64,000 nucleotides of DNA. Source: Chitinophagaceae bacterium. GTDB lineage: Bacteria > Bacteroidota > Bacteroidia > Chitinophagales > Chitinophagaceae. The DNA lies in the NCBI GenBank assembly GCA_020847395.1, contig JADLCD010000091.1, positions 1 through 64,000 on the forward strand. The letters are read 5' to 3'. How positions within the stretch are numbered: the first letter of the stretch is position 1; each line of letters starts with the position of its first letter. Made by a program: the position numbers and the translations under genes. Shown here piece by piece: positions 1 to 64,000 of this stretch. Under the pieces are notes generated by a model that saw only the letters and a program-made list of their open reading frames with translations, was not told the origin of the DNA and made no database searches.

Positions 1-444
1 CTGCTCAACTGTTTTAGGATCGTTCCATTTTATAGCCTGAATTTTTTTCCAGTCAAGGCTATTACCATCTTTTGCTTTATACCCAAGTTTTTCACCGGCG
101 ATAGAATCTCTAACCCAATGTACAAACTGGCGGTACTCATTATTGGTAATTTCAGTTTCATCCATCCAGAAACCACTGATAGTTATCTGCTTGTTACGGG
201 CAGTAAAGGCATAATTTATGTCTTCATCACTGGGACCCATATGAAAAGTTCCCTGGGGTATATAGGTCATGCCAGGAGGCTTTGGCAAAGAATACTTACC
301 ACCAGGTGCTACACCCACCAGTTGGCCTTTATCTTTGTTAGCTGCTCCTCCTTTAGAAGAAGACTTTGATTTGCCACAACTTACAATCGCCATTGCGAAT
401 GCAGTAATTACAACGAGGTTGTTGAAGAGGCTTTTCACTTTCAT
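1..444 (-). CDS. gldK: GldK-like T9SS/gliding lipoprotein, 5' part only
   Basis: The minus-strand frame opens at the ATG at 442-444 and runs off the left edge of the window after 148 codons. The product starts with a lipoprotein signal whose lipobox ends in AIVSC (Cys24), followed by a Ser/Lys-rich linker. Next comes a formylglycine-generating-enzyme-like (SUMF1) segment with the hallmarks GMTYIPQGTFHMGPSDED and FWMDETEITNNEYRQF. That pairing of lipoprotein and SUMF1 fold is typical of GldK/GldJ (PorK in Porphyromonas), the outer-membrane ring lipoprotein of the type IX secretion system. Normal length is about 450 residues, so roughly two thirds lie outside the window. gldL, gldM and gldN would be expected just beyond the left edge (inference). 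GldJ is the alternative; the MGPSDED and DEITNNEYRQF wording fits GldK better. Confidence 0.85.
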   Translation of the reverse strand, partial: MKVKSLFNNLVVITAFAMAIVSCGKSKSSSKGGAANKDKGQLVGVAPGGKYSLPKPPGMTYIPQGTFHMGPSDEDINYAFTARNKQITISGFWMDETEITNNEYRQFVHWVRDSIAGEKLGYKAKDGNSLDWKKIQAIKWNDPKTVEQ

Positions 445-469
445 AAAAATAGCTTAAAGGGTATTTGGA

Positions 470-477
470 CAAATATA
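470..477 (-). promoter_or_regulatory. Bacteroidota -7 box upstream of gldK
   Basis: Read on the minus strand the bases are TATATTTG, an exact match to the Bacteroidota primary-sigma -7 consensus TAnnTTTG. It lies 25 bp before the gldK ATG, which implies a leader of about 15-20 nt. I see no clear -33 TTTG box, so the call rests on the -7 element only. Confidence 0.45.
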
Positions 478-602
478 GATGAAATATTAATTTAAATTTT
501 CAGCGTTTCAAATATTATATATTTTTTAGCGAACAGGCATTTTATGCCGGTAACACAGGTAATATAAACGGTGCGCATTATTAGTTATTGTCTTTTTACA
601 CT

Positions 603-2654
603 TTATCCCTTCCCACCCAACCCTATCATTTCTATAAGCGCGTTTACATTCTCCAAGGGTTTCAGGCAATTATAATTACGGCACAGATATATATATGTTT
701 TTTTATTTACCCATCTTTTATATAGAAGCGGAAAATCATCTTTATCGGTTAATGAAGACTGTAACACTTTGTTTGGAACATAAAAGCATAAGAAACAATC
801 TTTTAACATTTCAGCATTATCTCCTATAATAGCAACTTCATTAATTCCTTTATAAAGATCTATTATATTATTCGCCCAAACTCCAAAGGATACGGGATAT
901 TTTACCACAATGCCCGCCATAGCATCTAAAATTTTCTCAACTATTTGCCTCCATTGACTTTTATCAAAAACAAGCGATAAATATTGCAAAGTCCAAGCCA
1001 TTATTGCATTACCTGAAGGTGTAGCGCCATCGTATATTTCCTTTATACGTATAATTACATCTTGTTGGTTGCAATGCGTATAAAAAAACAAACCTGATGC
1101 TTCATCCAGGAAATTATTTACCACATAAGATGTTAAATTATTTGCTTTCTCCAGGTAACCCTGGTCGCCTGTAATCTCCTGCAAATAAATCAACGCCTGT
1201 ATCGTATATGCATAATCATCAATAAAAGCCGGTATAGCACTTTTGCCTTTCTTATAACTGTGGTTTAGCCCTTCACCATCACTAAATTTCTGTAACAAAA
1301 AGCGCATATTGCATATTGCCAGTTCCTTATACTGTACATTACCTGTTGCAGCATACGCTTTTGACAAAGCTGTACTCATCAGCGCATTCCATCCTAATAA
1401 TATCTTGTCATCTAACCCTGGCCTGATTCGTTTATTTCTTTCCTGCAAAAGCATAGAACAGCAACGCGACAGTATGTTACTCAGCTCAGCCTGGTTTATT
1501 CCTGCTTCCGCTGCAAATGCTTCAGGAGGTTTTGGAACATTAAGAATATTTTTTCCTTCCCAGTTGCCATTATCAGTTATACTGTAATAGGCACAAAACA
1601 ATGGAGCATCCGCTCCGAGCAAATTATCTATTTCTCTTTTACTCCATACATAAAATTTACCCTCCTTCCCTTCGCTATCTGCATCAAGTGCAGAAAAAAA
1701 GCCACATGCTTCATTCATCAATTCCCGCCTTACAAATTCAATGGTTTGTTCTATGGCTTCTTTATACAGGTTTTTCTTTGTAAGCTGATATGCATCACAC
1801 AAAACAGCAATCAGCAAGGCATTATCATACAACATTTTTTCAAAATGAGGAACCAGCCATTCCGTATCTGTTGAATATCGCGCAAACCCTCCACCCAACT
1901 GGTCATATATACCGCCGTATATCATTTTATCCAGGCTTAGCAAAGCCTGGGCTAAAGCCTCTTCATTTTTATAATAATGATAGTAACGCAAACAAAAAGC
2001 TATAGAAAAAGTTTGGGGAAATTTTGGCGCACGCCCAAAACCGCCCCATTCCCTATCTGCATGCTGCATAAGGTTTTCAAGCATGGTATCTATAGCGGGC
2101 TGCGTTATTTCATTTTTTTGTGAAGGTTGATTTATACCGAATGAGTTTGATTTCAGAAGATGTTGTGTGAGATTATCTGCCTGGTTGTATATATCTGCAC
2201 GTTTGTCTTTAAAAGCCTTCATCACCCCAACCAATACCTGCTCCCACGAAGGACGGCCCGATACAGGCGATGGCGGGAAATAGGTGCCTCCGTAAAAAGG
2301 CTTTTTATCTGGCGTAAGAAAAACATTCAATGGCCATCCGCCGCTGCCCGTCATTGTTTGTACGGCATTCATGTATATATGGTCCAGGTCGGGTCTTTCT
2401 TCACGATCAATTTTAATATTTACAAAATGCTCATTCATGAAAGCCGCTATTTCTTCATCTTCAAAACTTTCTTTTTCCATTACATGACACCAATGACATG
2501 CGGAATACCCAATGCTTACCAGTATAGGCTTATCTTCCTGCAAAGCTTTTTGCAGGGCAGTTTCTCCCCACGGGTACCAATCCACAGGATTATATGCATG
2601 CTGAAGGAGATAAGGACTTGTTTCGTGAATGAGATGATTCGTGTGATTATCCAT
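603..2654 (-). CDS. Thioredoxin-domain protein, YyaL/SSP411 (DUF255) family
   Basis: This 683-residue protein matches the full length of the YyaL/spermatogenesis-associated protein 20 family. The N-terminus has the family signature [21 protein letters not shown], then a thioredoxin-like domain with the redox motif C53-H-W-C56 and the loop [13 protein letters not shown]. The rest resembles the (alpha/alpha)6 barrel of N-acylglucosamine 2-epimerases and glycosidases, with [11 protein letters not shown] and the [12 protein letters not shown] segment. No signal peptide is visible, so it is probably cytoplasmic. The biochemical role of the family is not settled. It starts 17 bp after the hemD stop and is probably the last gene of the minus-strand run from the Omp85 barrel through DUF4271 and hemD. 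Confidence 0.9.
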
Positions 2655-2670
2655 TCAGCGAAATTCGGAG

Positions 2671-3450
2671 TTATTTTGTTTTATGACTGTTGATATATTT
2701 TTCCAGTGCTGCCACCATGGAAGGAGTTTCAGGTGCAGGGGCTTTTATATGCAATGTTAAGCCGGCTTCTTCAACAGCTTTTGAAGTGTTATTTCCAAAA
2801 GCGCCTATTTTAGTACCGTTTTGCTTATACCGCGGAAAATTTTCGAGCAGGCTTTTTACACCGCTTGGCGTAAAAAAGCAAATAATATCATACTCATCTT
2901 TAGTGAGCAATTGTTTTACATCATTACTGATGGTACGATACATAAATGGTGTTGCAAACTCGCATTTGTTTGTTTTAAGCCAGTTTACAATTTCATTATC
3001 CTGCTGGTTTTCAGAGCATGGATACAGGAATTTTTCGTTTTCCTTGTGCTTGTTGATTACATCAAACAAACTTTTGTTTGTACCATCAGCCCCGTAAAAC
3101 ACCTTACGCTTACGGTAAAGGATGAATTTTTGAAGATATAAAGCCACAGACTCCGTAATACAGAAGTATTTTGTGTCTTGCGATATTGTTACTTTCAACT
3201 CCTCGCAGGTGCGAAAAAAGTGGTCTATCGCATGGCGGCTGGTAAAAATAACCGCGCTATACTGGGTAATATCTATTTTTTGCTTACGAAAGTCTTTAGC
3301 AGGTATCCCTTCCAACCGGATAAAAGGAAAAAAAGCCAGTTCAACACTATGCTTTTTGGCCAGCTCAAAATAAGGAGATTTATCTGAATCGGGGCGCGGT
3401 TGGGTTATCAGCACTTTCTTAATAGAAACAACAGAACTGTTTCCTGCCAT
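2671..3450 (-). CDS. hemD: Uroporphyrinogen-III synthase
   Basis: HemD closes hydroxymethylbilane to uroporphyrinogen III in tetrapyrrole synthesis in the cytoplasm. The 259-residue product starts MAGNSSVVSIKKVLITQPRP and has the usual two-lobed HemD pattern, including FTSRHAIDHFF, FFTPSGVKSLLENF and IGAFGNNTSKAVEEAG. The open frame reaches back to an alternative start at 3519, but that would overlap the upstream gene by 17 bp and add an unlike N-terminus, so I prefer the ATG at 3448-3450. The family is poorly conserved in sequence, but the Bacteroidota form beginning K-K-V-L-I-(S/T)-Q-P is recognisable. The downstream neighbour is the YyaL-type gene. The upstream neighbour is DUF4271, a frequent partner of hemD in this phylum. 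Confidence 0.88.
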   Translation of the reverse strand: MAGNSSVVSIKKVLITQPRPDSDKSPYFELAKKHSVELAFFPFIRLEGIPAKDFRKQKIDITQYSAVIFTSRHAIDHFFRTCEELKVTISQDTKYFCITESVALYLQKFILYRKRKVFYGADGTNKSLFDVINKHKENEKFLYPCSENQQDNEIVNWLKTNKCEFATPFMYRTISNDVKQLLTKDEYDIICFFTPSGVKSLLENFPRYKQNGTKIGAFGNNTSKAVEEAGLTLHIKAPAPETPSMVAALEKYINSHKTK

Positions 3451-3502
3451 TGTTTTCTGTTTTACTATATGTTTGTCTGTATTCGGCAACGTCGTCGCAA
3501 AG

Positions 3503-4516
3503 TTACAAACTTCTTGCAAAAAAATCTACCAACAGCCTGTAAATCAGTAATACAGGTATTATTTCGAAGCCTGCAACATAAAGAAATAAGTGTAACCCAC
3601 TAATTTTTAATTCATTACGAAGATTGCTGTAGGCCAATATAAAACGGTAGATAAGGATAAAAATTATTGAGATGACCGCAATACTGAATGCCGCCTGCTG
3701 AATTCCCTTATCAGAAAAAGCCAGTATGAGTATAAAGGGAAGAAGTAGTACAGCCAATATTTTGTTTATCATGAAAACGATAAAACTGTAGGTGGACGCT
3801 GCTTCTTCCTGCCCAAATATCCACCCTGAAAATTTTAGAATAAAATATTTGAAGGTATAGATAGCCCCGATAGTAAAAAAACAAACGCCAAACATTAGCC
3901 AGGGGTTTTCTACAGTACCCGTTAGATAATCAACCGCGAGATAAGCGAATAAAGACAGGCTGAAAACAAAAAAGATATTAAAAAGCAAGGTAGTCATACC
4001 TGCCTGCTGCAACTGGTCGCGTATCTGTTTTTGCCGTGTAGAACGCCAGAATACATTAAACAGGTCGTTAAAATACTTAGGAAAACCAACCCGTAATATT
4101 CCGAGAAAAAGAAGTGTGGCACAAATAATATAAAACAATTCATCCTTATTAGACGCCCTGTAGAGTTTAGATGACATGTTGACAACACCATCTTTTACAT
4201 TAAAAAAAGGATGGTTGTTTATGAAAGGGAAGCTATAATCACCATAAGTAAAGGCTGTGTTTTTTACAGTATCCTGGTTAGCCGGCAAAGCCTCTTTAAC
4301 TGTTATAGCCGTCATTGGCACTTCGGCTACAGAATCTTTTTTTATCACAGCCGTTTCTACCGGTTTCTTTTTTACAACCTTCTTTTGCGTGGTATCAACA
4401 ATATGAGGAGTTATAGCAGTATCCGGTTGTGGTTTAGCCACAGCAGAATCATCCTGCGCGTATAAAGCGTAAACAATAAAGAATTGAAATATTATAAAAC
4501 TGATAATGCTTCTCAA
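3503..4516 (-). CDS. DUF4271 membrane protein
   Basis: The 337-residue product has an N-terminal signal peptide (about residues 1-20, ending ALYAQ). A Pro/Thr/Lys-rich periplasmic stretch follows to about residue 115, then several hydrophobic segments that look like a polytopic C-terminal membrane domain. This is the DUF4271 pattern, a Bacteroidota family of unknown function. It sits 52 bp upstream of hemD (using the start chosen here) and 61 bp downstream of the Omp85 gene, all on the minus strand. An envelope role is likely from topology and from gldK nearby, but nothing in the sequence names a reaction. Confidence 0.8.
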   Translation of the reverse strand: MRSIISFIIFQFFIVYALYAQDDSAVAKPQPDTAITPHIVDTTQKKVVKKKPVETAVIKKDSVAEVPMTAITVKEALPANQDTVKNTAFTYGDYSFPFINNHPFFNVKDGVVNMSSKLYRASNKDELFYIICATLLFLGILRVGFPKYFNDLFNVFWRSTRQKQIRDQLQQAGMTTLLFNIFFVFSLSLFAYLAVDYLTGTVENPWLMFGVCFFTIGAIYTFKYFILKFSGWIFGQEEAASTYSFIVFMINKILAVLLLPFILILAFSDKGIQQAAFSIAVISIIFILIYRFILAYSNLRNELKISGLHLFLYVAGFEIIPVLLIYRLLVDFFARSL

Positions 4517-4577
4517 AAATGTCGGATTTAATTATTGCGCAAAAATATTCTAATACTATCTCTCAAATACATTTCCA

Positions 4578-6389
4578 TTAAAATAAACTCACTAATCCAA
4601 AATGTATTTTAGCCTGCCGGAAACTTAATGGCACATCATCTCTTTTTCCAACAGCATAACTCAGGTTAAAAATACCTGCCTTAGTTTCAAAAGCCATTCC
4701 CACACCAAACCCCATATAGGTATGCGCGGTTTGATTGATGGCAGTATAGAGTTCATTTTTCGCCCAGCCCCCATCTGCAAACCCAAAGAAATAAGAGTTT
4801 AACCCAATAAAAAACCTGTACTCCGCAGTAATAACGCTATACTTGGAGGCATATATACTTTCTTCATCAAAACCTCTTAATAATTTATATCCGCCTACCT
4901 GGTACATTTCGTTCTGAAAAATATTGCGGGTAAATATTCCCCCGGCATTTATAGCTGCCTTTAAAACGGATTGCTTACCTATTTTAAAATAATGAGCCCC
5001 TGAAAGATTTATTCTTGCGAGATAGTTTTTTTTATCGAGCGTATCGTACAGGGATGCATAATTGAAGTAATTATCATCTGCATCTTTGGTCATTTTTGTA
5101 ACCGCGCTGTTAGGTTTTATTGTACGAACGCCGGCAGCAATTATTATAGTATACTCATTACCCTTACGGGGGTTGAATTTATAATCCGTATTATTAAAGA
5201 TGTATTGCAACCCGATATTGGTAGTACTTGCATCAATATAATCAGGAAGCGTTTTAGCAACTCTTATCTGTGCGGTATCTACCCCGGATGGCAATACATT
5301 TGTTGTAGCATTTTGCAAAAACACACTGGCACTTTGCCTGCCTGTTGAAATGTATTGTATGCCAAATTTTGTATTCAGGTTAAGAAAAGAAGAATCCTTT
5401 TTCAGTAAATCAAAATTAAAATTGATACCGAAAGGCGTATTAAAAATATAAGGATGCTCATATAACAAATGCAATCGCGGAGATTTCACCTGTATCTGCT
5501 GCCAGTTAACACCTATGGTTTCTCCTGCGCCCAGGGCATTTTTCAGATTGATATTTGCCTCGCCGGTAAGCTGCAATTTCGTTCTTCCTGGTGTATTGGT
5601 TGCCGGCAAAAAACCAACCAGCACATCAACCTGGCTGCTTTTTTTAGGACCAACATATAAATTCAATACAGAGCCGGTGCCGGCCATCGACATATCCCAT
5701 GCTTTTATTTCTTTCAGGTACGGCAGCTCCAATAGCCGCCTGCTTACATTTTGCAAACGATCTTTCCTGTATAACGAACCGTTTTCTATGCCGAGATATT
5801 TCCGCAGGAAAAAGTTTGAAATCTTCACTTTGCCATATACTCTTATGCTGTCAATGATATATTCCGGGCCTTTTTTTGTATCCAGTGTTGCATAAAGCCC
5901 GCCGTCAAGTATTATCAGGCTGTCTAACACAATGCTGGCAAACGGATGCCCATTATTCTCATAATAGTTCAGCATACGGTTTTGCCAGTATTGCAATTGA
6001 ATAAAATCCACAGGCTGGCCATTTACATACTTATCATTCCAACCTATAGCAGCAAGCATTTTCTTGTCTGTACTGTCTGTGTTCAGCCTGATCCACCGGT
6101 ATTCTTCCCCAAGATATATCCATGCAGAAGCAGATGTTGTATCAAGAACAATACTATCTACTGAAGCGCCTGCATATCCCTTTAATTGCAAGGCAGACGA
6201 AATTTTATCAATATATCCTTTACATGAAGGCTGATTGGGAAACACTTCCTGCAAGCCCAGCGTATGCGGTGAGAAGGTGGTATCTTTGTCAATAAAAAAA
6301 TACCTGAGCCTGTAGGTTTGCTGAGCGCTTCCGAACAAAGAAAGCAACAGCAAAAAAAATAATCCTGAAACACAAGGTAGCCGGCTCAT
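4578..6389 (-). CDS. Omp85-superfamily outer-membrane protein (BamA/TamA-like)
   Basis: The 603-residue product has a signal peptide of about 22 residues (SGLFFLLLLSLFGSAQ). A periplasmic part of about 230 residues follows, with POTRA-like segments such as IIDSIRVYGKVKISNFFLRKY. The C-terminal half is a 16-stranded-barrel-type region. The diagnostic Omp85 L6-loop motif is present in the form VGGYKLLRGFDEESI, and the last strand ends in F. It is shorter than BamA (about 800 residues or more) and has fewer POTRA domains, so it is more likely a TamA/FhaC-like accessory translocase than the essential BamA. It diverges from hemW across a 48-bp gap that must hold both promoters. The substrate cannot be told from the sequence. 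Confidence 0.82.
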   Translation of the reverse strand: MSRLPCVSGLFFLLLLSLFGSAQQTYRLRYFFIDKDTTFSPHTLGLQEVFPNQPSCKGYIDKISSALQLKGYAGASVDSIVLDTTSASAWIYLGEEYRWIRLNTDSTDKKMLAAIGWNDKYVNGQPVDFIQLQYWQNRMLNYYENNGHPFASIVLDSLIILDGGLYATLDTKKGPEYIIDSIRVYGKVKISNFFLRKYLGIENGSLYRKDRLQNVSRRLLELPYLKEIKAWDMSMAGTGSVLNLYVGPKKSSQVDVLVGFLPATNTPGRTKLQLTGEANINLKNALGAGETIGVNWQQIQVKSPRLHLLYEHPYIFNTPFGINFNFDLLKKDSSFLNLNTKFGIQYISTGRQSASVFLQNATTNVLPSGVDTAQIRVAKTLPDYIDASTTNIGLQYIFNNTDYKFNPRKGNEYTIIIAAGVRTIKPNSAVTKMTKDADDNYFNYASLYDTLDKKNYLARINLSGAHYFKIGKQSVLKAAINAGGIFTRNIFQNEMYQVGGYKLLRGFDEESIYASKYSVITAEYRFFIGLNSYFFGFADGGWAKNELYTAINQTAHTYMGFGVGMAFETKAGIFNLSYAVGKRDDVPLSFRQAKIHFGLVSLF

Positions 6390-6437
6390 TATAACAAATC
6401 TAAAGGCATTAATCTGAATTCAAAAATCGTACAACAG

Positions 6438-7565
6438 TTGGCAGGCATTTATATTCATATTCCTTTTTGCAGGCAGGCTTGCTTATACTGTAATTTTCAT
6501 TTTTCTACCACACTGAAACACAAGAACGATTTAATTGAAGCTTTATTGAAAGAAATAGCAATGACTGAGCCTTTTACAGCAGGTGAAATAATAGAAACCA
6601 TTTATCTCGGCGGCGGCACACCGAGCCTGCTTTCAGCAGATGAGCTGAAAAGCATATTTTCTTTGTTACACTCAACATTTCCGATTGCAGAAAATGCAGA
6701 AGTCACGCTGGAAGCGAACCCTGATGATATTGCTCCGGAAAACGTAAGATTATGGAAAGAAGTGGGAATAAACAGGCTGAGCATAGGCATACAATCTTTT
6801 TTTGAAGAAGACCTTAAATGGATGAACAGGGCACATAATGCACAGCAAGCATTGCAATGTATAGCTGAAGCGCAACAGGCAGGATTTAACAATCTGAGCG
6901 TTGATCTTATCTATGGTGCTCCTACCCTGACGGACGAAAACTGGAAGTATAATGTTGACCGGGTATTACAATTGCAGGTTCCGCATATAAGCTGTTATGC
7001 GCTTACTGTTGAGCCTAAAACAGCTTTACAGCAGTTTATCAGCAAGCACAAAATGCAGGATGTTGACCCCGACCAGCAGGCAAGGCAATTTCTGCAATTA
7101 ATTAATTGGTTGAATAAAGCAGGATATGAGCATTATGAAATATCCAACTTCTCCCTACCGGGCAGGCGCAGCCGTCATAATACATCATATTGGCAAGGCA
7201 AACCCTACTATGGATTTGGTCCGTCAGCACATTCGTTTGATGGTATAAAGACACGAAGCTGGAATATTTCGAATAACGCTTTATACACAAAATCAATAAC
7301 AGCAGGAATATTACCTGTTGAAAAAGAAGTACTGACAAAAACGCAACAGGTGAATGAGTATATTATGACTTCGTTGCGCACTTCGGAAGGTGTAGATCTC
7401 AATAAAATAAAAAATGTGTTTGGAGAAAATTATTATAACAGCATCTGTAAAACGGTTTCTTTACTGGGAAAAGAGCATGTTGTTGTTAATGACGAACGTA
7501 TTATATTAACCAAAGAGGGAAAACTGTTTGCAGATGGTTTAGCGGCAGCATTGTTTGCTGATTAA
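6438..7565 (+). CDS. hemW: Radical SAM heme chaperone HemW
   Basis: The 375-residue product begins MAGIYIHIPFC and has the radical-SAM cluster motif C10-x3-C14-x2-C17 (CRQACLYC). TIYLGGGTPSLL, EANPDDI and RLSIGIQSFFEEDLKWMNRAH follow, all hallmarks of HemW/HemN-like proteins. The C-terminal HemN domain carries YEHYEISNFSLPGRRSRHN and GFGPSAHSFDG. HemW binds heme and a 4Fe-4S cluster and delivers heme to acceptor proteins; it is not the oxygen-independent coproporphyrinogen oxidase it is often named after. Length fits the family. It lies head to head with the Omp85 gene. HemD is close by, but no operon link is visible. Confidence 0.92.
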   Translation: MAGIYIHIPFCRQACLYCNFHFSTTLKHKNDLIEALLKEIAMTEPFTAGEIIETIYLGGGTPSLLSADELKSIFSLLHSTFPIAENAEVTLEANPDDIAPENVRLWKEVGINRLSIGIQSFFEEDLKWMNRAHNAQQALQCIAEAQQAGFNNLSVDLIYGAPTLTDENWKYNVDRVLQLQVPHISCYALTVEPKTALQQFISKHKMQDVDPDQQARQFLQLINWLNKAGYEHYEISNFSLPGRRSRHNTSYWQGKPYYGFGPSAHSFDGIKTRSWNISNNALYTKSITAGILPVEKEVLTKTQQVNEYIMTSLRTSEGVDLNKIKNVFGENYYNSICKTVSLLGKEHVVVNDERIILTKEGKLFADGLAAALFAD

Positions 7566-7908
7566 TATATGTTAGCGTTCGGAACGCTTGTTATGAACAC
7601 TTTTTACCACCTGGCTCACCATCAATATCACTACCATTATTATAATAGCGCTACTGCTGAATATGGTGTAAGAGAAAGGCATATGCAATTGTTTCTGTAG
7701 CAAGATACGAAATAAATTTTGAGCATTTTGTTAAGAAAGAAAACGGCTAATAATTTGAGATGCCGGGCAGATACCCTTTCAGGGATTTCCTTTTTGCTGA
7801 CATTAAAACCAACACACTTCATTTAAATTGTCAACTGCCTTTAGCTCATGGCTTTTCACCTCATGCCGGTGTGGCATCGTATCTCCCGCCAGGCGGGAGC
7901 GCTGACTT

Positions 7909-8079
7909 TTACTTTGAGGAGACCTTTGAGCTGTATATCGCTACCTGAGCATTTCCTTTAATCAGCCATAGTGCATATCCCACGTAAAAACAGGCGCCTA
8001 ACGTGGATACTGGTATAGAAATATAGCAGGCTGCTAAAGGGAGTTTCCAAAATTCATTTATGAATAAGTAGTTTAACAT
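7909..8079 (-). CDS. Possible 56-residue membrane peptide
   Basis: A minus-strand frame starts MLNYLFINEFWKLPLAACYI. It contains one long hydrophobic segment (about residues 13-42, including ISIPVSTLGACFYVGYALWLI) and a short polar tail. The frame begins inside a perfect hairpin with 10-bp arms (8069-8098), so its start codon would sit in the 3' half of a stem on the transcript. I recognise no family, and the frame also overlaps part of a 17-bp palindrome nearby. It may be a real small protein or chance. Confidence 0.25.
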   Translation of the reverse strand: MLNYLFINEFWKLPLAACYISIPVSTLGACFYVGYALWLIKGNAQVAIYSSKVSSK

Positions 8080-8098
8080 AGTCGCTTGTTAAACTACA
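8069..8098. repeat. Hairpin with perfect 10-bp arms
   Basis: The arms GTAGTTTAAC (8069-8078) and GTTAAACTAC (8089-8098) are exact reverse complements around a 10-nt loop. There is no adjacent T-run on either strand, so it is not an ordinary intrinsic terminator. It lies just downstream of the minus-strand gene ending at 8120 and could act as a 3'-end stabiliser or an operator. Confidence 0.55.
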
Positions 8099-8119
8099 CA
8101 CCATTTTCTGCAAGCTGCC

Positions 8120-8731
8120 TTAGTCGTCTAAAGCAGGTCGCTGAAATCCAATAATTTTATCTGTCTTTGTATTATTAATCAGTTCGCTGTATTCTTCGTC
8201 TGTCAGGGCTTTTATTTCTTTTAGCCATTTCAGTTGATTTAGCCTGAATTCATAAGGAGTGTCAGGATCAAATCTTGAAAATTTATTCTTAAAGTGTAGC
8301 CTCATTGTATTGTGAATGTCCTCAATAAATGCGTTAACAGTATTTGAGTCAGGTTTTGTAGCCAATAATTCAAGCACCTTTTGTCCTCCGGTTAAATAAA
8401 TCACATCTTTATTACGGTTATAATATGCTGCAATGGTCATGATGGAAAAGAAAAGCAATGCAAACAACCAGAACAACTGGTGCTTAAACGGTTCATTACC
8501 CAACACTGAAATAATTATAAGTACCACGTAAAGCAGGTCAAATAGCAGAAAAATGTAAAAGGGAATGTTTGCGGTTTTGACGCGCTTTTTTACGGTATCA
8601 AAACCAAGCTCTTCAAATTTAATTTTATATTCAATATCTTCCCGGATATTTTTAACCTTAACAAATACACTATCACTTTCAATGAAAACTTCTTTCTGTG
8701 TAGTGAAGGTCTTTTGCTTTAGCTGTGTCAT
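8120..8731 (-). CDS. Unknown two-helix membrane protein
   Basis: The 203-residue product has a charged N-terminal domain of about 55 residues. Two adjacent transmembrane helices follow (roughly residues 55-76 and 86-104: IPFYIFLLFDLLYVVLIIIS, then LFWLFALLFFSIMTIAAYY), and then a cytoplasmic-looking C-terminal part. The C-terminus contains LNQLKWLKEIKALTDEEYSEL, which resembles the short C-terminal SHOCT-type helix pair (leucine-rich, ending in a T-x-E-E-(F/Y) turn). I do not recognise the rest. It lies 35 bp downstream of an unknown lipoprotein gene on the same strand, and the two may be cotranscribed. Confidence 0.7.
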   Translation of the reverse strand: MTQLKQKTFTTQKEVFIESDSVFVKVKNIREDIEYKIKFEELGFDTVKKRVKTANIPFYIFLLFDLLYVVLIIISVLGNEPFKHQLFWLFALLFFSIMTIAAYYNRNKDVIYLTGGQKVLELLATKPDSNTVNAFIEDIHNTMRLHFKNKFSRFDPDTPYEFRLNQLKWLKEIKALTDEEYSELINNTKTDKIIGFQRPALDD

Positions 8732-8766
8732 AATTAAGGTGTTTTAATAAAGTGGTGTGCAGCAGG

Positions 8767-9690
8767 CTACCATACAGTTGGAATAATACCCCTTACTCCC
8801 ATATCAACAACTGTTTCGCCTTTTGCAGGTTCCCACCTGCCATTCTTTTCAACCTCCTGCCATTCAAAACTTTTATTAGTAGAAACGGCCACTTCCACAA
8901 TAATATTTTTAGTTTCTTTCCCGGTTATGGTTAGTTTGCCGCCGGCAAAAGCGCCTGTAACCACGCATGAGCCAGCCGGAACAGGCGAAGTAGCAAATAA
9001 GGGATTAACAACGGTAGTTGCAGGCGCCTGTCCGAAAAGGGTATCTACCTTACTATAATCCCCGTAGCTGACATTGCTTTCAAACCCCCAGTATCCCTGC
9101 CTGCGGTTTTCATTTACACTAATAACCTGCGAATTGATTTGATATGAGCTGATATAAGTATTGTAGCCAATAAAAGAAGCAAGTGTACCGGAAAAATCCT
9201 GGTCTATATGCAGGGTATCGCCAATGGTAGTATCAACGTGATATTGTATGGTATAGTTTTGGTAAGCCAGCGAAAGACGCAGCCATTCATATTCCCCGGG
9301 GGTAACATCTTTTAAAGAAATAGCATAGAACACTTCATTGTTTCCGGCCAGAACGGATTTATCAAAGTAAATGGCAGTGTCGCCGCCCAAGGTCGTTTCA
9401 TCTGCCTTATAAATAATAGTTCCTTTGCCTAACAGCGTGGTATTTGAAGGTGCGAGCTCAATATAATGAGCGCTCATTTTGTTCACAACAGGGCTTTGCG
9501 CTCCATGATCGTCAGGCAATACAGAAGGCTGGCCCGTGTTATTTAATCTTTCCTGCAAGGAGTCGAACCTGAACCTCAAAATCAATTTTGGTTCAATAAC
9601 AGCCTCATCTTCTTTTTTACAGGAAATGATTCCCAAACACATTAATATGCAAAACAGGTAAAATTTCACGTTGTGAGATTTGTTCTGCAA
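8767..9690 (-). CDS. Unknown secreted lipoprotein
   Basis: The 307-residue product begins with a lipoprotein signal ending LGIISC, with Lys-Lys-Glu-Asp-Glu directly after the cysteine; such acidic residues are seen in Bacteroidota surface-exposed lipoproteins. The body reads as beta-rich sandwich sequence with no cysteines and many short Thr/Asp/Gly turns. No catalytic motif or named domain is recognisable. A surface or periplasmic lipoprotein is the safe description. Neighbours give no functional hint: an unknown membrane protein follows and the SDR/altronate dehydratase pair precedes, on the same strand. Confidence 0.72.
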   Translation of the reverse strand: MQNKSHNVKFYLFCILMCLGIISCKKEDEAVIEPKLILRFRFDSLQERLNNTGQPSVLPDDHGAQSPVVNKMSAHYIELAPSNTTLLGKGTIIYKADETTLGGDTAIYFDKSVLAGNNEVFYAISLKDVTPGEYEWLRLSLAYQNYTIQYHVDTTIGDTLHIDQDFSGTLASFIGYNTYISSYQINSQVISVNENRRQGYWGFESNVSYGDYSKVDTLFGQAPATTVVNPLFATSPVPAGSCVVTGAFAGGKLTITGKETKNIIVEVAVSTNKSFEWQEVEKNGRWEPAKGETVVDMGVRGIIPTVW

Positions 9691-9736
9691 ACGAAATTAG
9701 CTTTTCAAAAATTGCTTTGCAATAAAAGAGGAGCTA

Positions 9737-10510
9737 TCAATTATTTAATTTAACAAAACCTCCATCAATCGGGTAATCGCAACCGGTAATAAAAGAGGCT
9801 TCGTCTGAGCAAAGATACAATGCGAGATAAGCAATTTCTTCAGGCTTTGCCATTCTTCCTATTGGTTGCGTTTTAGAAAGCTTTTCGAACATTTCCGCTT
9901 CTTTACCGGCATAATTTTTAGCAAGAAACCCATCTACAAAAGGCGTATGCACCCGTGCCGGCGAAATTGCATTGCAGCGGATATTGTACTTAATATAATC
10001 CCTCGCTACAGAAAGCGTCATGGCTGCTACTGCTCCCTTAGCGGTTGAATAAACAAATCGGTCAGGTATACCTACAAGCGCCGCAATAGAAGCCATATTT
10101 AAAATAGAACCACCTTTTTCTTTCATAAAGGGTATTGCTTCGTGCAGGCAATTGTATACACCTTTAATGTTTACAGATACAATACGATCAAAATCCTCTT
10201 CATTGGTATTATCTGCCTGCCCTATATGAGCAATGCCGGCATTATTTACCAGTATGTCAACAGTACCGTGTTTGGCGGCTATTTCGCCCATTACCTTTTT
10301 TACATTTTGCTGGTCGGCAACGTTACATTTATAAAATGTGGCTTTACCACCGGCATCAACAATTTCCTGTGCGGTTGCGCCACCACCTTTTTCATCCATA
10401 TCAAGCACATATACCTGCGCACCCTGTTTAGCAAACACTGTTGTAATTGCTTTGCCTATTCCACTTCCCCCGCCGGTAATAATGGCAGTTTTGTTGTTAA
10501 GTCTGAACAT
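9737..10510 (-). CDS. SDR-family NAD(P)-dependent dehydrogenase
   Basis: This is a 257-residue classical short-chain dehydrogenase. The Rossmann glycine motif is TGGGSGIG (residues 12-19) and NNAG is at 89-92. The catalytic triad is Ser141, Tyr154 and Lys158 (Y-S-T-A-K), and the C-terminal ITGCDYPIDGGFVKLN is typical. Asp37 at the end of strand beta-2 (VLDMDE) suggests a preference for NAD over NADP. It lies downstream of an altronate-dehydratase-type gene on the same strand with a 128-bp gap. That context suggests a sugar-acid pathway, for example oxidation of a 2-keto-3-deoxy sugar acid or of an aldose (inference); the substrate cannot be read from the sequence. Confidence 0.88.
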   Translation of the reverse strand: MFRLNNKTAIITGGGSGIGKAITTVFAKQGAQVYVLDMDEKGGGATAQEIVDAGGKATFYKCNVADQQNVKKVMGEIAAKHGTVDILVNNAGIAHIGQADNTNEEDFDRIVSVNIKGVYNCLHEAIPFMKEKGGSILNMASIAALVGIPDRFVYSTAKGAVAAMTLSVARDYIKYNIRCNAISPARVHTPFVDGFLAKNYAGKEAEMFEKLSKTQPIGRMAKPEEIAYLALYLCSDEASFITGCDYPIDGGFVKLNN

Positions 10511-10638
10511 TCGGATTTAAAATTTGAAATTTAAGATTTGAGATTGGGCAGGTTGCAAGTTATGAGTTACAAATTCAACGTCTCTAATTACCGCAAATCC
10601 CTAACCTGGAACTTGACACCTGGAACTTGTAACTTTCA
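10511..10638. repeat. Low-complexity intergenic repeat patch
   Basis: The 128 bp between the SDR and altronate dehydratase genes consists of short near-repeats. Variants of AAATTTRA/ATTTGAGATT lie at 10514-10545, and variants of AACTTG-type words (AGTTATGAGTTACAA, CTGGAACTTG, TGGAACTTGTAACTT) occur on both sides. No promoter or terminator is evident. Similar word-like patches occur between genes elsewhere in this window (31097-31152). Confidence 0.45.
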
Positions 10639-12282
10639 TTATAAAGACACCCCTCTCTTCCAGGGAATAAAATCATCCTGGTTTAACTGTACTGCCTTAG
10701 GAATTACTTCCCCGCTTGCGGCTCTAATGCAATATTCCAGTATCTCCTCTCCCATTTGCTCAATGGTTTTTTCTCCTTCAATAATGCTGCCGGTATCAAT
10801 ATCAATAATGTCTTTCATTCTTTTTGCAAGAGATGAATTGGTTGCTACTTTAATGGTTGGGCATACGGGATTGCCTGTTGGTGTTCCCAGTCCCGTTGTA
10901 AACAATATCAACGTAGAACCCGATGCTGTTTTACCAGTAGTAGCTTCCACATCATTACCCGGTGTACAAACCAAACTCAAACCAGGTTTTTTCACTTTTT
11001 CTGTATAATCCAACACATCCACCACAGGTGAAGTTCCGCCTTTCTTAGCTGCTCCTGTTGATTTAATAGCGTCTGTTATCAAACCGTCTTTTATGTTTCC
11101 GGGTGAAGGATTCATGTGAAATCCTGAACCTACTTTATGCGCAAGTTCATCGTACCCGCGCATAAGGGTAATAAATTTATTGGCAGTAGCTTCATCAACC
11201 GACCGATCAATCAACTCCTGCTCGGCTCCGCACAATTCAGGGAATTCTGCCAACAACACTTTAGCGCCTAACCCTACCAGTAAGTCTGCACAATAGCCCA
11301 CTGCAGGATTAGCTGATATGCCACTGAATCCATCACTGCCGCCACATTTTACACCTACACACATTTCTGATAAAGGAGCCGGAGTACGTTCCATTTTATT
11401 TAATTCAACCAGTCCTTCAAAAGTTTTGCGAATTGCTTCGGCAACCAGTTGTTCTTCACTCTTTGATTGCTGTTGTTCAAAAATATATAATGGCTTATCA
11501 AAATTGGGGTTACGTTCTTTCAGATATTTCAGGTAATCCTGCACCTGCAGGTTCTGGCAACCGAGGCTTAACACCGTTATACCCCCAACGTTTGGATGAT
11601 CGGAATATGCAGCTAATAGTTCACCCAATGTTTTGGCATCCTGGCGGGTGCCGCCACAGCCCATCTGGTGATTCAGGAACTTAATACCATCTATATTTTT
11701 AAAAACTCTTCTTTGCTTCGGATCAGGTTGCAGCGCACCAATATCTACTTTAGCAATATCTTCTCCCTCTTTATAAGCATCAACCAGGTATTTAGCATAT
11801 GTTTTATACTTATCAGTAACTGCATACCCTAATTCATTATGCAATGCTTCCCGTATCACATCAAGGTTCCTGTTTTCACAAAACACTGTTGGCAGAAAAA
11901 GCCAATAGTTAGCCGTGCCCACTCTTCCATCGCTGCGGCGATAACCATTAAATGTTCTGCCCGTAAATTTTGAAACATCAGGCGCATGCCATTCATATTT
12001 TACACCCCTGTATACATAAGGATCAGCCGCATGCTTGGTATTACCTGTTGTCATTCTGCTGCCTCTTGGCACATCAAACTGAAGCTTACCAACCAGCACG
12101 CCATACATGTATACAGAATCACCTGCTTTCATGTTATTGATAAAAAACTTGTGCTTGGCATCAACATCATCAACCAGGGTATAGCTGTTTCCGCTGTGTT
12201 CAATCACTTCGGCTTTCTTCAGGTTTGTGAGGGCAACCAATACATTATCCTTGGGATGTATCTTCAGAACTCTTGCTTTCAT
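10639..12282 (-). CDS. uxaA: Altronate dehydratase family protein (UxaA-type)
   Basis: The 547-residue product has an N-terminal SAF domain (about residues 1-95, start MKARVLKIHPKDNVLVAL). The large UxaA/GarD-type dehydratase domain follows, with YRRSDGRVGTANYW, NHQMGCGGTRQDA, LGCQNLQ, VGVKCGGSDGFSGISANPAVG and FTTGLGTPTGNPVCP. Conserved cysteines and histidines for the metal site are present. Family members dehydrate aldonic acids such as D-altronate to 2-keto-3-deoxy acids. The partner SDR gene downstream suggests a non-phosphorylated sugar-acid route and leaves the exact substrate open: altronate, or a deoxy-sugar acid such as fuconate or rhamnonate. No UxaB or UxaC is present in the window. 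Confidence 0.88.
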   Translation of the reverse strand: MKARVLKIHPKDNVLVALTNLKKAEVIEHSGNSYTLVDDVDAKHKFFINNMKAGDSVYMYGVLVGKLQFDVPRGSRMTTGNTKHAADPYVYRGVKYEWHAPDVSKFTGRTFNGYRRSDGRVGTANYWLFLPTVFCENRNLDVIREALHNELGYAVTDKYKTYAKYLVDAYKEGEDIAKVDIGALQPDPKQRRVFKNIDGIKFLNHQMGCGGTRQDAKTLGELLAAYSDHPNVGGITVLSLGCQNLQVQDYLKYLKERNPNFDKPLYIFEQQQSKSEEQLVAEAIRKTFEGLVELNKMERTPAPLSEMCVGVKCGGSDGFSGISANPAVGYCADLLVGLGAKVLLAEFPELCGAEQELIDRSVDEATANKFITLMRGYDELAHKVGSGFHMNPSPGNIKDGLITDAIKSTGAAKKGGTSPVVDVLDYTEKVKKPGLSLVCTPGNDVEATTGKTASGSTLILFTTGLGTPTGNPVCPTIKVATNSSLAKRMKDIIDIDTGSIIEGEKTIEQMGEEILEYCIRAASGEVIPKAVQLNQDDFIPWKRGVSL

Positions 12283-12428
12283 GGTTCAATAGTTTGGAAA
12301 TTTCCGGGGTTTAAATAGTAAAACAGGCAGCAAAATTATTGAAATAGGTAATGATAATAAAAATTGAATTTAGGATACGTGATGAGTATATTGAGCCCGG
12401 GAATATCTCGCTGCTGAAGATTTATCTT

Positions 12429-13046
12429 TCAGAAAAAAACCACTCCTCCATACGATCCTACCGGAAGCGTGTGATCAAACCTGCCCCTGGTAATTTTAAA
12501 TGAAGGCAAGGTTGCTTCAAAAACACCTGAAAACTGATTATTGATTCCTGCAGCATTACCGGGCATTAGTATTGCCCTGTGAAAATAAATAGTACCGGTT
12601 CCTTTTTCCAAGCGATTGTTGTTCACCATAAAGTAACCATTCACTCCATCTACAACCAAACGGGTATTATTAAAATCAGTAAAATCGCTGTAAGAGAAAT
12701 CCTTTTTTACTGCTAACACTAAACTCACAGAATTAGGATTAGGAGTATTTATATCACCTTCCCAATTAATAGTGAGCGTATCATTATCCGGTGCAGTATT
12801 ATCTTTAAACAATTCAATTTCCGGGCTAAGATAACCCCTGCCATAACTCCTGTACACCCTGTCTCGTGTACGAAAAGAATATTCATTAATATAACAAGAC
12901 ATTACATTATTGCCCATATCTGAAAACACCGATAAATTTTCAGCAGCATCGTCTTCATAAAATACCGTATCATTTCTTTCGCATGAAACTAATACTATTG
13001 AGATAAAAGCAACTATAATCCAATGCGGCGGCAACATTATTTTCAT
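12429..13046 (-). CDS. Unknown lipoprotein
   Basis: The 205-residue product has a signal with lipobox VLVSC at about residue 22, followed by ERNDT. The mature part is beta-rich, and no family motif is recognised. Its start codon overlaps the stop of the upstream barrel gene by 4 bp (ATGA, 13043-13046), so the two are translationally coupled and probably form a two-gene operon of an outer-membrane barrel and its lipoprotein partner. Function is unknown. Confidence 0.7.
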   Translation of the reverse strand: MKIMLPPHWIIVAFISIVLVSCERNDTVFYEDDAAENLSVFSDMGNNVMSCYINEYSFRTRDRVYRSYGRGYLSPEIELFKDNTAPDNDTLTINWEGDINTPNPNSVSLVLAVKKDFSYSDFTDFNNTRLVVDGVNGYFMVNNNRLEKGTGTIYFHRAILMPGNAAGINNQFSGVFEATLPSFKITRGRFDHTLPVGSYGGVVFF

Positions 13047-13696
13047 TTGTGTCTCTTTTTAAATTCAACAACATAGCCAATATTAATAGATAACGGCACG
13101 GGTAATTTGTAATTGTAATTATTAAGACTATCAACAGCAGGAGAAGACAAAAATTCAGCTTGCAGAAAAATAGCGCCACTGCCAATATCACGTTTATACT
13201 GAACGCCAGCGCCTATGCATAACCCAACTTTTTTTAATGACCTGTGAGGGTCCAGCACTGTATATTTGTCCATATCATAATTACTGTAATTCACCGCTAT
13301 TTTTTGATAAATAACGCCGGCATTAACAAAGGGTGATATGCTATTTTTATCTGCCCATGATATTAATTTAAACCGGTTACCGATTATAAACGCAGTAGAA
13401 AACCATTTGGCTTTATAACCTGTTGTAACAGTTAAGGGCAGGGATGGGTTGGAAGTATATGCCAAATCATTACCTGAATGTTTACTCAAAGGAAGTGCAC
13501 CCTGAACCCTTACCAGCAACTGGTATACTTTGTGGTTAATAACCGGATATTGCAACCCGATATTTACCTGGCTAAAAGGCGGTTTATTGGCGACGTCAAT
13601 ACTATAGCCAATATATGGCTCAATAGCATTTTGAGATTTTGCTATAAGAGGGAATAATAGCACGAGGGTTAAAACTTGTTTTCCAAATGTATTCAT
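13043..13696 (-). CDS. Small outer-membrane beta-barrel protein
   Basis: The 217-residue product starts with a signal peptide ending in LIAKSQ. It shows alternating hydrophobic/polar strands such as IEPYIGYSIDVAN, VNIGLQYPVI and LSINIGYVVEFKKR, the pattern of an eight-stranded outer-membrane barrel. It overlaps the downstream lipoprotein gene by 4 bp (ATGA). No specific porin or receptor family is recognised. A 33-bp perfect palindrome lies 67 bp before its start. Confidence 0.68.
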   Translation of the reverse strand: MNTFGKQVLTLVLLFPLIAKSQNAIEPYIGYSIDVANKPPFSQVNIGLQYPVINHKVYQLLVRVQGALPLSKHSGNDLAYTSNPSLPLTVTTGYKAKWFSTAFIIGNRFKLISWADKNSISPFVNAGVIYQKIAVNYSNYDMDKYTVLDPHRSLKKVGLCIGAGVQYKRDIGSGAIFLQAEFLSSPAVDSLNNYNYKLPVPLSINIGYVVEFKKRHK

Positions 13697-13762
13697 TGTG
13701 TAGATTAACTAAATATGCCTGACAACAGGAGCTGTTATAACGTTGCAGTTAGGGAATTTATT

Positions 13763-13795
13763 AGGGTTTCCAACCTTTGAAAGGTTGGAAACCCT
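13763..13795. repeat. REP-like perfect palindrome, copy 1
   Basis: There are 16-bp arms around a single central G: AGGGTTTCCAACCTTT, G, then its exact reverse complement. The same core (GGTTTCCAACCTTT, one base, and its complement) returns at 42530-42572, 29 kb away, with different outer bases. Two intergenic copies in one window point to a dispersed REP-type repeat rather than a local terminator; neither arm is followed by a T-run. Confidence 0.8.
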
Positions 13796-13821
13796 GCCAC
13801 CCTTTATTCTTCTTTTTATCT

Positions 13822-13835
13822 TATGTTCTCCGGAG
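13822..13835 (+). repeat. Dispersed CTCCGGAG motif, copy 1
   Basis: The bases TATGTTCTCCGGAG contain the palindrome CTCCGGAG. A related site occurs at 15494-15505 (ATTCTCCGGAG), and an inverted one at 20405-20418 (CTCCGGAGAACATA). All three are intergenic and next to further short inverted repeats, so they look like fragments of one dispersed repeat family. Confidence 0.4.
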
Positions 13836-13928
13836 ACTTAGACTCCACGAAACGAATTTTCACGCCTCACATTTCATGTTTGCCGCGGCACTACATGTTA
13901 TTCAATCCCGATTTTCTACCTTAGCCCT

Positions 13929-14214
13929 ATGCAACAACTTAAAAAAGATATGCTTGCCCGCCTGCAGCAGTTAAAGGGCAGCGGAAAATTTGCAAGCATT
14001 CAAACTGCCGGTTTTTTATTTCCCGGACTGGAAGTAGCGGGTGTGGGAGAAATTGCTTACCCGGTAAATAAGCCACAGGCTATGGCTTTGATACAGGCAG
14101 CGCATAAAGCGCCTTTTGGGCCTTTATCACAAAACCGGGAAATATTCCACTGATGCCGTAGATGCTTGTTGGTTATCAGATTTCTTATTCAATATTTCCC
14201 TGTTACCACTCTGA
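13929..14214 (+). pseudogene. 5' relic of a 2OG-Fe(II) oxygenase-like gene
   Basis: The frame from 13929 encodes MQQLKKDMLARLQQLKGSGKF and continues through FLFPGLEVAGVGEIAYPVNKPQ, ending in AALIQ-type AHKAPFG. To my memory this is the N-terminus of long (several hundred residues) Bacteroidota proteins annotated as 2OG-Fe(II) oxygenases. In those, APFG is followed by KGxxTxxDxxVRxxW. Here the frame breaks right after APFG and stops at 14151-14153. A neighbouring frame continues with KTGKYSTDAVDACW, which fits the expected VDxxVRxxW region, and stops at 14212-14214 inside the end of the next gene. All catalytic parts are missing. The reading as a relic is fairly secure; the family name is from memory. 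Confidence 0.55.
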
Positions 14215-15390
14215 TATAAAGTCATTAAATCCATCCCAGTCATCAAAGTCATCTTCCTCTTTCTGCAAAAAAATATCAATACATTCAAGTATTACAATTT
14301 TGCTGTTTGCCTCCTTCTGCAGCTTTTTATTATACTTTACAAATTCCTTGTGTGCTTTCTTATACGATTTTTTCTCCTTGCTTAATTCTTGCATAGCCCA
14401 GTTTAAAGGCACTTTACTTAAATGGATTATATTACTATATGCCGGATTCTGTGCCATGAAATACAATTCATCTTTAAGGCTTTCTACTTGATCTTTTAAT
14501 AGTTCGTTATATAGTTGCAAGGTATTTTCAGGAGTGTCTGCTAATTGATTGTCGTATTTATTCACCCATTGTATTTCCAGCTCCAAAAGTTCGGGAAGAT
14601 TTTTATTATTGTAGGCAGCAGTCACCTGTTTCATATACTCTTCTTTCTCAACTCTAATATTCTCATCCGTTTCCGTATCAGGATGTAAGATTTTAGCAAG
14701 CGAAAGGTATATGCTCCTGATGCTTTTTTGCTTCAGTTCTTCCTTTTGTTTTTCCCTGGCTTCTTTGTCACTGGTGCGCTGGTTTTTCTTTCTTGTAGAT
14801 TTTCCTTTTCCTGCTTTTTCTCTTTCTTTTAGCTGCTCTTCAAAATGTGCCTGTATTTTTTCAAAATCGGGGAGCCCGTTATTCAGCATAGCCGGATCTA
14901 TTGTAAACCCGGTTTGCTGAAATAGTATATCAGCAAACATTTCCGACATATCAGCCTGCTGTTGCTTTGCTTCTTCTTCAAAAGAAACATCATTATACAG
15001 GTTATAAAGCGTTTTGTCATTATCCGAAGGTTCAACCGCATAAAAAGCATCGTCAAGCAACTCGTATATAAGATCATCCAGGTCGCTTTTCATATTTTTG
15101 GTAAGCTTAACTTTTGCTCTTTTTTCATGCAGCAAATGTGCCATCTCAATTTTTGAGCGACCCAATGTTGTTATTTCCGGTCTTACTTCTTTTTCGTATA
15201 CATTTTGCAAACCACGCAGGTTTTCATTAGCTTTCTCTATTTCCTTTTTAAGCGCAGCAATTCTTGCTGTTAACCTGTTAAAAGCCTGCTGACTTTTACT
15301 CAGCGGTTTTCCTTTGCCAGTAATTCTTACTATACCGCGTTTAATTTTTGTACTGTCAACAGGATATGAATCGAACAAACTTGCCTGCAT
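14203..15390 (-). CDS. J-domain-like coiled-coil protein
   Basis: The 395-residue product has a long N-terminal coiled coil (about residues 30-95, Lys/Glu/Leu-rich). An acidic middle follows, then a Lys/Glu-rich basic segment (about 195-225), and then a J-domain-like stretch with YLSLAKILHPDTETDENIR (about 228-247), in which the HPD tripeptide is intact. The tail is acidic and ends DDFDDWDGFNDFISEW. No Gly/Phe or zinc-finger regions of DnaJ are present. HPD suggests interaction with DnaK, but only the helix II/III region is recognisable, and the usual helix I YxxLG pattern is absent. Cytoplasmic. Client and role are unknown. Confidence 0.75.
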   Translation of the reverse strand: MQASLFDSYPVDSTKIKRGIVRITGKGKPLSKSQQAFNRLTARIAALKKEIEKANENLRGLQNVYEKEVRPEITTLGRSKIEMAHLLHEKRAKVKLTKNMKSDLDDLIYELLDDAFYAVEPSDNDKTLYNLYNDVSFEEEAKQQQADMSEMFADILFQQTGFTIDPAMLNNGLPDFEKIQAHFEEQLKEREKAGKGKSTRKKNQRTSDKEAREKQKEELKQKSIRSIYLSLAKILHPDTETDENIRVEKEEYMKQVTAAYNNKNLPELLELEIQWVNKYDNQLADTPENTLQLYNELLKDQVESLKDELYFMAQNPAYSNIIHLSKVPLNWAMQELSKEKKSYKKAHKEFVKYNKKLQKEANSKIVILECIDIFLQKEEDDFDDWDGFNDFISEW

Positions 15391-15415
15391 AAAATGTAAT
15401 AATAAAAGTGAGGAA

Positions 15416-15423
15416 TAAAGTTA
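15416..15423 (-). promoter_or_regulatory. Putative -7 box for the J-domain gene
   Basis: On the minus strand the bases are TAACTTTA, a one-mismatch form of TAnnTTTG, 25 bp before the ATG at 15390. The spacing equals that of the gldK box at the left edge. No -33 box is evident. Confidence 0.3.
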
Positions 15424-15553
15424 GACAAGTAGTAATAGCAGTCCATATTAATTTATGAACAATTGTGGAAAGTCTACAGCGTCGCATGGCCAATATTCTC
15501 CGGAGTCTCCCGTCTCCTTAAAAAAGTTAGGGATAAAGAGGTAGTTTTATACA

Positions 15554-15706
15554 TCACTCCATCACCGGCCTCAAGCATCTTTCCAACTCTTCCCTGCACA
15601 TTCCTTTACGTTGAAAATAATCTTTAAACTGGTGGGGCTGTATTTTACCCACCCAAAAATACAGGCTTTGGGGATGACTAAAATAACGCAAGTTTGACAA
15701 GGTTAA
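15554..15706 (-). pseudogene. Relic of the MetH (cobalamin methionine synthase) C-terminus
   Basis: A 50-codon open stretch on the minus strand reads RYFSHPQSLYFWVGKIQPHQ and then FKDYFQRKGMCREELERCLRP before a stop. This lines up with the last ~40 residues of MetH, whose usual form is YFSHP-x-(A/S)-x-YFxVGKI-x-x-DQ-x-x-DYAxRKGM-x-x-E-x-x-x-WLxP. It has lost conserved positions (W to C before L-x-P; D to H before Q) and has no start codon or upstream domain; an in-frame stop lies just before it. It is a decayed fragment, not a gene. Confidence 0.55.
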
Positions 15707-15801
15707 TTAGCCAAAGTCATCCAAAAATCACGTTTATGAGATTTAAAAGTAGGTTTCTTGCTGGTGGAGAGAAAACTGTGAGCAACTCTTTTTCTGTGAA
15801 T

Positions 15802-18800
15802 TCAATGTATGAGCATAACCGTACCTTTCGCTTCTACAATGTTTCCCAGTAAATCTTTACCCTTAGCCATCCATATAAAAACACCGGATGGCTGTTCCTT
15901 CCCGTTTATCTTACCATCCCAACCGTCGTTTATATTTTTTGCACGGAAAACTTCTTTACCAAAACGGTTAAAAATTCTGAAGTATTCTAAACTAACATAA
16001 CCAAGCACTTTTACATGAAGTATATCGTTCAGATTATCTCCGTTTGGCGTAAAGGCACTGGGCACTGCAAACTCAGATTTATCTACTACAGTCACATTAA
16101 CCTGCTTAATAACACTATTGCAAGCACCATTAACATGCTTTATGTAAAAGCGTGTATCAACAGCCAAAACATCGGTGTTAAAAATGCCGGTTGAGTTTTC
16201 TTCTATTAGCTGATTTCCCGGCGCGTCAGCATATAGCAAATATTTTCCTGTTGAATAATTATTTACTTTAAGTACAGTTGAAGTATTCCTGGGAATAATC
16301 AGATCATAGTACAGCGGAATGGGATCATTATTATCATTTGTAATTAAAATTTCTTCTCCCGCTATTGTGCAGAAGTCTCCATCTTCTACAATTAACTTAT
16401 ATGTGCCTTCACCAAGATTTTTAACATCAAGTGAAGTGCCTGCAACTCTGCCATTTTCATCTGTCCATATAAAAGAAGGTGTATTTGCCAATCCTTTAAC
16501 CTGTATACCACTTATACCGGCCTCTTTAAGGTCACATTTATCATTTATGATATTTACACTGCTATTATCAATATATGGTTTTGCTCCAACAATAATGTCA
16601 GCGCTATAAATCGATTTTACACACCCATTTGTATCCGTAACCATTAATTTATAATTACCTGCTCCAAGTCCTTCAATTTTTAATTGAGACCCCAGTTTGT
16701 CATTTGTAGAACCATTTATCCATTGGTATGCTGAAAGGGCATTTTCATTTGTAAATCCAGTTATTTTTATTTCTCCATTATTCTGGCCACATGCTGCATT
16801 TGTAGCGGAAGGATTCATGGGAGAGATATCAGCAAATTCACCCGAAGGAATTACGATAATTGGAGAGCTGGTTGAGCAATTATACTGGTTGGTAGCCGTA
16901 AGTTGATAATTTCCTGCGGGTAATAAAAAAACATCTACTGCATTTCCAACAATAGAGCTGTCCTGTGTATTTTTCCATTGCCAGCTATTTGCACCATTTA
17001 TTCTAATATTACTAATACTTCCGTTTGATACGGCACAGCCCGCGGCAACAATTTTAGCTTCTGCGGTATTTATTTCAATTGTACCTGTTGATGGAATTGT
17101 AAAATAAACCTTAATAGTATCACACCCACTATCATCTTTAAATTTCAAAAGATATTTTCCGGCAGGTTGATTTAACAGGTTAAATGAGCTTCCTACAAAG
17201 TTATTGGCTGAATCTCTCCATTCTATATTCATACTGCCAATATGATTACTTACGGTAATTCCTGTAATACTACCATTCAGATTTCCGCAGGTGGCAGTTG
17301 TTATTTGCAGGTTGTTATCATGAAGGGTAGGTCCCGATTGATTTGTCAGCGTATAATAGTCAGTAGAGTCGCCGCAACCCCCTTTTTCGTTCAAAACAAA
17401 CAATTTATAACGTCCGTCAGGAACATTTTCCAAATCCAATATGGCACTAACAGTATCACGGTTAGCGGAAAGCCAATATACTTTGTCGTATAATCCTGTA
17501 CCCGCCAGGCCAACTATGCTCCCGTTAGCCAATCCGCAGGATGGATTTTTTGACTGTATATATTGTGCGTATATTTTCGGTGAAAGGTCCTGAAGCTGGA
17601 GAGCATAACTAACCGAGCAGTATTTAGTTTGCTCTACTACGAATTCGTAGTAACCGGGGCCAACATCTACAAGGTCTAATGTGTTAAATATCGTATCGGT
17701 CTGCCAATTATTTCGTCGTATCCAATAATATCTGGTGCCGGAAACAAGCTGCGTACCTTTAATATAGCCGTTTTCCTTACCACAAGTGGGTCCCATATAA
17801 TCTGTTGCCTGGATAAATTTGGCGGCAGAAAATTCACCGCTTACACCACTCATTGAAGTTGCTCTTGCAGTAATCGGCGCACTGAAGGCCCCGGAAAAAG
17901 ACCAGTTACCATCTGCATCGGAAACTGTTTTGCCCATATATACTTCGCCATTATTACATTGAATGCATTGTTTAATATTCTGGAATACTTCTATTACACA
18001 ATTGGGAGTAGCCGTGCCAGCAATATAATCAACATTATTTGTCGTCATAATCTTAACAAATGGCACTTCTACCACTGATGAAGATGCTTCTATCCCTTTA
18101 GAATTACAAACAATAGTATTCTTTTTAATGGTAATATTCTCGTTATTATGCAATGCAATACCCGCATAGCTGTTGGAAGAAATAATGTTTTGATCTTCCT
18201 CATCGTCTCCACCTATGATCCCCATTTTACATTCTTCTAAAACAATTCCTGAAGTCTGACAATCTCCATATCCGTCTGGATATCCGATTTTATTCCCGGT
18301 GATAGTTATAAAACCTACAATGCGGAAAAGACTTATCATTTCATGGCAATCATTACTGAATTGAACGGCGGGGTTTCTGAATGTGTTGTTAATAATATTT
18401 ACCTCAAGATCAGAACGTGTTTGTTGCCAAAGATTAAACTCATAACCGACAACATTTAAAGCACCACAGGGAACTACTGACGATTGGTCGAAAGTAATTC
18501 CAAACTTGTTATTTTTTATATTTAAAACACCGTTTCCTGTATTGTTATCAGATATGAGTACAGCTGAATTACCATTTAACCCGGCAAAAAAGTTACCGTC
18601 ACTAACATTATCTCCTCCAATAGTTATGTTAGTAAAAGAGCTAATGAGAATGCAGCTTCCTGCGTCGTACCTCGTATAAGTAATGCCATCTATATCAAGA
18701 TTAAAAAAGTTTGACTTTATATCAATGTCCGAAAAATGATGTCCTTCATTTACGCTATAGCCATAAGGCGTACAGATGGCAAGTCCATTATTAAAAAACA

Positions 18801-19302
18801 CATTTCCTTTACCAGGAGCTCCTATTTTAATATTTTTCACAACATTTTCCATCCAAATTGCACACCTCAAGATATAAGGTCCGTTAGGGTCTCCGTACCT
18901 AAACTCCGTGATATAAAATCCGTAAATCTCAATATTTTCCACGTTGCGTAGAATAAAGCATTGAGAATACGTTTGGGAACCATTAGTTGTTATACGAATT
19001 TTAGCACTACTTACACCAAAAGAAGGCCCTGGCTGCGTACTGGCATCAAGCACAATATTTGAAGTGAATGCAGGAAGATAGGAAAGTAGCGTTATTGTTC
19101 TGCCTGCAAGGGTAGTATTGGCTATATTGAAATGAATATGATCAATGATAGCAGTTCCGTTTGCATTTGCTAATTCTATCGCTTCCCTCAACGTTCCTGG
19201 CCCACTATCTGCATTAGAGGTTACCGTAAATGTATCTGAATAGGTTATTTTACTCAGTAAAAATAAAAACAGCAGTAAGAAAAGCCTTGGTGTATATTTC
19301 AT
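15802..19302 (-). CDS. Large T9SS-secreted beta-helix/SprB-repeat protein
   Basis: The 1166-residue product has a signal peptide (about 1-22, ending KITYS). A CSLREA-type start follows (TFTVTSNADSGPGTLREAIE), then a right-handed parallel beta-helix region to about residue 430 with repeated N-N-x-I/F and I-x-I-x-x-N rungs. From about 504 to 990 there are six degenerate repeats of roughly 80 residues. Each begins near a C-G-x-x-N-G-x-I-x-G motif and ends near L-P-A-G-x-Y-x-L-x-V-x-D-x-x-G-C, which is SprB-repeat-like. The last ~90 residues (from about 1077, PSAFTPNGDNLND, then YFRIFNRFGKEVF and GWDGKINGKEQPSGVFIW) are a type-B T9SS sorting domain of the gliding-motility-associated C-terminal family. 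It is a surface or secreted protein, plausibly an adhesin or polysaccharide-binding protein; no enzyme motif is visible. It fits the T9SS lipoprotein gene at the left edge. Confidence 0.9.
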   Translation of the reverse strand: MKYTPRLFLLLFLFLLSKITYSDTFTVTSNADSGPGTLREAIELANANGTAIIDHIHFNIANTTLAGRTITLLSYLPAFTSNIVLDASTQPGPSFGVSSAKIRITTNGSQTYSQCFILRNVENIEIYGFYITEFRYGDPNGPYILRCAIWMENVVKNIKIGAPGKGNVFFNNGLAICTPYGYSVNEGHHFSDIDIKSNFFNLDIDGITYTRYDAGSCILISSFTNITIGGDNVSDGNFFAGLNGNSAVLISDNNTGNGVLNIKNNKFGITFDQSSVVPCGALNVVGYEFNLWQQTRSDLEVNIINNTFRNPAVQFSNDCHEMISLFRIVGFITITGNKIGYPDGYGDCQTSGIVLEECKMGIIGGDDEEDQNIISSNSYAGIALHNNENITIKKNTIVCNSKGIEASSSVVEVPFVKIMTTNNVDYIAGTATPNCVIEVFQNIKQCIQCNNGEVYMGKTVSDADGNWSFSGAFSAPITARATSMSGVSGEFSAAKFIQATDYMGPTCGKENGYIKGTQLVSGTRYYWIRRNNWQTDTIFNTLDLVDVGPGYYEFVVEQTKYCSVSYALQLQDLSPKIYAQYIQSKNPSCGLANGSIVGLAGTGLYDKVYWLSANRDTVSAILDLENVPDGRYKLFVLNEKGGCGDSTDYYTLTNQSGPTLHDNNLQITTATCGNLNGSITGITVSNHIGSMNIEWRDSANNFVGSSFNLLNQPAGKYLLKFKDDSGCDTIKVYFTIPSTGTIEINTAEAKIVAAGCAVSNGSISNIRINGANSWQWKNTQDSSIVGNAVDVFLLPAGNYQLTATNQYNCSTSSPIIVIPSGEFADISPMNPSATNAACGQNNGEIKITGFTNENALSAYQWINGSTNDKLGSQLKIEGLGAGNYKLMVTDTNGCVKSIYSADIIVGAKPYIDNSSVNIINDKCDLKEAGISGIQVKGLANTPSFIWTDENGRVAGTSLDVKNLGEGTYKLIVEDGDFCTIAGEEILITNDNNDPIPLYYDLIIPRNTSTVLKVNNYSTGKYLLYADAPGNQLIEENSTGIFNTDVLAVDTRFYIKHVNGACNSVIKQVNVTVVDKSEFAVPSAFTPNGDNLNDILHVKVLGYVSLEYFRIFNRFGKEVFRAKNINDGWDGKINGKEQPSGVFIWMAKGKDLLGNIVEAKGTVMLIH

Positions 19303-19742
19303 CAGAGGAAAGGGTTTTTATGCTAAAAGTAATACTTTAAGCGCGTTAAAATTAAGCCCGGCTAGGGTTTTTCGTTTTCATACTTTACTATTGATATTTG
19401 ATAATTGAATAAAAACTAAGGTTTACGGGTTTCGGGCTATAAGCTATATCGCTTAAATAAATGGAAATATACCACCCCTTATCACTTTTTGCTCCTCACG
19501 CAAAATACATTGCTGAAGTCAATATTACCACAGTGATAAATAGTAAAGCTATTGCACGATTCATCGTCGGGGAAACGCCAGGTTTAAAGTAGCAGCATTA
19601 TCAAATATACGGTTTAAACAATGCCGTTATTATGAAGTCATGAAACGTACTTCATAAAGTTTTTTTAAAAAATTTCGATAAAAATTTGCATTGTAAAAAA
19701 AATGATTCAACCCTTGCACTCGCAAAACAAATTATATGCAAC

Positions 19743-19885
19743 GCAGAATGTTACTACATAATAAATCGATAGGCTGTTTTAGTCCCGATGTGGGCTATAC
19801 AGTTTGCGGGGTATATAATGCTGTTGATTAGTGTAAAAACAAAATCGCTCAAATATAAGCCCCGCCTGAATCGCGGGGTTTTTTA
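19743..19885 (+). ncRNA. Putative small RNA 1
   Basis: A transcript of about 140 nt is proposed. It would end at the terminator at 19859-19884. Upstream, TTGCAC at 19714-19719 and TATATG at 19734-19739 could be -35/-10-like elements of a strong RNA promoter, which sets the proposed start (inference). Inside, GCGGGG at 19806-19811 repeats the 3' arm of the terminator and could pair with its 5' arm (CCCCGC), so two exclusive folds are possible. I match it to no known RNA family with certainty; 6S-type or another Bacteroidota sRNA remains possible. Confidence 0.4.
19859..19884 (+). terminator. Intrinsic terminator of putative sRNA 1
   Basis: The stem is CCCCGC (19860-19865) with GCGGGG (19873-19878), around a 7-nt loop, followed directly by six T. 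It faces plus, and no plus-strand gene lies upstream within the gap. Confidence 0.8.
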
Positions 19886-20039
19886 TTGTGCGGGGTTAAT
19901 CGTATTAATGATTAGCAGGATTTTTATATAGCATTGTAATAATATTATTAATAAAAAATATGCAGGTACAAAAGCAATATAAACGATTTAAAATATCAAT
20001 TCCGTATAAGCAGATGCTATTAGCTACATGCCATTGGTA

Positions 20040-20175
20040 TGCGCAGGAGAAAAGAAGTATTGTGCCTATAGGTAATGTATATGATAGTAAACAGCAACGA
20101 CCGGAATGTATACATACATGATCTGTGTAAAACAGGTGATGTAGCAGCCCGGTCGAAAAACGACCGGGCTTTTTT
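20040..20175 (+). ncRNA. Putative small RNA 2
   Basis: The existence of this RNA is inferred from a very strong terminator at 20146-20175 with no gene before it on the plus strand; the 5' end is a guess. As in sRNA 1, a copy of the terminator's 3' arm (CGACCGG, 20098-20104) lies about 45 nt upstream of the hairpin and could pair with the 5' arm. Both RNAs also share a stretch of the form GAT-(3 or 4 nt)-TGTAAAA between the two elements. The similarity suggests related RNAs in tandem. Confidence 0.4.
20146..20175 (+). terminator. Intrinsic terminator of putative sRNA 2
   Basis: The perfect 10-bp stem is AGCCCGGTCG, loop AAAAA, CGACCGGGCT, followed by a run of T to 20175. It is one of the strongest intrinsic terminators in the window. 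Confidence 0.88.
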
Positions 20176-20404
20176 GTTTAAATAATGAGCCGCTGAGGAA
20201 AATTGTTACGCTTTCACAAGCTGGTTATGTGCCAGGATGGCCTCCTCCTTTGGAGGAGATCGAGGGGAGGCTGCTTATTAGGTGCAGAAAGGGAGGGAAA
20301 CAAGTATTCCCCGTTTGTTCCGATGCAAGCGGAAGAGATACGCAACGGGGATACTTTTCCTAAAATAGTGCTGAGTTCTTTGATATAAATTACTGGAGAT
20401 AAAC

Positions 20405-20446
20405 CTCCGGAGAACATATTATATACGAAGTCAGAGACTTCGTATA
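20405..20446. repeat. CTCCGGAG motif plus 11-bp-arm hairpin
   Basis: CTCCGGAGAACATA (20405-20418) is the inverted form of the motif at 13822-13835. It is followed by the hairpin TATACGAAGTC, loop AGA, GACTTCGTATA (20422-20446). The outer bases CCTCC (20404-20408) and GGAGG (20447-20451) can also pair, giving a nested structure. There is no T-run. Confidence 0.5.
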
Positions 20447-20567
20447 GGAGGGATATTTTTCGAGCATTAATATTAAAGCAAGAAAAATATGAAGCTGCAA
20501 ATTAAACATATGCCTAAGCAGTACCGGAAGTACATGGTGGAGAAGAGAATAAATTAAGCAAGTGGTC

Positions 20568-23024
20568 CTACTTCATTCCTTTTAAAAACGCGCCAAGCAT
20601 GGATAATGCGTTTTCAACAACATTGCTGTTGCTTACAGGAATTTTAAGATAAGACTGCCCTGTCTTTTCATCAGTATCTATGAGTTGTTCCGTTAATTTT
20701 TTTACTCCATCCGGTGAACTTACCGACTGCATAAAATGTTCAAAGAACGAGACGCCTTCTTCAATTAATCTTTTTGCATGAGGAGCTTCTATGTTATCCG
20801 TCCGCAAAACGCTTTGCTCTTCTGCGGTATCTTCTGTTGTTTCAATACTATTTTGATAAGTAATTACTGGCGTTTCAATTAATTTTTCTTCCTGGATTTC
20901 TTCTTTGGTTAATGTAGTCTTTTCGCCTGCTTCTTCATTAGCGCCAACGGCAACGGATTCTACAGACTCCATAAATTTTTTGAACTTATCATCTCCCATA
21001 AAAATATCATTATCTCCACCATCCAGGATACCATCAGCAACACCTTTCTTAAATTTCAATACAGATAACATCTTTTCTTCTATGGTGCCTTTTGCAACAA
21101 GATTAATGATGTTCACATTTTTCTTTTGACCAAGCCTGTATATTCGGCCGATTCTTTGCTCGAGCACTGCCGGATTCCAGGGAATATCAATGTTGATGAG
21201 ATATGCGGCGGTTTGGAGGTTTAGTCCTACACCCCCGGCATCTGTAGAAAGAAAGACACGACAACCTGGGTCTGTATTAAATGTAACAAACAATTCTTCC
21301 CTATCCTTAGCAGGTACACCACCATGTAAGTATTTAAAGCCAATATTTCTTTCTTCAAGCATAGCAGCCACCAGTCTTGTCATGCGTTCCCACTGGCTGA
21401 AGATTACGATCTTTTCACCTTCCATAGCTATTACCTCTTCCAGTATATTACTTACTTCGTCGAGCTTTGTTTGAAAATTAGTGGTTTGATTAATGATATA
21501 AGTTGAATCACACACCATTCGCATCATGCTAAGGTTATTGAGCAATCTTTGCCTGTCTTCTTCTTTTAAAAAGCCCATGCGTCTCCATTTGTGAACAAGC
21601 CTTGCTACAATATCTGCATATTCTGTGTGTATCTGCATCTGCTCGTCTGTAATGGGTACAATCAAATTCTTATCCATTCTTGAAGGAAGCTGTTTTAATA
21701 CTTCCTTTTTTGTTCGCCGCAGCATTACATCCTGCAACAGTGTGCCTATGGCATTCAGGTTTTTGTAGCCGGTAACCTTACCCGTTTCTTCATCGGTTAT
21801 TTGATGATTTTGCAGAAAATGGTGTCGCGAGCCCAACAGGTAAGGATTAACAATCTGCATAAGCGAATACAATTCTTCAATATTATTTTCTACCGGCGTT
21901 CCGGTTAATACAAAAGCATGCGTTGTTTTAATACGTTTCATTTTTGCTGATATTTTAGAACGCCAGTTTTTAATACGTTGCGCTTCATCTAATATCAAAA
22001 TATCTGCCTGCAATTCGTTCAGGTATTCATAATCGTTACCAGCCACATTATAACTTACAATAAGATACTCATAGGCTTCTGTTTGGTATTGCTTCATTCT
22101 ATTAAGCAGGTTGCCTTCAATTACCGTTACATTTTTTTCACCGACAAATTTTTTAATTTCACTTTTCCACTGGTATTTAAGCGAGGTAGGACAAACAATA
22201 ATTGTTTTGCCTGTATGAAAATGCTTGCGCATAACTTCAGCGGAAACTATTGCCTGCAACGTCTTTCCCAATCCCATATCATCGGCAAGTATGCACCTTC
22301 CTGCAGCGGCGGCAAACAATACGCCTTGTTGTTGATAAGGAAACAGTGTTGCCTTGTTGGTTCCCGCCAATAATTGTACACCCAAATTTCTCGCTGTCGA
22401 TTTTCGATGAAAAAAGTCACGCTCCCGCAATACAAATTCCAGCGCGTCGGGGTAACACCTGAAATTTTCATCCAGCGCTTTCGCTTTTGTAAGAAGCATA
22501 TCAAAATTTTTAAACCCGTTGTCGCTTAATTCGCCGGAGGTAGTAAAATATTCTTTCGCCAGTTTTTTATATTCAGCCGGTTTCTCCGTTCCAATTCTCA
22601 TTCTCACCTTTCTTGCACCCACGTAGCTGAGGTATACCGACGTGTATCGCGAAGCATACGGTATTTTCAATAATTTTCGCGCGGCTGGTTTTGCGTTTAT
22701 TTTAAGCAATACCGCTTCTATGTGTTTGCAAGTTCCCAATTGATTGGTTTTAAAATCGGGGCAGCTACAAAAATTAAGACTGTTATCAGCGCTTCTCAGC
22801 GCCACTTTATATGTTAGTTTAGATTGCTGACTGTACACATCATAATCACTGTATACGATATCCTTTTCCTGGCCTCTGATCACAAATTTTTCATCTGCGG
22901 CGATTTGCCTGCGCAATGCTGATTGCCATTGAACATCTGTAAGATGATCGGGCTTGCGTGTAATAGATATACGTGTAGCAGATTTTTTTTGCTTTTGCTT
23001 TTTGCGGGATTGTTGCGTAGCCAT
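20568..23024 (-). CDS. SNF2-family helicase with N-terminal SWIM zinc finger
   Basis: The 818-residue product has a Lys-rich N-terminus and then a SWIM zinc-binding motif (FCSCPDFKTNQLGTCKHIEA, near residues 85-105). The SNF2/RapA helicase core follows, with Walker A ADDMGLGKT (about 243-251), Walker B/motif II DEAQRIKN, motif III LTGTPVENN, and C-terminal motifs IFSQWERMTRLV, STDAGGVGLNLQ and EQRIGRIYRLGQ. A C-terminal extension of about 130 residues is acidic. Such proteins use ATP to translocate on double-stranded DNA and remodel DNA-protein complexes; SWIM-SNF2 proteins are common in Bacteroidota and their target is not settled. Start: ATG at 23024, before a basic leader. It diverges from the ECF sigma gene. 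Confidence 0.9.
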   Translation of the reverse strand: MATQQSRKKQKQKKSATRISITRKPDHLTDVQWQSALRRQIAADEKFVIRGQEKDIVYSDYDVYSQQSKLTYKVALRSADNSLNFCSCPDFKTNQLGTCKHIEAVLLKINAKPAARKLLKIPYASRYTSVYLSYVGARKVRMRIGTEKPAEYKKLAKEYFTTSGELSDNGFKNFDMLLTKAKALDENFRCYPDALEFVLRERDFFHRKSTARNLGVQLLAGTNKATLFPYQQQGVLFAAAAGRCILADDMGLGKTLQAIVSAEVMRKHFHTGKTIIVCPTSLKYQWKSEIKKFVGEKNVTVIEGNLLNRMKQYQTEAYEYLIVSYNVAGNDYEYLNELQADILILDEAQRIKNWRSKISAKMKRIKTTHAFVLTGTPVENNIEELYSLMQIVNPYLLGSRHHFLQNHQITDEETGKVTGYKNLNAIGTLLQDVMLRRTKKEVLKQLPSRMDKNLIVPITDEQMQIHTEYADIVARLVHKWRRMGFLKEEDRQRLLNNLSMMRMVCDSTYIINQTTNFQTKLDEVSNILEEVIAMEGEKIVIFSQWERMTRLVAAMLEERNIGFKYLHGGVPAKDREELFVTFNTDPGCRVFLSTDAGGVGLNLQTAAYLINIDIPWNPAVLEQRIGRIYRLGQKKNVNIINLVAKGTIEEKMLSVLKFKKGVADGILDGGDNDIFMGDDKFKKFMESVESVAVGANEEAGEKTTLTKEEIQEEKLIETPVITYQNSIETTEDTAEEQSVLRTDNIEAPHAKRLIEEGVSFFEHFMQSVSSPDGVKKLTEQLIDTDEKTGQSYLKIPVSNSNVVENALSMLGAFLKGMK

Positions 23025-23054
23025 TCTTAATAAATAGATTTATACTAAAAACGC

Positions 23055-23062
23055 TAAAGTTA
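23055..23062 (-). promoter_or_regulatory. Putative -7 box for the SNF2 gene
   Basis: The minus-strand bases TAACTTTA lie 30 bp before the ATG at 23024. This is the same one-mismatch form of TAnnTTTG seen before the J-domain gene. The 196-bp divergent region must also carry the promoter of the ECF sigma gene, for which I find no clear box. Confidence 0.3.
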
Positions 23063-23220
23063 AGAAGAGCGCATAAAATTTCCATAACAACAAATGCACA
23101 GGTAATACACCCTCTATACTTGTTTTAAATAATTTTTTGCCTGGCAGACACCATTGTGAAATGATAAAAATTTTCCAATCTTTTTTTAATAATTTCACTG
23201 TTATATAGCGATTACGCATT

Positions 23221-23811
23221 TTGGAACAGATCCCCCCGCATAATGAAAAAAACCTGTTGCTCCAGGTAGCAGAAGGCGATGAATTTGCTTTCAGAAGATT
23301 ATATGACCATTACCGTAAAAAAATATACGCATTAGGTGTATTCCTCACCAAATCTGAAAGTCTTGCCCAGGAGCTGGGGCAGGATGTATTTATGAAAATT
23401 TGGGAGAAGCGGGAGCAACTTAGGGAAATTGATTATTTTAATTCGTGGCTGCGTACCATAGCCCGCAATACAGCTACCAATTATATTCGTGCCAGGGCAA
23501 TGGAAAAATTTGGGATTAATCACATCTCCGCATTTGAAAACAGTAACTGTTTTACGGAAAATGATGCAGCCGACCGGGAATACTCCCTGCTGTTACAAGC
23601 TGCCGTCAACCAGCTTCCTCCCCAGCAACAAAAAGTATATATACTTCACCGGCAGCAGGGGCTTTGTCATGAAGCCATTGCCAAACAACTTGATATATCT
23701 GTACTGACTTCAAAAAAATACATGAAGCTGGCGCTTCGTTCTATCCGTATCTTCCTGGAAGATCGCATGGACATTGTAGTATCACTTGCTCTTATTATTT
23801 ATTTAACCTGA
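23221..23811 (+). CDS. ECF-type RNA polymerase sigma factor (SusC/D-linked)
   Basis: The 196-residue product has a sigma-70 region 2 (EFAFRRLYDHYRKKIYALG to FNSWLRTIARNTATNYIRA) and region 4 with a helix-turn-helix (LPPQQQKVYILHRQQGLCHEAIAKQLDISVLTSKKYM). It ends in a hydrophobic tail (VVSLALIIYL). The only start that keeps the whole of region 2 is TTG at 23221; there is no in-frame ATG before the middle of region 2. The next genes are FecR, SusC and SusD. By the known FecI/FecR logic, substrate sensed by the TonB-dependent receptor signals through FecR to this sigma factor, which then transcribes the locus. Confidence 0.9.
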   Translation: MEQIPPHNEKNLLLQVAEGDEFAFRRLYDHYRKKIYALGVFLTKSESLAQELGQDVFMKIWEKREQLREIDYFNSWLRTIARNTATNYIRARAMEKFGINHISAFENSNCFTENDAADREYSLLLQAAVNQLPPQQQKVYILHRQQGLCHEAIAKQLDISVLTSKKYMKLALRSIRIFLEDRMDIVVSLALIIYLT

Positions 23812-23903
23812 ATTTATTTTTTACTGAATGGCCCCCGGGCTCTTTTCTGTTTGTCTAAAGCATTAAGGTAGGCAAATCTGTATACCTGTTTTTGAAACAG
23901 ATA

Positions 23904-25088
23904 ATGTATATGAAAGAAAAACGCTTAGAAGAATTATTCCGGCAGTATATGCAGCAAGGCCTTACTGATGCTGAAGAAACGGAGCTGTTTCAGCTTTGGC
24001 TTGACCCTTTGCTGGAAAGCAAGAGATCGGAGGTGCTCGATAACCTTTACGACGGATTACCTGAAGACAAGGATATGCCGGCAACAGATGCCGATTTTAT
24101 TTTTAAGGAGATAGTAAAGAAACAGGCGCCTGTGCATCATCTAACTACCAGGTCTACACTAAATTTATGGCGGCGGGTAGCAGTTGCCGCTGCTATATTA
24201 TTGGTGCTTGGGTTGAGTGGATATTTTTTATTCCATAATATTCAACCGAAATCACAGGAAATAGTGCGGATACCGATACCCGTTGATAAAGTTGCCCCGG
24301 CAAGCAATCGTGCAATGATTATGCTTGCTAATGGGCAAAAGGTTTATCTTGATAGTGCTGCTAATGGTTCGCTTACCATGCAGGGAACGGTTAAGCTGGT
24401 AAAGTTAGCAGATGGAAAAATTGCTTACGAAGCCAATGGCCCTGCGCCTGCTGAACTTACTTACAATACACTTTTAAATCCCCGCGGCAGCAAGGTCATT
24501 GATATCACACTGTCCGATGGCAGCCGTGTTTGGCTGAACGCCGGTTCTTCCATTACATATCCTGTTGCTTTTACTGCAAGTGAAAGAAAAGCTTTAGTAG
24601 AAGGCGAAGCATATTTTGAAGTAGCGCATGATGCATCAAAACCTTTTATAGTAAGCAAAGGGAGTACAACCATAAGGGTATTGGGCACGCACTTTAACGT
24701 AAATGCATATGATGATGAAGCCGACATAAGAATCACGCTTTTGCAGGGCGCTATCCGAGTAACAAGTAACAAGCAGGTTGCGGCAGTTAAGCCAGGCGAA
24801 CAGGCAATTGTAAAGGCTGACAAAATAGATATGGCAGATGCTGTTAACCTGGAACAGGTAATGTCGTGGAAGGAAGGATACTTCCAAATGAAGGGTACCG
24901 ACCTGGCATCATTGATGCGGCAGGTAGCAAGGTGGTATGACGTGCAGGTGGTTTATAAAAATAAAGTACCGGAGGCCAGGTTCGGAGGATTGATCAATCG
25001 CGAGGTAAACCTGTCGGATGTGTTAAACGCACTCGAGCAATATGGCATATTTGCCAGGTTCGAGAATGGTAAAATCATTGTTCAATAA
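23904..25088 (+). CDS. FecR-family anti-sigma factor
   Basis: This is an inner-membrane anti-sigma regulator of about 394 residues. An N-terminal cytoplasmic domain (KRLEELFRQYMQQGLTDAEE) binds the sigma factor. A single transmembrane helix follows (about residues 87-107, RVAVAAAILLVLGLSGYFLF), then the periplasmic FecR domain (SKVIDITLSDGSRVWLNAGSSITYPVAF, EVAHDASKPFIV, VLGTHFNVNAY) and the C-terminal DUF4974/STN-interacting domain (DLASLMRQVARWYDVQV). The open frame also has a TTG at 23892; I prefer ATG 23904, and ATG 23910 is equally possible. It lies 92 bp after the ECF sigma gene and 123 bp before susC. Confidence 0.92.
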   Translation: MYMKEKRLEELFRQYMQQGLTDAEETELFQLWLDPLLESKRSEVLDNLYDGLPEDKDMPATDADFIFKEIVKKQAPVHHLTTRSTLNLWRRVAVAAAILLVLGLSGYFLFHNIQPKSQEIVRIPIPVDKVAPASNRAMIMLANGQKVYLDSAANGSLTMQGTVKLVKLADGKIAYEANGPAPAELTYNTLLNPRGSKVIDITLSDGSRVWLNAGSSITYPVAFTASERKALVEGEAYFEVAHDASKPFIVSKGSTTIRVLGTHFNVNAYDDEADIRITLLQGAIRVTSNKQVAAVKPGEQAIVKADKIDMADAVNLEQVMSWKEGYFQMKGTDLASLMRQVARWYDVQVVYKNKVPEARFGGLINREVNLSDVLNALEQYGIFARFENGKIIVQ

Positions 25089-25113
25089 GTGTAAAAGCTA
25101 ATCTAAATAAAAA

Positions 25114-25140
25114 GCCAGAAGTGTTACTACCACCTCTGGC
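25114..25140 (+). promoter_or_regulatory. Hairpin between fecR and susC
   Basis: The outer arms GCCAGA (25114-25119) and TCTGGC (25135-25140) continue inward, after one mismatch, as GTG and CAC, so nearly the whole 27 bp folds. No T-run follows, so it is not a standard terminator. It may partly separate regulator from receptor expression, or protect the 5' end of the susC message (inference). Confidence 0.45.
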
Positions 25141-25211
25141 CGGAGTTTAGATTAATTCAATTATAACAATCGTGTAAGATCGCTTATTCATTAACCAAAC
25201 AAAACAAAGTT

Positions 25212-28200
25212 ATGCATTTTAGAGCTCTTTGTAATGCCGGGCTTCTGCGCGCCCGGATACCAAAACAAACGCTATTAGCAATGAAATTAACTGTATTATT
25301 AATTGTTGCAGGCTTGTGTGCCAATGCAGAAGGGCTTGCTCAAAAAGTAACACTTTCGCTTAAAAACGCTTCATTGGAGCAGGTGTTCAACCAGGTGAAG
25401 TTGCAAACCGGTTTTTCATTTATATGGGATGAACCAACATTGAAAGGAACACGCCCTGTTAACATTCACGTAAAAAATGCTTCTCTTTCGGAAGTAATGG
25501 ATCAATGCCTTAAAGGGCAGTTCCTGACTTACCACATCGTAGGCAAAATAATTGTGATAAAACAAGAAGCGGGAACATCCGAAGCGGTTGAGCGTTCTAT
25601 TGATTTTATACCAACATCGCTGCTTGATCTTACCGGCAGAGTAACTAATAAAAAGAAGGAACCATTGGAAGGGGTGAGTATAACAATTAAAGGAACCCAA
25701 ACCGGAACCACTACCAACGCCGATGGAAGATTCCTGCTATCTATACCCTCTGCTCAAAATGTGGAATTGATATTTTCTTTTGTGGGATACGAAACACAGA
25801 TTATAAAAGTAGAAGGTAAAACTGTATTTAATATTGAGATGGAGGAGTTTGTTTCAGGATTGGCAGACGTGGTGGTGGTAGGATATGGAACCCAGAAAAG
25901 GTCAAATATTACGAGTGCAATCTCAACAATGAACTCAAAACAGTTGTCTGTAGTACCTGCAGGTAATACATCTAACTTGTTGGCCGGTCAGTTGCCAGGA
26001 CTAATTGCCGTACAACGAAGCAGCGAGCCGGGCAACGATCAGCCGGAATTATATATCCGTGGCTTTGGCAGCCCGCTGATAGTTGTGGATGGTATAGTTG
26101 GACGGGACTTTTCGAGGTTAGACCCCAATGAAATAGAAAGCATTTCTATTCTGAAAGATGCCGCATCTACTGCGGTATATGGTGTAAACGGGGGAAATGG
26201 TGTTATACTCGTAACCACAAAAAAAGGAAACCGTGGGAAACCTGAATTGAACTACTCATTTAATTACGGAGTGCAGCATGTTACCAAATATCCGCGCCTG
26301 GTAAATGCTGCCGAGTTTGCAGAATTGAAAAATGAAGCATCCTATAATATTGGAGGAAGCGCAGTATATACAGATGAGGAAATTCAGAAATTCAAAGACG
26401 GCAGTGATCCGCTGAACTATCCTAATATCGACTATTATAATTTGTTCATTAAAGATTATACGCCGCAAAAGCAGCATAATATATCAGTAAGAGGTGGTGG
26501 AGAATCAGTTCGGTATTTCTTCCTGGCAAGCAAATTTGACCAGGAGGCTATGTGGAAAGGAGGCAATCAAAATTATGGTCGGTATAATTTCAGATCCAAT
26601 GTGGAAGCGAGTATAGGTAATAACCTTACCATTAATGTAGACCTGGGTGGCAGAACAGAAGACCGGAACAACCTTGTGCAGGACGCCTACCTGATGGCAT
26701 CATGGATGCAGTACCAGTGGCCAATCAACAATCCTTATACGCCCGATGGTAAAATACAGAACACCAATTACGGGCTTATCGCTTATTTGAATAGCGATCT
26801 GACCGGGTATATACAGAACCGGATCAATGCATACCAGGCAAATCTTACAGTAGAATATAAAATACCTTTTGTGCCGGGTTTGAACGCCAAAATAACCGGT
26901 GCACATGACCTGTATATTGAAGACAATAAACAATGGATGAAGGAATACGGCCTGTACACGTGGGACCCTGTTGCAAAAACTTCTGTTAAAACCGGCTCAA
27001 GGGAGTCTAATTTTTTAAACCTGAGTAATACAAAACTTATTAAAACCCGTTTGCAGGCTTCCTTAAATTATGCACGCCGGTTTGCCGGCAAACACAATGT
27101 AACGGGTTTGTTGTTATATGAAGAAATGGAAGACAGAACTACATCGCTGGCCGGGCAAAGGATCGGCTATGTAGTACCGATAGACCAGATATTTGCGGGA
27201 CCTCAATTGAATCAGACTACCGATGGAACGGCTAACGATATGGGGCGCCGCAGTTATGTTGGCAGAGCCACCTATGACTATCTTGGAAAATACCTGCTCG
27301 AATATAGTTTCCGTTACGATGGTTCTCCGCTGTTTCCGGCAGCAGGTCGTTGGGGCTATTTCTCCGGTTACTCTGCGGGATGGCGAATATCTGACGAGGA
27401 GTTTTTCAAAAATAATATAAAAGTGCTGGATTATCTGAAGTTGCGAGCTTCCTATGGAACAACCGGGTGGGATGGAATTCCGCAATTCCAGTACCTGGCC
27501 GGTTATAACTATCCTTCCGGCACATATGTTTATGGCGGAGCAACGGTTTCCCAGGGCTTTACAGACGCCGGTATTCCCAATCCCCTTGTTACCTGGCAAC
27601 AAATGAAAACCGCTAACATAGGAGTGGATCTTGGATTCTGGAACAGGATGCTGGAACTGGAAATCGATATCTTTCGTCGTAACCAGACCGGGTTATTTGG
27701 TAATCGCTCTACTCAAATACCGAGTACATTCGGCGCCTCATTGCCACAGGAAAATATTAATTCAGACATTGTAAAAGGTTTTGAAGTGGTGGCAAGACAT
27801 AGCTATCATGTTGGTACACTACGATACACAATGTCCGCCAATGTATCTTTCAGCAAACGGAAATGGAATCACTTTGAAACGCGTGATTTTACTTCAGACT
27901 ACGACAGGTGGATGAACGATGTAAATGGCAGGTATACAAACCGGGCTGTCGGTTTCCTGAAAGCGATCGGACAATTCCAGAACCAGCAGGAAATAGACAA
28001 CTCGCCCATACAGGATGGCAATGGCAACAGGACATTATTGCCCGGGGATATTAAGTTTGATGATTTCAACGGGGATGGCGTTATTGACGGCCGGGATATA
28101 CAGTCTACAGGATATGGCACTACGCCTGAAGTGATGTACGGTTTAAATCTGAATGCTTCATGGAAGAAATTCAATATTACAATGAACTGGCAGGGAGCTG

Positions 28201-28619
28201 CTAACTTCCAGGTACACCTGCAGCATTTTTTAATACAGCCCTTTGCCAACGATATGAACACCTACGCTTATTTTCTGGATAGGTGGCGAAGGTCCGATCC
28301 CAAAGACCCGAACTCTGAATGGATCCCGGGAAAATATCCCGCCACGAGGAACGACGGAACCGCCAACAACAGGACTGCTTCTACTTTCTGGTTAAAAAAC
28401 GCCACTTATTTCCGCTTAAAAGCGGTGAACATCGGTTATACTATCGATTATCCCTGGCTGGGTAAAGCCGGTATAAAAGCCGTGAACATTTTTGTAAGCG
28501 GGCAGAACCTGCTCACATTTACCGGGCTGGAGTATATCGATCCTGAGACACCTTCCGGAAGGTTATCAGTATACCCGCTTATGAAAACCTACAATGCCGG
28601 TATTAATGTAACCTTCTAA
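25212..28619 (+). CDS. SusC/RagA TonB-dependent receptor with STN domain
   Basis: The 1135-residue product has a long N-terminal leader with the hydrophobic signal MKLTVLLIVAGLCANAEGLA, then an STN domain (VTLSLKNASLEQVFNQVKLQ, residues about 45-110). A carboxypeptidase-regulatory-like domain follows (TGRVTNKKKEPLEGVSITIKG), then the plug (VVVGYGTQKRSNITSAIS) and a 22-stranded barrel ending INVTF. The STN domain fits transcriptional signalling to FecR. SusC-type receptors import oligomers across the outer membrane with the lid lipoprotein SusD, powered by TonB/ExbBD. The ATG at 25212 is used because SusC proteins of this clade usually have a long leader; ATG 25281 (MKLTVLL) is an alternative. 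The substrate is unknown; no glycoside hydrolase is linked to it here. Confidence 0.95.
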   Translation: MHFRALCNAGLLRARIPKQTLLAMKLTVLLIVAGLCANAEGLAQKVTLSLKNASLEQVFNQVKLQTGFSFIWDEPTLKGTRPVNIHVKNASLSEVMDQCLKGQFLTYHIVGKIIVIKQEAGTSEAVERSIDFIPTSLLDLTGRVTNKKKEPLEGVSITIKGTQTGTTTNADGRFLLSIPSAQNVELIFSFVGYETQIIKVEGKTVFNIEMEEFVSGLADVVVVGYGTQKRSNITSAISTMNSKQLSVVPAGNTSNLLAGQLPGLIAVQRSSEPGNDQPELYIRGFGSPLIVVDGIVGRDFSRLDPNEIESISILKDAASTAVYGVNGGNGVILVTTKKGNRGKPELNYSFNYGVQHVTKYPRLVNAAEFAELKNEASYNIGGSAVYTDEEIQKFKDGSDPLNYPNIDYYNLFIKDYTPQKQHNISVRGGGESVRYFFLASKFDQEAMWKGGNQNYGRYNFRSNVEASIGNNLTINVDLGGRTEDRNNLVQDAYLMASWMQYQWPINNPYTPDGKIQNTNYGLIAYLNSDLTGYIQNRINAYQANLTVEYKIPFVPGLNAKITGAHDLYIEDNKQWMKEYGLYTWDPVAKTSVKTGSRESNFLNLSNTKLIKTRLQASLNYARRFAGKHNVTGLLLYEEMEDRTTSLAGQRIGYVVPIDQIFAGPQLNQTTDGTANDMGRRSYVGRATYDYLGKYLLEYSFRYDGSPLFPAAGRWGYFSGYSAGWRISDEEFFKNNIKVLDYLKLRASYGTTGWDGIPQFQYLAGYNYPSGTYVYGGATVSQGFTDAGIPNPLVTWQQMKTANIGVDLGFWNRMLELEIDIFRRNQTGLFGNRSTQIPSTFGASLPQENINSDIVKGFEVVARHSYHVGTLRYTMSANVSFSKRKWNHFETRDFTSDYDRWMNDVNGRYTNRAVGFLKAIGQFQNQQEIDNSPIQDGNGNRTLLPGDIKFDDFNGDGVIDGRDIQSTGYGTTPEVMYGLNLNASWKKFNITMNWQGAANFQVHLQHFLIQPFANDMNTYAYFLDRWRRSDPKDPNSEWIPGKYPATRNDGTANNRTASTFWLKNATYFRLKAVNIGYTIDYPWLGKAGIKAVNIFVSGQNLLTFTGLEYIDPETPSGRLSVYPLMKTYNAGINVTF

Positions 28620-28631
28620 AACAAACTGATT

Positions 28632-30401
28632 ATGCGAAATAAAATTTTTTTAGTTGTACTTGTCCTGGCTTTTTCGGGATGCCTTAAAAATGTGCTCGAC
28701 AGAAAGCCTTTGAACAGGATATCTGATGCAGATGTCTGGTATTCTGCAACATTAGCCGAACTGTATCTCGTACCTGTTTACGATGCTTTGCCCATGGGCT
28801 TCGATCGTGCCGGTTCAGTGTTCGAATCAAATATGACCGATGAGGCTTCACAGCCTTATGCAGGAGTAACAATCGTGAATAACTATGGTAATATGGCGCT
28901 TGCTTTAAACACTGACGCATATGTTTCTATCCGAAGGATAAATTATTATCTCCAGATGATCGGCACAGGTAGCCTGGCAGCAGACCAGGTAAAAGAACTC
29001 AGTGCCGAAGCACGGTTTTTAAGGGCCTATTTTTATTTTGACCTTGCAAAAAAATATGGCGGCATGCCCATCATTACAGAGCCTCAGAGTAAAGATGATG
29101 ATCTGGAAACCCTGCAGGTAACCCGCAACAAGGAGGATGAAGTGTATAACTTTGTGCTTACCGAACTGGATGCAGCAGCTGCGGATCTGCCGGAGAACAG
29201 GGATGCCGCCAACCGTAACCGCGCGGTAAAAACAACCGCGCTTGCGTTAAAAGCAAGAGCTGCATTGTATGCAGCATCCATCGCTACATTTGGCGCTGTG
29301 CAGCTTAACGGACTGGTGGGCATTCCCCAGGAAAAAGCGGCATTCTATTATACCGAAGCGTTCAATGCATCAAAGGCTGTGATTGAAAGCGATAAGTATC
29401 ATTTATATACAAAGCAATACGATCCGCAAACCGCAACAGGCGATGCTTCAGCCAACTTTACAGCCATATTTACCGACAGGGATAATGAGGAGATCATTTT
29501 TCAAAAAAACTACAGCAAGCCTGCCAAAATGCATTCTTACGACACCTACAACTACCCGCAGAGCTTTAAACCGGGCTGTTGTGGTAACGCGCAGGCTCCC
29601 ACACTCGAAATGGTAGAATCTTTTGAGTTTACAGACAATGTAAACGGTACCCTGGATGTAGCCGGAAAAGAGTTTAATGCTCCCGGTGAGCTGTTTGCCA
29701 AAAAAGACCCTCGCTTTGAAGGTACCATCATGCGGTCTGAAACGCCATTGCTGGGAAGAACGGTGCAAGTTTATCGTGGTATTTACGACCAGGGTGGAAC
29801 GTTGTACGAGGTAGCCAATACGCCTTTTCCTGCCGATCCCGGCATGATGCAGGTAGGCCGCGATGGGCCTTATACACTGGGCGATGTAGGCAAAACAGGA
29901 TTCTATGTAAAAAAATACCTCACTACTACAGAAGTTACCCCTGAAAGCCAGTCCTGGCAGAATTATATAGACTTACGGTTGGCGGAAATGTACCTCACGC
30001 TGGCGGAAGCTGCTTTTGAAGGTAACCTGGACCAAGCTGCCGGGTTGGATGCGATCAACAAGATCAGGAAAAGAGCCGGCATGCCAGAGCTGACCGGTGC
30101 CGATTTTACCAGAAACCGTATCCGCAATGAAAGGAAGGTGGAACTGGCTTACGAAGACAAGCGCTTTTGGGATATCAGGAGATGGCGGATAGGAACTACA
30201 TTGTTTCAAAATACCAATATACATGGGTTGTGGCCGTATCTTAAATATACAGGTTCAGGCTATAAATGGACTTATGTAAAGAAAAGCGGAGCGCCATTAG
30301 ATAACGGGCAGTCAAGAGTATTTGAGGAGAGAGATTATTACAGCAATCTTTCAGGGTACATCAGTACAAATCCAAAAATTGAAAACAATCCAGGTTGGTA
30401 A
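28632..30401 (+). CDS. RagB/SusD outer-membrane lipoprotein
   Basis: The 589-residue product has a lipoprotein signal (FLVVLVLAFSGC, Cys about 17). The SusD fold follows, with RFLRAYFYFDLAKKYGGMPI and, near the C-terminus, INKIRKRAGMPELTG, RNRIRNERKVELAYEDKRFWDIRRWR and the family-typical C-terminal segment. SusD forms the lid of the SusC channel and captures substrate on the cell surface. It starts 12 bp after susC and is clearly cotranscribed. Confidence 0.95.
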   Translation: MRNKIFLVVLVLAFSGCLKNVLDRKPLNRISDADVWYSATLAELYLVPVYDALPMGFDRAGSVFESNMTDEASQPYAGVTIVNNYGNMALALNTDAYVSIRRINYYLQMIGTGSLAADQVKELSAEARFLRAYFYFDLAKKYGGMPIITEPQSKDDDLETLQVTRNKEDEVYNFVLTELDAAAADLPENRDAANRNRAVKTTALALKARAALYAASIATFGAVQLNGLVGIPQEKAAFYYTEAFNASKAVIESDKYHLYTKQYDPQTATGDASANFTAIFTDRDNEEIIFQKNYSKPAKMHSYDTYNYPQSFKPGCCGNAQAPTLEMVESFEFTDNVNGTLDVAGKEFNAPGELFAKKDPRFEGTIMRSETPLLGRTVQVYRGIYDQGGTLYEVANTPFPADPGMMQVGRDGPYTLGDVGKTGFYVKKYLTTTEVTPESQSWQNYIDLRLAEMYLTLAEAAFEGNLDQAAGLDAINKIRKRAGMPELTGADFTRNRIRNERKVELAYEDKRFWDIRRWRIGTTLFQNTNIHGLWPYLKYTGSGYKWTYVKKSGAPLDNGQSRVFEERDYYSNLSGYISTNPKIENNPGW

Positions 30402-30419
30402 ATAATAAAAACAATAAAA

Positions 30420-31094
30420 ATGAAAAAACTATTCTATACATATTGCATAGGTTTATCACTGATCGGTTGTAAGGTAGATAATTATGAAGGGCCCAATGCA
30501 GTTATTACAGGCAGCATTGTTGATAATGAAACAGGAGAACCTGTGGCATCCGGCGGGTCAGTGTCGGGTACTGTTGTTCGCTTTTATCAAAACAATGCTG
30601 CCCAGCCATTAAACTTTACAACTTTCCCCGATGGTACATTCACAAATAAAGCGTCGTTTACCGGAAATTATACATACACCGCAGAAGGTCCGTTTATCCT
30701 TGTAAATTCTGCACCTCAAAGTATAGTGGTTAAAACGCAGACGGATGTAAAAATTCCTGTGACCCCCAATATCAGGTTAACCATCGAAAAGCTGACATCC
30801 GGCGGAACAACTGCTACGTATAAAGTAACATACCATAAGCTCAATAACGATCAGGATATGATCGAAATAGGAATTTCATGGGCAACTTACAAAAACCCTA
30901 ACAGGATTGTGTATGCCGGAGGAAAAAATCTGCTTGAAGACGTGGCAGGCCAAAATTTGATTACCGGAACCCGGGAATACGAATTAACAGGACTGGAAGC
31001 GGGCAATACTTATTATTTAAGGGCTTTTGCACGCACCAACAACCCCGGCAGCTATTATAATTATTCACAACAGGCAGAACTGCCTGTACCCTGA
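30420..31094 (+). CDS. DUF3823 surface lipoprotein
   Basis: The 224-residue product has the lipoprotein signal CIGLSLIGC followed by KVDNYEGPNAVITGSIVDNETGEPVASGG, the hallmark start of DUF3823. An N-terminal beta-sandwich (carboxypeptidase-regulatory-like) is followed by a second beta domain with a fibronectin-III-like ending (ELTGLEAGNTYYLRAFARTNN). DUF3823 genes regularly follow susD in Bacteroidota loci and their products are thought to be surface glycan-binding or accessory proteins; the ligand is unknown. It starts 18 bp after susD. Confidence 0.88.
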   Translation: MKKLFYTYCIGLSLIGCKVDNYEGPNAVITGSIVDNETGEPVASGGSVSGTVVRFYQNNAAQPLNFTTFPDGTFTNKASFTGNYTYTAEGPFILVNSAPQSIVVKTQTDVKIPVTPNIRLTIEKLTSGGTTATYKVTYHKLNNDQDMIEIGISWATYKNPNRIVYAGGKNLLEDVAGQNLITGTREYELTGLEAGNTYYLRAFARTNNPGSYYNYSQQAELPVP

Positions 31095-31096
31095 TA

Positions 31097-31152
31097 GTGA
31101 ATGGTGAATGGGCAATAATCAATGATGAATGTATTCACCATTCACCATTCAC
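31097..31152. repeat. Inverted repeat of a GTGAATG-type word
   Basis: A 15-bp arm (GTGAATGGTGAATGG, 31097-31111) has its exact reverse complement at 31138-31152. The loop itself contains further variants of the word (CAATGATGAATG). It is built of reiterated 7-mers and separates the DUF3823 gene from the heme-binding gene. It could form a long hairpin but has no T-run. Confidence 0.65.
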
Positions 31153-31214
31153 CATCCGGCAATCAATAGTTAACGTAATTAAATAAAATATTCATCAAAT
31201 TTTGAGATCTACTG

Positions 31215-34196
31215 ATGTCTACATTAAATAAAAAAGCTTTAGCGATTACTTACTTAACATTCTTTTTGGGCAGTGTATTAATAACTGCCTGTAAGTCTGG
31301 ATCTGTATCTCCCTTTAGCCCTTCAGCCATAGAAGATCTTTCAACATTCCAGGTAGCCGATGGTTTTAAGATAGAGCTGGTAGCGAGCGAACCGCTCATA
31401 CATGACCCGGTAGATATGATGATTGATGAATCCGGACGGATGTATGTAGTTGAAATGGCAGGCATGCCGCTAAATAAATCAGGATTGGGAAAAATAATGC
31501 TGCTTTCAGATTCCAACGGTGATGGTAAGATGGATTCGGCAACAGTATTTGTTGATTCCCTGGTACTCCCTTCAGGAATTATGCGCTGGAAAAAAGGAGT
31601 GATTGTAACTGATCCGCCAAACGTTTATTATATGGAGGATACTGATAATGATGGTAAAGCTGATCTGAAAAAAATAATGCTCACCGGCTTCGACACTTCC
31701 AACCTTGAAGCAAACGTAAATAACCCCGAATATGGGTTAGACAACTGGGTATATCTTGCCGACCTACCCGTGGCAAAGAGTGACATCTATGATCCCAGTG
31801 ATACCGGGGGTCCGCACGCGCCGGAAAGCAGCCTTAGATTTCAACCCGAAAGCCACAAGATAGAGGCCCTGTCTGGCCAAACCCAATTTGGGCAAGCTTT
31901 CGACGGCTGGGGACGTCATTTCATGGTAAACAACAGCGATCATATTTATCAAAACGTTATACCATCCCGTTACCTGCGCCGAAATCCCGGGATGGTAGTA
32001 TCAAGTGCCGTAGAAACATTGGCAGATCATAACGATGTTTTTCCCACTACTAAAAATCCCGAGTACCAGATGCTCACTGATGTTGGAGTATTTACCTCGG
32101 CCTGCGGCATAAGCACGTATCTTGGTGGCGCTTTTCCGGCAGAATATAATGATAGTGTAAGTTTTGTTTGCGAGCCGGTAAGCAACATGGTGCATGCTGA
32201 CCGCCTCGTATCCAATGGCATTACGCAAAAGGCTAAAAGGATATTTGAGAAGAAAGATTTTCTAACATCTGCTGATCCCCATTCCAGGCCGGTGAATACT
32301 TATGTTGGCCCCGATGGCGCGTTATATGTAGTGGATTTCTACCGGCAGGTAATAGAAGGCCCTGAATTTATGGCAAAAGAAGTACTGGATACGATTGACC
32401 TTTATAATGGAACCAACAAAGGAAGAATCTATCGTATAAGCGTTAAAGATGCGGGAAGCCCTGATTGGACAAAAGGATTAACACTTGGTAATGCCGGCAA
32501 TAATCAGTTGATTGAGAAGCTGGCGGATAAAAATGTATGGTGGCGTATGAATGCGCAACGTTTGCTGGTAGACAGAAATGATAAAACCATAGTACCCGCA
32601 CTGGAAAAGCTTGTGCAAGGCAACGCCTCACCTATGGCAAGATTGCATGCTTTGTGGACGTTGGAGGGTATTGGGCAACTTAATCCAAAGATCATTGAGT
32701 CTGCCTTAAAAGATGAAATTGCCGGTATACGGGAGAATGCTATTCAGTTGGCAGAACTTCACCTGAACGATAATCCTCAGCTCTTAACACCTTTATTACA
32801 ACTGCAAAACGATAATAATATAAGGGTGAGATTTCAGTTATTGCTAACGCTTGGCTATGTGCATACCCCTGAAGCCGATAAAGTCCGGCAGTCATTAATG
32901 TTTAAAGATATTGATGACAAATGGCTGCAGGTTGCGGCTTTAAGCGCTTCTTCCGCCCAGGCTATGGCATTGATGGATGCAGTACTCGCAAAATTTGAGC
33001 CGGATAATGCATCATACGCTTCGCTTGTGCAACGCCTGGGTACAATTGCAGGTTCCGGTTACGGTGCAGATACGCTCAGGCAGTTCATACAGAAAGCATC
33101 CGACACTACTACAAAACAGGACAAATGGCAATCAGCATTACTCGAAGGAATATCCCAGGGGCTGAGAAGCAGGGAAACAATACCTGCAGGAATGCAGCAA
33201 AGCCGGGGAATGCTTTTACAAAACTGTTTGAATAACCCCACTGCAGGGGTGAGAAAATCGTCTCTACTGCTATTGCAAACAATTGGTCTGCCGCAAGGAA
33301 AACCGACAGCCATAGCTATGCACAGGGCATTTATCCTGGCAAAGGATACTACAGCATCTTATGAGCAACGCGCTGGTGCCATTGATTTGCTTGCGCTCTA
33401 TAATCCTTTGTCTTATCTTTCTTTCTTTAAAGGGTTGGTCGATCCCCGTGTAGCGCCGCAGGTACAACTCGCCGCCATCAATGCAGCCAAACAAGTTCCG
33501 GGCACCGGAATAGCTGAGTTCTTTCTATCCGGGTGGGATGCGCTTTCTCCGGTGGTAAGAGCATCAGCAATAAGTGCCTGTATGATGACAGACGAACGAA
33601 TACAACTCTTGCTTAATGCTATTGAATCCGGAAAAATAAACCGGGGAGATGTTTCCTGGTCTCAAAGCGTTACCTTAAGGTCTTTGAGTAATATGGATCT
33701 TAGAATGCGGGCGAGGGCGATTTTTGCCCAGGGAGACGATAAGATGAAGGCGCTCATACAGGATTACCAGGCAGCGCTTTCTATGCAGGGAGATGTAGCT
33801 AATGGTAAAAATATATTTCTTGCAAATTGTGCCGTATGCCACCAGGTAAGAGGAAAAATAGGCAGAACTTATGGTCCCGACCTGGGAACAGTACATGCAT
33901 GGGCGCCGGCAGATATAATGAGTAATATCCTTAACCCTAACCGCTCTATTGCCATTGGTTACGATAGCTGGGAAATAAGGCTTAATAATGGTGAAGTGCT
34001 GCAAGGAGTTATTTCGAAAGAAAGTCCTACGGCAATTACAATAACAGATGCTAACTTTCAAACTGCCGATATAGCAAGACAGGATATAAAATCCTTAAAG
34101 GCATTAGGCGTTTCGGGAATGCCGGTTGGATTGGAAGAAAAGATCAGCAGGCAGCAAATGGCCGACCTCCTGGCATTTTTAAAAAAGGGAGAATAG
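31215..34196 (+). CDS. PVC-type heme-binding dehydrogenase with HEAT repeats
   Basis: This 993-residue lipoprotein (lipobox VLITAC, Cys about 26) has three parts. First is an N-terminal six-bladed propeller of the membrane-bound dehydrogenase/NHL type (DGFKIELVASEPLIHDPVDMMIDESGRMYVVEM, then two calcium-loop-like D-S-N-G-D-G-K and D-T-D-N-D-G-K motifs). Next is a middle HEAT-repeat domain (about 440-840). Last is a C-terminal cytochrome-c-like domain with C-A-V-C-H (about 872-876) and the distal region GPDLGTVHAW. Together these match the large periplasmic heme-binding CxxCH proteins found in Planctomycetes and Bacteroidota. A redox role on a sugar or polyol substrate is likely, but the electron acceptor is not apparent. 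It follows the SusCD operon by 120 bp on the same strand. Confidence 0.88.
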   Translation: MSTLNKKALAITYLTFFLGSVLITACKSGSVSPFSPSAIEDLSTFQVADGFKIELVASEPLIHDPVDMMIDESGRMYVVEMAGMPLNKSGLGKIMLLSDSNGDGKMDSATVFVDSLVLPSGIMRWKKGVIVTDPPNVYYMEDTDNDGKADLKKIMLTGFDTSNLEANVNNPEYGLDNWVYLADLPVAKSDIYDPSDTGGPHAPESSLRFQPESHKIEALSGQTQFGQAFDGWGRHFMVNNSDHIYQNVIPSRYLRRNPGMVVSSAVETLADHNDVFPTTKNPEYQMLTDVGVFTSACGISTYLGGAFPAEYNDSVSFVCEPVSNMVHADRLVSNGITQKAKRIFEKKDFLTSADPHSRPVNTYVGPDGALYVVDFYRQVIEGPEFMAKEVLDTIDLYNGTNKGRIYRISVKDAGSPDWTKGLTLGNAGNNQLIEKLADKNVWWRMNAQRLLVDRNDKTIVPALEKLVQGNASPMARLHALWTLEGIGQLNPKIIESALKDEIAGIRENAIQLAELHLNDNPQLLTPLLQLQNDNNIRVRFQLLLTLGYVHTPEADKVRQSLMFKDIDDKWLQVAALSASSAQAMALMDAVLAKFEPDNASYASLVQRLGTIAGSGYGADTLRQFIQKASDTTTKQDKWQSALLEGISQGLRSRETIPAGMQQSRGMLLQNCLNNPTAGVRKSSLLLLQTIGLPQGKPTAIAMHRAFILAKDTTASYEQRAGAIDLLALYNPLSYLSFFKGLVDPRVAPQVQLAAINAAKQVPGTGIAEFFLSGWDALSPVVRASAISACMMTDERIQLLLNAIESGKINRGDVSWSQSVTLRSLSNMDLRMRARAIFAQGDDKMKALIQDYQAALSMQGDVANGKNIFLANCAVCHQVRGKIGRTYGPDLGTVHAWAPADIMSNILNPNRSIAIGYDSWEIRLNNGEVLQGVISKESPTAITITDANFQTADIARQDIKSLKALGVSGMPVGLEEKISRQQMADLLAFLKKGE

Positions 34197-34265
34197 TGGA
34201 GTAGTAGTCAGGTTTCAGCTATCAGCCATATTCACACAACCGATAAATTAATAAACCACATTAGC

Positions 34266-36113
34266 ATGAAGTCAACATCAATGATTGCCTTAACCCGGAA
34301 AAGCGTTTACAGCCTGTGCATTGCTTTAACATTTGCAACCGTTTTCCTGCCGGGGAAATTTTCTTTCGCCCAGGAAAAAATAAATAAGCAGCCAACAATG
34401 GACGTGGGCATCGCCAGTATAGATATCACACCGGAATTTCCCATTCGTATGGCCGGCTATGCAGCCCGGCTAAGCACTGAAGCCGACAGCGTATTGCAAC
34501 CTATAGCTGCAAAAGCGCTTGCACTTGGCAGTGATGAGCAGCATCCTTCCCTACTGATTACGGTAGATCTTGTAGGAATACCATGGCGTATTACAAAAGA
34601 GGTTGTTGATTTTCTTTCAAAAGAAAAAGGCATCGCTCCGGCGCAGGTTGCCATATGCGCTTCTCATACCCATGGCGGACCGGAAGTTGGTAATCTCATC
34701 AATATATTACAATACAGAAATGGCCGTTTTACTGATTCTCTTTTGCCGCTTGACCATTTGATACATATAGCCCAATATGCCCAACAGCTTACACAAAAAT
34801 TAAAAGATGTAGCAGTGGCAGCCTTGCAAAACAGGAAACCGGCACTTGTAGCGTGGGGGCAGGGGCAGGCCTTGTTTGCAGCCAACCGCCGTACAGAAGG
34901 CGGCCCTGTGGATGTGGCGCTGCCAATAATCAGGATATCAAACCCTGATGGCAGTTTGAGAGGTGTTTTTGTTAACTACGCCTGCCATGGCACAACGCTT
35001 GGTGGTGAGGTACACAAAATTCACGGCGACTGGATTTCCGAGGCGCATCGTGCCATTGAAGCAAGGCATCCGGGAATAGTAGCGTTAATAGCATTGGGTT
35101 GTGCAGGAGATGCCAACCCGTCACCAAGGGGATCGTGGGAAAATGTTCAGCAGCATGGTAAAGAAATAGCGGATAATGTTGATAAATTACTGACGGCTCA
35201 GTTAATGCCGTTAAATGCCCCGCCTGCCGGGCAATTGAAATGGGTTAAACTACCTTTTGCAAAAGTTCCGGATGTAAATGAACTGATGGCTCAAACAAAA
35301 GATGAATCTATTAAGGGATATAATGCCCGGCTTATGCTGGAGAGAACAGGCAGAGGAGAAGTAATTTCGCCAACCCTCGATTATCCTGTGCAGGTATGGA
35401 ATTTTGATAATAAGATGGCAATGGTAAATATCGGTGGCGAAGTAGTGGTGGATTATTCTATCAGGTTAAAAGAAGCATTTGGCGCTGAACAACTTTGGAT
35501 CAATGCTTATTCCAACGATGTGCCCTGCTATATTCCTTCAAAGCGCATATTAAAAGAAGGAGGATACGAAGCGGAAGGCAGTATGTATTGGTACAATAAG
35601 CCCTCACCATTTGCACCGGAAGTGGAAGACATTATTGTAAATGCTGCGGGCGAATTGATGCCGCAGGCAATCAAAGAAACCAGGCCTGCAGCCAATAAGC
35701 AGGAACCGGTTCAGGCTGAAGCTGATGGATCGTACCGTTTATCATCATGGCTGGCAGGCACTACAGGAGATCAGATTAAATATATGCCCGAATGGAAAGC
35801 TTTTGGCTGGTTTACTACAAAAGACCAGGCAATATGGACAGTAAATATTGTAAAAGCAGGAAAATACGATGTATACCTGGATTGGTCGGTTTCAGACAAG
35901 GAAGCCGGTAAAAATTTTGAATTAACCGCCGGAAATAAAAAGATAAAAGCTAAGGCGGGCAAAACAGGTTCGTGGTTTACCTATCGTACAGAAAAAGTGG
36001 GTACCATCAGCCTGGCACAGGGTACAGAAACGATTGTTGTGAAATCCGGTTCAACCAAAGAAGAAGGTGCGATGTTTGACCTGAGAGAAGTGCGGCTGGT
36101 TCCTAAAAAATAA
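34266..36113 (+). CDS. Neutral/alkaline ceramidase-family hydrolase with C-terminal beta domain
   Basis: The 615-residue secreted protein has a signal peptide (residues about 12-35, ending FSFAQ). The N-terminal ceramidase-like domain contains GIASIDITPEFPIRMAGYA, ICASHTHGGPEVGN (zinc ligand candidates His134/His136), NYACHGTTLGG (His about 240), IALGCAGDANP and VNIGGEVVVDYSIRLK. The residues from about 480 on form a separate beta-sandwich (SSWLAGTTGDQIKY, DVYLDWSVSDKEAGKNFELT) like a carbohydrate-binding or DUF5077-type module. The family splits amide or ester bonds in lipid-like substrates; many Bacteroidota members are of unknown specificity and ceramide itself is not proven. Its place in the SusCD locus suggests a non-glycan or lipid-linked substrate. 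Confidence 0.85.
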   Translation: MKSTSMIALTRKSVYSLCIALTFATVFLPGKFSFAQEKINKQPTMDVGIASIDITPEFPIRMAGYAARLSTEADSVLQPIAAKALALGSDEQHPSLLITVDLVGIPWRITKEVVDFLSKEKGIAPAQVAICASHTHGGPEVGNLINILQYRNGRFTDSLLPLDHLIHIAQYAQQLTQKLKDVAVAALQNRKPALVAWGQGQALFAANRRTEGGPVDVALPIIRISNPDGSLRGVFVNYACHGTTLGGEVHKIHGDWISEAHRAIEARHPGIVALIALGCAGDANPSPRGSWENVQQHGKEIADNVDKLLTAQLMPLNAPPAGQLKWVKLPFAKVPDVNELMAQTKDESIKGYNARLMLERTGRGEVISPTLDYPVQVWNFDNKMAMVNIGGEVVVDYSIRLKEAFGAEQLWINAYSNDVPCYIPSKRILKEGGYEAEGSMYWYNKPSPFAPEVEDIIVNAAGELMPQAIKETRPAANKQEPVQAEADGSYRLSSWLAGTTGDQIKYMPEWKAFGWFTTKDQAIWTVNIVKAGKYDVYLDWSVSDKEAGKNFELTAGNKKIKAKAGKTGSWFTYRTEKVGTISLAQGTETIVVKSGSTKEEGAMFDLREVRLVPKK

Positions 36114-36226
36114 TATGCCGGATTTGATGACATACAACACAGGTAGAAATTAATTTTCGTTACTAATAGAAAAATTAACTTACCAACGGAGGAATGCCGG
36201 GCATATAAAATTACTGTTATTGAAGA

Positions 36227-37996
36227 ATGATTGTAAAAAACATGAATAACTTTAAAACAAGCAAACCGTTTTTTTGCTGGTTAATATCTATAATTACAAT
36301 TGCCGGTATATTTTTTATACCGGCAATTTCTTTGGGAAATATACAAGTGAAGTTGGACACAATACCAGGTTCGGCGCTGCTCTCTTATAAGAATAAGGAA
36401 AAAAAATATAAGCCAGTTCAAAACACAAACGAGTGGTTGTTAAAACGGCAACAGATCCTGGATAGTATGCAGGCGGCCATGGGTAAGCTACCTTGCAGAA
36501 AAGAGTTTTTGCCTCTCAATATCCAGTTGCTTGACAGTGTTATTACAAAAACCTATGTGTTGTATAATATACGTTTTACCGTAACAAACAGTGAAACGCT
36601 TCCTGCTTTTTTATATGTTCCCATTCAACGCGACAGAAAAAAGAAACTACCGGCAATGCTTGCATTGCATCCCACGGGAATGTGCGGAAAAAAAATAACA
36701 GATGGGCAAGATACCCTATACAAAAATGCTATTGCCCGCGAACTTGCCGAGAGAGGATATGTGGTAATTGCACCAGATTACCCGGGCTTCGGCGATCAGA
36801 AAGATTATGATTTCAAGGCAGATCGTTATCAGTCAGGAACAATGAAAGCAATATTTGATAACATGCGTTGTATTGATCTGCTACAGTCGAGACCAGATGT
36901 TAATCCTGATAAGATTGGTGTAATCGGCCATTCATTGGGAGGGCACAATGCCATATTTACCGGGGCTTTCGATACACGCCTCAAAGTAACCGTATCGAGT
37001 TGTGGCTGGACATTGATGCATGATTATTTTAATGGAGATACTGCTGCTGCTGAAAAATATGGCGGAAAATTATGGCCCTGGGCCCAGGAAAAGTATATGC
37101 CCCTTTTACGCGATAAATATCAACTCAATCCAGATAGTATTCCTTTTGATTTTGATGAAATAATTTCCACCATTGCACCCCGTGCATTTTTTTCCAATTC
37201 ACCAATGAATGATGCAAACTTCAATATTGATGGAGTAAAAAAGGCGGTAATCAATATTGCAATGGTATATAATTTATACCAGGTGCCGGCTAATTTGCGG
37301 GTATGCTATCCCGATAGTCAACACGATTTCCCTCTCCGGCAAAGATGGCAGGCGTATGATTTTATTGACAGCGTATTTGGATTGACACCAACAGTAAAGC
37401 CAGGTTATTCCTTCAAAAGCAATGCACATTATTTTAAAAGGATGGAATTATTTGCAACACAAAAGGAACAAAAAAATATTGTGATGCTTGGCAATTCACT
37501 TACTGAAGGGGGACATTGGGAGAGCTTATTGCAAAGAAACGATGTTGCCAACAGGGGTATAGGAAGTGATGTTACGGAAGGATATATCAACAGGATAAAA
37601 GATGTTTTTGAGATAACCCCAAAAATTTGTTTTGTTGAGGGAGGCGTAAATGATTTAGCGCGCCAGGTTCCTCAGAAAATTATTATCAGTAATCTTGCAA
37701 CCCTTATTGATACATTGCGAAGTGAAAATATAATACCGGTGCTGAATACCGTAACCTATGTTGCTGACAATTACAGGTGGTTAGAGCCGGATACATTTAA
37801 CAGTAGCATAAAAAAATTGAATCGCGCTATCACCACCCTGGCAAAAAAGAAAAAAGTGATGTTGATTGACCTGAATGGAAAGATCACCGATGGAACATAT
37901 CTTCTAAAAAAATATGCTGTTGAAGATGGGATACATTATACGGCAGAAACCTATAGATTATGGGCAAAAGAAATTATGAAAATCACGCCAAATTAG
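36227..37996 (+). CDS. Two-domain esterase: alpha/beta hydrolase fused to SGNH/GDSL hydrolase
   Basis: The 589-residue secreted protein has a hydrophobic signal (residues about 16-38). The first domain (about 80-395) is an alpha/beta hydrolase of the acetyl-xylan-esterase/dienelactone-hydrolase kind: LPAMLALHPTG, VVIAPDYPGFG, nucleophile GHSLGGHNA (Ser about 236), and a late D-S-Q-H-D-F for the acid/His. The second domain (about 415-589) is SGNH: block I GNSLTEGGHW (Ser about 424), block II IGSDVTEGYINR, block III GGVNDLAR and block V DGIHYTAE. All key residues of both active sites are present. Start ATG 36227; ATG 36242 is possible. It may remove acyl groups from the substrate of the SusCD locus (inference). 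A perfect 12-bp hairpin lies inside its signal-peptide codons. Confidence 0.85.
   Translation: MIVKNMNNFKTSKPFFCWLISIITIAGIFFIPAISLGNIQVKLDTIPGSALLSYKNKEKKYKPVQNTNEWLLKRQQILDSMQAAMGKLPCRKEFLPLNIQLLDSVITKTYVLYNIRFTVTNSETLPAFLYVPIQRDRKKKLPAMLALHPTGMCGKKITDGQDTLYKNAIARELAERGYVVIAPDYPGFGDQKDYDFKADRYQSGTMKAIFDNMRCIDLLQSRPDVNPDKIGVIGHSLGGHNAIFTGAFDTRLKVTVSSCGWTLMHDYFNGDTAAAEKYGGKLWPWAQEKYMPLLRDKYQLNPDSIPFDFDEIISTIAPRAFFSNSPMNDANFNIDGVKKAVINIAMVYNLYQVPANLRVCYPDSQHDFPLRQRWQAYDFIDSVFGLTPTVKPGYSFKSNAHYFKRMELFATQKEQKNIVMLGNSLTEGGHWESLLQRNDVANRGIGSDVTEGYINRIKDVFEITPKICFVEGGVNDLARQVPQKIIISNLATLIDTLRSENIIPVLNTVTYVADNYRWLEPDTFNSSIKKLNRAITTLAKKKKVMLIDLNGKITDGTYLLKKYAVEDGIHYTAETYRLWAKEIMKITPN
36299..36327 (+). 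repeat. Perfect 12-bp-arm hairpin inside the esterase gene
   Basis: The arms ATTGCCGGTATA (36299-36310) and TATACCGGCAAT (36316-36327) surround a TTTTT loop. It lies in the codons for the hydrophobic core of the signal peptide, about 70 nt from the start. A chance match this long in coding DNA is unusual, and translation through it could be slowed. Confidence 0.6.
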
Positions 37997-38100
37997 TTTT
38001 GGCAGGTTCTTGTTGATATTTGTTAATTCCCGCACAAAACAGGGAATGATAACAGCACTAATGTAATAATCAGGCAGATGTAACTAAGTCTTTTATTATC

Positions 38101-41100
38101 CTAATTTTTCGCCGGCTTTGAATAATCCGGATGAGCAACCTTAGGCGTTGGTTCTTTTTCCAAAAGCTTTAGTACTTCTTCTACTGCTTTTTCCAATTGC
38201 ACATCCCTCCCCTTAGAAGCAGAAAGAGCATCTATCCTTTGCTCTATATCCGGCGCTACTCCTTCATTCTCTGCAATCCATTTATTGGCAGCCGGATCAA
38301 AAATTGCATTGTCCGGCGATGTCATCGCGCCACCGTCTATAAATCCATAATGCACTGATGATTTTACCAAACCACCCCATGTTCTTGTGCCAATCAGCGG
38401 GCCTACTTTTTGGTGTCGGAATGCCCATGGAAAGAAATCGCCACCAGAGCCAGCCATTTCATTAATCAATAAAACTTTTGGTCCTAATATGCCTGCAGGT
38501 AAGCGACCTGGCGCACCACCCGGAACTTCGTTTGTATAGGATGCACGCAATCGCCGCACCATCAGGTCAACCATATAATCATCGAGCAGTCCGCCACCAT
38601 TATAACGCTCATCAATAACCGCACCTTCTTTATCCTGCTGTGTAAAGTAATACCGGTTAAACGATACAAATCCGGGCCCTCCCGTATTGGGCACCCATAT
38701 ATATCCCAGTTTTCCTTTTGAAAGCTGGTCTACTTTTCGCCTGTTATCTTCTACCCATGCCCGTTGCCTCAAACCATCTTCATTATCTATTGGTGATACT
38801 GTTATTTTCCATGCGCCATCGGCAGTTGCTTTATTGTTTATAGTTAAAACTGTTTGCTTATTTGTTTTGCCCTGTAATAATGAATATGGATCTGTATCTG
38901 CCGTTAGTTCAGCACCGTCAATTTTTATAATAAAATCCCCTTCTTTTACTTTCAGATCGGGCTGCGCCAATGGAGCTGACAGCCCCGGGTTCCAGCTTTC
39001 TGTTGTGAATATTTTTTTAACCTGCCAGCGTCCGTCTTTCAGTGTAAGATCGGCGCCTAATAAACCGATATCATTTTTTTCCACAGATGGAAAATCACCG
39101 CCGAATACAAAGCTGTGCCCAACGGATAACTCGCCGCCAACCTGGTCTAATATATAAGTAAGATCGCTGCGATGGCGTATATAAGGTACCAATGGTGAAT
39201 AACGATCCCATACATCCTGCCAGTTTCTGCCATGCAGGTCAGGATCATAAAAATAATCCCGCTCATAGCGATAAGCTTCTTCAAATATTTGTTTCCATTC
39301 TGCCAGCCGGTTCAGTTCCATTTTTAAAATCATTGACACTTTGCCTTCATCCGGCGAGGGCGCTTTTGCTGTAGAAACAACACGCCAGCTTTCACCAACA
39401 CTCCGCAATAAAATTTTTTCTCCATTGGCAGAAACCGAAGCCTCGTTTATACCTTTAGCAAAATCTTCTAATTTTTTTGTTTCAATAGAAAACTTACTCA
39501 ATGAGTTTTCTGCAGCAATAAAAACTGTTCCCTTTGGCCCTGCAATCATATAATTATAGTTAGCCTGCGGAATGGGCAACGCTAAAATGCGGCGATCTAT
39601 ATTTTCAAAATCAATCCGTACTATCGCTTTTGCTTTTGTTGTAGTGTCTTTTGCTTTTTTATTATCAGCAGTTGAGTCAGGTTCTTCATCGCTCTTTAAT
39701 GGAAATGGGGTAGCATCATCTTTCCGGAGCACAGCAATATAACCGCCAAAAGTTGGTTTGGCTGTCATTGAACTTGTATTGGCCCAACCCGAGCCCAATG
39801 CAATGGAAGTGGAAGCAAGGAAATAAAGGTAACGTCCATCCCTATCCCAGGCGGGTGAAGCTGCATCAGCCATCGGATCTGTCAGTGCTGTTTTTTTATT
39901 CGATTCCATTGACCATACATAAATACGCCTGAAATTATTAGGAGCTGTTTTCGCATATGCCAGCCATTTAGAATCCGGCGACCAGGTTATTCCCATATTA
40001 CCGCGTTCAATATTTAATCCGCCGGTATCAACTGTGGTAATTTTTCCACTGCTTAATTCCAACACTTTCACGCGAACTTTATTATCCGCAAAAGCAATGT
40101 ACTTGCTATCAGGCGACCAGGCAGGTTCCCAGGCCAGTTTAGCTTCGCCAATAGAAATTGTTTTAACCGCATTGCTTCCATCCTGGCTGGCAATGTGTAA
40201 AGCGTATCCATTACCGCCGGCATCTGAAAACCAGGCAATCTGCCTGCCATCCGGCGACCAGAGTGGCCTTCTGTCAGCCGTGCCGGAACTTTGTGTGATA
40301 TTTCTTACATCGCCATTTTCAACAGGCACTGTAAATATTTCACCTCTTGCTTCTACTAAAATTCGCTTACCCGTTGGCGATAGTGAAGGACTGGATGCTT
40401 TTGATGTCACGTTTTCCGACTTTGTTTCTGCCCAGGGAAAATCGCCGCTTACATTGATATTGAGTTGTTGCATTTTGCCTGTTGCAATATCTAATAATTG
40501 CAGGTAGCCATTCCACTCATAAACCAATTCTTTTCCATTACCATCCAGCCATTTTATATCTGTATGTTTTATATTGGTTACCTGGTTTAATTTATTATTA
40601 TCCGGATCAAATGACCAGATATTCATAATATCATCTCTATCTGATAAAAAATAAACCGTATTTCCCAGCCAGACCGGATACTTGTCATATGTCCGTTCAT
40701 TGGGAATTGCTTTTTCACTTAATGAGTTGAGGTCTAAAATCTGCAAAGCAGTATTTTGGCCGCCGCGATATCCTCTCCATTCAACATCCCAACGGCTTAC
40801 ACGGTCTACTACGAGTTTCTTACCATCCGGTGAAAACGATCCATCAAAACCAAAAGGAGAGGAGAGTAATTGAGAGGGACCGCCTTTTGCGGATACAGTC
40901 CAAAGCCTGCAATAATCAACAGGTGCTGTTTCACGTGTGGATGCATATAATATATTTTTTCCGTCGGGACTCCAGCCCCTTGCATAGGAAGGAGATGGAT
41001 ACCATGTTAACCGGGTGGGCGTTCCTCCAGCAATAGATACAACATATACATTTGACTCACCGGAACGGTTAGACGTAAATGCAATGGAAAGCCCATCGGG

Positions 41101-41325
41101 TGATAAATGCGGATCGGCTTCCACGGCCTGCGTACTTGTAATACGCCTGGCTTCACCGCCGGTTTTATCTGCAATCCAGATATCAGCGCCATATTCAAAT
41201 GCAATATGTTTACTACTGATTGAAGGTTGGCGAAGAAGCCTTGTGCCCTGTGCCATCAAAAAGTTTTGAATGGAAAGAACTAATAAAATTATGGTGGTAG
41301 TGTAAAGTGGTTTGTATGCTGGCAT
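38101..41325 (-). CDS. Tricorn-type S41 peptidase with beta-propeller and PDZ
   Basis: The 1074-residue product has a signal peptide (IILLVLSIQNFLMAQG). An N-terminal WD40-like PD40 beta-propeller covers about residues 25-520, with many copies of S-P-D-G-(K/S) and W-S-P-D-(S/G)-K. A tricorn core with PDZ-like segment (DGAELTADTDPYSLLQ) and a C-terminal S41 catalytic domain follow: GYIWVPNTGGPGF, DERYNGGGLLDDYM and NEMAGSGGDFFPWAF, with the likely nucleophile Ser at about 959. Length equals other bacterial tricorn homologues. It is probably a periplasmic peptide-degrading protease. It converges with the esterase gene; the 104-bp gap holds a small 6-bp hairpin (near 38026-38047) but no strong terminator. 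Confidence 0.9.
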   Translation of the reverse strand: MPAYKPLYTTTIILLVLSIQNFLMAQGTRLLRQPSISSKHIAFEYGADIWIADKTGGEARRITSTQAVEADPHLSPDGLSIAFTSNRSGESNVYVVSIAGGTPTRLTWYPSPSYARGWSPDGKNILYASTRETAPVDYCRLWTVSAKGGPSQLLSSPFGFDGSFSPDGKKLVVDRVSRWDVEWRGYRGGQNTALQILDLNSLSEKAIPNERTYDKYPVWLGNTVYFLSDRDDIMNIWSFDPDNNKLNQVTNIKHTDIKWLDGNGKELVYEWNGYLQLLDIATGKMQQLNINVSGDFPWAETKSENVTSKASSPSLSPTGKRILVEARGEIFTVPVENGDVRNITQSSGTADRRPLWSPDGRQIAWFSDAGGNGYALHIASQDGSNAVKTISIGEAKLAWEPAWSPDSKYIAFADNKVRVKVLELSSGKITTVDTGGLNIERGNMGITWSPDSKWLAYAKTAPNNFRRIYVWSMESNKKTALTDPMADAASPAWDRDGRYLYFLASTSIALGSGWANTSSMTAKPTFGGYIAVLRKDDATPFPLKSDEEPDSTADNKKAKDTTTKAKAIVRIDFENIDRRILALPIPQANYNYMIAGPKGTVFIAAENSLSKFSIETKKLEDFAKGINEASVSANGEKILLRSVGESWRVVSTAKAPSPDEGKVSMILKMELNRLAEWKQIFEEAYRYERDYFYDPDLHGRNWQDVWDRYSPLVPYIRHRSDLTYILDQVGGELSVGHSFVFGGDFPSVEKNDIGLLGADLTLKDGRWQVKKIFTTESWNPGLSAPLAQPDLKVKEGDFIIKIDGAELTADTDPYSLLQGKTNKQTVLTINNKATADGAWKITVSPIDNEDGLRQRAWVEDNRRKVDQLSKGKLGYIWVPNTGGPGFVSFNRYYFTQQDKEGAVIDERYNGGGLLDDYMVDLMVRRLRASYTNEVPGGAPGRLPAGILGPKVLLINEMAGSGGDFFPWAFRHQKVGPLIGTRTWGGLVKSSVHYGFIDGGAMTSPDNAIFDPAANKWIAENEGVAPDIEQRIDALSASKGRDVQLEKAVEEVLKLLEKEPTPKVAHPDYSKPAKN

Positions 41326-41485
41326 ATAATGTATAATTGTAATAAATATAACTTATTTTTTATGTACCTGAACGCGGGTGCTTTCGGGATCAGCCTGTTC
41401 AGCTTTTACCGGGCCTCTTTTTTACCAGGATTCAGCCCGAATGAATGGTTTCATAATTAACATATCAACTAAACAACAACCATTA

Positions 41486-42505
41486 TTATTTATCGCTGCC
41501 ATTATACGTTTCAAACATCTTCTCTGTTCTCTTCTTTAATTTTCTAACCAGGTTATTGGGAGCAATAACCCTCAGCCCTTCTCCAAAGCCAAGCAACTCT
41601 CTTTCCAGCTCAAGGTTGGGAATTACTTTTATGCTGAAGAGTATTCCCTCTTTTGCTGTTTCAACTATTTGCTGGCTTTCGTGCAGCGGTTTTGTTTTTA
41701 TATAAGGCGCTTGGTGATGATCTGCCCAAAAAAGTACGGTAACCGGCTCCTGGTTATTGCGGGATACACCAATAATATCTTTAAAATAATCTGTGCCGTT
41801 AAAATCATGCTGCTCTTTATATCGCTCACCGGGCAATCGCTCAATTTGTTGTATACGGTCGAGCGCCAGCGTAAGTAACTGTTTATCTTTTTTGTGCATA
41901 CCCAATACAAACCAGCGGTTGCGATATTCTTTTAACAGGTATGGATAAAATACCAGTTCGCCCGGTTGTCTTGCCTTGAAAGATTGATAAGTAATAGCCG
42001 TTATAGATTTTTCAATAATACATTTATATAATTGATCAAGCCATTGCAGCCCGGTAAGCAATTCGTTTTTTTCAAAATCAATTACCGGCGACTGGTGATG
42101 CTGCTCACTATAAATTTTATCTTCCAGCTTATTAATCATTTCACTCACTTCATTAAAATGATTAAAGCCTTTAAACTGGCGCAACAGGTGAGATACTTCC
42201 TGTAGTATGCCCAGGTCTTGTGTAGTTAACGGAATATTGGTGATGGAATAGTCAGCGTCTTCGTAGGTGTAATATTTTTTATCAACCACAATAATAGGTG
42301 CGTTGTACCCCAGTTGTTCGCTGCGCATAGCGTTCAGGTCGAGCCTTATGGTACGCATGCTGATGGGTTTATCAGTTCTTTCGTATTCGTACAACGCTTC
42401 AGAGCAGGCGTCAATCAAATCTTCAATCGTCCATTTGCGGCGGCGGTTTTGCAGGCATTTATCAATAGTACGGTAACGGATAAGCGCATTTCGGTTAACA
42501 GGCAT
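41486..42505 (-). CDS. WYL-domain transcriptional regulator
   Basis: The 339-residue product has an N-terminal winged helix-turn-helix (ALIRYRTIDKCLQNRRRKWTIEDLIDACSEAL, PISMRTIRLDLNAMR). The WYL ligand-sensing domain follows (AITYQSFKARQPGELVFYPYLLKEYRNRWFVLGM, LTLALDRIQQIERL), with a C-terminal WCX-like extension. WYL regulators respond to nucleic-acid fragments or nucleotides and often govern defence or stress genes. No defence genes adjoin it here: upstream is an S1C protease and downstream the tricorn protease, both on the same strand but with separate spacing. It begins 25 bp from a REP-type palindrome. Confidence 0.88.
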   Translation of the reverse strand: MPVNRNALIRYRTIDKCLQNRRRKWTIEDLIDACSEALYEYERTDKPISMRTIRLDLNAMRSEQLGYNAPIIVVDKKYYTYEDADYSITNIPLTTQDLGILQEVSHLLRQFKGFNHFNEVSEMINKLEDKIYSEQHHQSPVIDFEKNELLTGLQWLDQLYKCIIEKSITAITYQSFKARQPGELVFYPYLLKEYRNRWFVLGMHKKDKQLLTLALDRIQQIERLPGERYKEQHDFNGTDYFKDIIGVSRNNQEPVTVLFWADHHQAPYIKTKPLHESQQIVETAKEGILFSIKVIPNLELERELLGFGEGLRVIAPNNLVRKLKKRTEKMFETYNGSDK

Positions 42506-42529
42506 TTTTATTTTGAAAGATAGAAAAGA

Positions 42530-42572
42530 TCAGCAAGGTTTCCAACCTTTTAAAGGTTGGAAACCTTGCTGA
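42530..42572. repeat. REP-like perfect palindrome, copy 2
   Basis: There are 21-bp arms around a single T at 42551; the core is GGTTTCCAACCTTT with its complement, shared with 13763-13795. The outer bases differ (AAGG here, AGGG there) yet stay self-complementary, which shows compensatory change and so selection for the fold. Confidence 0.85.
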
Positions 42573-42642
42573 AAAAAGCAGATACAGCTTCTCTGAAGAA
42601 CATATAATGATGATGCCCGGAGACGCACAGCAGGAACAAACA

Positions 42643-42677
42643 AAAAGGCAACAAGAAAAAAATTCCTGTTGCCTTTT
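42643..42677 (-). terminator. Intrinsic terminator of the S1C protease gene
   Basis: The perfect 11-bp stem is AAAAGGCAACA with TGTTGCCTTTT around a 13-nt loop, 35 bp downstream of the protease stop codon. On the minus strand the 3' arm runs into a T-rich tail (CCTTTTTGTTTG). It is A/T-rich on both sides and could also stop plus-strand transcription. Confidence 0.75.
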
Positions 42678-42711
42678 GCGGATTTTAACCGCGTAATTAA
42701 ATATAATTTAA

Positions 42712-44037
42712 TTATTCAAATTTCAAATTCAGGTATTTAATTGCTTCTGCTATAGGTATAGCAAAACCCAAACCTTCTACTCCTTTCGCTTTAATTTTAG
42801 CGGCTACAATTCCTATCACCTCTCCTGTGGAGGTATTAATAAGCGGGCCTCCGCTATTACCGGAATTGATAGCAACATCTGTTTGCAAATAAATTTTTTC
42901 ATCAATTTCACGTTTACCACTAATGATTCCTTTGGTAACTGTTTGGCCAAGCTTGATATTCTCCGGCGTTCCTATTGCTATTACTTCGGTACCTGTGCTG
43001 TTTAGCGCATCTGAGGCGTTTAATACCAGTGGCTTAAAACCACTACCGCTAATTTTAATAAGTGCTACATCTTTATCTTCATTGCTGCGAACAATTTTTG
43101 CTTCAAAACTAAATCCATTTTCAAAAACCACTTCTACCTTTTCCGCACTATTAATAACATGGTGATTGGTTAACACGTATCCGTTATCGCTTATTATAAA
43201 GCCGCTGCCAATACCAAAATTTGTTTTAACGGTTACTACTGAGCCTATCGACTCCTTAACAACAGCGCTATAACTTTCAAACTTCTTAAGTGTTGGTTTG
43301 TTAATGGAAATTGCATCCTGAGCATTAATTGAAACAGTTTCAGATTTTTTACCTACTATTTCCTGAAATTTAGGGTCGTACACAAGCCCATTTACAGCGT
43401 CTGCAATAGCGAGTTTAAGCTCCTCACTAATAGCAGATTTCTGCCTTGAGTCAGAAAACCCACCCGTTGTTATTTCATATACTATGTTTTCTTTAGCTAC
43501 GCTGAATACAGACCAATGAATTAATACAGAAACCTGGAAACCACGACCGGCAGTCCCACTATTAACCCAGGTCATCTCGCCTCCTACAGCAAAGTCGGCA
43601 ACATCCGATTTACCACTAAAAATTTTATTGCTTCCAACCACTGTATATCCTGCTGTGGCAATGTTATTACTTATAAATGTATTAATTTCTGCATTGGCAT
43701 CACCGCCGCTTGGGCTTGTTAGCTTTGCAAACTCAATTTTTTTAGAAGCAAACCCTTTAGATGGTTTAGAATATTTATTTAATTTGATAGTATAATCTGA
43801 AACACCTTTGGTTTTCAATTCTGATGCCATAATACCCTGAGTGGCATACCCTGGCAAAAAACCCAAAACAGCAGTTCTGGAATCTTTGGTGTTTATTTTT
43901 ACCGCACGGGAATTTCTACTACTGTTTTCAATAATTTCCGCTCCTGCAGGCAGAGCATCTATCTTAACTGTTTGAGCAATACTACTGAAAGAGCTTAAAA
44001 TCAGAAAAGAAAGTATAAGTCTATTTAAAATTTTCAT
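42712..44037 (-). CDS. Trypsin-like (S1C/DegP-type) serine protease
   Basis: The 441-residue product starts MKILNRLILSFLILSSFSSIAQ, a good signal peptide; the frame extends to 44091, but that would bury the signal, so ATG 44037 is chosen. An N-terminal domain of about 250 residues (a PEGA-like beta part, then a domain with no match known to me) precedes a trypsin-like domain. That domain has His in YVLTNHHVI (about 292), Asp in NEDKDVALIKI and Ser in INSGNSGGPLI (about 395). No PDZ domain follows; the protein ends soon after GLGFAIPIAEAIKYL. It is secreted or periplasmic, possibly a stress or housekeeping protease. A strong terminator follows. Confidence 0.85.
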   Translation of the reverse strand: MKILNRLILSFLILSSFSSIAQTVKIDALPAGAEIIENSSRNSRAVKINTKDSRTAVLGFLPGYATQGIMASELKTKGVSDYTIKLNKYSKPSKGFASKKIEFAKLTSPSGGDANAEINTFISNNIATAGYTVVGSNKIFSGKSDVADFAVGGEMTWVNSGTAGRGFQVSVLIHWSVFSVAKENIVYEITTGGFSDSRQKSAISEELKLAIADAVNGLVYDPKFQEIVGKKSETVSINAQDAISINKPTLKKFESYSAVVKESIGSVVTVKTNFGIGSGFIISDNGYVLTNHHVINSAEKVEVVFENGFSFEAKIVRSNEDKDVALIKISGSGFKPLVLNASDALNSTGTEVIAIGTPENIKLGQTVTKGIISGKREIDEKIYLQTDVAINSGNSGGPLINTSTGEVIGIVAAKIKAKGVEGLGFAIPIAEAIKYLNLKFE

Positions 44038-44091
44038 ACACAAGTTAGAGTTTTTTATATGCGAACTTATAAGTTTAAAGATATTAAACAT

Positions 44092-44500
44092 TTTTCCCGA
44101 TTACTTAATGGTCAACGGCTTTATCTGCCCGACATTCATGCTGCGCCAATAGCCAGTAAAGCGCCATCTTTTTTATCACGCATAAGGTTACAAATTTTCG
44201 ATTGGCCGTTTATATAGTATTTGAGCGCTTGATTAAAACGCAGGTTCTGATAATTTCGTATACAACAATGCACTAATAATGAGCAAAGCAGCATGTTTGG
44301 TACATTTTAAGTGGCTGTCTAAGTGTATCCATTGAGTACCTGAATTTATAGTAGCAGGCAGGTAAAAAGCTGCACCAGTAAGAGCACTACTGTTACGGGT
44401 TCTACAGGTAGTGTAACACCCGCCTGCCAAAATTTGAAACAACCTGATAACTTTAAACTCATTTCAAATACGCATCTTTGCAATTCATTTAATTATACTA
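44092..44500. other. 409-bp divergent region upstream of metB
   Basis: This is the divergent region between the protease gene and metB; no gene is supported. At 44354-44427 a nested structure is possible, with GCAGGC (44354-44359) pairing GCCTGC (44422-44427) and CACTAC (44385-44390) pairing GTAGTG (44408-44413). It lies upstream of the likely metB promoter, so it would not be in the metB leader. I looked for SAM-I, SAM-II and cobalamin riboswitch cores and saw none. Confidence 0.45.
44473..44480 (+). promoter_or_regulatory. Putative -7 box for metB
   Basis: The bases CATCTTTG are a one-mismatch form of TAnnTTTG and belong to the frequent Bacteroidota form TATCTTTGC. They lie 20 bp before the ATG at 44501. 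A weak CTTTA at 44451-44455 is at about the right distance for a -33 element. Confidence 0.45.
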
Positions 44501-45640
44501 ATGAAAGCAGCAACAAAATTTATACATGCCGGAGTACATCCTGATCCTTCTACCGGCGCAATAATGACTCCCATTTATCAAACATCAACATATGTGCAGG
44601 ATGGCCCGGGCAAACATAAAGGGTATGAGTATGCGAGAACGCAAAACCCAACAAGAACGCAATTGCAGAATGCGCTTGCTGCGGCAGAGAATGGAAAGTA
44701 TGGTATAAGCTTTGGCAGCGGACTTGCATCAACAGATACTTTATTGAAGCTGTTTAAACCCGGCGATGAAATCATCAGCACGAATGACTTATACGGCGGC
44801 ACGTACCGGTTAATGAAGCGTATATGGGAAGGCTATGGACTGAAGTTTACATTTATTGATATGAGCAACGCGGAAAATATATCTGCTCATATTACTCCCG
44901 CCACAAAAATGATTTGGGTTGAAACGCCCACCAATCCTTTAATAAGAATTATAGATATAAAAGCATGCGCCGCTATAGCAAAAAAAGCCGGAGCATTGCT
45001 GGTGGTTGATAATACGTTTGCTTCACCCTATTTACAGAACCCGCTTGATCTGGGTGCTGATATAGTAATGCATTCCGCTACCAAATATATTGGCGGGCAT
45101 AGTGATGTGGTACACGGATGCCTTATTACCAATAATAAAGAGATTGCTGATCAATTATATTTTTTACAAAATGCCTGTGGCGCGGTTCCTGGTCCGCAGG
45201 ATTGTTTTTTATTATTGCGTGGATTGAAAACCTTGCACGTGCGTATGCAAAGGCATTGCGAGAATGGAGAAAAGATCGCGGATTTTTTAAGGCAGCATCC
45301 AAAAGTTGCTAAAGTACATTGGTGTGGTTTTGCTGATCATCCTAATCATGATATTGCCAAACAGCAAATGCGCGGCTTTGGGGGCATGATCAGTTTTGAG
45401 TTAAAAGATAATACCGTTGCCGCAGCAGAAAAGGTATTATCCTCCACAAAAATCTTCGCTTGTGCGGAATCGTTAGGTGGTGTGGAATCGCTTATCGGGC
45501 ATCCTGCAAGTATGACGCACGCTTCTATTCCCCGCGAGGAAAGAATTGCAAACGGGCTGGTTGATTCTTTGATCAGGCTGAGTGTTGGTATTGAAGATGC
45601 GGATGATTTGATTGAAGACCTTAACCAGGCTATTGGTTAG
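44501..45640 (+). CDS. metB: Cystathionine gamma-synthase/lyase (PLP enzyme)
   Basis: The 379-residue product is a full-length Cys/Met-metabolism PLP enzyme: YQTSTYVQDGPG, YEYARTQNPTRTQLQ, GISFGSGLAST, NDLYGGTYR, VDNTFASPYLQNPL, and the PLP lysine in HSATKYIGGHSDVVHG (about residue 194). SLGGVESLIGHPASMTHASIP and RLSVGIEDADDLI complete the signature. These enzymes make or break cystathionine. The sequence does not separate synthase from lyase (MetB versus a MetC/CTH-like role) with certainty. The next gene begins 3 bp later, so they are likely cotranscribed. Confidence 0.88.
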   Translation: MKAATKFIHAGVHPDPSTGAIMTPIYQTSTYVQDGPGKHKGYEYARTQNPTRTQLQNALAAAENGKYGISFGSGLASTDTLLKLFKPGDEIISTNDLYGGTYRLMKRIWEGYGLKFTFIDMSNAENISAHITPATKMIWVETPTNPLIRIIDIKACAAIAKKAGALLVVDNTFASPYLQNPLDLGADIVMHSATKYIGGHSDVVHGCLITNNKEIADQLYFLQNACGAVPGPQDCFLLLRGLKTLHVRMQRHCENGEKIADFLRQHPKVAKVHWCGFADHPNHDIAKQQMRGFGGMISFELKDNTVAAAEKVLSSTKIFACAESLGGVESLIGHPASMTHASIPREERIANGLVDSLIRLSVGIEDADDLIEDLNQAIG

Positions 45641-45643
45641 TAT

Positions 45644-46420
45644 ATGAAGATGAACGATGCGTTAAAGGCATTTCTCGACCGTAAGGCAGAAGAATATAAT
45701 AAGCCTTCATTCATTAAAAATGATCCCATCAGCATACCGCACCGGTTTACTAAAAAACAGGATATAGAAATAGCCGCATTCTTTGCCGCCATACTTGCCT
45801 GGGGTAATCGTACTATCATCATCAATAAGAGTAGTGAGCTGATGCGGTTGATGGGCAATCAGCCCTATGAATTTTGCCTGAATTATTCGGATAATGATTT
45901 GAAGCGGCTGCTTGATTTTAAGCATCGCACCTTTAATGCAACAGACATTTTATATTTTGTTGAATTCTTTCATCAGCATTATTCACAATCAAACTCATTG
46001 GAAACGGCCTTCACTCGTGGTTTAAAAGGGAAGGAGCTTACTGTGGAAAATGCCTTGCGCCAATTCTATACTTATTTTTTTTCGCTGGATGATGCGCCGC
46101 AAAGAACAAGAAAACATATTGCCACACCCGACCGGAAATCTACCTGCAAGCGACTGAATATGTTTTTAAGATGGATGGTGCGCAAAGACAAAGCGGGTGT
46201 AGACTTTGGCTTATGGAAACAGCTATCGCCTGCGCAATTGATTTGTCCGATTGATGTGCATGTTGCCCGTGTTGCAAAAAGACTGAACTTAGTAACCCGC
46301 ACACAAACGGACTGGCTTACGGCAATTGAATTAACGGAACATCTGAAATTATTACAGCCGGACGACCCGGTTAAATATGATTTTGCTTTATTTGGTTTAG
46401 GTATGGTGGAAAAATTCTGA
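45644..46420 (+). CDS. TIGR02757 (DUF2400) family protein
   Basis: The 258-residue product starts MKMNDALKAFLDRKAEEYNK and contains DIEIAAFFAAILAWGNRTIIINKS and, late in the chain, PIDVHVARVAKRLNL. These are the features of TIGR02757, a Bacteroidota/Spirochaete family with a helix-hairpin-helix DNA-glycosylase-like fold and no proven activity. The D-V-H-V-A-R pattern resembles the position of the catalytic Asp in endonuclease III-type enzymes, but no Fe-S cysteine cluster is present. It starts 3 bp after metB and overlaps the next gene by 1 bp. Confidence 0.82.
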   Translation: MKMNDALKAFLDRKAEEYNKPSFIKNDPISIPHRFTKKQDIEIAAFFAAILAWGNRTIIINKSSELMRLMGNQPYEFCLNYSDNDLKRLLDFKHRTFNATDILYFVEFFHQHYSQSNSLETAFTRGLKGKELTVENALRQFYTYFFSLDDAPQRTRKHIATPDRKSTCKRLNMFLRWMVRKDKAGVDFGLWKQLSPAQLICPIDVHVARVAKRLNLVTRTQTDWLTAIELTEHLKLLQPDDPVKYDFALFGLGMVEKF

Positions 46421-46743
46421 TGATTATGGAAAGGGAAGTTATACAATCATTACAAGAGCCTTTATCCCTTCAGTTAAATGATAACCTTACTGAAGAAGGG
46501 TTAAAGCGGATTATTGCGGAAAGAGTAAATGATTTGATTCAACATGATTTTGCTCAACTCACGCAACTCCTGTACCGGGTAGATATTAATGAAGCTCGTC
46601 TGAAAAAACTTTTGAACGAAGCGGAGGAAAAAGACGCTGCGGAAATAATTGCCGTGCTGATTATAGAAAGGCAGGTGCAGAAATGGGAAAGCAGAAAAGC
46701 ATTTAAACAGAATAATAATATTAGTGAAGAAGAGCAATGGTAA
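46420..46743 (+). CDS. Small unknown protein
   Basis: The 107-residue product is rich in Glu, Leu and Ile and predicted all-helical (for example FAQLTQLLYRVDINEARLKKL and AAEIIAVLIIERQVQKWESRK). No cysteine, signal or membrane helix is present. It overlaps the stop of TIGR02757 by 1 bp (TGATG), so it is coupled to that gene; ATG 46426 is an alternative start. I know no function; it seems to be a lineage-specific partner of the TIGR02757 gene. Confidence 0.68.
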   Translation: MIMEREVIQSLQEPLSLQLNDNLTEEGLKRIIAERVNDLIQHDFAQLTQLLYRVDINEARLKKLLNEAEEKDAAEIIAVLIIERQVQKWESRKAFKQNNNISEEEQW

Positions 46744-46746
46744 CAA

Positions 46747-46830
46747 TTATCCTTTTTTAATATAGTGATATGCCTGCTGCAATACGTTCTTTGCCTGATT
46801 ATCAATAACGATTTTTAGCTTTGCTACCAT
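46747..46830 (-). pseudogene. Truncated RelE/ParE-type toxin
   Basis: The ATG at 46828-46830 overlaps the end of the antitoxin gene by 7 bp, the normal toxin-antitoxin arrangement. The frame gives MVAKLKIVIDNQAKNVLQQA then YHYIKKG and stops after 27 codons. It resembles the first strand and helix of RelE/ParE toxins (V-x-W-x-x-x-A-x-x-x-L-x-x-x-Y-x-Y-I-x-x-x-S), which are normally 90-105 residues. A run of six A sits at the break, but shifting frame does not recover the rest, because the DNA beyond belongs to the opposite-strand gene ending at 46743. The 3' two thirds are deleted. Confidence 0.6.
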
Positions 46831-47045
46831 GCTTTCATTTCTTTCTCCAGCTCTTCCAATGTTGTAAACTCATCTCTGCTTATCCGTGCCATTGCCTCAT
46901 CCAGTTCATGGTTATATTGTTCAATGGTAGTACTTTCTTCAGGCTTGGTATTGTCATCTTTTAAAAATGATTTCATCATTGCCAGCAATAATTTCTTTTG
47001 CGGTTCGCTAAGCCTCACAAAATATTGTATCAATTCTCTATACAA
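46824..47045 (-). CDS. Antitoxin-like small protein (orphaned)
   Basis: The 73-residue product starts MYRELIQYFVRLSEPQKKLL. Its C-terminal part is acidic and toxin-binding-like (TIEQYNHELDEAMARISRDEFTTLEELEKEMKAW), as in RelB/ParD-type antitoxins. Its stop overlaps the start of the toxin relic. The gene looks intact while the toxin is broken, so it may be retained by chance or may still neutralise related toxins elsewhere. No separate DNA-binding motif is evident. Confidence 0.62.
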   Translation of the reverse strand: MYRELIQYFVRLSEPQKKLLLAMMKSFLKDDNTKPEESTTIEQYNHELDEAMARISRDEFTTLEELEKEMKAW

Positions 47046-47115
47046 TACGCTTGCTATAACATTCGTGTTTCTACAAATTTAGCTTTAAAGGCATAGTTTA
47101 GAGCGGAAGTGATAA

Positions 47116-47661
47116 CCCCTGCGGAATTATGGAAAAGGATTTGGCAGGCGGAACATACTTGATATGAGACGATTTTACCTTGCTTATCAGAAATGGCAGG
47201 CAGTGCCTGCCAAATTGAGTTGGACACATTTTGTAACGCTACTTGGCGTTTCAGACGATACTGTAAGAAAGTTTTACGAGAAACAAACTACGCTTGAAAA
47301 CTGGGGTTATCGTGAATTGGAAAGACAAATTGATTCTTCCCTGTTTGAACGGCTTGCATTGAGCAAAGACAAGAAAGGCGTTTTGCAACTTTCGGAGAAA
47401 GGACATATTGTTTCTAAGCCTACAGAAGTAATTAAAGACCCTTATGTTTTAGACTTTCTGAAAATACCGCAAAGCCACCGAATGACCGAGAAAGCCCTTG
47501 AACAAAAAATTATTGATAATCTTCAAATGTTTTTGCTTGAATTGGGAAAAGGTTTTGCCTTTATAGCAAGACAATATAAAATCTCGCTTCGCAATAAGCA
47601 TTATTACATTGACCTTATTTTCTATCATCGTATTCTAAAATGCTTTGTACTGATTGATTTG
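47116..47661 (+). pseudogene. YhcG/DUF1016 nuclease, left part (split and 5'-truncated)
   Basis: The open frame reads NYGKGFGRRNILDMRRFYLAYQKW, FYEKQTTLENWGYRELERQIDS, TEKALEQKIIDNLQMFLLELGKGFAF and DLIFYHRILKCFVLIDL. This is the DUF1016 N-terminal domain followed by the start of the PDDEXK-type nuclease fold (DLIFYH and the CFVLIDL strand). The match begins about 50-60 residues inside the family; before it an in-frame stop lies at 47113-47115, so the 5' end was lost independently. After Leu at 47659-47661 the frame runs into the mobile element and adds a foreign LCCTQHNRSYVV tail. An intact 178-residue protein from the ATG at 47164 can be read but would lack both ends of the family. Confidence 0.82.
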
Positions 47662-47682
47662 TTATGTTGCACCCAACATAAC
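47661..47682. repeat. 22-bp palindrome at the left end of the element
   Basis: GTTATGTTG, loop CACC, CAACATAAC: perfect 9-bp arms. It lies between the left nuclease flank and the 48-bp terminal repeat and has no counterpart at the right end, where only one base separates the repeat from the flank. It carries the TTATGTTG word that is also in the terminal repeat, so it may be a recombinase binding site or a terminal remnant. Confidence 0.7.
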
Positions 47683-47730
47683 AGGTCTTATGTTGTGTAA
47701 GCAGTTATGTGCTGTTGAACTGCTATTTTG
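47683..47730 (+). repeat. Left terminal inverted repeat
   Basis: The 48-bp sequence begins AGGTCTTATGTTGTGTAAGC and ends TATTTTG. Its reverse complement lies at 60444-60491; the outer 35 bp are identical and differences fall at three inner positions. A further inner inverted copy of GCAGTTATGTG (47701-47711) lies at 47763-47773. Confidence 0.9.
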
Positions 47731-47782
47731 TACAATGTAGCCAGTTACAATTTTTTTACCAACACATAACTGCCATTGTTTT

Positions 47783-48793
47783 TTATAAATTTTCCAAAAA
47801 GGCCATCAGTCCTTTGTCATCCCGCCAGTGTGTAGCGTTATTGTTTCCCTCGATTTCACAACATGCTAAGGCTCTTGCCTTCATTTCCATGTCAACCTCC
47901 GCATAGATATTGGTCGTATTGATTGATACATGCCCTAGCCAGGCTCTGATTGTATTCATATCTACACCTGCCTGAAGCAAGTGTGTTGCTGTTGTATGCC
48001 GTATGGTATGAGGACTGACTTTCTTTTGCTTGATTTCAGGAAACTCTTCTGCCACTTGTTTGGCGTACCTTTTTACCATTGCATGGATGCCGAAGCGGGT
48101 GATGGGTTGTTTAAGCCGATTTAAAAAAAGATGATCCTGTGATGATCGCAGGGAAGCTATTGAGTCAAGCTCCAATGCGGTTTGTTTCCATAAAGGGCAA
48201 CGCCGGGCCTTATTCCCCTTTCCTCTGATCAATACAGTAGCCACATTTCCTTTTGATGCTCCTTCTATGCTCAAGTCGCTTATTTTAACCTGAGCAGCTT
48301 CATCAGCGCGAGTACCCGTGTTATAGAGAAAAAGTAAAAGTATATAGTCTCGTCGTCCCTGACTATTTTGCCTGTTTGGTGCATTTAATAGTGCATCCAT
48401 TACCGGTTTTTCAAGATAAGTGATCAAAGTGTGCTTTGCTCGTTTAAATGGAATCATTTGAACTTGCCGACACCATTCCACGTACTCCGGATTGTGTAAT
48501 CCAACAAATTTGGCAAAAGCATGGATTGCGGCGAGTCGCTGGTTGCGGGTAGTAACCGAACAACCCCTAGTCGTTTCAAGTTCGTTAAGGAAAGCTTTAA
48601 CGACAGCGTGATCAATTTGCTCTACCAGCAGTTTGTCGATAGTCTTTTTAGTTTTCTTTGCGGCAAAAGGCAACAATAACCGGAAGGTATCCCGGTAACT
48701 TAACTGGGTATTTTTTGACAGGTTTTTGATGCTGATCAAATATTCCAACAAAATGCGTTTTATCCAGACGCCTATAAATGATATGTCTTTCAT
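47783..48793 (-). CDS. ritC: Tyrosine recombinase, third of the trio
   Basis: The 336-residue product has a core-binding SAM-like domain (ISIKNLSKNTQLSYRDTF, about residues 15-100) and a catalytic domain. The catalytic residues are Arg in YNTGTRADEAAQV, HxxR in SPHTIRHTTATHLL, His in WLGHVSINTTNIY and the nucleophile Tyr in that last motif. All are present, so it is probably active. Its ATG overlaps the stop of the second recombinase (ATGA, 48790-48793), giving translational coupling. As last gene of the trio it ends 53 bp from the left terminal repeat. Confidence 0.9.
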   Translation of the reverse strand: MKDISFIGVWIKRILLEYLISIKNLSKNTQLSYRDTFRLLLPFAAKKTKKTIDKLLVEQIDHAVVKAFLNELETTRGCSVTTRNQRLAAIHAFAKFVGLHNPEYVEWCRQVQMIPFKRAKHTLITYLEKPVMDALLNAPNRQNSQGRRDYILLLFLYNTGTRADEAAQVKISDLSIEGASKGNVATVLIRGKGNKARRCPLWKQTALELDSIASLRSSQDHLFLNRLKQPITRFGIHAMVKRYAKQVAEEFPEIKQKKVSPHTIRHTTATHLLQAGVDMNTIRAWLGHVSINTTNIYAEVDMEMKARALACCEIEGNNNATHWRDDKGLMAFLENL

Positions 48794-49734
48794 GATTTTT
48801 GTGTTTTAGTGTATTCTTCAAAACGGGCGCTTGCCTCCTGTAAAAGATCACTCGTCATGCTGAGATAAACAGAAGTGTGAGCTAATTGGCTATGCCCCAT
48901 GTAAACTGATAGTATCGGTAGTAACTGCTGAACGTCTTTGTTTTCCCGATACCAGTTCAACAGCACGTTAACAACAAAAGTATGCCTCAGATCATGTAGC
49001 CTTGGCTGGAAGTGGGCACGATCTTCTCGCCTTATTCCTGCATTCTTCCTTATCCTTTCGAAGATGCCCCGAAGTGTATCCGCGTAAAACGGTTCACCAT
49101 GCTGGTTTAAAAACAAATAGGCGTTAACCTGTTGCGATTGCTGATGTTCCTTACGCCATTGATGGAATTTTTTCAAGAGTTCTTTTACCTGCTGATTGAA
49201 TGGTACCAATCTCGATTTATAGAATTTCGATTGCTGGATCGTGACGACCAGGTTGTTCATATCAATATCACCTAGGGTAATAGACAATGCCTCATTAACT
49301 CTCAGCCCCAATGTATACATCAACACAAGAGAAGTTTGAACCATATAAGGTTCAATATGGCTTTTCAATTTTTGATAGGTCATTGCTCCATCAAAAAGAA
49401 GTTTCAGCTCCTGTTGCGAATATATGTACGGCACAAGGCCCTGGGGACGCTTTGGTAATGTCTTCGGCAGTGGCATTCTTGTCACATAGTTCCGAGTTAT
49501 TGCGTACCGGTATAAGCCTAAAAGCACAGTGTGCTTAACGAACCATCCTGTGGTTACTGTATTAGATTTTCCATAAAGGAATCGATGTACCATTTTTTCT
49601 GTTACAGAACCGATAGCCTTTTCCGGCCCAACTGCCGAACAAAAAGCCTTTAGGCAAGTCTCGTTCGATTTGAACTTTTCGCCAAGCGATTTTCTATAAT
49701 GCACATATTGAGTGACTAATTGATACAGTTTCAT
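48790..49734 (-). CDS. ritB: Tyrosine recombinase, second of the trio
   Basis: The product has 314 residues from ATG 49734 (MKLYQLVTQYVHYRKSLGEK). This start is supported by a GGGAGG Shine-Dalgarno 7 nt upstream and an ATGA overlap with the first recombinase; the longer frame would begin with TTG at 49749. Catalytic residues: Arg in MYTLGLRVNEALSI, HxxR in LHDLRHTFVVNVLL, His in YMGHSQLAHTSVYLS and Tyr in the same motif. The spacing between HxxR and the late His is long, with an inserted YRENKDVQQLLPIL, as seen in RIT second recombinases. Confidence 0.9.
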   Translation of the reverse strand: MKLYQLVTQYVHYRKSLGEKFKSNETCLKAFCSAVGPEKAIGSVTEKMVHRFLYGKSNTVTTGWFVKHTVLLGLYRYAITRNYVTRMPLPKTLPKRPQGLVPYIYSQQELKLLFDGAMTYQKLKSHIEPYMVQTSLVLMYTLGLRVNEALSITLGDIDMNNLVVTIQQSKFYKSRLVPFNQQVKELLKKFHQWRKEHQQSQQVNAYLFLNQHGEPFYADTLRGIFERIRKNAGIRREDRAHFQPRLHDLRHTFVVNVLLNWYRENKDVQQLLPILSVYMGHSQLAHTSVYLSMTSDLLQEASARFEEYTKTQKS

Positions 49735-51344
49735 AATAAGCCCTCCCAATTTTGTTCAGCAACCTTGCGAAGATTTACCAAGTCTACTTTTGTATAGATC
49801 CGTGTTGTTTCTAGCTCCTGATGTCCGAGGTGGTCGCTGATTTCTTTTAAGCAAAAGCCTTCATTAATTAAATGGGTTGCGCAGGCATGCCGCAATGCAT
49901 GAGGGCCAAGATGTTTGATTGGTAGAGAGAGTGGTTTAAGCCTTCTATTGACAATGGCGTAGATTGCTTGGGCAGTCAAGGGATGATACGGCGAACGCCG
50001 GGCGATAAACAATTCTTTCGATCTGCAATGCGATGGTCTTACTTCCTTCAGGTACCTCAATATTGCTTCTCCAACAGTTTTGGATAGCGGGAAGATTTGT
50101 GGTTTTGACCTTTTTGCCCTTCTTAAATAAATCTGCTCATTTTTCCAATCAATATCTTGCAACTTCAACCCAGCAACCTCGCTTCTGCGCATCCCATACA
50201 CTGTAAGCAGTAGTAAGATTGGATAATCTCGGATATCTGTAGAATAGTCCGTTTGACTATTAGCCACCAACTTTTTTACATCTTCCCAATGTGGCGCGGA
50301 AGGAAGTGTTTCGTAACGATAAACTCGGGGGGACTTAATAGAAGTAGCGATTCCCCTTTGACACCATTTTTGATTCTCGGCGTATCTTAAAAAAGACCGG
50401 ATTACCGACGCATATGATTGTACAGACCTTCTGGAGTATCTATCCACATCGTATTTCATTGTCAGCACCTCGTCGACTGTGCCCGGTAAAATAGCTGCAA
50501 ACGTCTGCACCCGCGTGCTTATAAGAATCAAAAAATTCTTCAACAATGAAGTCCGTATATAAATAGTTTCTTCTGCAAGACCCTGTTCTTGCAACATGTA
50601 TTCCAAGTATTTATCCAAATACTCCTGGAATGGGGTGGCTGGTTTCGGGTCTTCCATTAAACAGCCTAACATTTTAAACCAGTTTACAGCATAATAGATG
50701 AACCGTCTTTGGGAGAATTTGGAATAATTGTTATTCCGTCGAACGACCATTTTGTTTGTAGCCCATTTTTGTGCGGCGTCATTAATCTCTTGGATGGACA
50801 TCAAGCGAATGCTATAGAACTTCAGAAAATCCATAATAATCAACAGGTAGGTGGCAATTATACGAAGAGAACCATCTTTAGCTTTTAGATCAGCCCTATG
50901 CTGCAAATACTGTAGACGCTCGTTCAATAACGGGGCAGATGTATGGCGCTTGAGGGCGTGCCTTCGCTCAAATAGATGATTGAACAGAGAGATTTGACCC
51001 TCAGAGGGACAGGCTAAATGATTGATCCTTTTTAACCAGTTTATGGCAATTGATGTGAACTTCTTTCTACCCGATGGGGAGACTCTTTTTTTCTGCTGAT
51101 GATGATGTGGCGACTTTGACCAGGCTGTTGCTGCGTGTTCGATATCGTCAATCGTAACAATTTCATCCTTTTCCAAGCGAAGGAACTGAACAATCCGCAA
51201 AAGGTATTCTGCAGCAGTCTTCAGCGTACCATGGCTACATCCTTTGTCTGCCAGATACTGTAGGTGTTCTTCTCGCTCTTTTAGCAGCGGCGCTTCCAGG
51301 TGTTTATTTAAATAATAAGTACGCCTGATTAATTGTTGTAGCAT
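49731..51344 (-). CDS. ritA: Tyrosine recombinase, first of the trio, with duplicated N-terminal domain
   Basis: The 537-residue product has a C-terminal catalytic domain with Arg in LTVYGMRRSEVAGLKL, HxxR in GPHALRHACATHLI, His in HLGHQELETTRIY and the nucleophile Tyr in that motif. The N-terminal 220 residues contain two copies of a ~100-residue unit. Copy 1 (about 18-115) starts APLLKEREEHLQYLADKGCS and continues to SIAINWLKRINHL; copy 2 (about 135-225) starts APLLNERLQYLQHRADLKAK and continues to YYAVNWFKMLGCL. A normal core-binding domain follows (FQEYLDKYLEYMLQEQGLAEETI). Start ATG 51344, with a perfect AAGGAGG 6 nt upstream. It overlaps the second gene by 4 bp. Confidence 0.9.
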   Translation of the reverse strand: MLQQLIRRTYYLNKHLEAPLLKEREEHLQYLADKGCSHGTLKTAAEYLLRIVQFLRLEKDEIVTIDDIEHAATAWSKSPHHHQQKKRVSPSGRKKFTSIAINWLKRINHLACPSEGQISLFNHLFERRHALKRHTSAPLLNERLQYLQHRADLKAKDGSLRIIATYLLIIMDFLKFYSIRLMSIQEINDAAQKWATNKMVVRRNNNYSKFSQRRFIYYAVNWFKMLGCLMEDPKPATPFQEYLDKYLEYMLQEQGLAEETIYIRTSLLKNFLILISTRVQTFAAILPGTVDEVLTMKYDVDRYSRRSVQSYASVIRSFLRYAENQKWCQRGIATSIKSPRVYRYETLPSAPHWEDVKKLVANSQTDYSTDIRDYPILLLLTVYGMRRSEVAGLKLQDIDWKNEQIYLRRAKRSKPQIFPLSKTVGEAILRYLKEVRPSHCRSKELFIARRSPYHPLTAQAIYAIVNRRLKPLSLPIKHLGPHALRHACATHLINEGFCLKEISDHLGHQELETTRIYTKVDLVNLRKVAEQNWEGLL

Positions 51345-51350
51345 GATTGT

Positions 51351-51357
51351 CCTCCTT
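51351..51357 (-). promoter_or_regulatory. Perfect Shine-Dalgarno before the first recombinase
   Basis: AAGGAGG (minus strand) lies 6 nt before the ATG at 51344. Bacteroidota genes normally lack such a site, and the cargo genes of this element also lack one. The second recombinase has GGGAGG as well. This suggests the recombinase module has a different origin from the cargo, or needs to be translated in many hosts. Confidence 0.75.
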
Positions 51358-51512
51358 TTCTTCCAAAAGGTAAAGAGGATTGATTAACAACTTATTTCGC
51401 TAACGTTGTTTAATGTATGTTTTGATATAACTATTCAATCTTCTTTCATTGTTTTAACAGTGCGAAGATTGACACTACTTTTTCAATCTTTCGGGAAAAC
51501 CGTCACCTGGAA

Positions 51513-52481
51513 TCATTCATGTTTTAAATCGATCTTACCGGTCTCATCCAAACCCGCCCTTAACCCCTTTGCTAATAGTGCAGCGTTTCCTACACCCCAA
51601 TAATGCAGAAAGAAAATTTTTGGTTCTTCGTGTACCATGTGGTTGTGAACTGCTACTACTTCAATCCCATTTTCAACTAATGCTTTAATTACAGGCGCTA
51701 CTTCGTTTTCCAACATGGTAAAGTCTCCACATACTGCTGCTTTTTCAGGCGAACCTTGCCAAGCAGCCCAGGTATTGAAGCCCATAAATGTGCTTACAGG
51801 TATACCATGTTCCAGTAACTGAATATCGGGTCTGCCAATGGTATATTTATAAACTCCTTTGCTTAATTCACCTTTTTTACCAACGATAGAATCCAGTGTG
51901 GCAATATTCAATGTATTTATAGCACTATCCGCTTTTGGAGATTTTGGATCAACACCCCGCGACGCTGTTACCTTATCAAATATGGCTTTTACACCATTTG
52001 CCAATGTCGTAACATCTGAAGTCCGATCAATATGCATATACATTACATTAGGGTGGTTACGTACAAAATGATTGTGAATAGCAGTGATGGAAAATCCCTG
52101 ACGTATGACCTCTGCCTGTACTGGTTTCAGATCTGTTTCTGTAAGAATAATATCGCCCATAACCATCGCGCTGTCTCCACAAGGGGTAAATGCCGCCCAA
52201 CTACTTAACCCCATTGGCGGAATTATTTTAAAACCGTCAACAACAATCTTAAGATCATTTTGCGGTATGGTTATTTTATACTCACCTTTTTTTTCGGTGC
52301 CCTTCATTCCGGTTAACTGCTCAATCTTTGCAATATCTAGTCTGGTGCTGCCCGGCGCACATTTAATGGGTACGCTTTTTGCATGAGAAGAATCTGGAGT
52401 TGGCGCTGCAGATTTGGTCTGTTGTTGATTGCAGGAATAAAATATTATGCCTGTCAATATAATGATGAAAGCCTGTTTCAT
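51513..52481 (-). CDS. Lipoprotein with two DUF1259 domains
   Basis: The 322-residue product has a lipoprotein signal ending FYSC (Cys about 17) followed by NQQQTKSAA. Two copies of the DUF1259 fold follow. Copy 1 (about 45-165) has KKGEYKITIPQND, MGLSSWAAFTPCGDSAMVMGD and ITAIHNHFVRNHPNVMYMHI; copy 2 (about 185-315) has GVYKYTIGRPDI, FMGFNTWAAWQGSPEKAAVCGD and VVAVHNHMVHEEPKIFFLHYWG. Each copy has a conserved H-N-H plus a later His, suggesting a metal site (inference). The function of DUF1259 is unknown. It sits 56 bp downstream of the efflux adaptor gene and ends the cargo operon. Confidence 0.85.
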   Translation of the reverse strand: MKQAFIIILTGIIFYSCNQQQTKSAAPTPDSSHAKSVPIKCAPGSTRLDIAKIEQLTGMKGTEKKGEYKITIPQNDLKIVVDGFKIIPPMGLSSWAAFTPCGDSAMVMGDIILTETDLKPVQAEVIRQGFSITAIHNHFVRNHPNVMYMHIDRTSDVTTLANGVKAIFDKVTASRGVDPKSPKADSAINTLNIATLDSIVGKKGELSKGVYKYTIGRPDIQLLEHGIPVSTFMGFNTWAAWQGSPEKAAVCGDFTMLENEVAPVIKALVENGIEVVAVHNHMVHEEPKIFFLHYWGVGNAALLAKGLRAGLDETGKIDLKHE

Positions 52482-52537
52482 AATTTATTGTTTTATGAGT
52501 GTTTGAAATGGTGTTCAAATCTTGTACCTGATATTGT

Positions 52538-53662
52538 TTATTTTGAAACGGCAGCAATCACTTTTGTTCCTGTTTTTAACTCCTCGTTCCCTTTTACTGC
52601 AATCGTATCTCCTGCTTTCAAATCCCCAAATATTTCCTGTTTTTCACCCATATTAAAGCCCGCTCTCACATCTATCCATTGAGCAGTATCGCCCGATATT
52701 TTAATTACAAACTTTCGTTCCAATGTAGTTGCCACTGCAGACACAGGTACAATAAATGAAAGATTGGAACGAACAAAATTGAACTTTACATCTGCATAAC
52801 TTCCAGACTTCAACTCGCCGGTAGGATTAGGCACTTCAAATTCCCAGATTTCACTGCGGGTACTGTTATCAATACTGCCCGATTTTCTTACCAGCTTTGC
52901 ATTATATTTTTTGTCAGGTAAAGAGCGGGTGGTTAGTTCGCCAACATTATTTGCCAATATAGCATTTGTATAGATTTCAGGGACGGCAACCTGCAACCTT
53001 AATGCCGTATTATTTTCCAATTCAAACAAGGGTTTTTCATTCGGGTTGCCAACAAATGAGCCTACCACAATATTTCTTTTAGTGATGATTCCGTTATAAG
53101 GCGCAATGACGGTTAAATATTTTCCAATTTGTCGGTACGATGATGCTGCTAACACAGCCGCATTGTAATCCGAACTATCCGCCAACATTTTATTTTTTGT
53201 GCTTTCCAGTTCAGATGGTGCGATTACACCATGACCCTTTGAAGCGGTATTTATGCGTTCGAAATAATCTTTGCTTGAAAGATAACGTGAGTAAGCTGTT
53301 TTTACTTTTTCGTTTAACTCCTGCACACGTGTATTAATTTCAGGCGCATTTATCCATGCAAGCACTTGTCCCTTCATCACCCTTGAACCAATATCAACAT
53401 TCAGCTTTTTAATATACCCCTGCACTTTAGCCCTTATTTCAGCATTTTCATTGGGCAATAATTCACCCGGTAATGCAATGGATTTCTTTGCAGAATCTTT
53501 ATGCAACAAAAAAGCTTTCAAGGAGTCTGGTTTTGCCTCTTTCTTGTCCGCGTTAAACACTTGTTGCTGTTGTTGATTGCAAGAGATTACAATAACCGAA
53601 AGCATAATTAAGACTGACAAAACTTTCGCCGGTGGTGATATACAGTTAACTATTTTTATCAT
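52538..53662 (-). CDS. RND efflux periplasmic adaptor (membrane fusion protein)
   Basis: The 374-residue lipoprotein begins MIKIVNCISPPAKVLSVLIM and has lipobox VIVISC. The frame extends to 53683, but ATG 53662 fits the signal better and overlaps the RND stop by 17 bp. The MFP architecture is complete: a barrel-sandwich half with LPGELLPNENAEIRAKVQGY, an alpha-hairpin (about 105-165), the second half GKYLTVIAPYNGIITKR, and a membrane-proximal domain ending ELKTGTKVI. It links the RND pump to TolC. No His/Met-rich metal site is seen, which argues against a copper/silver adaptor of the CusB type. Confidence 0.9.
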   Translation of the reverse strand: MIKIVNCISPPAKVLSVLIMLSVIVISCNQQQQQVFNADKKEAKPDSLKAFLLHKDSAKKSIALPGELLPNENAEIRAKVQGYIKKLNVDIGSRVMKGQVLAWINAPEINTRVQELNEKVKTAYSRYLSSKDYFERINTASKGHGVIAPSELESTKNKMLADSSDYNAAVLAASSYRQIGKYLTVIAPYNGIITKRNIVVGSFVGNPNEKPLFELENNTALRLQVAVPEIYTNAILANNVGELTTRSLPDKKYNAKLVRKSGSIDNSTRSEIWEFEVPNPTGELKSGSYADVKFNFVRSNLSFIVPVSAVATTLERKFVIKISGDTAQWIDVRAGFNMGEKQEIFGDLKAGDTIAVKGNEELKTGTKVIAAVSK

Positions 53663-56600
53663 AAAACAAAGATTGTTCATCATTGGGGTCTAATGATATA
53701 CTGGTTGATTCTTTATTTCCTATTATTAAATTGTAAGCCATTGGTAAAAGCCAAAGGCTGCATAATACACTAAAGAACAAGCCGCCAATAACGGCAATAG
53801 CAAGTGGGGCAGTTTGTTTTCCAGTTTCTCCAAAACCCAATGCCATAGGTATCATTCCGGCAATCATGGCTACATTTGTCATAATGATTGGTCTAAATCT
53901 GTTTAGGGCAGCCTCAGATCCAATTGAAGCAATCTTGTTGTTTGCTTTTGAACTTATTTGTTCTGCAGCCGATACCAGCAAAATGGCATTTGCAACAGCA
54001 ACTCCAAGCGCCATAATACAACCCATAAATGACTGAATATTTAAGGTGTTCCCGGTAAGCCATAACAATAGCATAGCGCCAGCCAGTACACCGGGGAACA
54101 CGGATAAAATGGTTAAAGACAACCGAAATGATTGAAAGTAAGCTGCCAGCATTAACCATATCACCAATGCCGCCAACAACAAACCGATTGATAATTCGCT
54201 TATGGTCTGTTCTAATACTTGTGATTGACCACGCAAATAAACTTTTACACCCTGTGGCATTTCACCCGATTGCGTTATCATTTTTTTTACTGCATCTATT
54301 GCATTTCCTAAATCTTTATGATAAACGTTTGCTGTTATGGTAATGAACCTTTGCTGGTTTATGCGATCATATTCGCCAATAGAATTTTCCTTTTTCCACT
54401 CCGCAACATCCCGCAGATACACCGGATTTCCATCGTGTAGGCCAACGGGAATTTGTTCTATTTGTTCAGGGCTATTCATTGCCAATTGTGGATATTCAAC
54501 CTGTACCTGGTAGGATGTACCGTTTGTTTTATCTACCCAATATACAGGCTGCGTAAACCTGCTTGATGAAGTGCCTTCTGTAACAGAACGTGCTGCCTGG
54601 TCTACCGTTAAACCCATTTGCCCTGTTCTGATTCTATTATAGTTGATTTGTATAGTAGGATAATCCAATGGCTGAGCAATCTGCAGATCGCGAAGAAAAG
54701 ATAAGCTGTGTAATGATCGCTTTAACTTCTCTGCAATATCTCGGCTTTGTGTAAGATTTTTGCCTTGTATTACAACCTCAATGGGATTGGTTGAACCAAG
54801 GCTCATCAACTGATCTACCATATCTGCCGGCTCAAATGAAAGTGTAGCATCCGGAATTTCTTTTGATACAGATTTTCGTAAATCTTCCTGTAGTTTTTCT
54901 ATGCTTATGCCGGCATTTTTAACAAGGTTTACTTTTGCTAATGCTTCATGAGGCCCACTTGTATATAAAAAAATGGAATTGATAGCGTAGGTTGGCGGTT
55001 GAAGCCCAACAAAAGAAGAAGTAATACCAACCCTACTATTGCTTGCTTCGTTTATCAGTTGAAGTAATTTTTTTGTGGCATCTTCTGTACGCTCAATTCG
55101 TGTACCCACAGGCATCCTTAAACGCACCTGCATTTGTCCCGCATCAATTTTGGGAAATATTTCTGTGCCACAGCCCTTGTACGCCACATAAGCAAGCCCT
55201 GTTAAAAACAGTATCAATATCGGCAATAATACGTTTTTTCTTTTATCAAGCTTGCCAATGCTTTCACCAAGCTTTCGTTTCATTTTTTCCAATCTATCAT
55301 TTTCAACAGATGGCATTCCTTTTATTATCCAATTAGCAAGCACGGGTACCAGTGTTTGCGAAAGCAGGAATGATGAAATCATTGAAAAGCCAACTGAAAT
55401 TGAAAGTGGTAAAAACATTGAGCGCGGCACGCCCGACATAAACAATGCAGGTACAAACACTGCCAAAATACTAAGAAGTATTAATAATTTTGGTGTTGCT
55501 ATTTCCTGGCATGCATCCCAGATAGCTCTCGCCCTGGTCTTCCCAAGTTCAAGATGGTGATGAATATTTTCTATTGTTACAGTAGATTCATCCACCAATA
55601 TACCTATCGCCAATGCTAAACCACCAAGCGTCATAATATTGATGCTTTGACCAGTTAAATAAAGACAAATAACAGCAGAAAGAATTGCCAAAGGAATATT
55701 TATTACAACTATCAAAGCACTACGCCAGTTTCTTAAAAACAATAGTACCATCAAACCAGTTAACAAAGCGCCTAATGCGCCTTCAATCAATAAGCTTTTA
55801 AGCGAATTAACTACATAACCAGATTGATCAAATTCATAGGATACTTTAATGTCGCCTGGTATAGCAGCCTGCATATCGGGCAATGATTTCTTTATTGATT
55901 CAACCACATCCCAGGTAGATGCATCTGCCCTTTTGGTTACAGGAATATAAACAGATCGTTTACCATTAATAAGCGCATAGCCGGTTGTTACATCGGCACC
56001 ATTATCAACTGTAGCCACATCTCTTACCAATATGGCGGTACCGCTTACATTTTTAACTGTACTTGTTTCCAGTTCTTTAAAATTATCTACAACACTGTTA
56101 GAAGATGTAATAACGGTTTTATCTCCCACACGGATATTTCCTGCCGGAAGAATGGTATTGTTTTTTGCGATTGCTGTCACCAATTCATCTGCCGTTATAT
56201 TATAACTTCTCAATCTTTCCGGATCGGCTTTTACTAAAATAGAACGCTGGTTACCCCCAAAAGGAGGAGGTGCAGAGACGCCAGGCAACGCAGCAAACAC
56301 TGGTCTTACTTTGAATAAAGCCAAATCCTGTATTTCATTTAGCGATCTTGTTTCGCTGCGAAATACCAGCTGACCAACGGGTACAGAACCCGCATCATAT
56401 CTCATTACAAACGGAGGAAAAGTTCCGGGAGGCATGAAAGAGCGGGCACGAGTTGAATAAGAAATGACTTCCGCCATTGCATTTGCCATGTTTGTTCCTT
56501 CGTGAAATTGCAGTTTGATCAAAGCAAGCCCTTGTATGGATTTGCTTTCTACAGCTTTAATACCGGTGATATACAAAAAGTGATATTCATAATAAGAGGT

Positions 56601-56792
56601 AAGAAACCCTTCCATCTGTTGAGGCGAAAGACCGCCATAAGTTTGCGCAACATAAATAGTAGGCACATTCAATGATGGAAAAATATCAATGGCAGATTTG
56701 CGCACAGCAAGTATAGAGAATACAACAATTGCCAGCACCAATACCATTATTGATATTGGTTTACGGAGAGCAAATTGAATGAGCCTGATCAT
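53646..56792 (-). CDS. RND efflux permease (HAE1-like)
   Basis: The 1048-residue product has the full 12-helix RND layout with two large periplasmic loops (starts ALRKPISIMVLVLAIVVFSI; second repeat from ALVIWLMLAAYFQSF). The TM4 proton-relay motif reads LAIGILVDESTVTIENI (about 395-411): the Asp-Asp of AcrB-type pumps is Asp-Glu here, and the CzcA-type metal-pump pattern is not present. An organic-compound pump is therefore more likely than a heavy-metal pump (inference). The gene is 6 bp from the tolC gene upstream and overlaps the adaptor downstream. Confidence 0.92.
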   Translation of the reverse strand: MIRLIQFALRKPISIMVLVLAIVVFSILAVRKSAIDIFPSLNVPTIYVAQTYGGLSPQQMEGFLTSYYEYHFLYITGIKAVESKSIQGLALIKLQFHEGTNMANAMAEVISYSTRARSFMPPGTFPPFVMRYDAGSVPVGQLVFRSETRSLNEIQDLALFKVRPVFAALPGVSAPPPFGGNQRSILVKADPERLRSYNITADELVTAIAKNNTILPAGNIRVGDKTVITSSNSVVDNFKELETSTVKNVSGTAILVRDVATVDNGADVTTGYALINGKRSVYIPVTKRADASTWDVVESIKKSLPDMQAAIPGDIKVSYEFDQSGYVVNSLKSLLIEGALGALLTGLMVLLFLRNWRSALIVVINIPLAILSAVICLYLTGQSINIMTLGGLALAIGILVDESTVTIENIHHHLELGKTRARAIWDACQEIATPKLLILLSILAVFVPALFMSGVPRSMFLPLSISVGFSMISSFLLSQTLVPVLANWIIKGMPSVENDRLEKMKRKLGESIGKLDKRKNVLLPILILFLTGLAYVAYKGCGTEIFPKIDAGQMQVRLRMPVGTRIERTEDATKKLLQLINEASNSRVGITSSFVGLQPPTYAINSIFLYTSGPHEALAKVNLVKNAGISIEKLQEDLRKSVSKEIPDATLSFEPADMVDQLMSLGSTNPIEVVIQGKNLTQSRDIAEKLKRSLHSLSFLRDLQIAQPLDYPTIQINYNRIRTGQMGLTVDQAARSVTEGTSSSRFTQPVYWVDKTNGTSYQVQVEYPQLAMNSPEQIEQIPVGLHDGNPVYLRDVAEWKKENSIGEYDRINQQRFITITANVYHKDLGNAIDAVKKMITQSGEMPQGVKVYLRGQSQVLEQTISELSIGLLLAALVIWLMLAAYFQSFRLSLTILSVFPGVLAGAMLLLWLTGNTLNIQSFMGCIMALGVAVANAILLVSAAEQISSKANNKIASIGSEAALNRFRPIIMTNVAMIAGMIPMALGFGETGKQTAPLAIAVIGGLFFSVLCSLWLLPMAYNLIIGNKESTSISLDPNDEQSLFYDKNS

Positions 56793-56798
56793 TTTGCA

Positions 56799-58184
56799 TT
56801 ATCTAATTTCATTAAGAAAAATATTTTCATCACCATTAATTGCAGTCTGTAGTAACAATGCTTTCCACGCATCCCAATGTGCTTTTCTTACATCCAGTTC
56901 AGCCTTTAATAAATTGAACTGCGCCTGCATCAGATCTGCAAAACTTACCAACCCTGTATTATACCTCATCTGCATGGCGCCAAAAGCATATCTTCCGGAT
57001 GCAAGTTGATTTTCTGTTTCAGTAGATATAGCCATATTACTGTTGAAAGCTGCATTGGCAACATTTCGTTGCGTATTTAACACCAATTTGCTATCCGCTA
57101 ATTTTTCCTGTGCAGCTTTTGATATTAATTGCTGTTGTTGCAACTGTCTTCTTACTTCTCCGTATTTCATGATAGGAAAGGCAATCTGCAAACCAGCACC
57201 ATAGTTATAACGGTTTAAGCCAAGTCCATCCCATGTTTTTATATCACCCGAGGCTTGAAAGGCTGACCCCCGGGCAAAGCCTGTAGCCCAAACATTTAAT
57301 TTAGGCAGGTATGATTTCTTTAATAACTGTTCCTTTGACTGACTTAGCAATAGCCGGTTTTGACCGGTTTTCATTATTGGAACATTTGAAAAAGATGTAT
57401 CTGTATCAGAAGCTTTTACTGGCAAAAAACTTAAAAAACTTGTATCAGTTGGCGCGGGCAAAGCATTGCAGATAATTAACTGCTGTAATAGCAACTGGTT
57501 TATCTGCAATTGTTTTTGGGCATTCAGCAAATCAATTTTTGCTTTTGCTAATTCTGATAAAAACAACGCAGTGTCTACCCCCGGCTTGGTGCCAGCATTT
57601 GTGAGTATACGGCTTTGGTTTAAATTGGTCTGTGTTCTTTCAATATTTTTTTGATGAATGCTAACAACGTCATATGACAACAACAAATCAAGATAAATGC
57701 TGATGACATTTATTTTATGCTGAAACAAAGACTGCTGCCATTCTGATTTTTTTGTATTTGCTTCTGCTATTGAAGTGTTGATCTCCGCATTGCGCTGTCC
57801 AAATGTTATAGCCTGCCAGTTTAATAAAAGACTTGCTGCACTGCCTGTTCCCGGATCGTATCTATTGTTTAAAGAGGGAGGACCAGACATTGGCAATATT
57901 CCATTGGGATAAAAGATACCAATAAGATTGTTAGCAGTTCCGAACCCAGCTTGATAGCTTACATCTATTGAGGGCATTTTACTATATTTCACAACATCGA
58001 CACGCTTTGCTGCAGCTTCCGCTTCCAATTTATTACTTGTCAACAAAGGGTACCGCTCAATAGAAAGTTGAACGGCATCTTTTAAACTTATCAAGGTGTC
58101 CTGCTGTGCCTGAACTAAAGTACAGGGAGAAATCAATAGTGCTACACACCAATTAAACAGTATGATTTTTAAAGATCGAATCAT
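56799..58184 (-). CDS. TolC-family outer-membrane efflux protein
   Basis: The 461-residue product has a signal peptide (CVALLISPCTLVQAQ), then DTLISLKDAVQLSIERYPLL and two long alpha-hairpin repeats with barrel strands, for example AGFGTANNLIGIFYPNG and YGAGLQIAFPIMKYGEVRRQ. The C-terminal signature YRFGAMQMRYNTGLVSFADLMQAQ-like segment is present (in the form ASGRYAFGAMQMRYNTGLVS). It forms the exit duct of the pump. It lies 60 bp downstream of the sensor kinase gene. Confidence 0.9.
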   Translation of the reverse strand: MIRSLKIILFNWCVALLISPCTLVQAQQDTLISLKDAVQLSIERYPLLTSNKLEAEAAAKRVDVVKYSKMPSIDVSYQAGFGTANNLIGIFYPNGILPMSGPPSLNNRYDPGTGSAASLLLNWQAITFGQRNAEINTSIAEANTKKSEWQQSLFQHKINVISIYLDLLLSYDVVSIHQKNIERTQTNLNQSRILTNAGTKPGVDTALFLSELAKAKIDLLNAQKQLQINQLLLQQLIICNALPAPTDTSFLSFLPVKASDTDTSFSNVPIMKTGQNRLLLSQSKEQLLKKSYLPKLNVWATGFARGSAFQASGDIKTWDGLGLNRYNYGAGLQIAFPIMKYGEVRRQLQQQQLISKAAQEKLADSKLVLNTQRNVANAAFNSNMAISTETENQLASGRYAFGAMQMRYNTGLVSFADLMQAQFNLLKAELDVRKAHWDAWKALLLQTAINGDENIFLNEIR

Positions 58185-58244
58185 ATCGGAGGGTAAATAT
58201 GATTCAAAGCTAAAGCCTGATTTTGGAGAAATTTAGACAGTATA

Positions 58245-59510
58245 TTATGCGAAAGTTACCGAAATGCGATGCCAATCGTTGTCATAAGAATATGTTGCTG
58301 TAAACTGGTATAAATTGCATATCTGCCTAACCAATGCAAGCCCTAGCCCGGTAGTTTTTGTTTCGTGAGAACCTTTTTTAAACCGTTCAAACAATTCATC
58401 TGGGTTAATGGTAAGAGAAGAACCGGTATTTTCTATCAATAGGTTAGATTGATTTAAAGTTATTTTAATTTTCCCCAACGGCTTATTATGAACAATTGCA
58501 TTTTTAAGAAGATTGGTAACCATTATGTCAATCAGAGAGCGGTTTGCATTAAGCATTACATCGTCTTTAATATTCATAGTAGTTTCTGGAAAATCATCAT
58601 AATGATTTTTAAATTCAGCAATAAGTTTTTTGAGTAGCCCCGACAGATTAACCGATTCTGTTTCCGGGAACTGGTTATTTTCAATTTTTGCCAGTAACAA
58701 TAAGATCCGGTTCATTTGGCTTAAACGGTTATTAGCTTCTGAAATATCTGCGAGCAAAGAAGCATTTCGTTCAGTAAGATTGGGTTGATTAATGAGTAAT
58801 TCCAGCTTGGATCGAATAATTGCCAATGGTGTCTGCATTTCATGAGATGCATTTTCTACAAACTGTTTTTGATTATGGTAAGCAGTATTAGTATTGGCAA
58901 CCATTCCTTCAACAACCTTATTTAACTCATCAAACTCTTTTGTACCAGTTTCAGAAGGCAATTTCACCGATTGGCTTTTTGTGACATCAAAATCATCTAA
59001 TTTTTGCATGGTAGAAAAAAACGGTTTCCACAATGCACGAGAGCTTATTTGGTTTAGAACCACAATCGCTATTAATAACAAAAGCAGTATAACTGCCTCT
59101 GTTGTAAAAACTTTAATAACCAAGTGCGAAATTTCCCTGGAAGAAGTATAAGTAGTAAGCAGGTAGTTTTCATTATTCCATGAAAGCTTTTTAGTAAGCA
59201 TTGTAAAAGGCAAAGACTTTTTTCCTACTTCGTAATACAACACGGTATCCATGGGTTCATCAACCACATTATGCAAAGCTCCTGCTTCTTCAACAATATC
59301 GTATTCCCCTTCAATATGTTTTTCAATGTTACCTGCTTTATCAACAAACGCCTTCCAGATGTTCATTTGTTTTAAAAGCAATTGTTTCTCTTGCATATGC
59401 TGTGTATGCATTCTCAGCATAACAAAGAAGATACCAGAACAGATCAATAACACTACAGGTAGCCACACCAACAAAAACCGCGTGTTTCTTTGAAGCAATT
59501 TTATACTCAT
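58245..59510 (-). CDS. Sensor histidine kinase
   Basis: The 421-residue membrane kinase has TM1 at about 11-33 and TM2 at about 135-153, with a periplasmic sensor loop of ~100 residues between them. The dimerisation/H-box is FVENASHEMQTPLAIIRSKLELL (phosphorylated His223). The ATPase domain has the N-box NLLKNAIVHN and G-box TTGLGLALVRQICNLY, and the F-box ELFERFKKGS is present. Its start overlaps the stop of the response-regulator gene by 4 bp (ATGA). It probably senses the pump substrate or envelope stress and controls the efflux operon. Confidence 0.92.
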   Translation of the reverse strand: MSIKLLQRNTRFLLVWLPVVLLICSGIFFVMLRMHTQHMQEKQLLLKQMNIWKAFVDKAGNIEKHIEGEYDIVEEAGALHNVVDEPMDTVLYYEVGKKSLPFTMLTKKLSWNNENYLLTTYTSSREISHLVIKVFTTEAVILLLLLIAIVVLNQISSRALWKPFFSTMQKLDDFDVTKSQSVKLPSETGTKEFDELNKVVEGMVANTNTAYHNQKQFVENASHEMQTPLAIIRSKLELLINQPNLTERNASLLADISEANNRLSQMNRILLLLAKIENNQFPETESVNLSGLLKKLIAEFKNHYDDFPETTMNIKDDVMLNANRSLIDIMVTNLLKNAIVHNKPLGKIKITLNQSNLLIENTGSSLTINPDELFERFKKGSHETKTTGLGLALVRQICNLYQFTATYSYDNDWHRISVTFA

Positions 59511-60181
59511 ATGGTTAATTTATAGCCCAGACCGTACACTGTTTGAATGAGGTCTTCACAACCTTTGTCTTTAAGTTTTTTTTTCAGATTTTTTACATGC
59601 GAATAAACAAAATCAAATGATGGCATATTGTCGGTTTGGTCTCCATAGATATGTTCGGCAATGGCCTGTTTGTCTACAACGCGGTTTTTATTATTCAGCA
59701 AATAAGCAAGCAAATCATATTCGTTTTTAGTAAGTGCAACAGAACGATCGTTGTATGTTACAGTACGTGATGAAAGATTTACTTTCAGGTTACCCACTTC
59801 CAGTATGTCAACACCTTTTGTATATTTCCTGCGGATTAGGGCTTTAATGCGGGCATTTAGTTCAGACAAATGAAACGGCTTTGTGAGATAATCATCTGCT
59901 CCATAATTTAAGCCGACTATTTTGTCATCCAGGGAATCTCTCGCAGAAATAATTATCACGCCATCATCCTTTTTACTCTTTCGTAGATCTTCCAACAATT
60001 TAAGACCGCTGCCGTCAGGCAGGTTGATGTCAAGAATTATACAGTCGTAGTCAAAATAATCAATTCTTTTTATAGCATCGGAATAGGTTGCCACGCCCTC
60101 GCAACGAAAGTCCTCCTGGGTAAAATATTCCAGTATACTTTGTAGCAAACTGTGCTCGTCTTCTATTACCAGCAGTTTCAT
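59507..60181 (-). CDS. OmpR-type response regulator
   Basis: The 224-residue product has a receiver domain (phospho-acceptor Asp51 in CIILDINLPDG; conserved Lys101 in YLTKPF; early acidic pair E7-D8-E9) and an OmpR/PhoB winged-helix domain (VNLSSRTVTYNDRSVALTKNEYDLLAYLLNN, VYSHVKNLKKKL, IQTVYGLGYKL). It is the first gene of the cargo. The ~260 bp between it and the right terminal repeat (60182-60443) must carry the operon promoter; I see no clear TAnnTTTG box and no other feature there. Confidence 0.93.
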   Translation of the reverse strand: MKLLVIEDEHSLLQSILEYFTQEDFRCEGVATYSDAIKRIDYFDYDCIILDINLPDGSGLKLLEDLRKSKKDDGVIIISARDSLDDKIVGLNYGADDYLTKPFHLSELNARIKALIRRKYTKGVDILEVGNLKVNLSSRTVTYNDRSVALTKNEYDLLAYLLNNKNRVVDKQAIAEHIYGDQTDNMPSFDFVYSHVKNLKKKLKDKGCEDLIQTVYGLGYKLTI

Positions 60182-60443
60182 GGATTAATTTTGGGGCTAA
60201 TTTATAAAGCAAATTTGGAGGAATTTGGATAAAATCCGGCGTTATACAGTTGAGTAAAAGGAATAAACGTTCATTTTGATAAGTTACGCAATGTAGCGAT
60301 AAAAGCAGGGAGTGCGATTGCTTTTGCCATTTTGACTATTTCATTCTACCGAATGGAAAAATTAATTTTTCCAGTTTATCCATTGTAACTTAAATGTCTA
60401 ACGGTTATGTAATTCCGACAATACACAAAGTAATATAAATCAG

Positions 60444-60491
60444 CAAAATAATAGTGCAACAGCACATAACTGCTTACACAACATAAGACCT
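60444..60491 (-). repeat. Right terminal inverted repeat
   Basis: This is the reverse complement of 47683-47730, ending one base before the nuclease frame resumes at 60493. The outer 35 bp are identical to the left copy. Unlike the left end, no extra palindrome separates it from the flank. Confidence 0.9.
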
Positions 60492-60492
60492 C

Positions 60493-60744
60493 AAAATAAG
60501 AAAAGTTGAACATGGCGACATCGGACAAATGAACCTTTATCTGAGCTACTTCAAAACCGAAGAAAATGTTGAGGGCGACAATGAGCCTATTGGCATTATT
60601 CTTTCAGCCGAGAAAGGCGAAATTTTAGTTGAGTTTGCAACCGGTGGAATTTCAAACAAAATCTTTGTTTCAAAATATCAACTTTATTTGCCAGATAAAA
60701 AACAATTGCAGAAAAGAGTAAAAGCATTCATGGACGAAAAGTAA
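60493..60744 (+). pseudogene. YhcG/DUF1016 nuclease, right part
   Basis: The frame from AAA at 60493 reads KIRKVEHGDIGQMNLYLSYF and EPIGIILSAEKGEILVEFATGG, then the family-typical ending FVSKYQLYLPDKKQLQKRV. This is the C-terminal half of the DUF1016 PDDEXK nuclease domain, including the G-Q-M-x-x-Y helix. The left part ends at 47661. A 71-residue protein from the ATG at 60529 could be read but would be only a fragment. Confidence 0.85.
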
Positions 60745-60766
60745 CTTAATACAAAAGATTCATTCT

Positions 60767-61990
60767 TTACAGCAACTCTCCAATATTATGCCTTATCGTT
60801 AACCAGCTCATCCAGGTCATAACGGCCACCACCAGCCAGCCTGTCACCTGCATCCATAAAGGGTGTTTGTATCCATTCAACAAGCCTGGCTTTGCAGCAA
60901 CAATCAGTATAACTGCTAAAGCAAGTGGCAATATAATGCCGTTAAAAGCGCCTGCAAATATCAGCAACTTTACAGGGTTGGGTGATTTCATAAAGATAGA
61001 AGTGGAACTGATGATGAAAAGACTAATGATGATCTTTTCATTTTTAGCAATGGCAGGATGAAATGTTTTCCAAAAAGAAATGGACGTATAAGAAGCGCCA
61101 ATAACGGAGGTGATGGCGGCGCACCATAATACAATACCAAAGAACATATAACCTGCTTTGCCTGCTGCCGCCCTGAATACTTCGCCGGCAGGATTCTGAC
61201 TACCTAATTTTACGCCATGCCATACTACACCCAGCGCGGCAAGAAATAAAATAAATCGCATTATTGATGTAACGAGTATTCCGCTCACCGCGCTTTTGGT
61301 AACATCTTTTATTGCAGCGCTTCCGCTTATACCGGCATCGAGTAAACGATGTGCGCCTGCAAACGAAATATAACCACCAACCGTTCCGCCAACCAGCGTT
61401 ACAATTTTCATTACATCAATCTTATCAGGTATAAATATTTTGTGCATGGCTTCTGCCATCGGTGGTTTGGAAACAAAAGCAATATATACCGTAAGCGCTA
61501 TCATTAAAAGCCCCAGCAGTTTTGTAATGAGATCAACCATATTACCTGCATCTTTATACCAAAAAATTACCAGCGCAAATACACAACTTATAATGGCACC
61601 CGTTTGTGCACTCATTCCTGTTAAAACTTCCAATCCCAAACCGCAGCCTGCAATATTGCCCACATTAAATACAATGCCGCCCAACGCTATCAATGCTGCA
61701 AGAAAATAACCAAGTCCGGGTAATAAATTATTGGCAAGGTCTTGCGCACGTTGCCGGCTTACTGTAATAATGCGCCATATATTTAACTGCACGCCAATAT
61801 CCAGCAAAACAGAAACGAGAATAATAAACCCAAAACTGGCAACCAGTTCTTCCGTAAACTTTGCTGTTTGTGTAAGAAATCCCGGCCCAATGGCAGAAGT
61901 TGCCATCAAAAACGCAGCGCCCATTAACGCGCCGCCCAGGCCTGAAGATTTAGATGGTTTCAATATTGATATGCTTTTTTTGCAGTGCAT
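60767..61990 (-). CDS. NRAMP-family transporter (YcsG-like)
   Basis: About 407 residues with 11 hydrophobic helices, starting MHCKKSISILKPSKSSGLGG. The frame extends to 62035, but ATG 61990 reduces the overlap with pxpA to 41 bp. NRAMP-like features are SAIGPGFLTQTAKFTEE, resembling the D-P-G-N helix of MntH but with GPGFL in place of the metal-binding D-P-G-N. The distant NRAMP-related proteins encoded next to 5-oxoprolinase genes (YcsG in Bacillus) look like this. The lost Asp and Asn suggest that the substrate is not a classical divalent metal (inference). Confidence 0.82.
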   Translation of the reverse strand: MHCKKSISILKPSKSSGLGGALMGAAFLMATSAIGPGFLTQTAKFTEELVASFGFIILVSVLLDIGVQLNIWRIITVSRQRAQDLANNLLPGLGYFLAALIALGGIVFNVGNIAGCGLGLEVLTGMSAQTGAIISCVFALVIFWYKDAGNMVDLITKLLGLLMIALTVYIAFVSKPPMAEAMHKIFIPDKIDVMKIVTLVGGTVGGYISFAGAHRLLDAGISGSAAIKDVTKSAVSGILVTSIMRFILFLAALGVVWHGVKLGSQNPAGEVFRAAAGKAGYMFFGIVLWCAAITSVIGASYTSISFWKTFHPAIAKNEKIIISLFIISSTSIFMKSPNPVKLLIFAGAFNGIILPLALAVILIVAAKPGLLNGYKHPLWMQVTGWLVVAVMTWMSWLTIRHNIGELL

Positions 61991-62690
61991 CAAAAATAGT
62001 TTTGGCAAAAACCTCAGCATATTCACCATCACCATGCAGGCATATCGTATCTGCTTTCACAAAAACTGTTTTGTCATTAACGGAAGTAACATTGTTTTCT
62101 GTAATCAATTGCATTGCCTGCTTAACAACCACAGTTGTATCCGTAATCAAAGCATTGCTTTCGCTTCTCGGCGTAAGCGTTCCATCATCCTGGTAAGTTC
62201 TGTCAGCAAAAACTTCGCTGGCGGTTTTAATATTCAATGCTGCCGCTGCTTCAATCATATACGAATTACTCAATCCGTAAAAAATGAGATTCGCATCAAC
62301 ATCTTTGGTAGCTTTTGCAATGGTTTTCGCATATACATTACCGGTAGCTGCCATATTATACAATGCGCCATGCGGTTTTACATGATGCACGGTAGCGCCC
62401 ATTGCTGCTGCTGCTTTTTGAATAATAAATAGTTGCGCTGTAAATAAATCATACAATGCTGTTTCGCTAAGTTGAACAGCCACTCTCCCAAAATTCTTTT
62501 TATCTGCAAAGCCGGGGTGAGCGCCAATAGCCACCTTATGTTCCATGCAAAGCGCTATCGTTCGTTTAATGGTATCTTCATCGCCTGCATGATAGCCGCA
62601 GGCTATATTAGCGGAGCTGATATAAGGCATGATGGCAGCATCTGAGCTCATGCCTTCACCCATATCGCAATTCAAATCAATCTTAAGCAT
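61950..62690 (-). CDS. pxpA: 5-oxoprolinase subunit A (LamB/YcsF family)
   Basis: 246 residues from ATG 62690 (MLKIDLNCDMGEGMSSDAAI). The frame extends to 62744, but homologues start at this LKIDLNCDMGE. Diagnostic segments are ISSANIACGYHAGD, GAHPGFADKKNFGR, HVKPHGALYN, EVFADRTYQDDGTLTPR and ICLHGD. PxpA with PxpB and PxpC hydrolyses 5-oxo-L-proline to glutamate using ATP. The order here is pxpB-pxpC-pxpA-ycsG on the minus strand, a standard operon. It overlaps the NRAMP gene at its 3' end. Confidence 0.93.
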   Translation of the reverse strand: MLKIDLNCDMGEGMSSDAAIMPYISSANIACGYHAGDEDTIKRTIALCMEHKVAIGAHPGFADKKNFGRVAVQLSETALYDLFTAQLFIIQKAAAAMGATVHHVKPHGALYNMAATGNVYAKTIAKATKDVDANLIFYGLSNSYMIEAAAALNIKTASEVFADRTYQDDGTLTPRSESNALITDTTVVVKQAMQLITENNVTSVNDKTVFVKADTICLHGDGEYAEVFAKTIFDALQKKHINIETI

Positions 62691-62752
62691 ATGATTTGTT
62701 GAGAACCTGTTCGCATAAAAATTTGCAGCCTGTTCATTTGTCATGCAAAAAA

Positions 62753-63739
62753 TTACTTCTTTATATAGTCAGCCCACATCATTGTACACCCGTTTTTGAG
62801 TATGGTAAGATGATGTTCCTGTTTTAAAAGTAACCGTTCTGCAGTTTGTATATCTGTTAATCTAAACCGCAAAGGTTTATCCTCTTTTAACTGGGCAATT
62901 TTTGTACGATGCGCTTTAATAACATGGGCAATTCTTGGATAACCGCCTGTTGTTTGGTGACCGGCCATTAAAACAATCATTTGCCCGCCGGGTAATAATT
63001 GAATAGTACCAAAATCAACTACCGACGAAATAAGTTCGCAGCGCATGTTGGTGGATATGGCAGTACCATCCAGCGTATATCCCATCCTGTCTGAAGTTCG
63101 GCTTACGGAAAACAATGCTTCCTGGAAAATTCGTTTACCCTCATCCGTTATATAATCCCATTCATTGCCGGGCAGCACAAAAATTTCATCAGCCGGTGCA
63201 TCGTCATAAAAAGGAACGGCTTTACATTTTAATACTTCGTGTTTTTTTTCTTCTACATTTTTTACAGGAGCAAGATTGGTAAAAGGAATGATATCTCCCT
63301 TCTTCAATAACCTGCCATGCCAGCCACCGGCATTTATTTTTGTGTGCGTAGAATAACTGCCTAACCATTTTTCAGCACCCATTGCACCATTCACTGCAAG
63401 ATAGCACCAGCGCCCTTCCTTCCATTGCTCAAATTTCAACGTGGAATTAGCACCAATTTTAACCGGGTGAAATAAAGGCATTGGTTTTCCATTGAGTGTT
63501 GCAGAAAAATCTGCGCCGCCTATAGTTATAATGGCAGGCGCATCAAACACAATTGATGCCGCGGGAAAACTCATTTCAATTACCGGCGCATATTCCGCAT
63601 TGCCAGCAAGCAGGTTAACGGTGCGCATAGAAAACATATCAATCGCGCCACCCGGGTTAATGCCCATATACTGAAAACCATGCCTGCCGCAATCCTGTAT
63701 ACTATCGCAAATGCCTGCTTTAATAATTTTCAAATTCAT
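62753..63739 (-). CDS. pxpC: 5-oxoprolinase subunit C (biotin-dependent carboxyltransferase-like)
   Basis: 328 residues from ATG 63739 (MNLKIIKAGICDSIQDCGRH); the frame reaches 63805, but that would overlap pxpB by 86 bp. Family motifs are GFQYMGINPGGAIDMFS, VIEMSFPAASIVF, FTATLNGKP-type (ADFSATLNGKP), VSRTSDRMGYTLDG, IQLLPGGQMIVLMAGHQTTGGYPRIAHV. This is the KipA/DUF183 domain, part of the 5-oxoprolinase complex. The chosen start overlaps pxpB by 20 bp. Confidence 0.9.
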   Translation of the reverse strand: MNLKIIKAGICDSIQDCGRHGFQYMGINPGGAIDMFSMRTVNLLAGNAEYAPVIEMSFPAASIVFDAPAIITIGGADFSATLNGKPMPLFHPVKIGANSTLKFEQWKEGRWCYLAVNGAMGAEKWLGSYSTHTKINAGGWHGRLLKKGDIIPFTNLAPVKNVEEKKHEVLKCKAVPFYDDAPADEIFVLPGNEWDYITDEGKRIFQEALFSVSRTSDRMGYTLDGTAISTNMRCELISSVVDFGTIQLLPGGQMIVLMAGHQTTGGYPRIAHVIKAHRTKIAQLKEDKPLRFRLTDIQTAERLLLKQEHHLTILKNGCTMMWADYIKK

Positions 63740-64000
63740 CTCTGCTAATTGAATAAAATTGTACGATATCGCCCGGTTGAAAAAAAGTACTGAAGTTGTC
63801 GGCATCTATCATCTCATATAATTTGATTGGCGTTCTACCAATAATTTGCCAACCACCGGGAGAATGAATGGGATATACACCGGTTTGATTACCTGCAATA
63901 CCCACACTGCCTGCATGTACTTTTTGCGGCAATGCTTTTCTTGGCATTCTTATCTTAGCATCAATTTCACCCATATAGGCAAAACCGGGCAAAAAGCCGA
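63720..64000 (-). CDS. pxpB: 5-oxoprolinase subunit B, 3' part only
   Basis: The minus-strand frame enters from the right edge with GFLPGFAYMGEIDAKIRMPR and continues VHAGSVGIAGNQTGVYPIHSPGGWQIIGRTP before a stop at 63720. This is the C-terminal ~90 residues of PxpB (KipI/allophanate-hydrolase subunit-1 domain). The start lies outside the window. Confidence 0.92.
   Translation of the reverse strand, partial: GFLPGFAYMGEIDAKIRMPRKALPQKVHAGSVGIAGNQTGVYPIHSPGGWQIIGRTPIKLYEMIDADNFSTFFQPGDIVQFYSISRDEFENY

Follow-up and report, generated by a model that had tools for sequence, protein, structure and literature searches.

The 12.8-kb segment at 47662-60492 of the window (the whole stretch of 64,000 nucleotides that was analysed) is a RIT (recombinase-in-trio) unit, composed of a recombinase trio, inverted ends and cargo. 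The best explanation overall, at a probability of about 0.7, is that a RIT carrying a sensor-controlled RND operon entered a YhcG-family nuclease gene by way of a circle with two crossovers.

Borders, recombinases and the interrupted gene

In a repeat scan, the unit was bounded by inverted repeat (IR) arms at 47683-47730 and 60444-60491 (48 nt, 94% complementary, 12,713 nt between them), the runner-up among 49 inverted pairs in 15 kb reaching only 34 nt at 74%. The end scan placed the element proper at 47688-60486, with terminal inverted repeats at 47688-47730 (left, tip TTATGTTGTG) and 60444-60486 (right). The near-perfect 48-bp repeats that the sequence-only reading had placed around trio and cargo were thereby recovered, with their outermost 5 bp (AGGTC/GACCT) reassigned to spacer or target sequence outside the element proper; the tips resemble the end motifs of other RITs examined in this analysis. 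Between nuclease gene and element sits a 20-bp palindrome (47662-47681; TTATGTT-GCACCC-AACATAA), absent from that reading, which has 7-bp arms, a 6-bp centre and a 6-bp spacer on each side, and which we designate the second core site ('mini') of a layout common to other RITs. Its outer spacer (L) is GATTTG at 47656-47661, and its inner spacer (M), located by the end scan, is CAGGTC at 47682-47687 (reverse complement GACCTG), differing by one base from the outer spacer at the other end (R, GACCTC, 60487-60492).

The flanks, both on the + strand, are the left part (47164-47661, identified by ORF, Pfam and homologues; YhcG_C and DUF1016_N, 5' end already missing) and the right part (60493-60744, identified by joined-frame comparison) of a YhcG/DUF1016-family nuclease gene. 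Joined, they gave one open frame with 228 of 249 residues (92%) identical to the uninterrupted homologue L070, in agreement with the exact borders that had been proposed on both sides, and either junction choice gave the identical protein. Uninterrupted homologues, which exist within the genus, have CTGATAGACCTTAAAATAAG and CTGATAGACCTAAAAATCAG at the position of the insert. Upstream of the shared Met, 95 codons are open in L070 against 16 in the window, so the nuclease gene was not broken by the insertion alone. The similarity of L070 and L071 to the window is confined to 47128-47657 and 60486-60748, and so they represent the uninterrupted gene and not an empty orthologous locus; the suggested search for empty nuclease copies in relatives thus yielded the former and not the latter. 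All three spacers (GATTTG, GACCTG and GACCTC) read Asp-Leu in the nuclease frame, a codon-level agreement that suggests earlier residence of the unit in similar genes.

RitC (47783-48793, 336 aa), RitB (48790-49749, 319 aa from the listed TTG start) and RitA (49731-51344, 537 aa, long form) were called from ORFs and Pfam. They are adjacent on the - strand, with overlaps of 4 bp and, given the TTG start, 19 bp; all three contain Phage_integrase (Pfam), and comparison with RITs of other phyla, by sequence matches rather than a tree, pairs each with its counterpart in the order A-B-C, which backs the original assignment to a RIT-type element with three overlapping tyrosine recombinases. The AlphaFold2 model of RitA (pLDDT 76, pTM 0.39) predicts three successive helical modules N-terminal to the catalytic domain, consistent with the tandem core-binding domains of RitA proteins, whereas two helical modules are described in the portion of PMC8138268 considered here.

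The window's inverted repeat was not found elsewhere in its own genome, a RitA search of 393 other family genomes yielded nothing at E<=1e-40 and one of 394 other genomes of the phylum yielded only partial matches (30-33%, in 4 genomes), and no DNA match to the unit was found on plasmids; the further insertions of the 12.8-kb unit that the first reading had proposed to look for did not appear in these searches. A RIT search of 299 Pseudomonadota genomes matched G800 alone, which is the search centre itself, and a RIT search of viral contigs gave 2 weak loci. The single copy, the mismatch of about 6% between the IR arms and the damage to the nuclease 5' end would suit a defunct island, now immobile, whose ends and trio are relics, but all nine genes of the element are open and what we take to be the Arg, His-x-x-Arg and Tyr motifs of tyrosine recombinases are readable in all three recombinases, and we hold this account to be rather unlikely.

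An efflux operon as cargo

The cargo, about 9 kb, was placed between ritA and the ritA-side end, and profile searches identified, all on the - strand, a lipoprotein with two DUF1259 stretches (51513-52481), an RND periplasmic adaptor (52538-53683), an RND permease of 1048 aa (53646-56792), a TolC-type outer-membrane factor (OMF, 56799-58184), a sensor histidine kinase scoring above the cut-off of the NCBIfam PorY family (58245-59510) and a response regulator with a C-terminal DNA-binding domain (59507-60181). The gene names given from sequence alone were correct by Pfam; the drug resistance proposed with them was not borne out, since relatives instead link the operon and DUF1259 to chromate genes. 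The closest operons found are in the host family, where two chromate-linked loci were compared: L152 has the response regulator-kinase-OMF-RND-adaptor order of the window, but with ChrB-like, chromate-transporter and 714-aa genes between adaptor and DUF1259, and in L157 the RND, adaptor and DUF1259 genes follow one strand order, as in the window, but with a 340-aa gene between adaptor and DUF1259. No RIT match was present in the fetched stretches around these operons. Judged by such relatives, the pump looks metal- or chromate-linked, and most likely the cargo moved together with the trio and serves to export a metal, oxyanion or related toxic compound. The best full-length match to the permease in 11 other genomes of the genus was 59%, with one partial match (494 residues, 63%), and a search of three other genus members for the DUF1259 protein gave nothing at E<=1e-60; both results fit uptake of the cargo from a source outside the genus.

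For the size survey, 58 trios were examined, 42 with scorable straddling repeats and 16 without a scorable IR, and trio size was defined by the shortest repeat scoring at least 20. Ten loci were omitted because they revisited or copied a place that the survey already contained; some copies were retained (e.g. L120, L112 and L126), and one locus, L123, covers a place that also occurs in L064. By this measure 40 of the 42 scorable trios span at most 4.9 kb, and the two that exceed it are the window unit and an Aminobacter plasmid element (L068/L173, 8.7 kb), a second cargo-bearing RIT beside that of the window; in a third candidate, L058, toprim genes lie at both ends inside longer outer repeats, which give 5.6 kb. 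Large cargo is thus unusual for RITs, as had been supposed.

This size distribution, together with the seemingly different sources of the two parts (the closest RitAs found are from Legionella, Rickettsiales and Parachlamydiaceae, the closest operons found are from the host family), speaks for an ordinary RIT of about 3.6 kb that entered the nuclease gene and a pump operon that came later by another route, its position accidental. Against such a history, the RIT has both its ends, nearly identical to each other, the spacer at the cargo-side end fits the nuclease gene, another RIT with cargo exists, and the scan of the longest repeat pairs and families listed no repeats bounding the cargo as a second mobile element; we consider it improbable. 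Mapping of the RIT/cargo breakpoint gave similarity upstream of ritA no better than shuffles. Gain of the cargo inside an already integrated RIT could be later, so the earlier statement that the split gene 'proves insertion as one unit' was too strong, and, as the searches returned the unit in a single copy, the co-mobility of cargo and trio is something we infer.

Palindrome, spacers and a predicted circle

The palindrome-plus-spacer layout was seen in RITs of several phyla, similar end motifs occurring in Pseudomonas, Cupriavidus, Rickettsiales and Bacteroides, and 19 elements were counted. For alternative inner ends of one element, the outermost was kept. Excluded as chance palindromes away from element ends were L017 (two rows), L028, L036 right, L052 (first row) and the inner rows of L057, L117 and L118; loci that duplicate a place (L057 for L117, L059 for L119, L062 for L127) and the second copies L118, L120 and L126 were also left out, and L024, L021 and L017 fitted the layout in another scan but failed the end-scan filters and so fall outside the 19. 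The reverse-complemented inner spacer matched an outer spacer at a minimum of 5 of 6 bases in 14 of the 19 elements, against a mean of 0.95 and a maximum of 7 in 20,000 shuffles. The five misses are L043, L049, L051, L119 and L125, the non-fitting L043 and L051 having been kept in the count; only L119 and L125 are accounted for, after the fact, by a sibling copy, the inner spacer of L119 (TCATTT) being the outer spacer of L120, and L125 and L126 swapping ATCAAG and GTCGAG.

In three sibling sets (L119/L120; L024/L025; L065 and L115/L057), the palindrome centre was kept on opposite rit sides; in L115 and L065 it lies at the ritA side, in L057, which is the same place as L116, at the ritC side, and a palindrome fixed to the ritA side was ruled out by these differences. 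A kept centre at opposite rit ends predicts a palindromic circle junction with two alternative crossover sites. RITs sit in conserved motifs of nuclease genes and of genes that we presume, partly from annotation, to be IS66-type and IS21-type. Those sites, and the inverted repeat with overlapping palindrome that a portion of PMC3414803 reports as flanking RITs, might point to hairpins in the target that RITs choose, but uninterrupted nuclease genes are without the palindrome and copies of one element at different sites share its centre, and a target origin was rejected as very improbable.

Under the preferred reading, insertion through a circle, a RIT transposon would have taken in the efflux operon between ritA and the ritA-side end. 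RitA, RitB and RitC would bind arms of the TTATGTTG type and produce a circle joined as IR-[x]-arm-S-arm'-[x']-IR; this junction would be a large palindrome that offers two equivalent crossovers (for the window, the prediction is IR-6 bp-TTATGTTGCACCCAACATAA-6 bp-IR). Crossover with a target at x or x' would then allow insertion in either orientation, with the 20-bp palindrome staying on one side, and entry into the YhcG-family nuclease gene would have been by site-specific recombination across the 6-bp spacer; one outer spacer would be circle-derived and one target-derived, the inner spacer being the unused one. For RITs at large we lean, somewhat less firmly, towards the same scheme, in which they would move via a circle closed by one large palindrome that contains two interchangeable 6-bp crossover sites, one end would always keep a 20-bp half-core, and the unused spacer would record a previous target; entire operons could travel in such a design, the example here being a regulated efflux pump that may have hopped among nuclease genes.

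Relation to known elements and significance

Published RITs, in the excerpts used (PMC3414803, PMC2864759, PMC8138268, PMC10214605), share with the window overlapping A-B-C tyrosine recombinases, terminal IRs and gene-inactivating insertion, but the length given in PMC3414803 is about 3.5 kb, against 12.8 kb with a six-gene operon here. The RIT on Aminobacter aminovorans plasmid pAA02 (L068/L173) has, like the window, a trio with cargo and the same palindrome-and-spacer layout; unlike the window, its SLC13 permease and K+ channel lie on the ritC side, and it has a toprim gene at each end and 1.1-kb terminal repeats. Acidithiobacillus ferrooxidans islands of 21.4 and 94.9 kb list RitABC as recombinase module alongside accessory genes (PMC10322971), but differ in their direct-repeat bounds at tRNA-Arg and comM, and the table describing them, on which the comparison is based, makes no mention of RIT IRs around cargo. 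The Tn554 family and SE/GInt (PMC10214605, PMC5385486) resemble the window in having several tyrosine recombinases, target specificity and cargo, and Tn554 and SE in 6-bp spacers or footprints, but the sections of these accounts considered describe no palindromic second core site with either-orientation insertion. At the level of annotation, no TnpC/Srap/GinD-like gene was named in the window element, which has three recombinases where Tn554 has TnpA, TnpB and TnpC, and no fourth gene of the conserved SE/GInt set of four (which includes Tfp/GinC and Srap/GinD).

RITs have so far been regarded as small, their mechanism being unknown, and a table in PMC10214605 (2023) enters their movement and empty sites as not tested. 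The end structure yields exact predictions (circle junction, two crossovers, reversible orientation and spacer memory) that make the question of RIT movement testable, and the palindrome-and-spacer layout provides a sequence rule for locating RIT borders. A RIT whose ends enclose a complete pump under two-component control, together with a second that holds transport genes, adds a vehicle for gene transfer.

Anatomy of the element and its insertion site

The recombinase-in-trio (RIT) unit at 47662–60492 (element proper 47688–60486) is bounded by inverted repeats (IRs) with 48-nt arms, 94% complementary and separated by 12,713 nt; the runner-up pair in the same 15-kb scan had 34 nt and 74%. The ORF list and Pfam placed inside it, on the minus strand throughout, three tyrosine recombinases and a cargo of DUF1259 lipoprotein, adaptor, RND permease, outer-membrane factor, histidine kinase and response regulator. 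Repeat scan, ORF list and Pfam together confirm the terminal repeats, trio and pump, two-component and DUF1259 genes described in the sequence-only reading. No further copy of the IR was found in the element's own assembly (5.17 Mb, 190 contigs searched), the RIT-with-cargo unit was single-copy in searches of family and phylum genome samples, and attempted mapping of the RIT/cargo join gave neither position nor date.

The split gene encodes a YhcG/DUF1016-type nuclease (Pfam). Uninterrupted homologues are present in the same-genus genomes G395 (locus L070, 93% amino acid identity across the left part) and G239 (L071, 85%), and the window's own genome holds a further homologue (L079, 63%). At the border, L070, L071 and L079 read CTGATAGACCTTAAAATAAG, CTGATAGACCTAAAAATCAG and CTCATAGACCTCAAAA, and the window reads CTGATTGATTTG left and GACCTCAAAATAAG right of the insert; joining the window flanks with either spacer gives an identical open frame, which shares 228 of 249 residues with L070. 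The match of L070 and L071 to the window is confined to the nuclease gene (47128–47657 and 60486–60748), and, apart from the RIT insertion, the window gene is 5'-truncated, with 16 open codons preceding the shared Met vs 95 in L070 (window 47100–47170), so both are uninterrupted homologues and not an empty orthologous site. No orthologous empty locus was found.

Palindrome, spacers and a possible route of movement

A 20-bp palindrome lies directly outside one window end, 6 bp from the IR tip, in the layout GATTTG-TTATGTTGCACCCAACATAA-CAGGTC-TTATGTTGTG...CACAACATAA-GACCTC, the general order being outer spacer, 7-bp arm, 6-bp centre, arm, inner spacer, element and outer spacer. This layout recurs in RITs of Pseudomonas, Cupriavidus, Paraburkholderia, Caballeronia, Rhizobium, Mesorhizobium, Rickettsiaceae (one end only), Bacteroides, Lachnospiraceae and Desulfosporosinus. 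PMC3414803 had already described an inverted repeat with an overlapping palindrome flanking RITs, so the presence of a palindrome is not itself a novelty. The scan of the ends asked for arms that were nearly palindromic, a tip of similar sequence and a far end that matched, with no spacer match demanded (a previous scan had demanded a partial one). When reverse-complemented, the inner spacer agreed with an outer spacer at five or more of six bases in 14 of 19 elements (all except L043, L049, L051, L119 and L125), the chance level being a mean of 0.95 and a maximum of 7 of 19 (20,000 shuffles of spacers among elements). Some RITs (L060, L061, L018, L021, L066, L067) sit within apparently conserved motifs of transposase genes, presumably of IS66 and IS21 type, so apparent inverted repeats can include target sequence.

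Sibling copies keep the palindrome centre and differ in the rit side that carries it, in three sets: L119 (ritA) with L120 (ritC), L025 (ritA) with L024 (ritC), and L065 and L115 (both ritA) with L057 (ritC). Set against L065 and L115, L057 plainly reads as a reversed element with the palindrome on the unchanged target side and identical flanks. The same arrangement is supported for L024 and L025, which have TTCTCGATCAT in common on the other side, and is suggested for L119 and L120 by nine bases, TTCTCGTTG, six being spacer. The outer spacer of L120, TCATTT, is the inner spacer of L119; in L125 the outer spacers are ATCAAG and the inner one GTCGAG, and in L126 ATCAAG is the inner spacer and GTCGAG one of the outer two. 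In these copies the spacers appear to be a record of the element's history.

The simplest reading would be a circular RIT form with the junction IR-[x]-arm-centre-arm'-[x']-IR. Because this junction would be palindromic, x and x' would be equivalent crossover sites of opposite polarity, and crossover with a target whose spacer has the matching polarity would let the element sit either way round, the palindrome always falling on the same target side. For L057, L065 and L115, the identical flanks also allow inversion of the element in place. We infer the circle, together with the roles of RitA, RitB and RitC and activity of the element. In the nuclease frame, each of the window spacers GATTTG, GACCTG and GACCTC reads Asp-Leu, as would follow if the element had previously resided in nuclease genes of this kind too.

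Cargo among RITs and kinship of RitA

Fifty-eight trios from the window and from loci L016–L068 and L111–L130 were assessed after removal of ten second looks or copies (a few copies were kept), with span taken from the shortest straddling IRs of score at least 20. Such IRs were present in 42 trios, 40 of which span 3.35 to 4.9 kb, with only L068, at 8.2 kb, and the window, at 12.8 kb, above that; large cargo in RITs is rare, and the claimed unusualness of about 9 kb of cargo held. The other 16 gave no such IR; in three of these (L017, L024 and L025) the ends were readable by hand. Measured by outer repeats (4880–10511), the Mesorhizobium RIT L058 is 5.6 kb, with one toprim gene per end. L068, from Aminobacter aminovorans pAA02, was extended to 8.7 kb (L173) and contains 1.1-kb terminal repeats, a toprim gene at both ends, the trio, an SLC13 permease and a K+ channel, so cargo-bearing RITs are not limited to the window. 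Its palindrome, TTATGTT-GAACTG-CACATAA, is of the window's kind, and both outer spacers and the reverse-complemented inner spacer are TCGGTC (L=M'=R). The RITs of L058 and L173 both lie next to a strawberry-notch gene. On Mesorhizobium sp. AR02 plasmid pMspAR02c (L057), a RIT is nested in a second RIT, whose ritB is split. No earlier report of a RIT with cargo enclosed by its own inverted ends was found among the open-licence papers that the literature searches brought up; PMC10322971 lists islands of A. ferrooxidans in which RitABC occurs together with accessory genes and whose borders are direct repeats at other sites.

By identity, RitA relatives in a pattern-based set of 37 loci include Legionella waltersii (54%), a Rickettsiaceae MAG (52%), a Parachlamydiaceae MAG (44%) and Bacteroides (38%); a separate search gave relatives on plasmids of Candidatus Megaera (53%), Pseudomonas and Mesorhizobium (both ~38%). 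Among sampled genomes, RitA matched 1 of 394 in the host family (E≤1e-40), namely the window's own, and 5 of 395 in the phylum (E≤1e-30), its own included, the other four being partial at 30–33%. The closest relatives (L020, L021, L016, L022) belong to Legionella, Rickettsiales and Parachlamydiaceae, most of them intracellular, a kinship that hints at exchange between bacteria associated with amoebae. With 537 aa, RitA is long; PMC10214605 gives 315 to 410 aa for archetype recombinases. Its AlphaFold2 model (7 sequences, pLDDT 76, pTM 0.39) predicts three successive helical modules N-terminal of the catalytic domain, whereas PMC8138268 describes RitA with two core-binding domains. The top solved structure in fold comparison was XerA.

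Probable role of the cargo

For all 15 NCBIfam models listed, the RND permease scored below the model's cut-off, and its nearest solved chains were ZneA, MdtB and CusA, with similar scores. Twenty family DUF1259 stretches were fetched, out of 24 places found besides the window's own; a chromate-transporter homologue lay at most 2.5 kb from DUF1259 in seven, and a permease of at least 65% identity lay beside it in only two, L152 and L157 (the latter cut at the contig end). On a Pannonibacter plasmid, a chromate-transporter homologue lies two genes upstream of DUF1259. With chromate genes near the homologous operon and DUF1259 in relatives, a putative role in handling a metal or oxyanion is more likely than the equally putative drug resistance first proposed. 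In the host-family relative L152 (3468–8236), an operon of the same order, response regulator, histidine kinase, outer-membrane factor, RND permease and adaptor, is followed in one cluster by a gene that we take to be ChrB-like, a chromate-transporter homologue, a gene for a 714-aa protein and DUF1259, and this cluster offers a lead as to what DUF1259 does in metal resistance.
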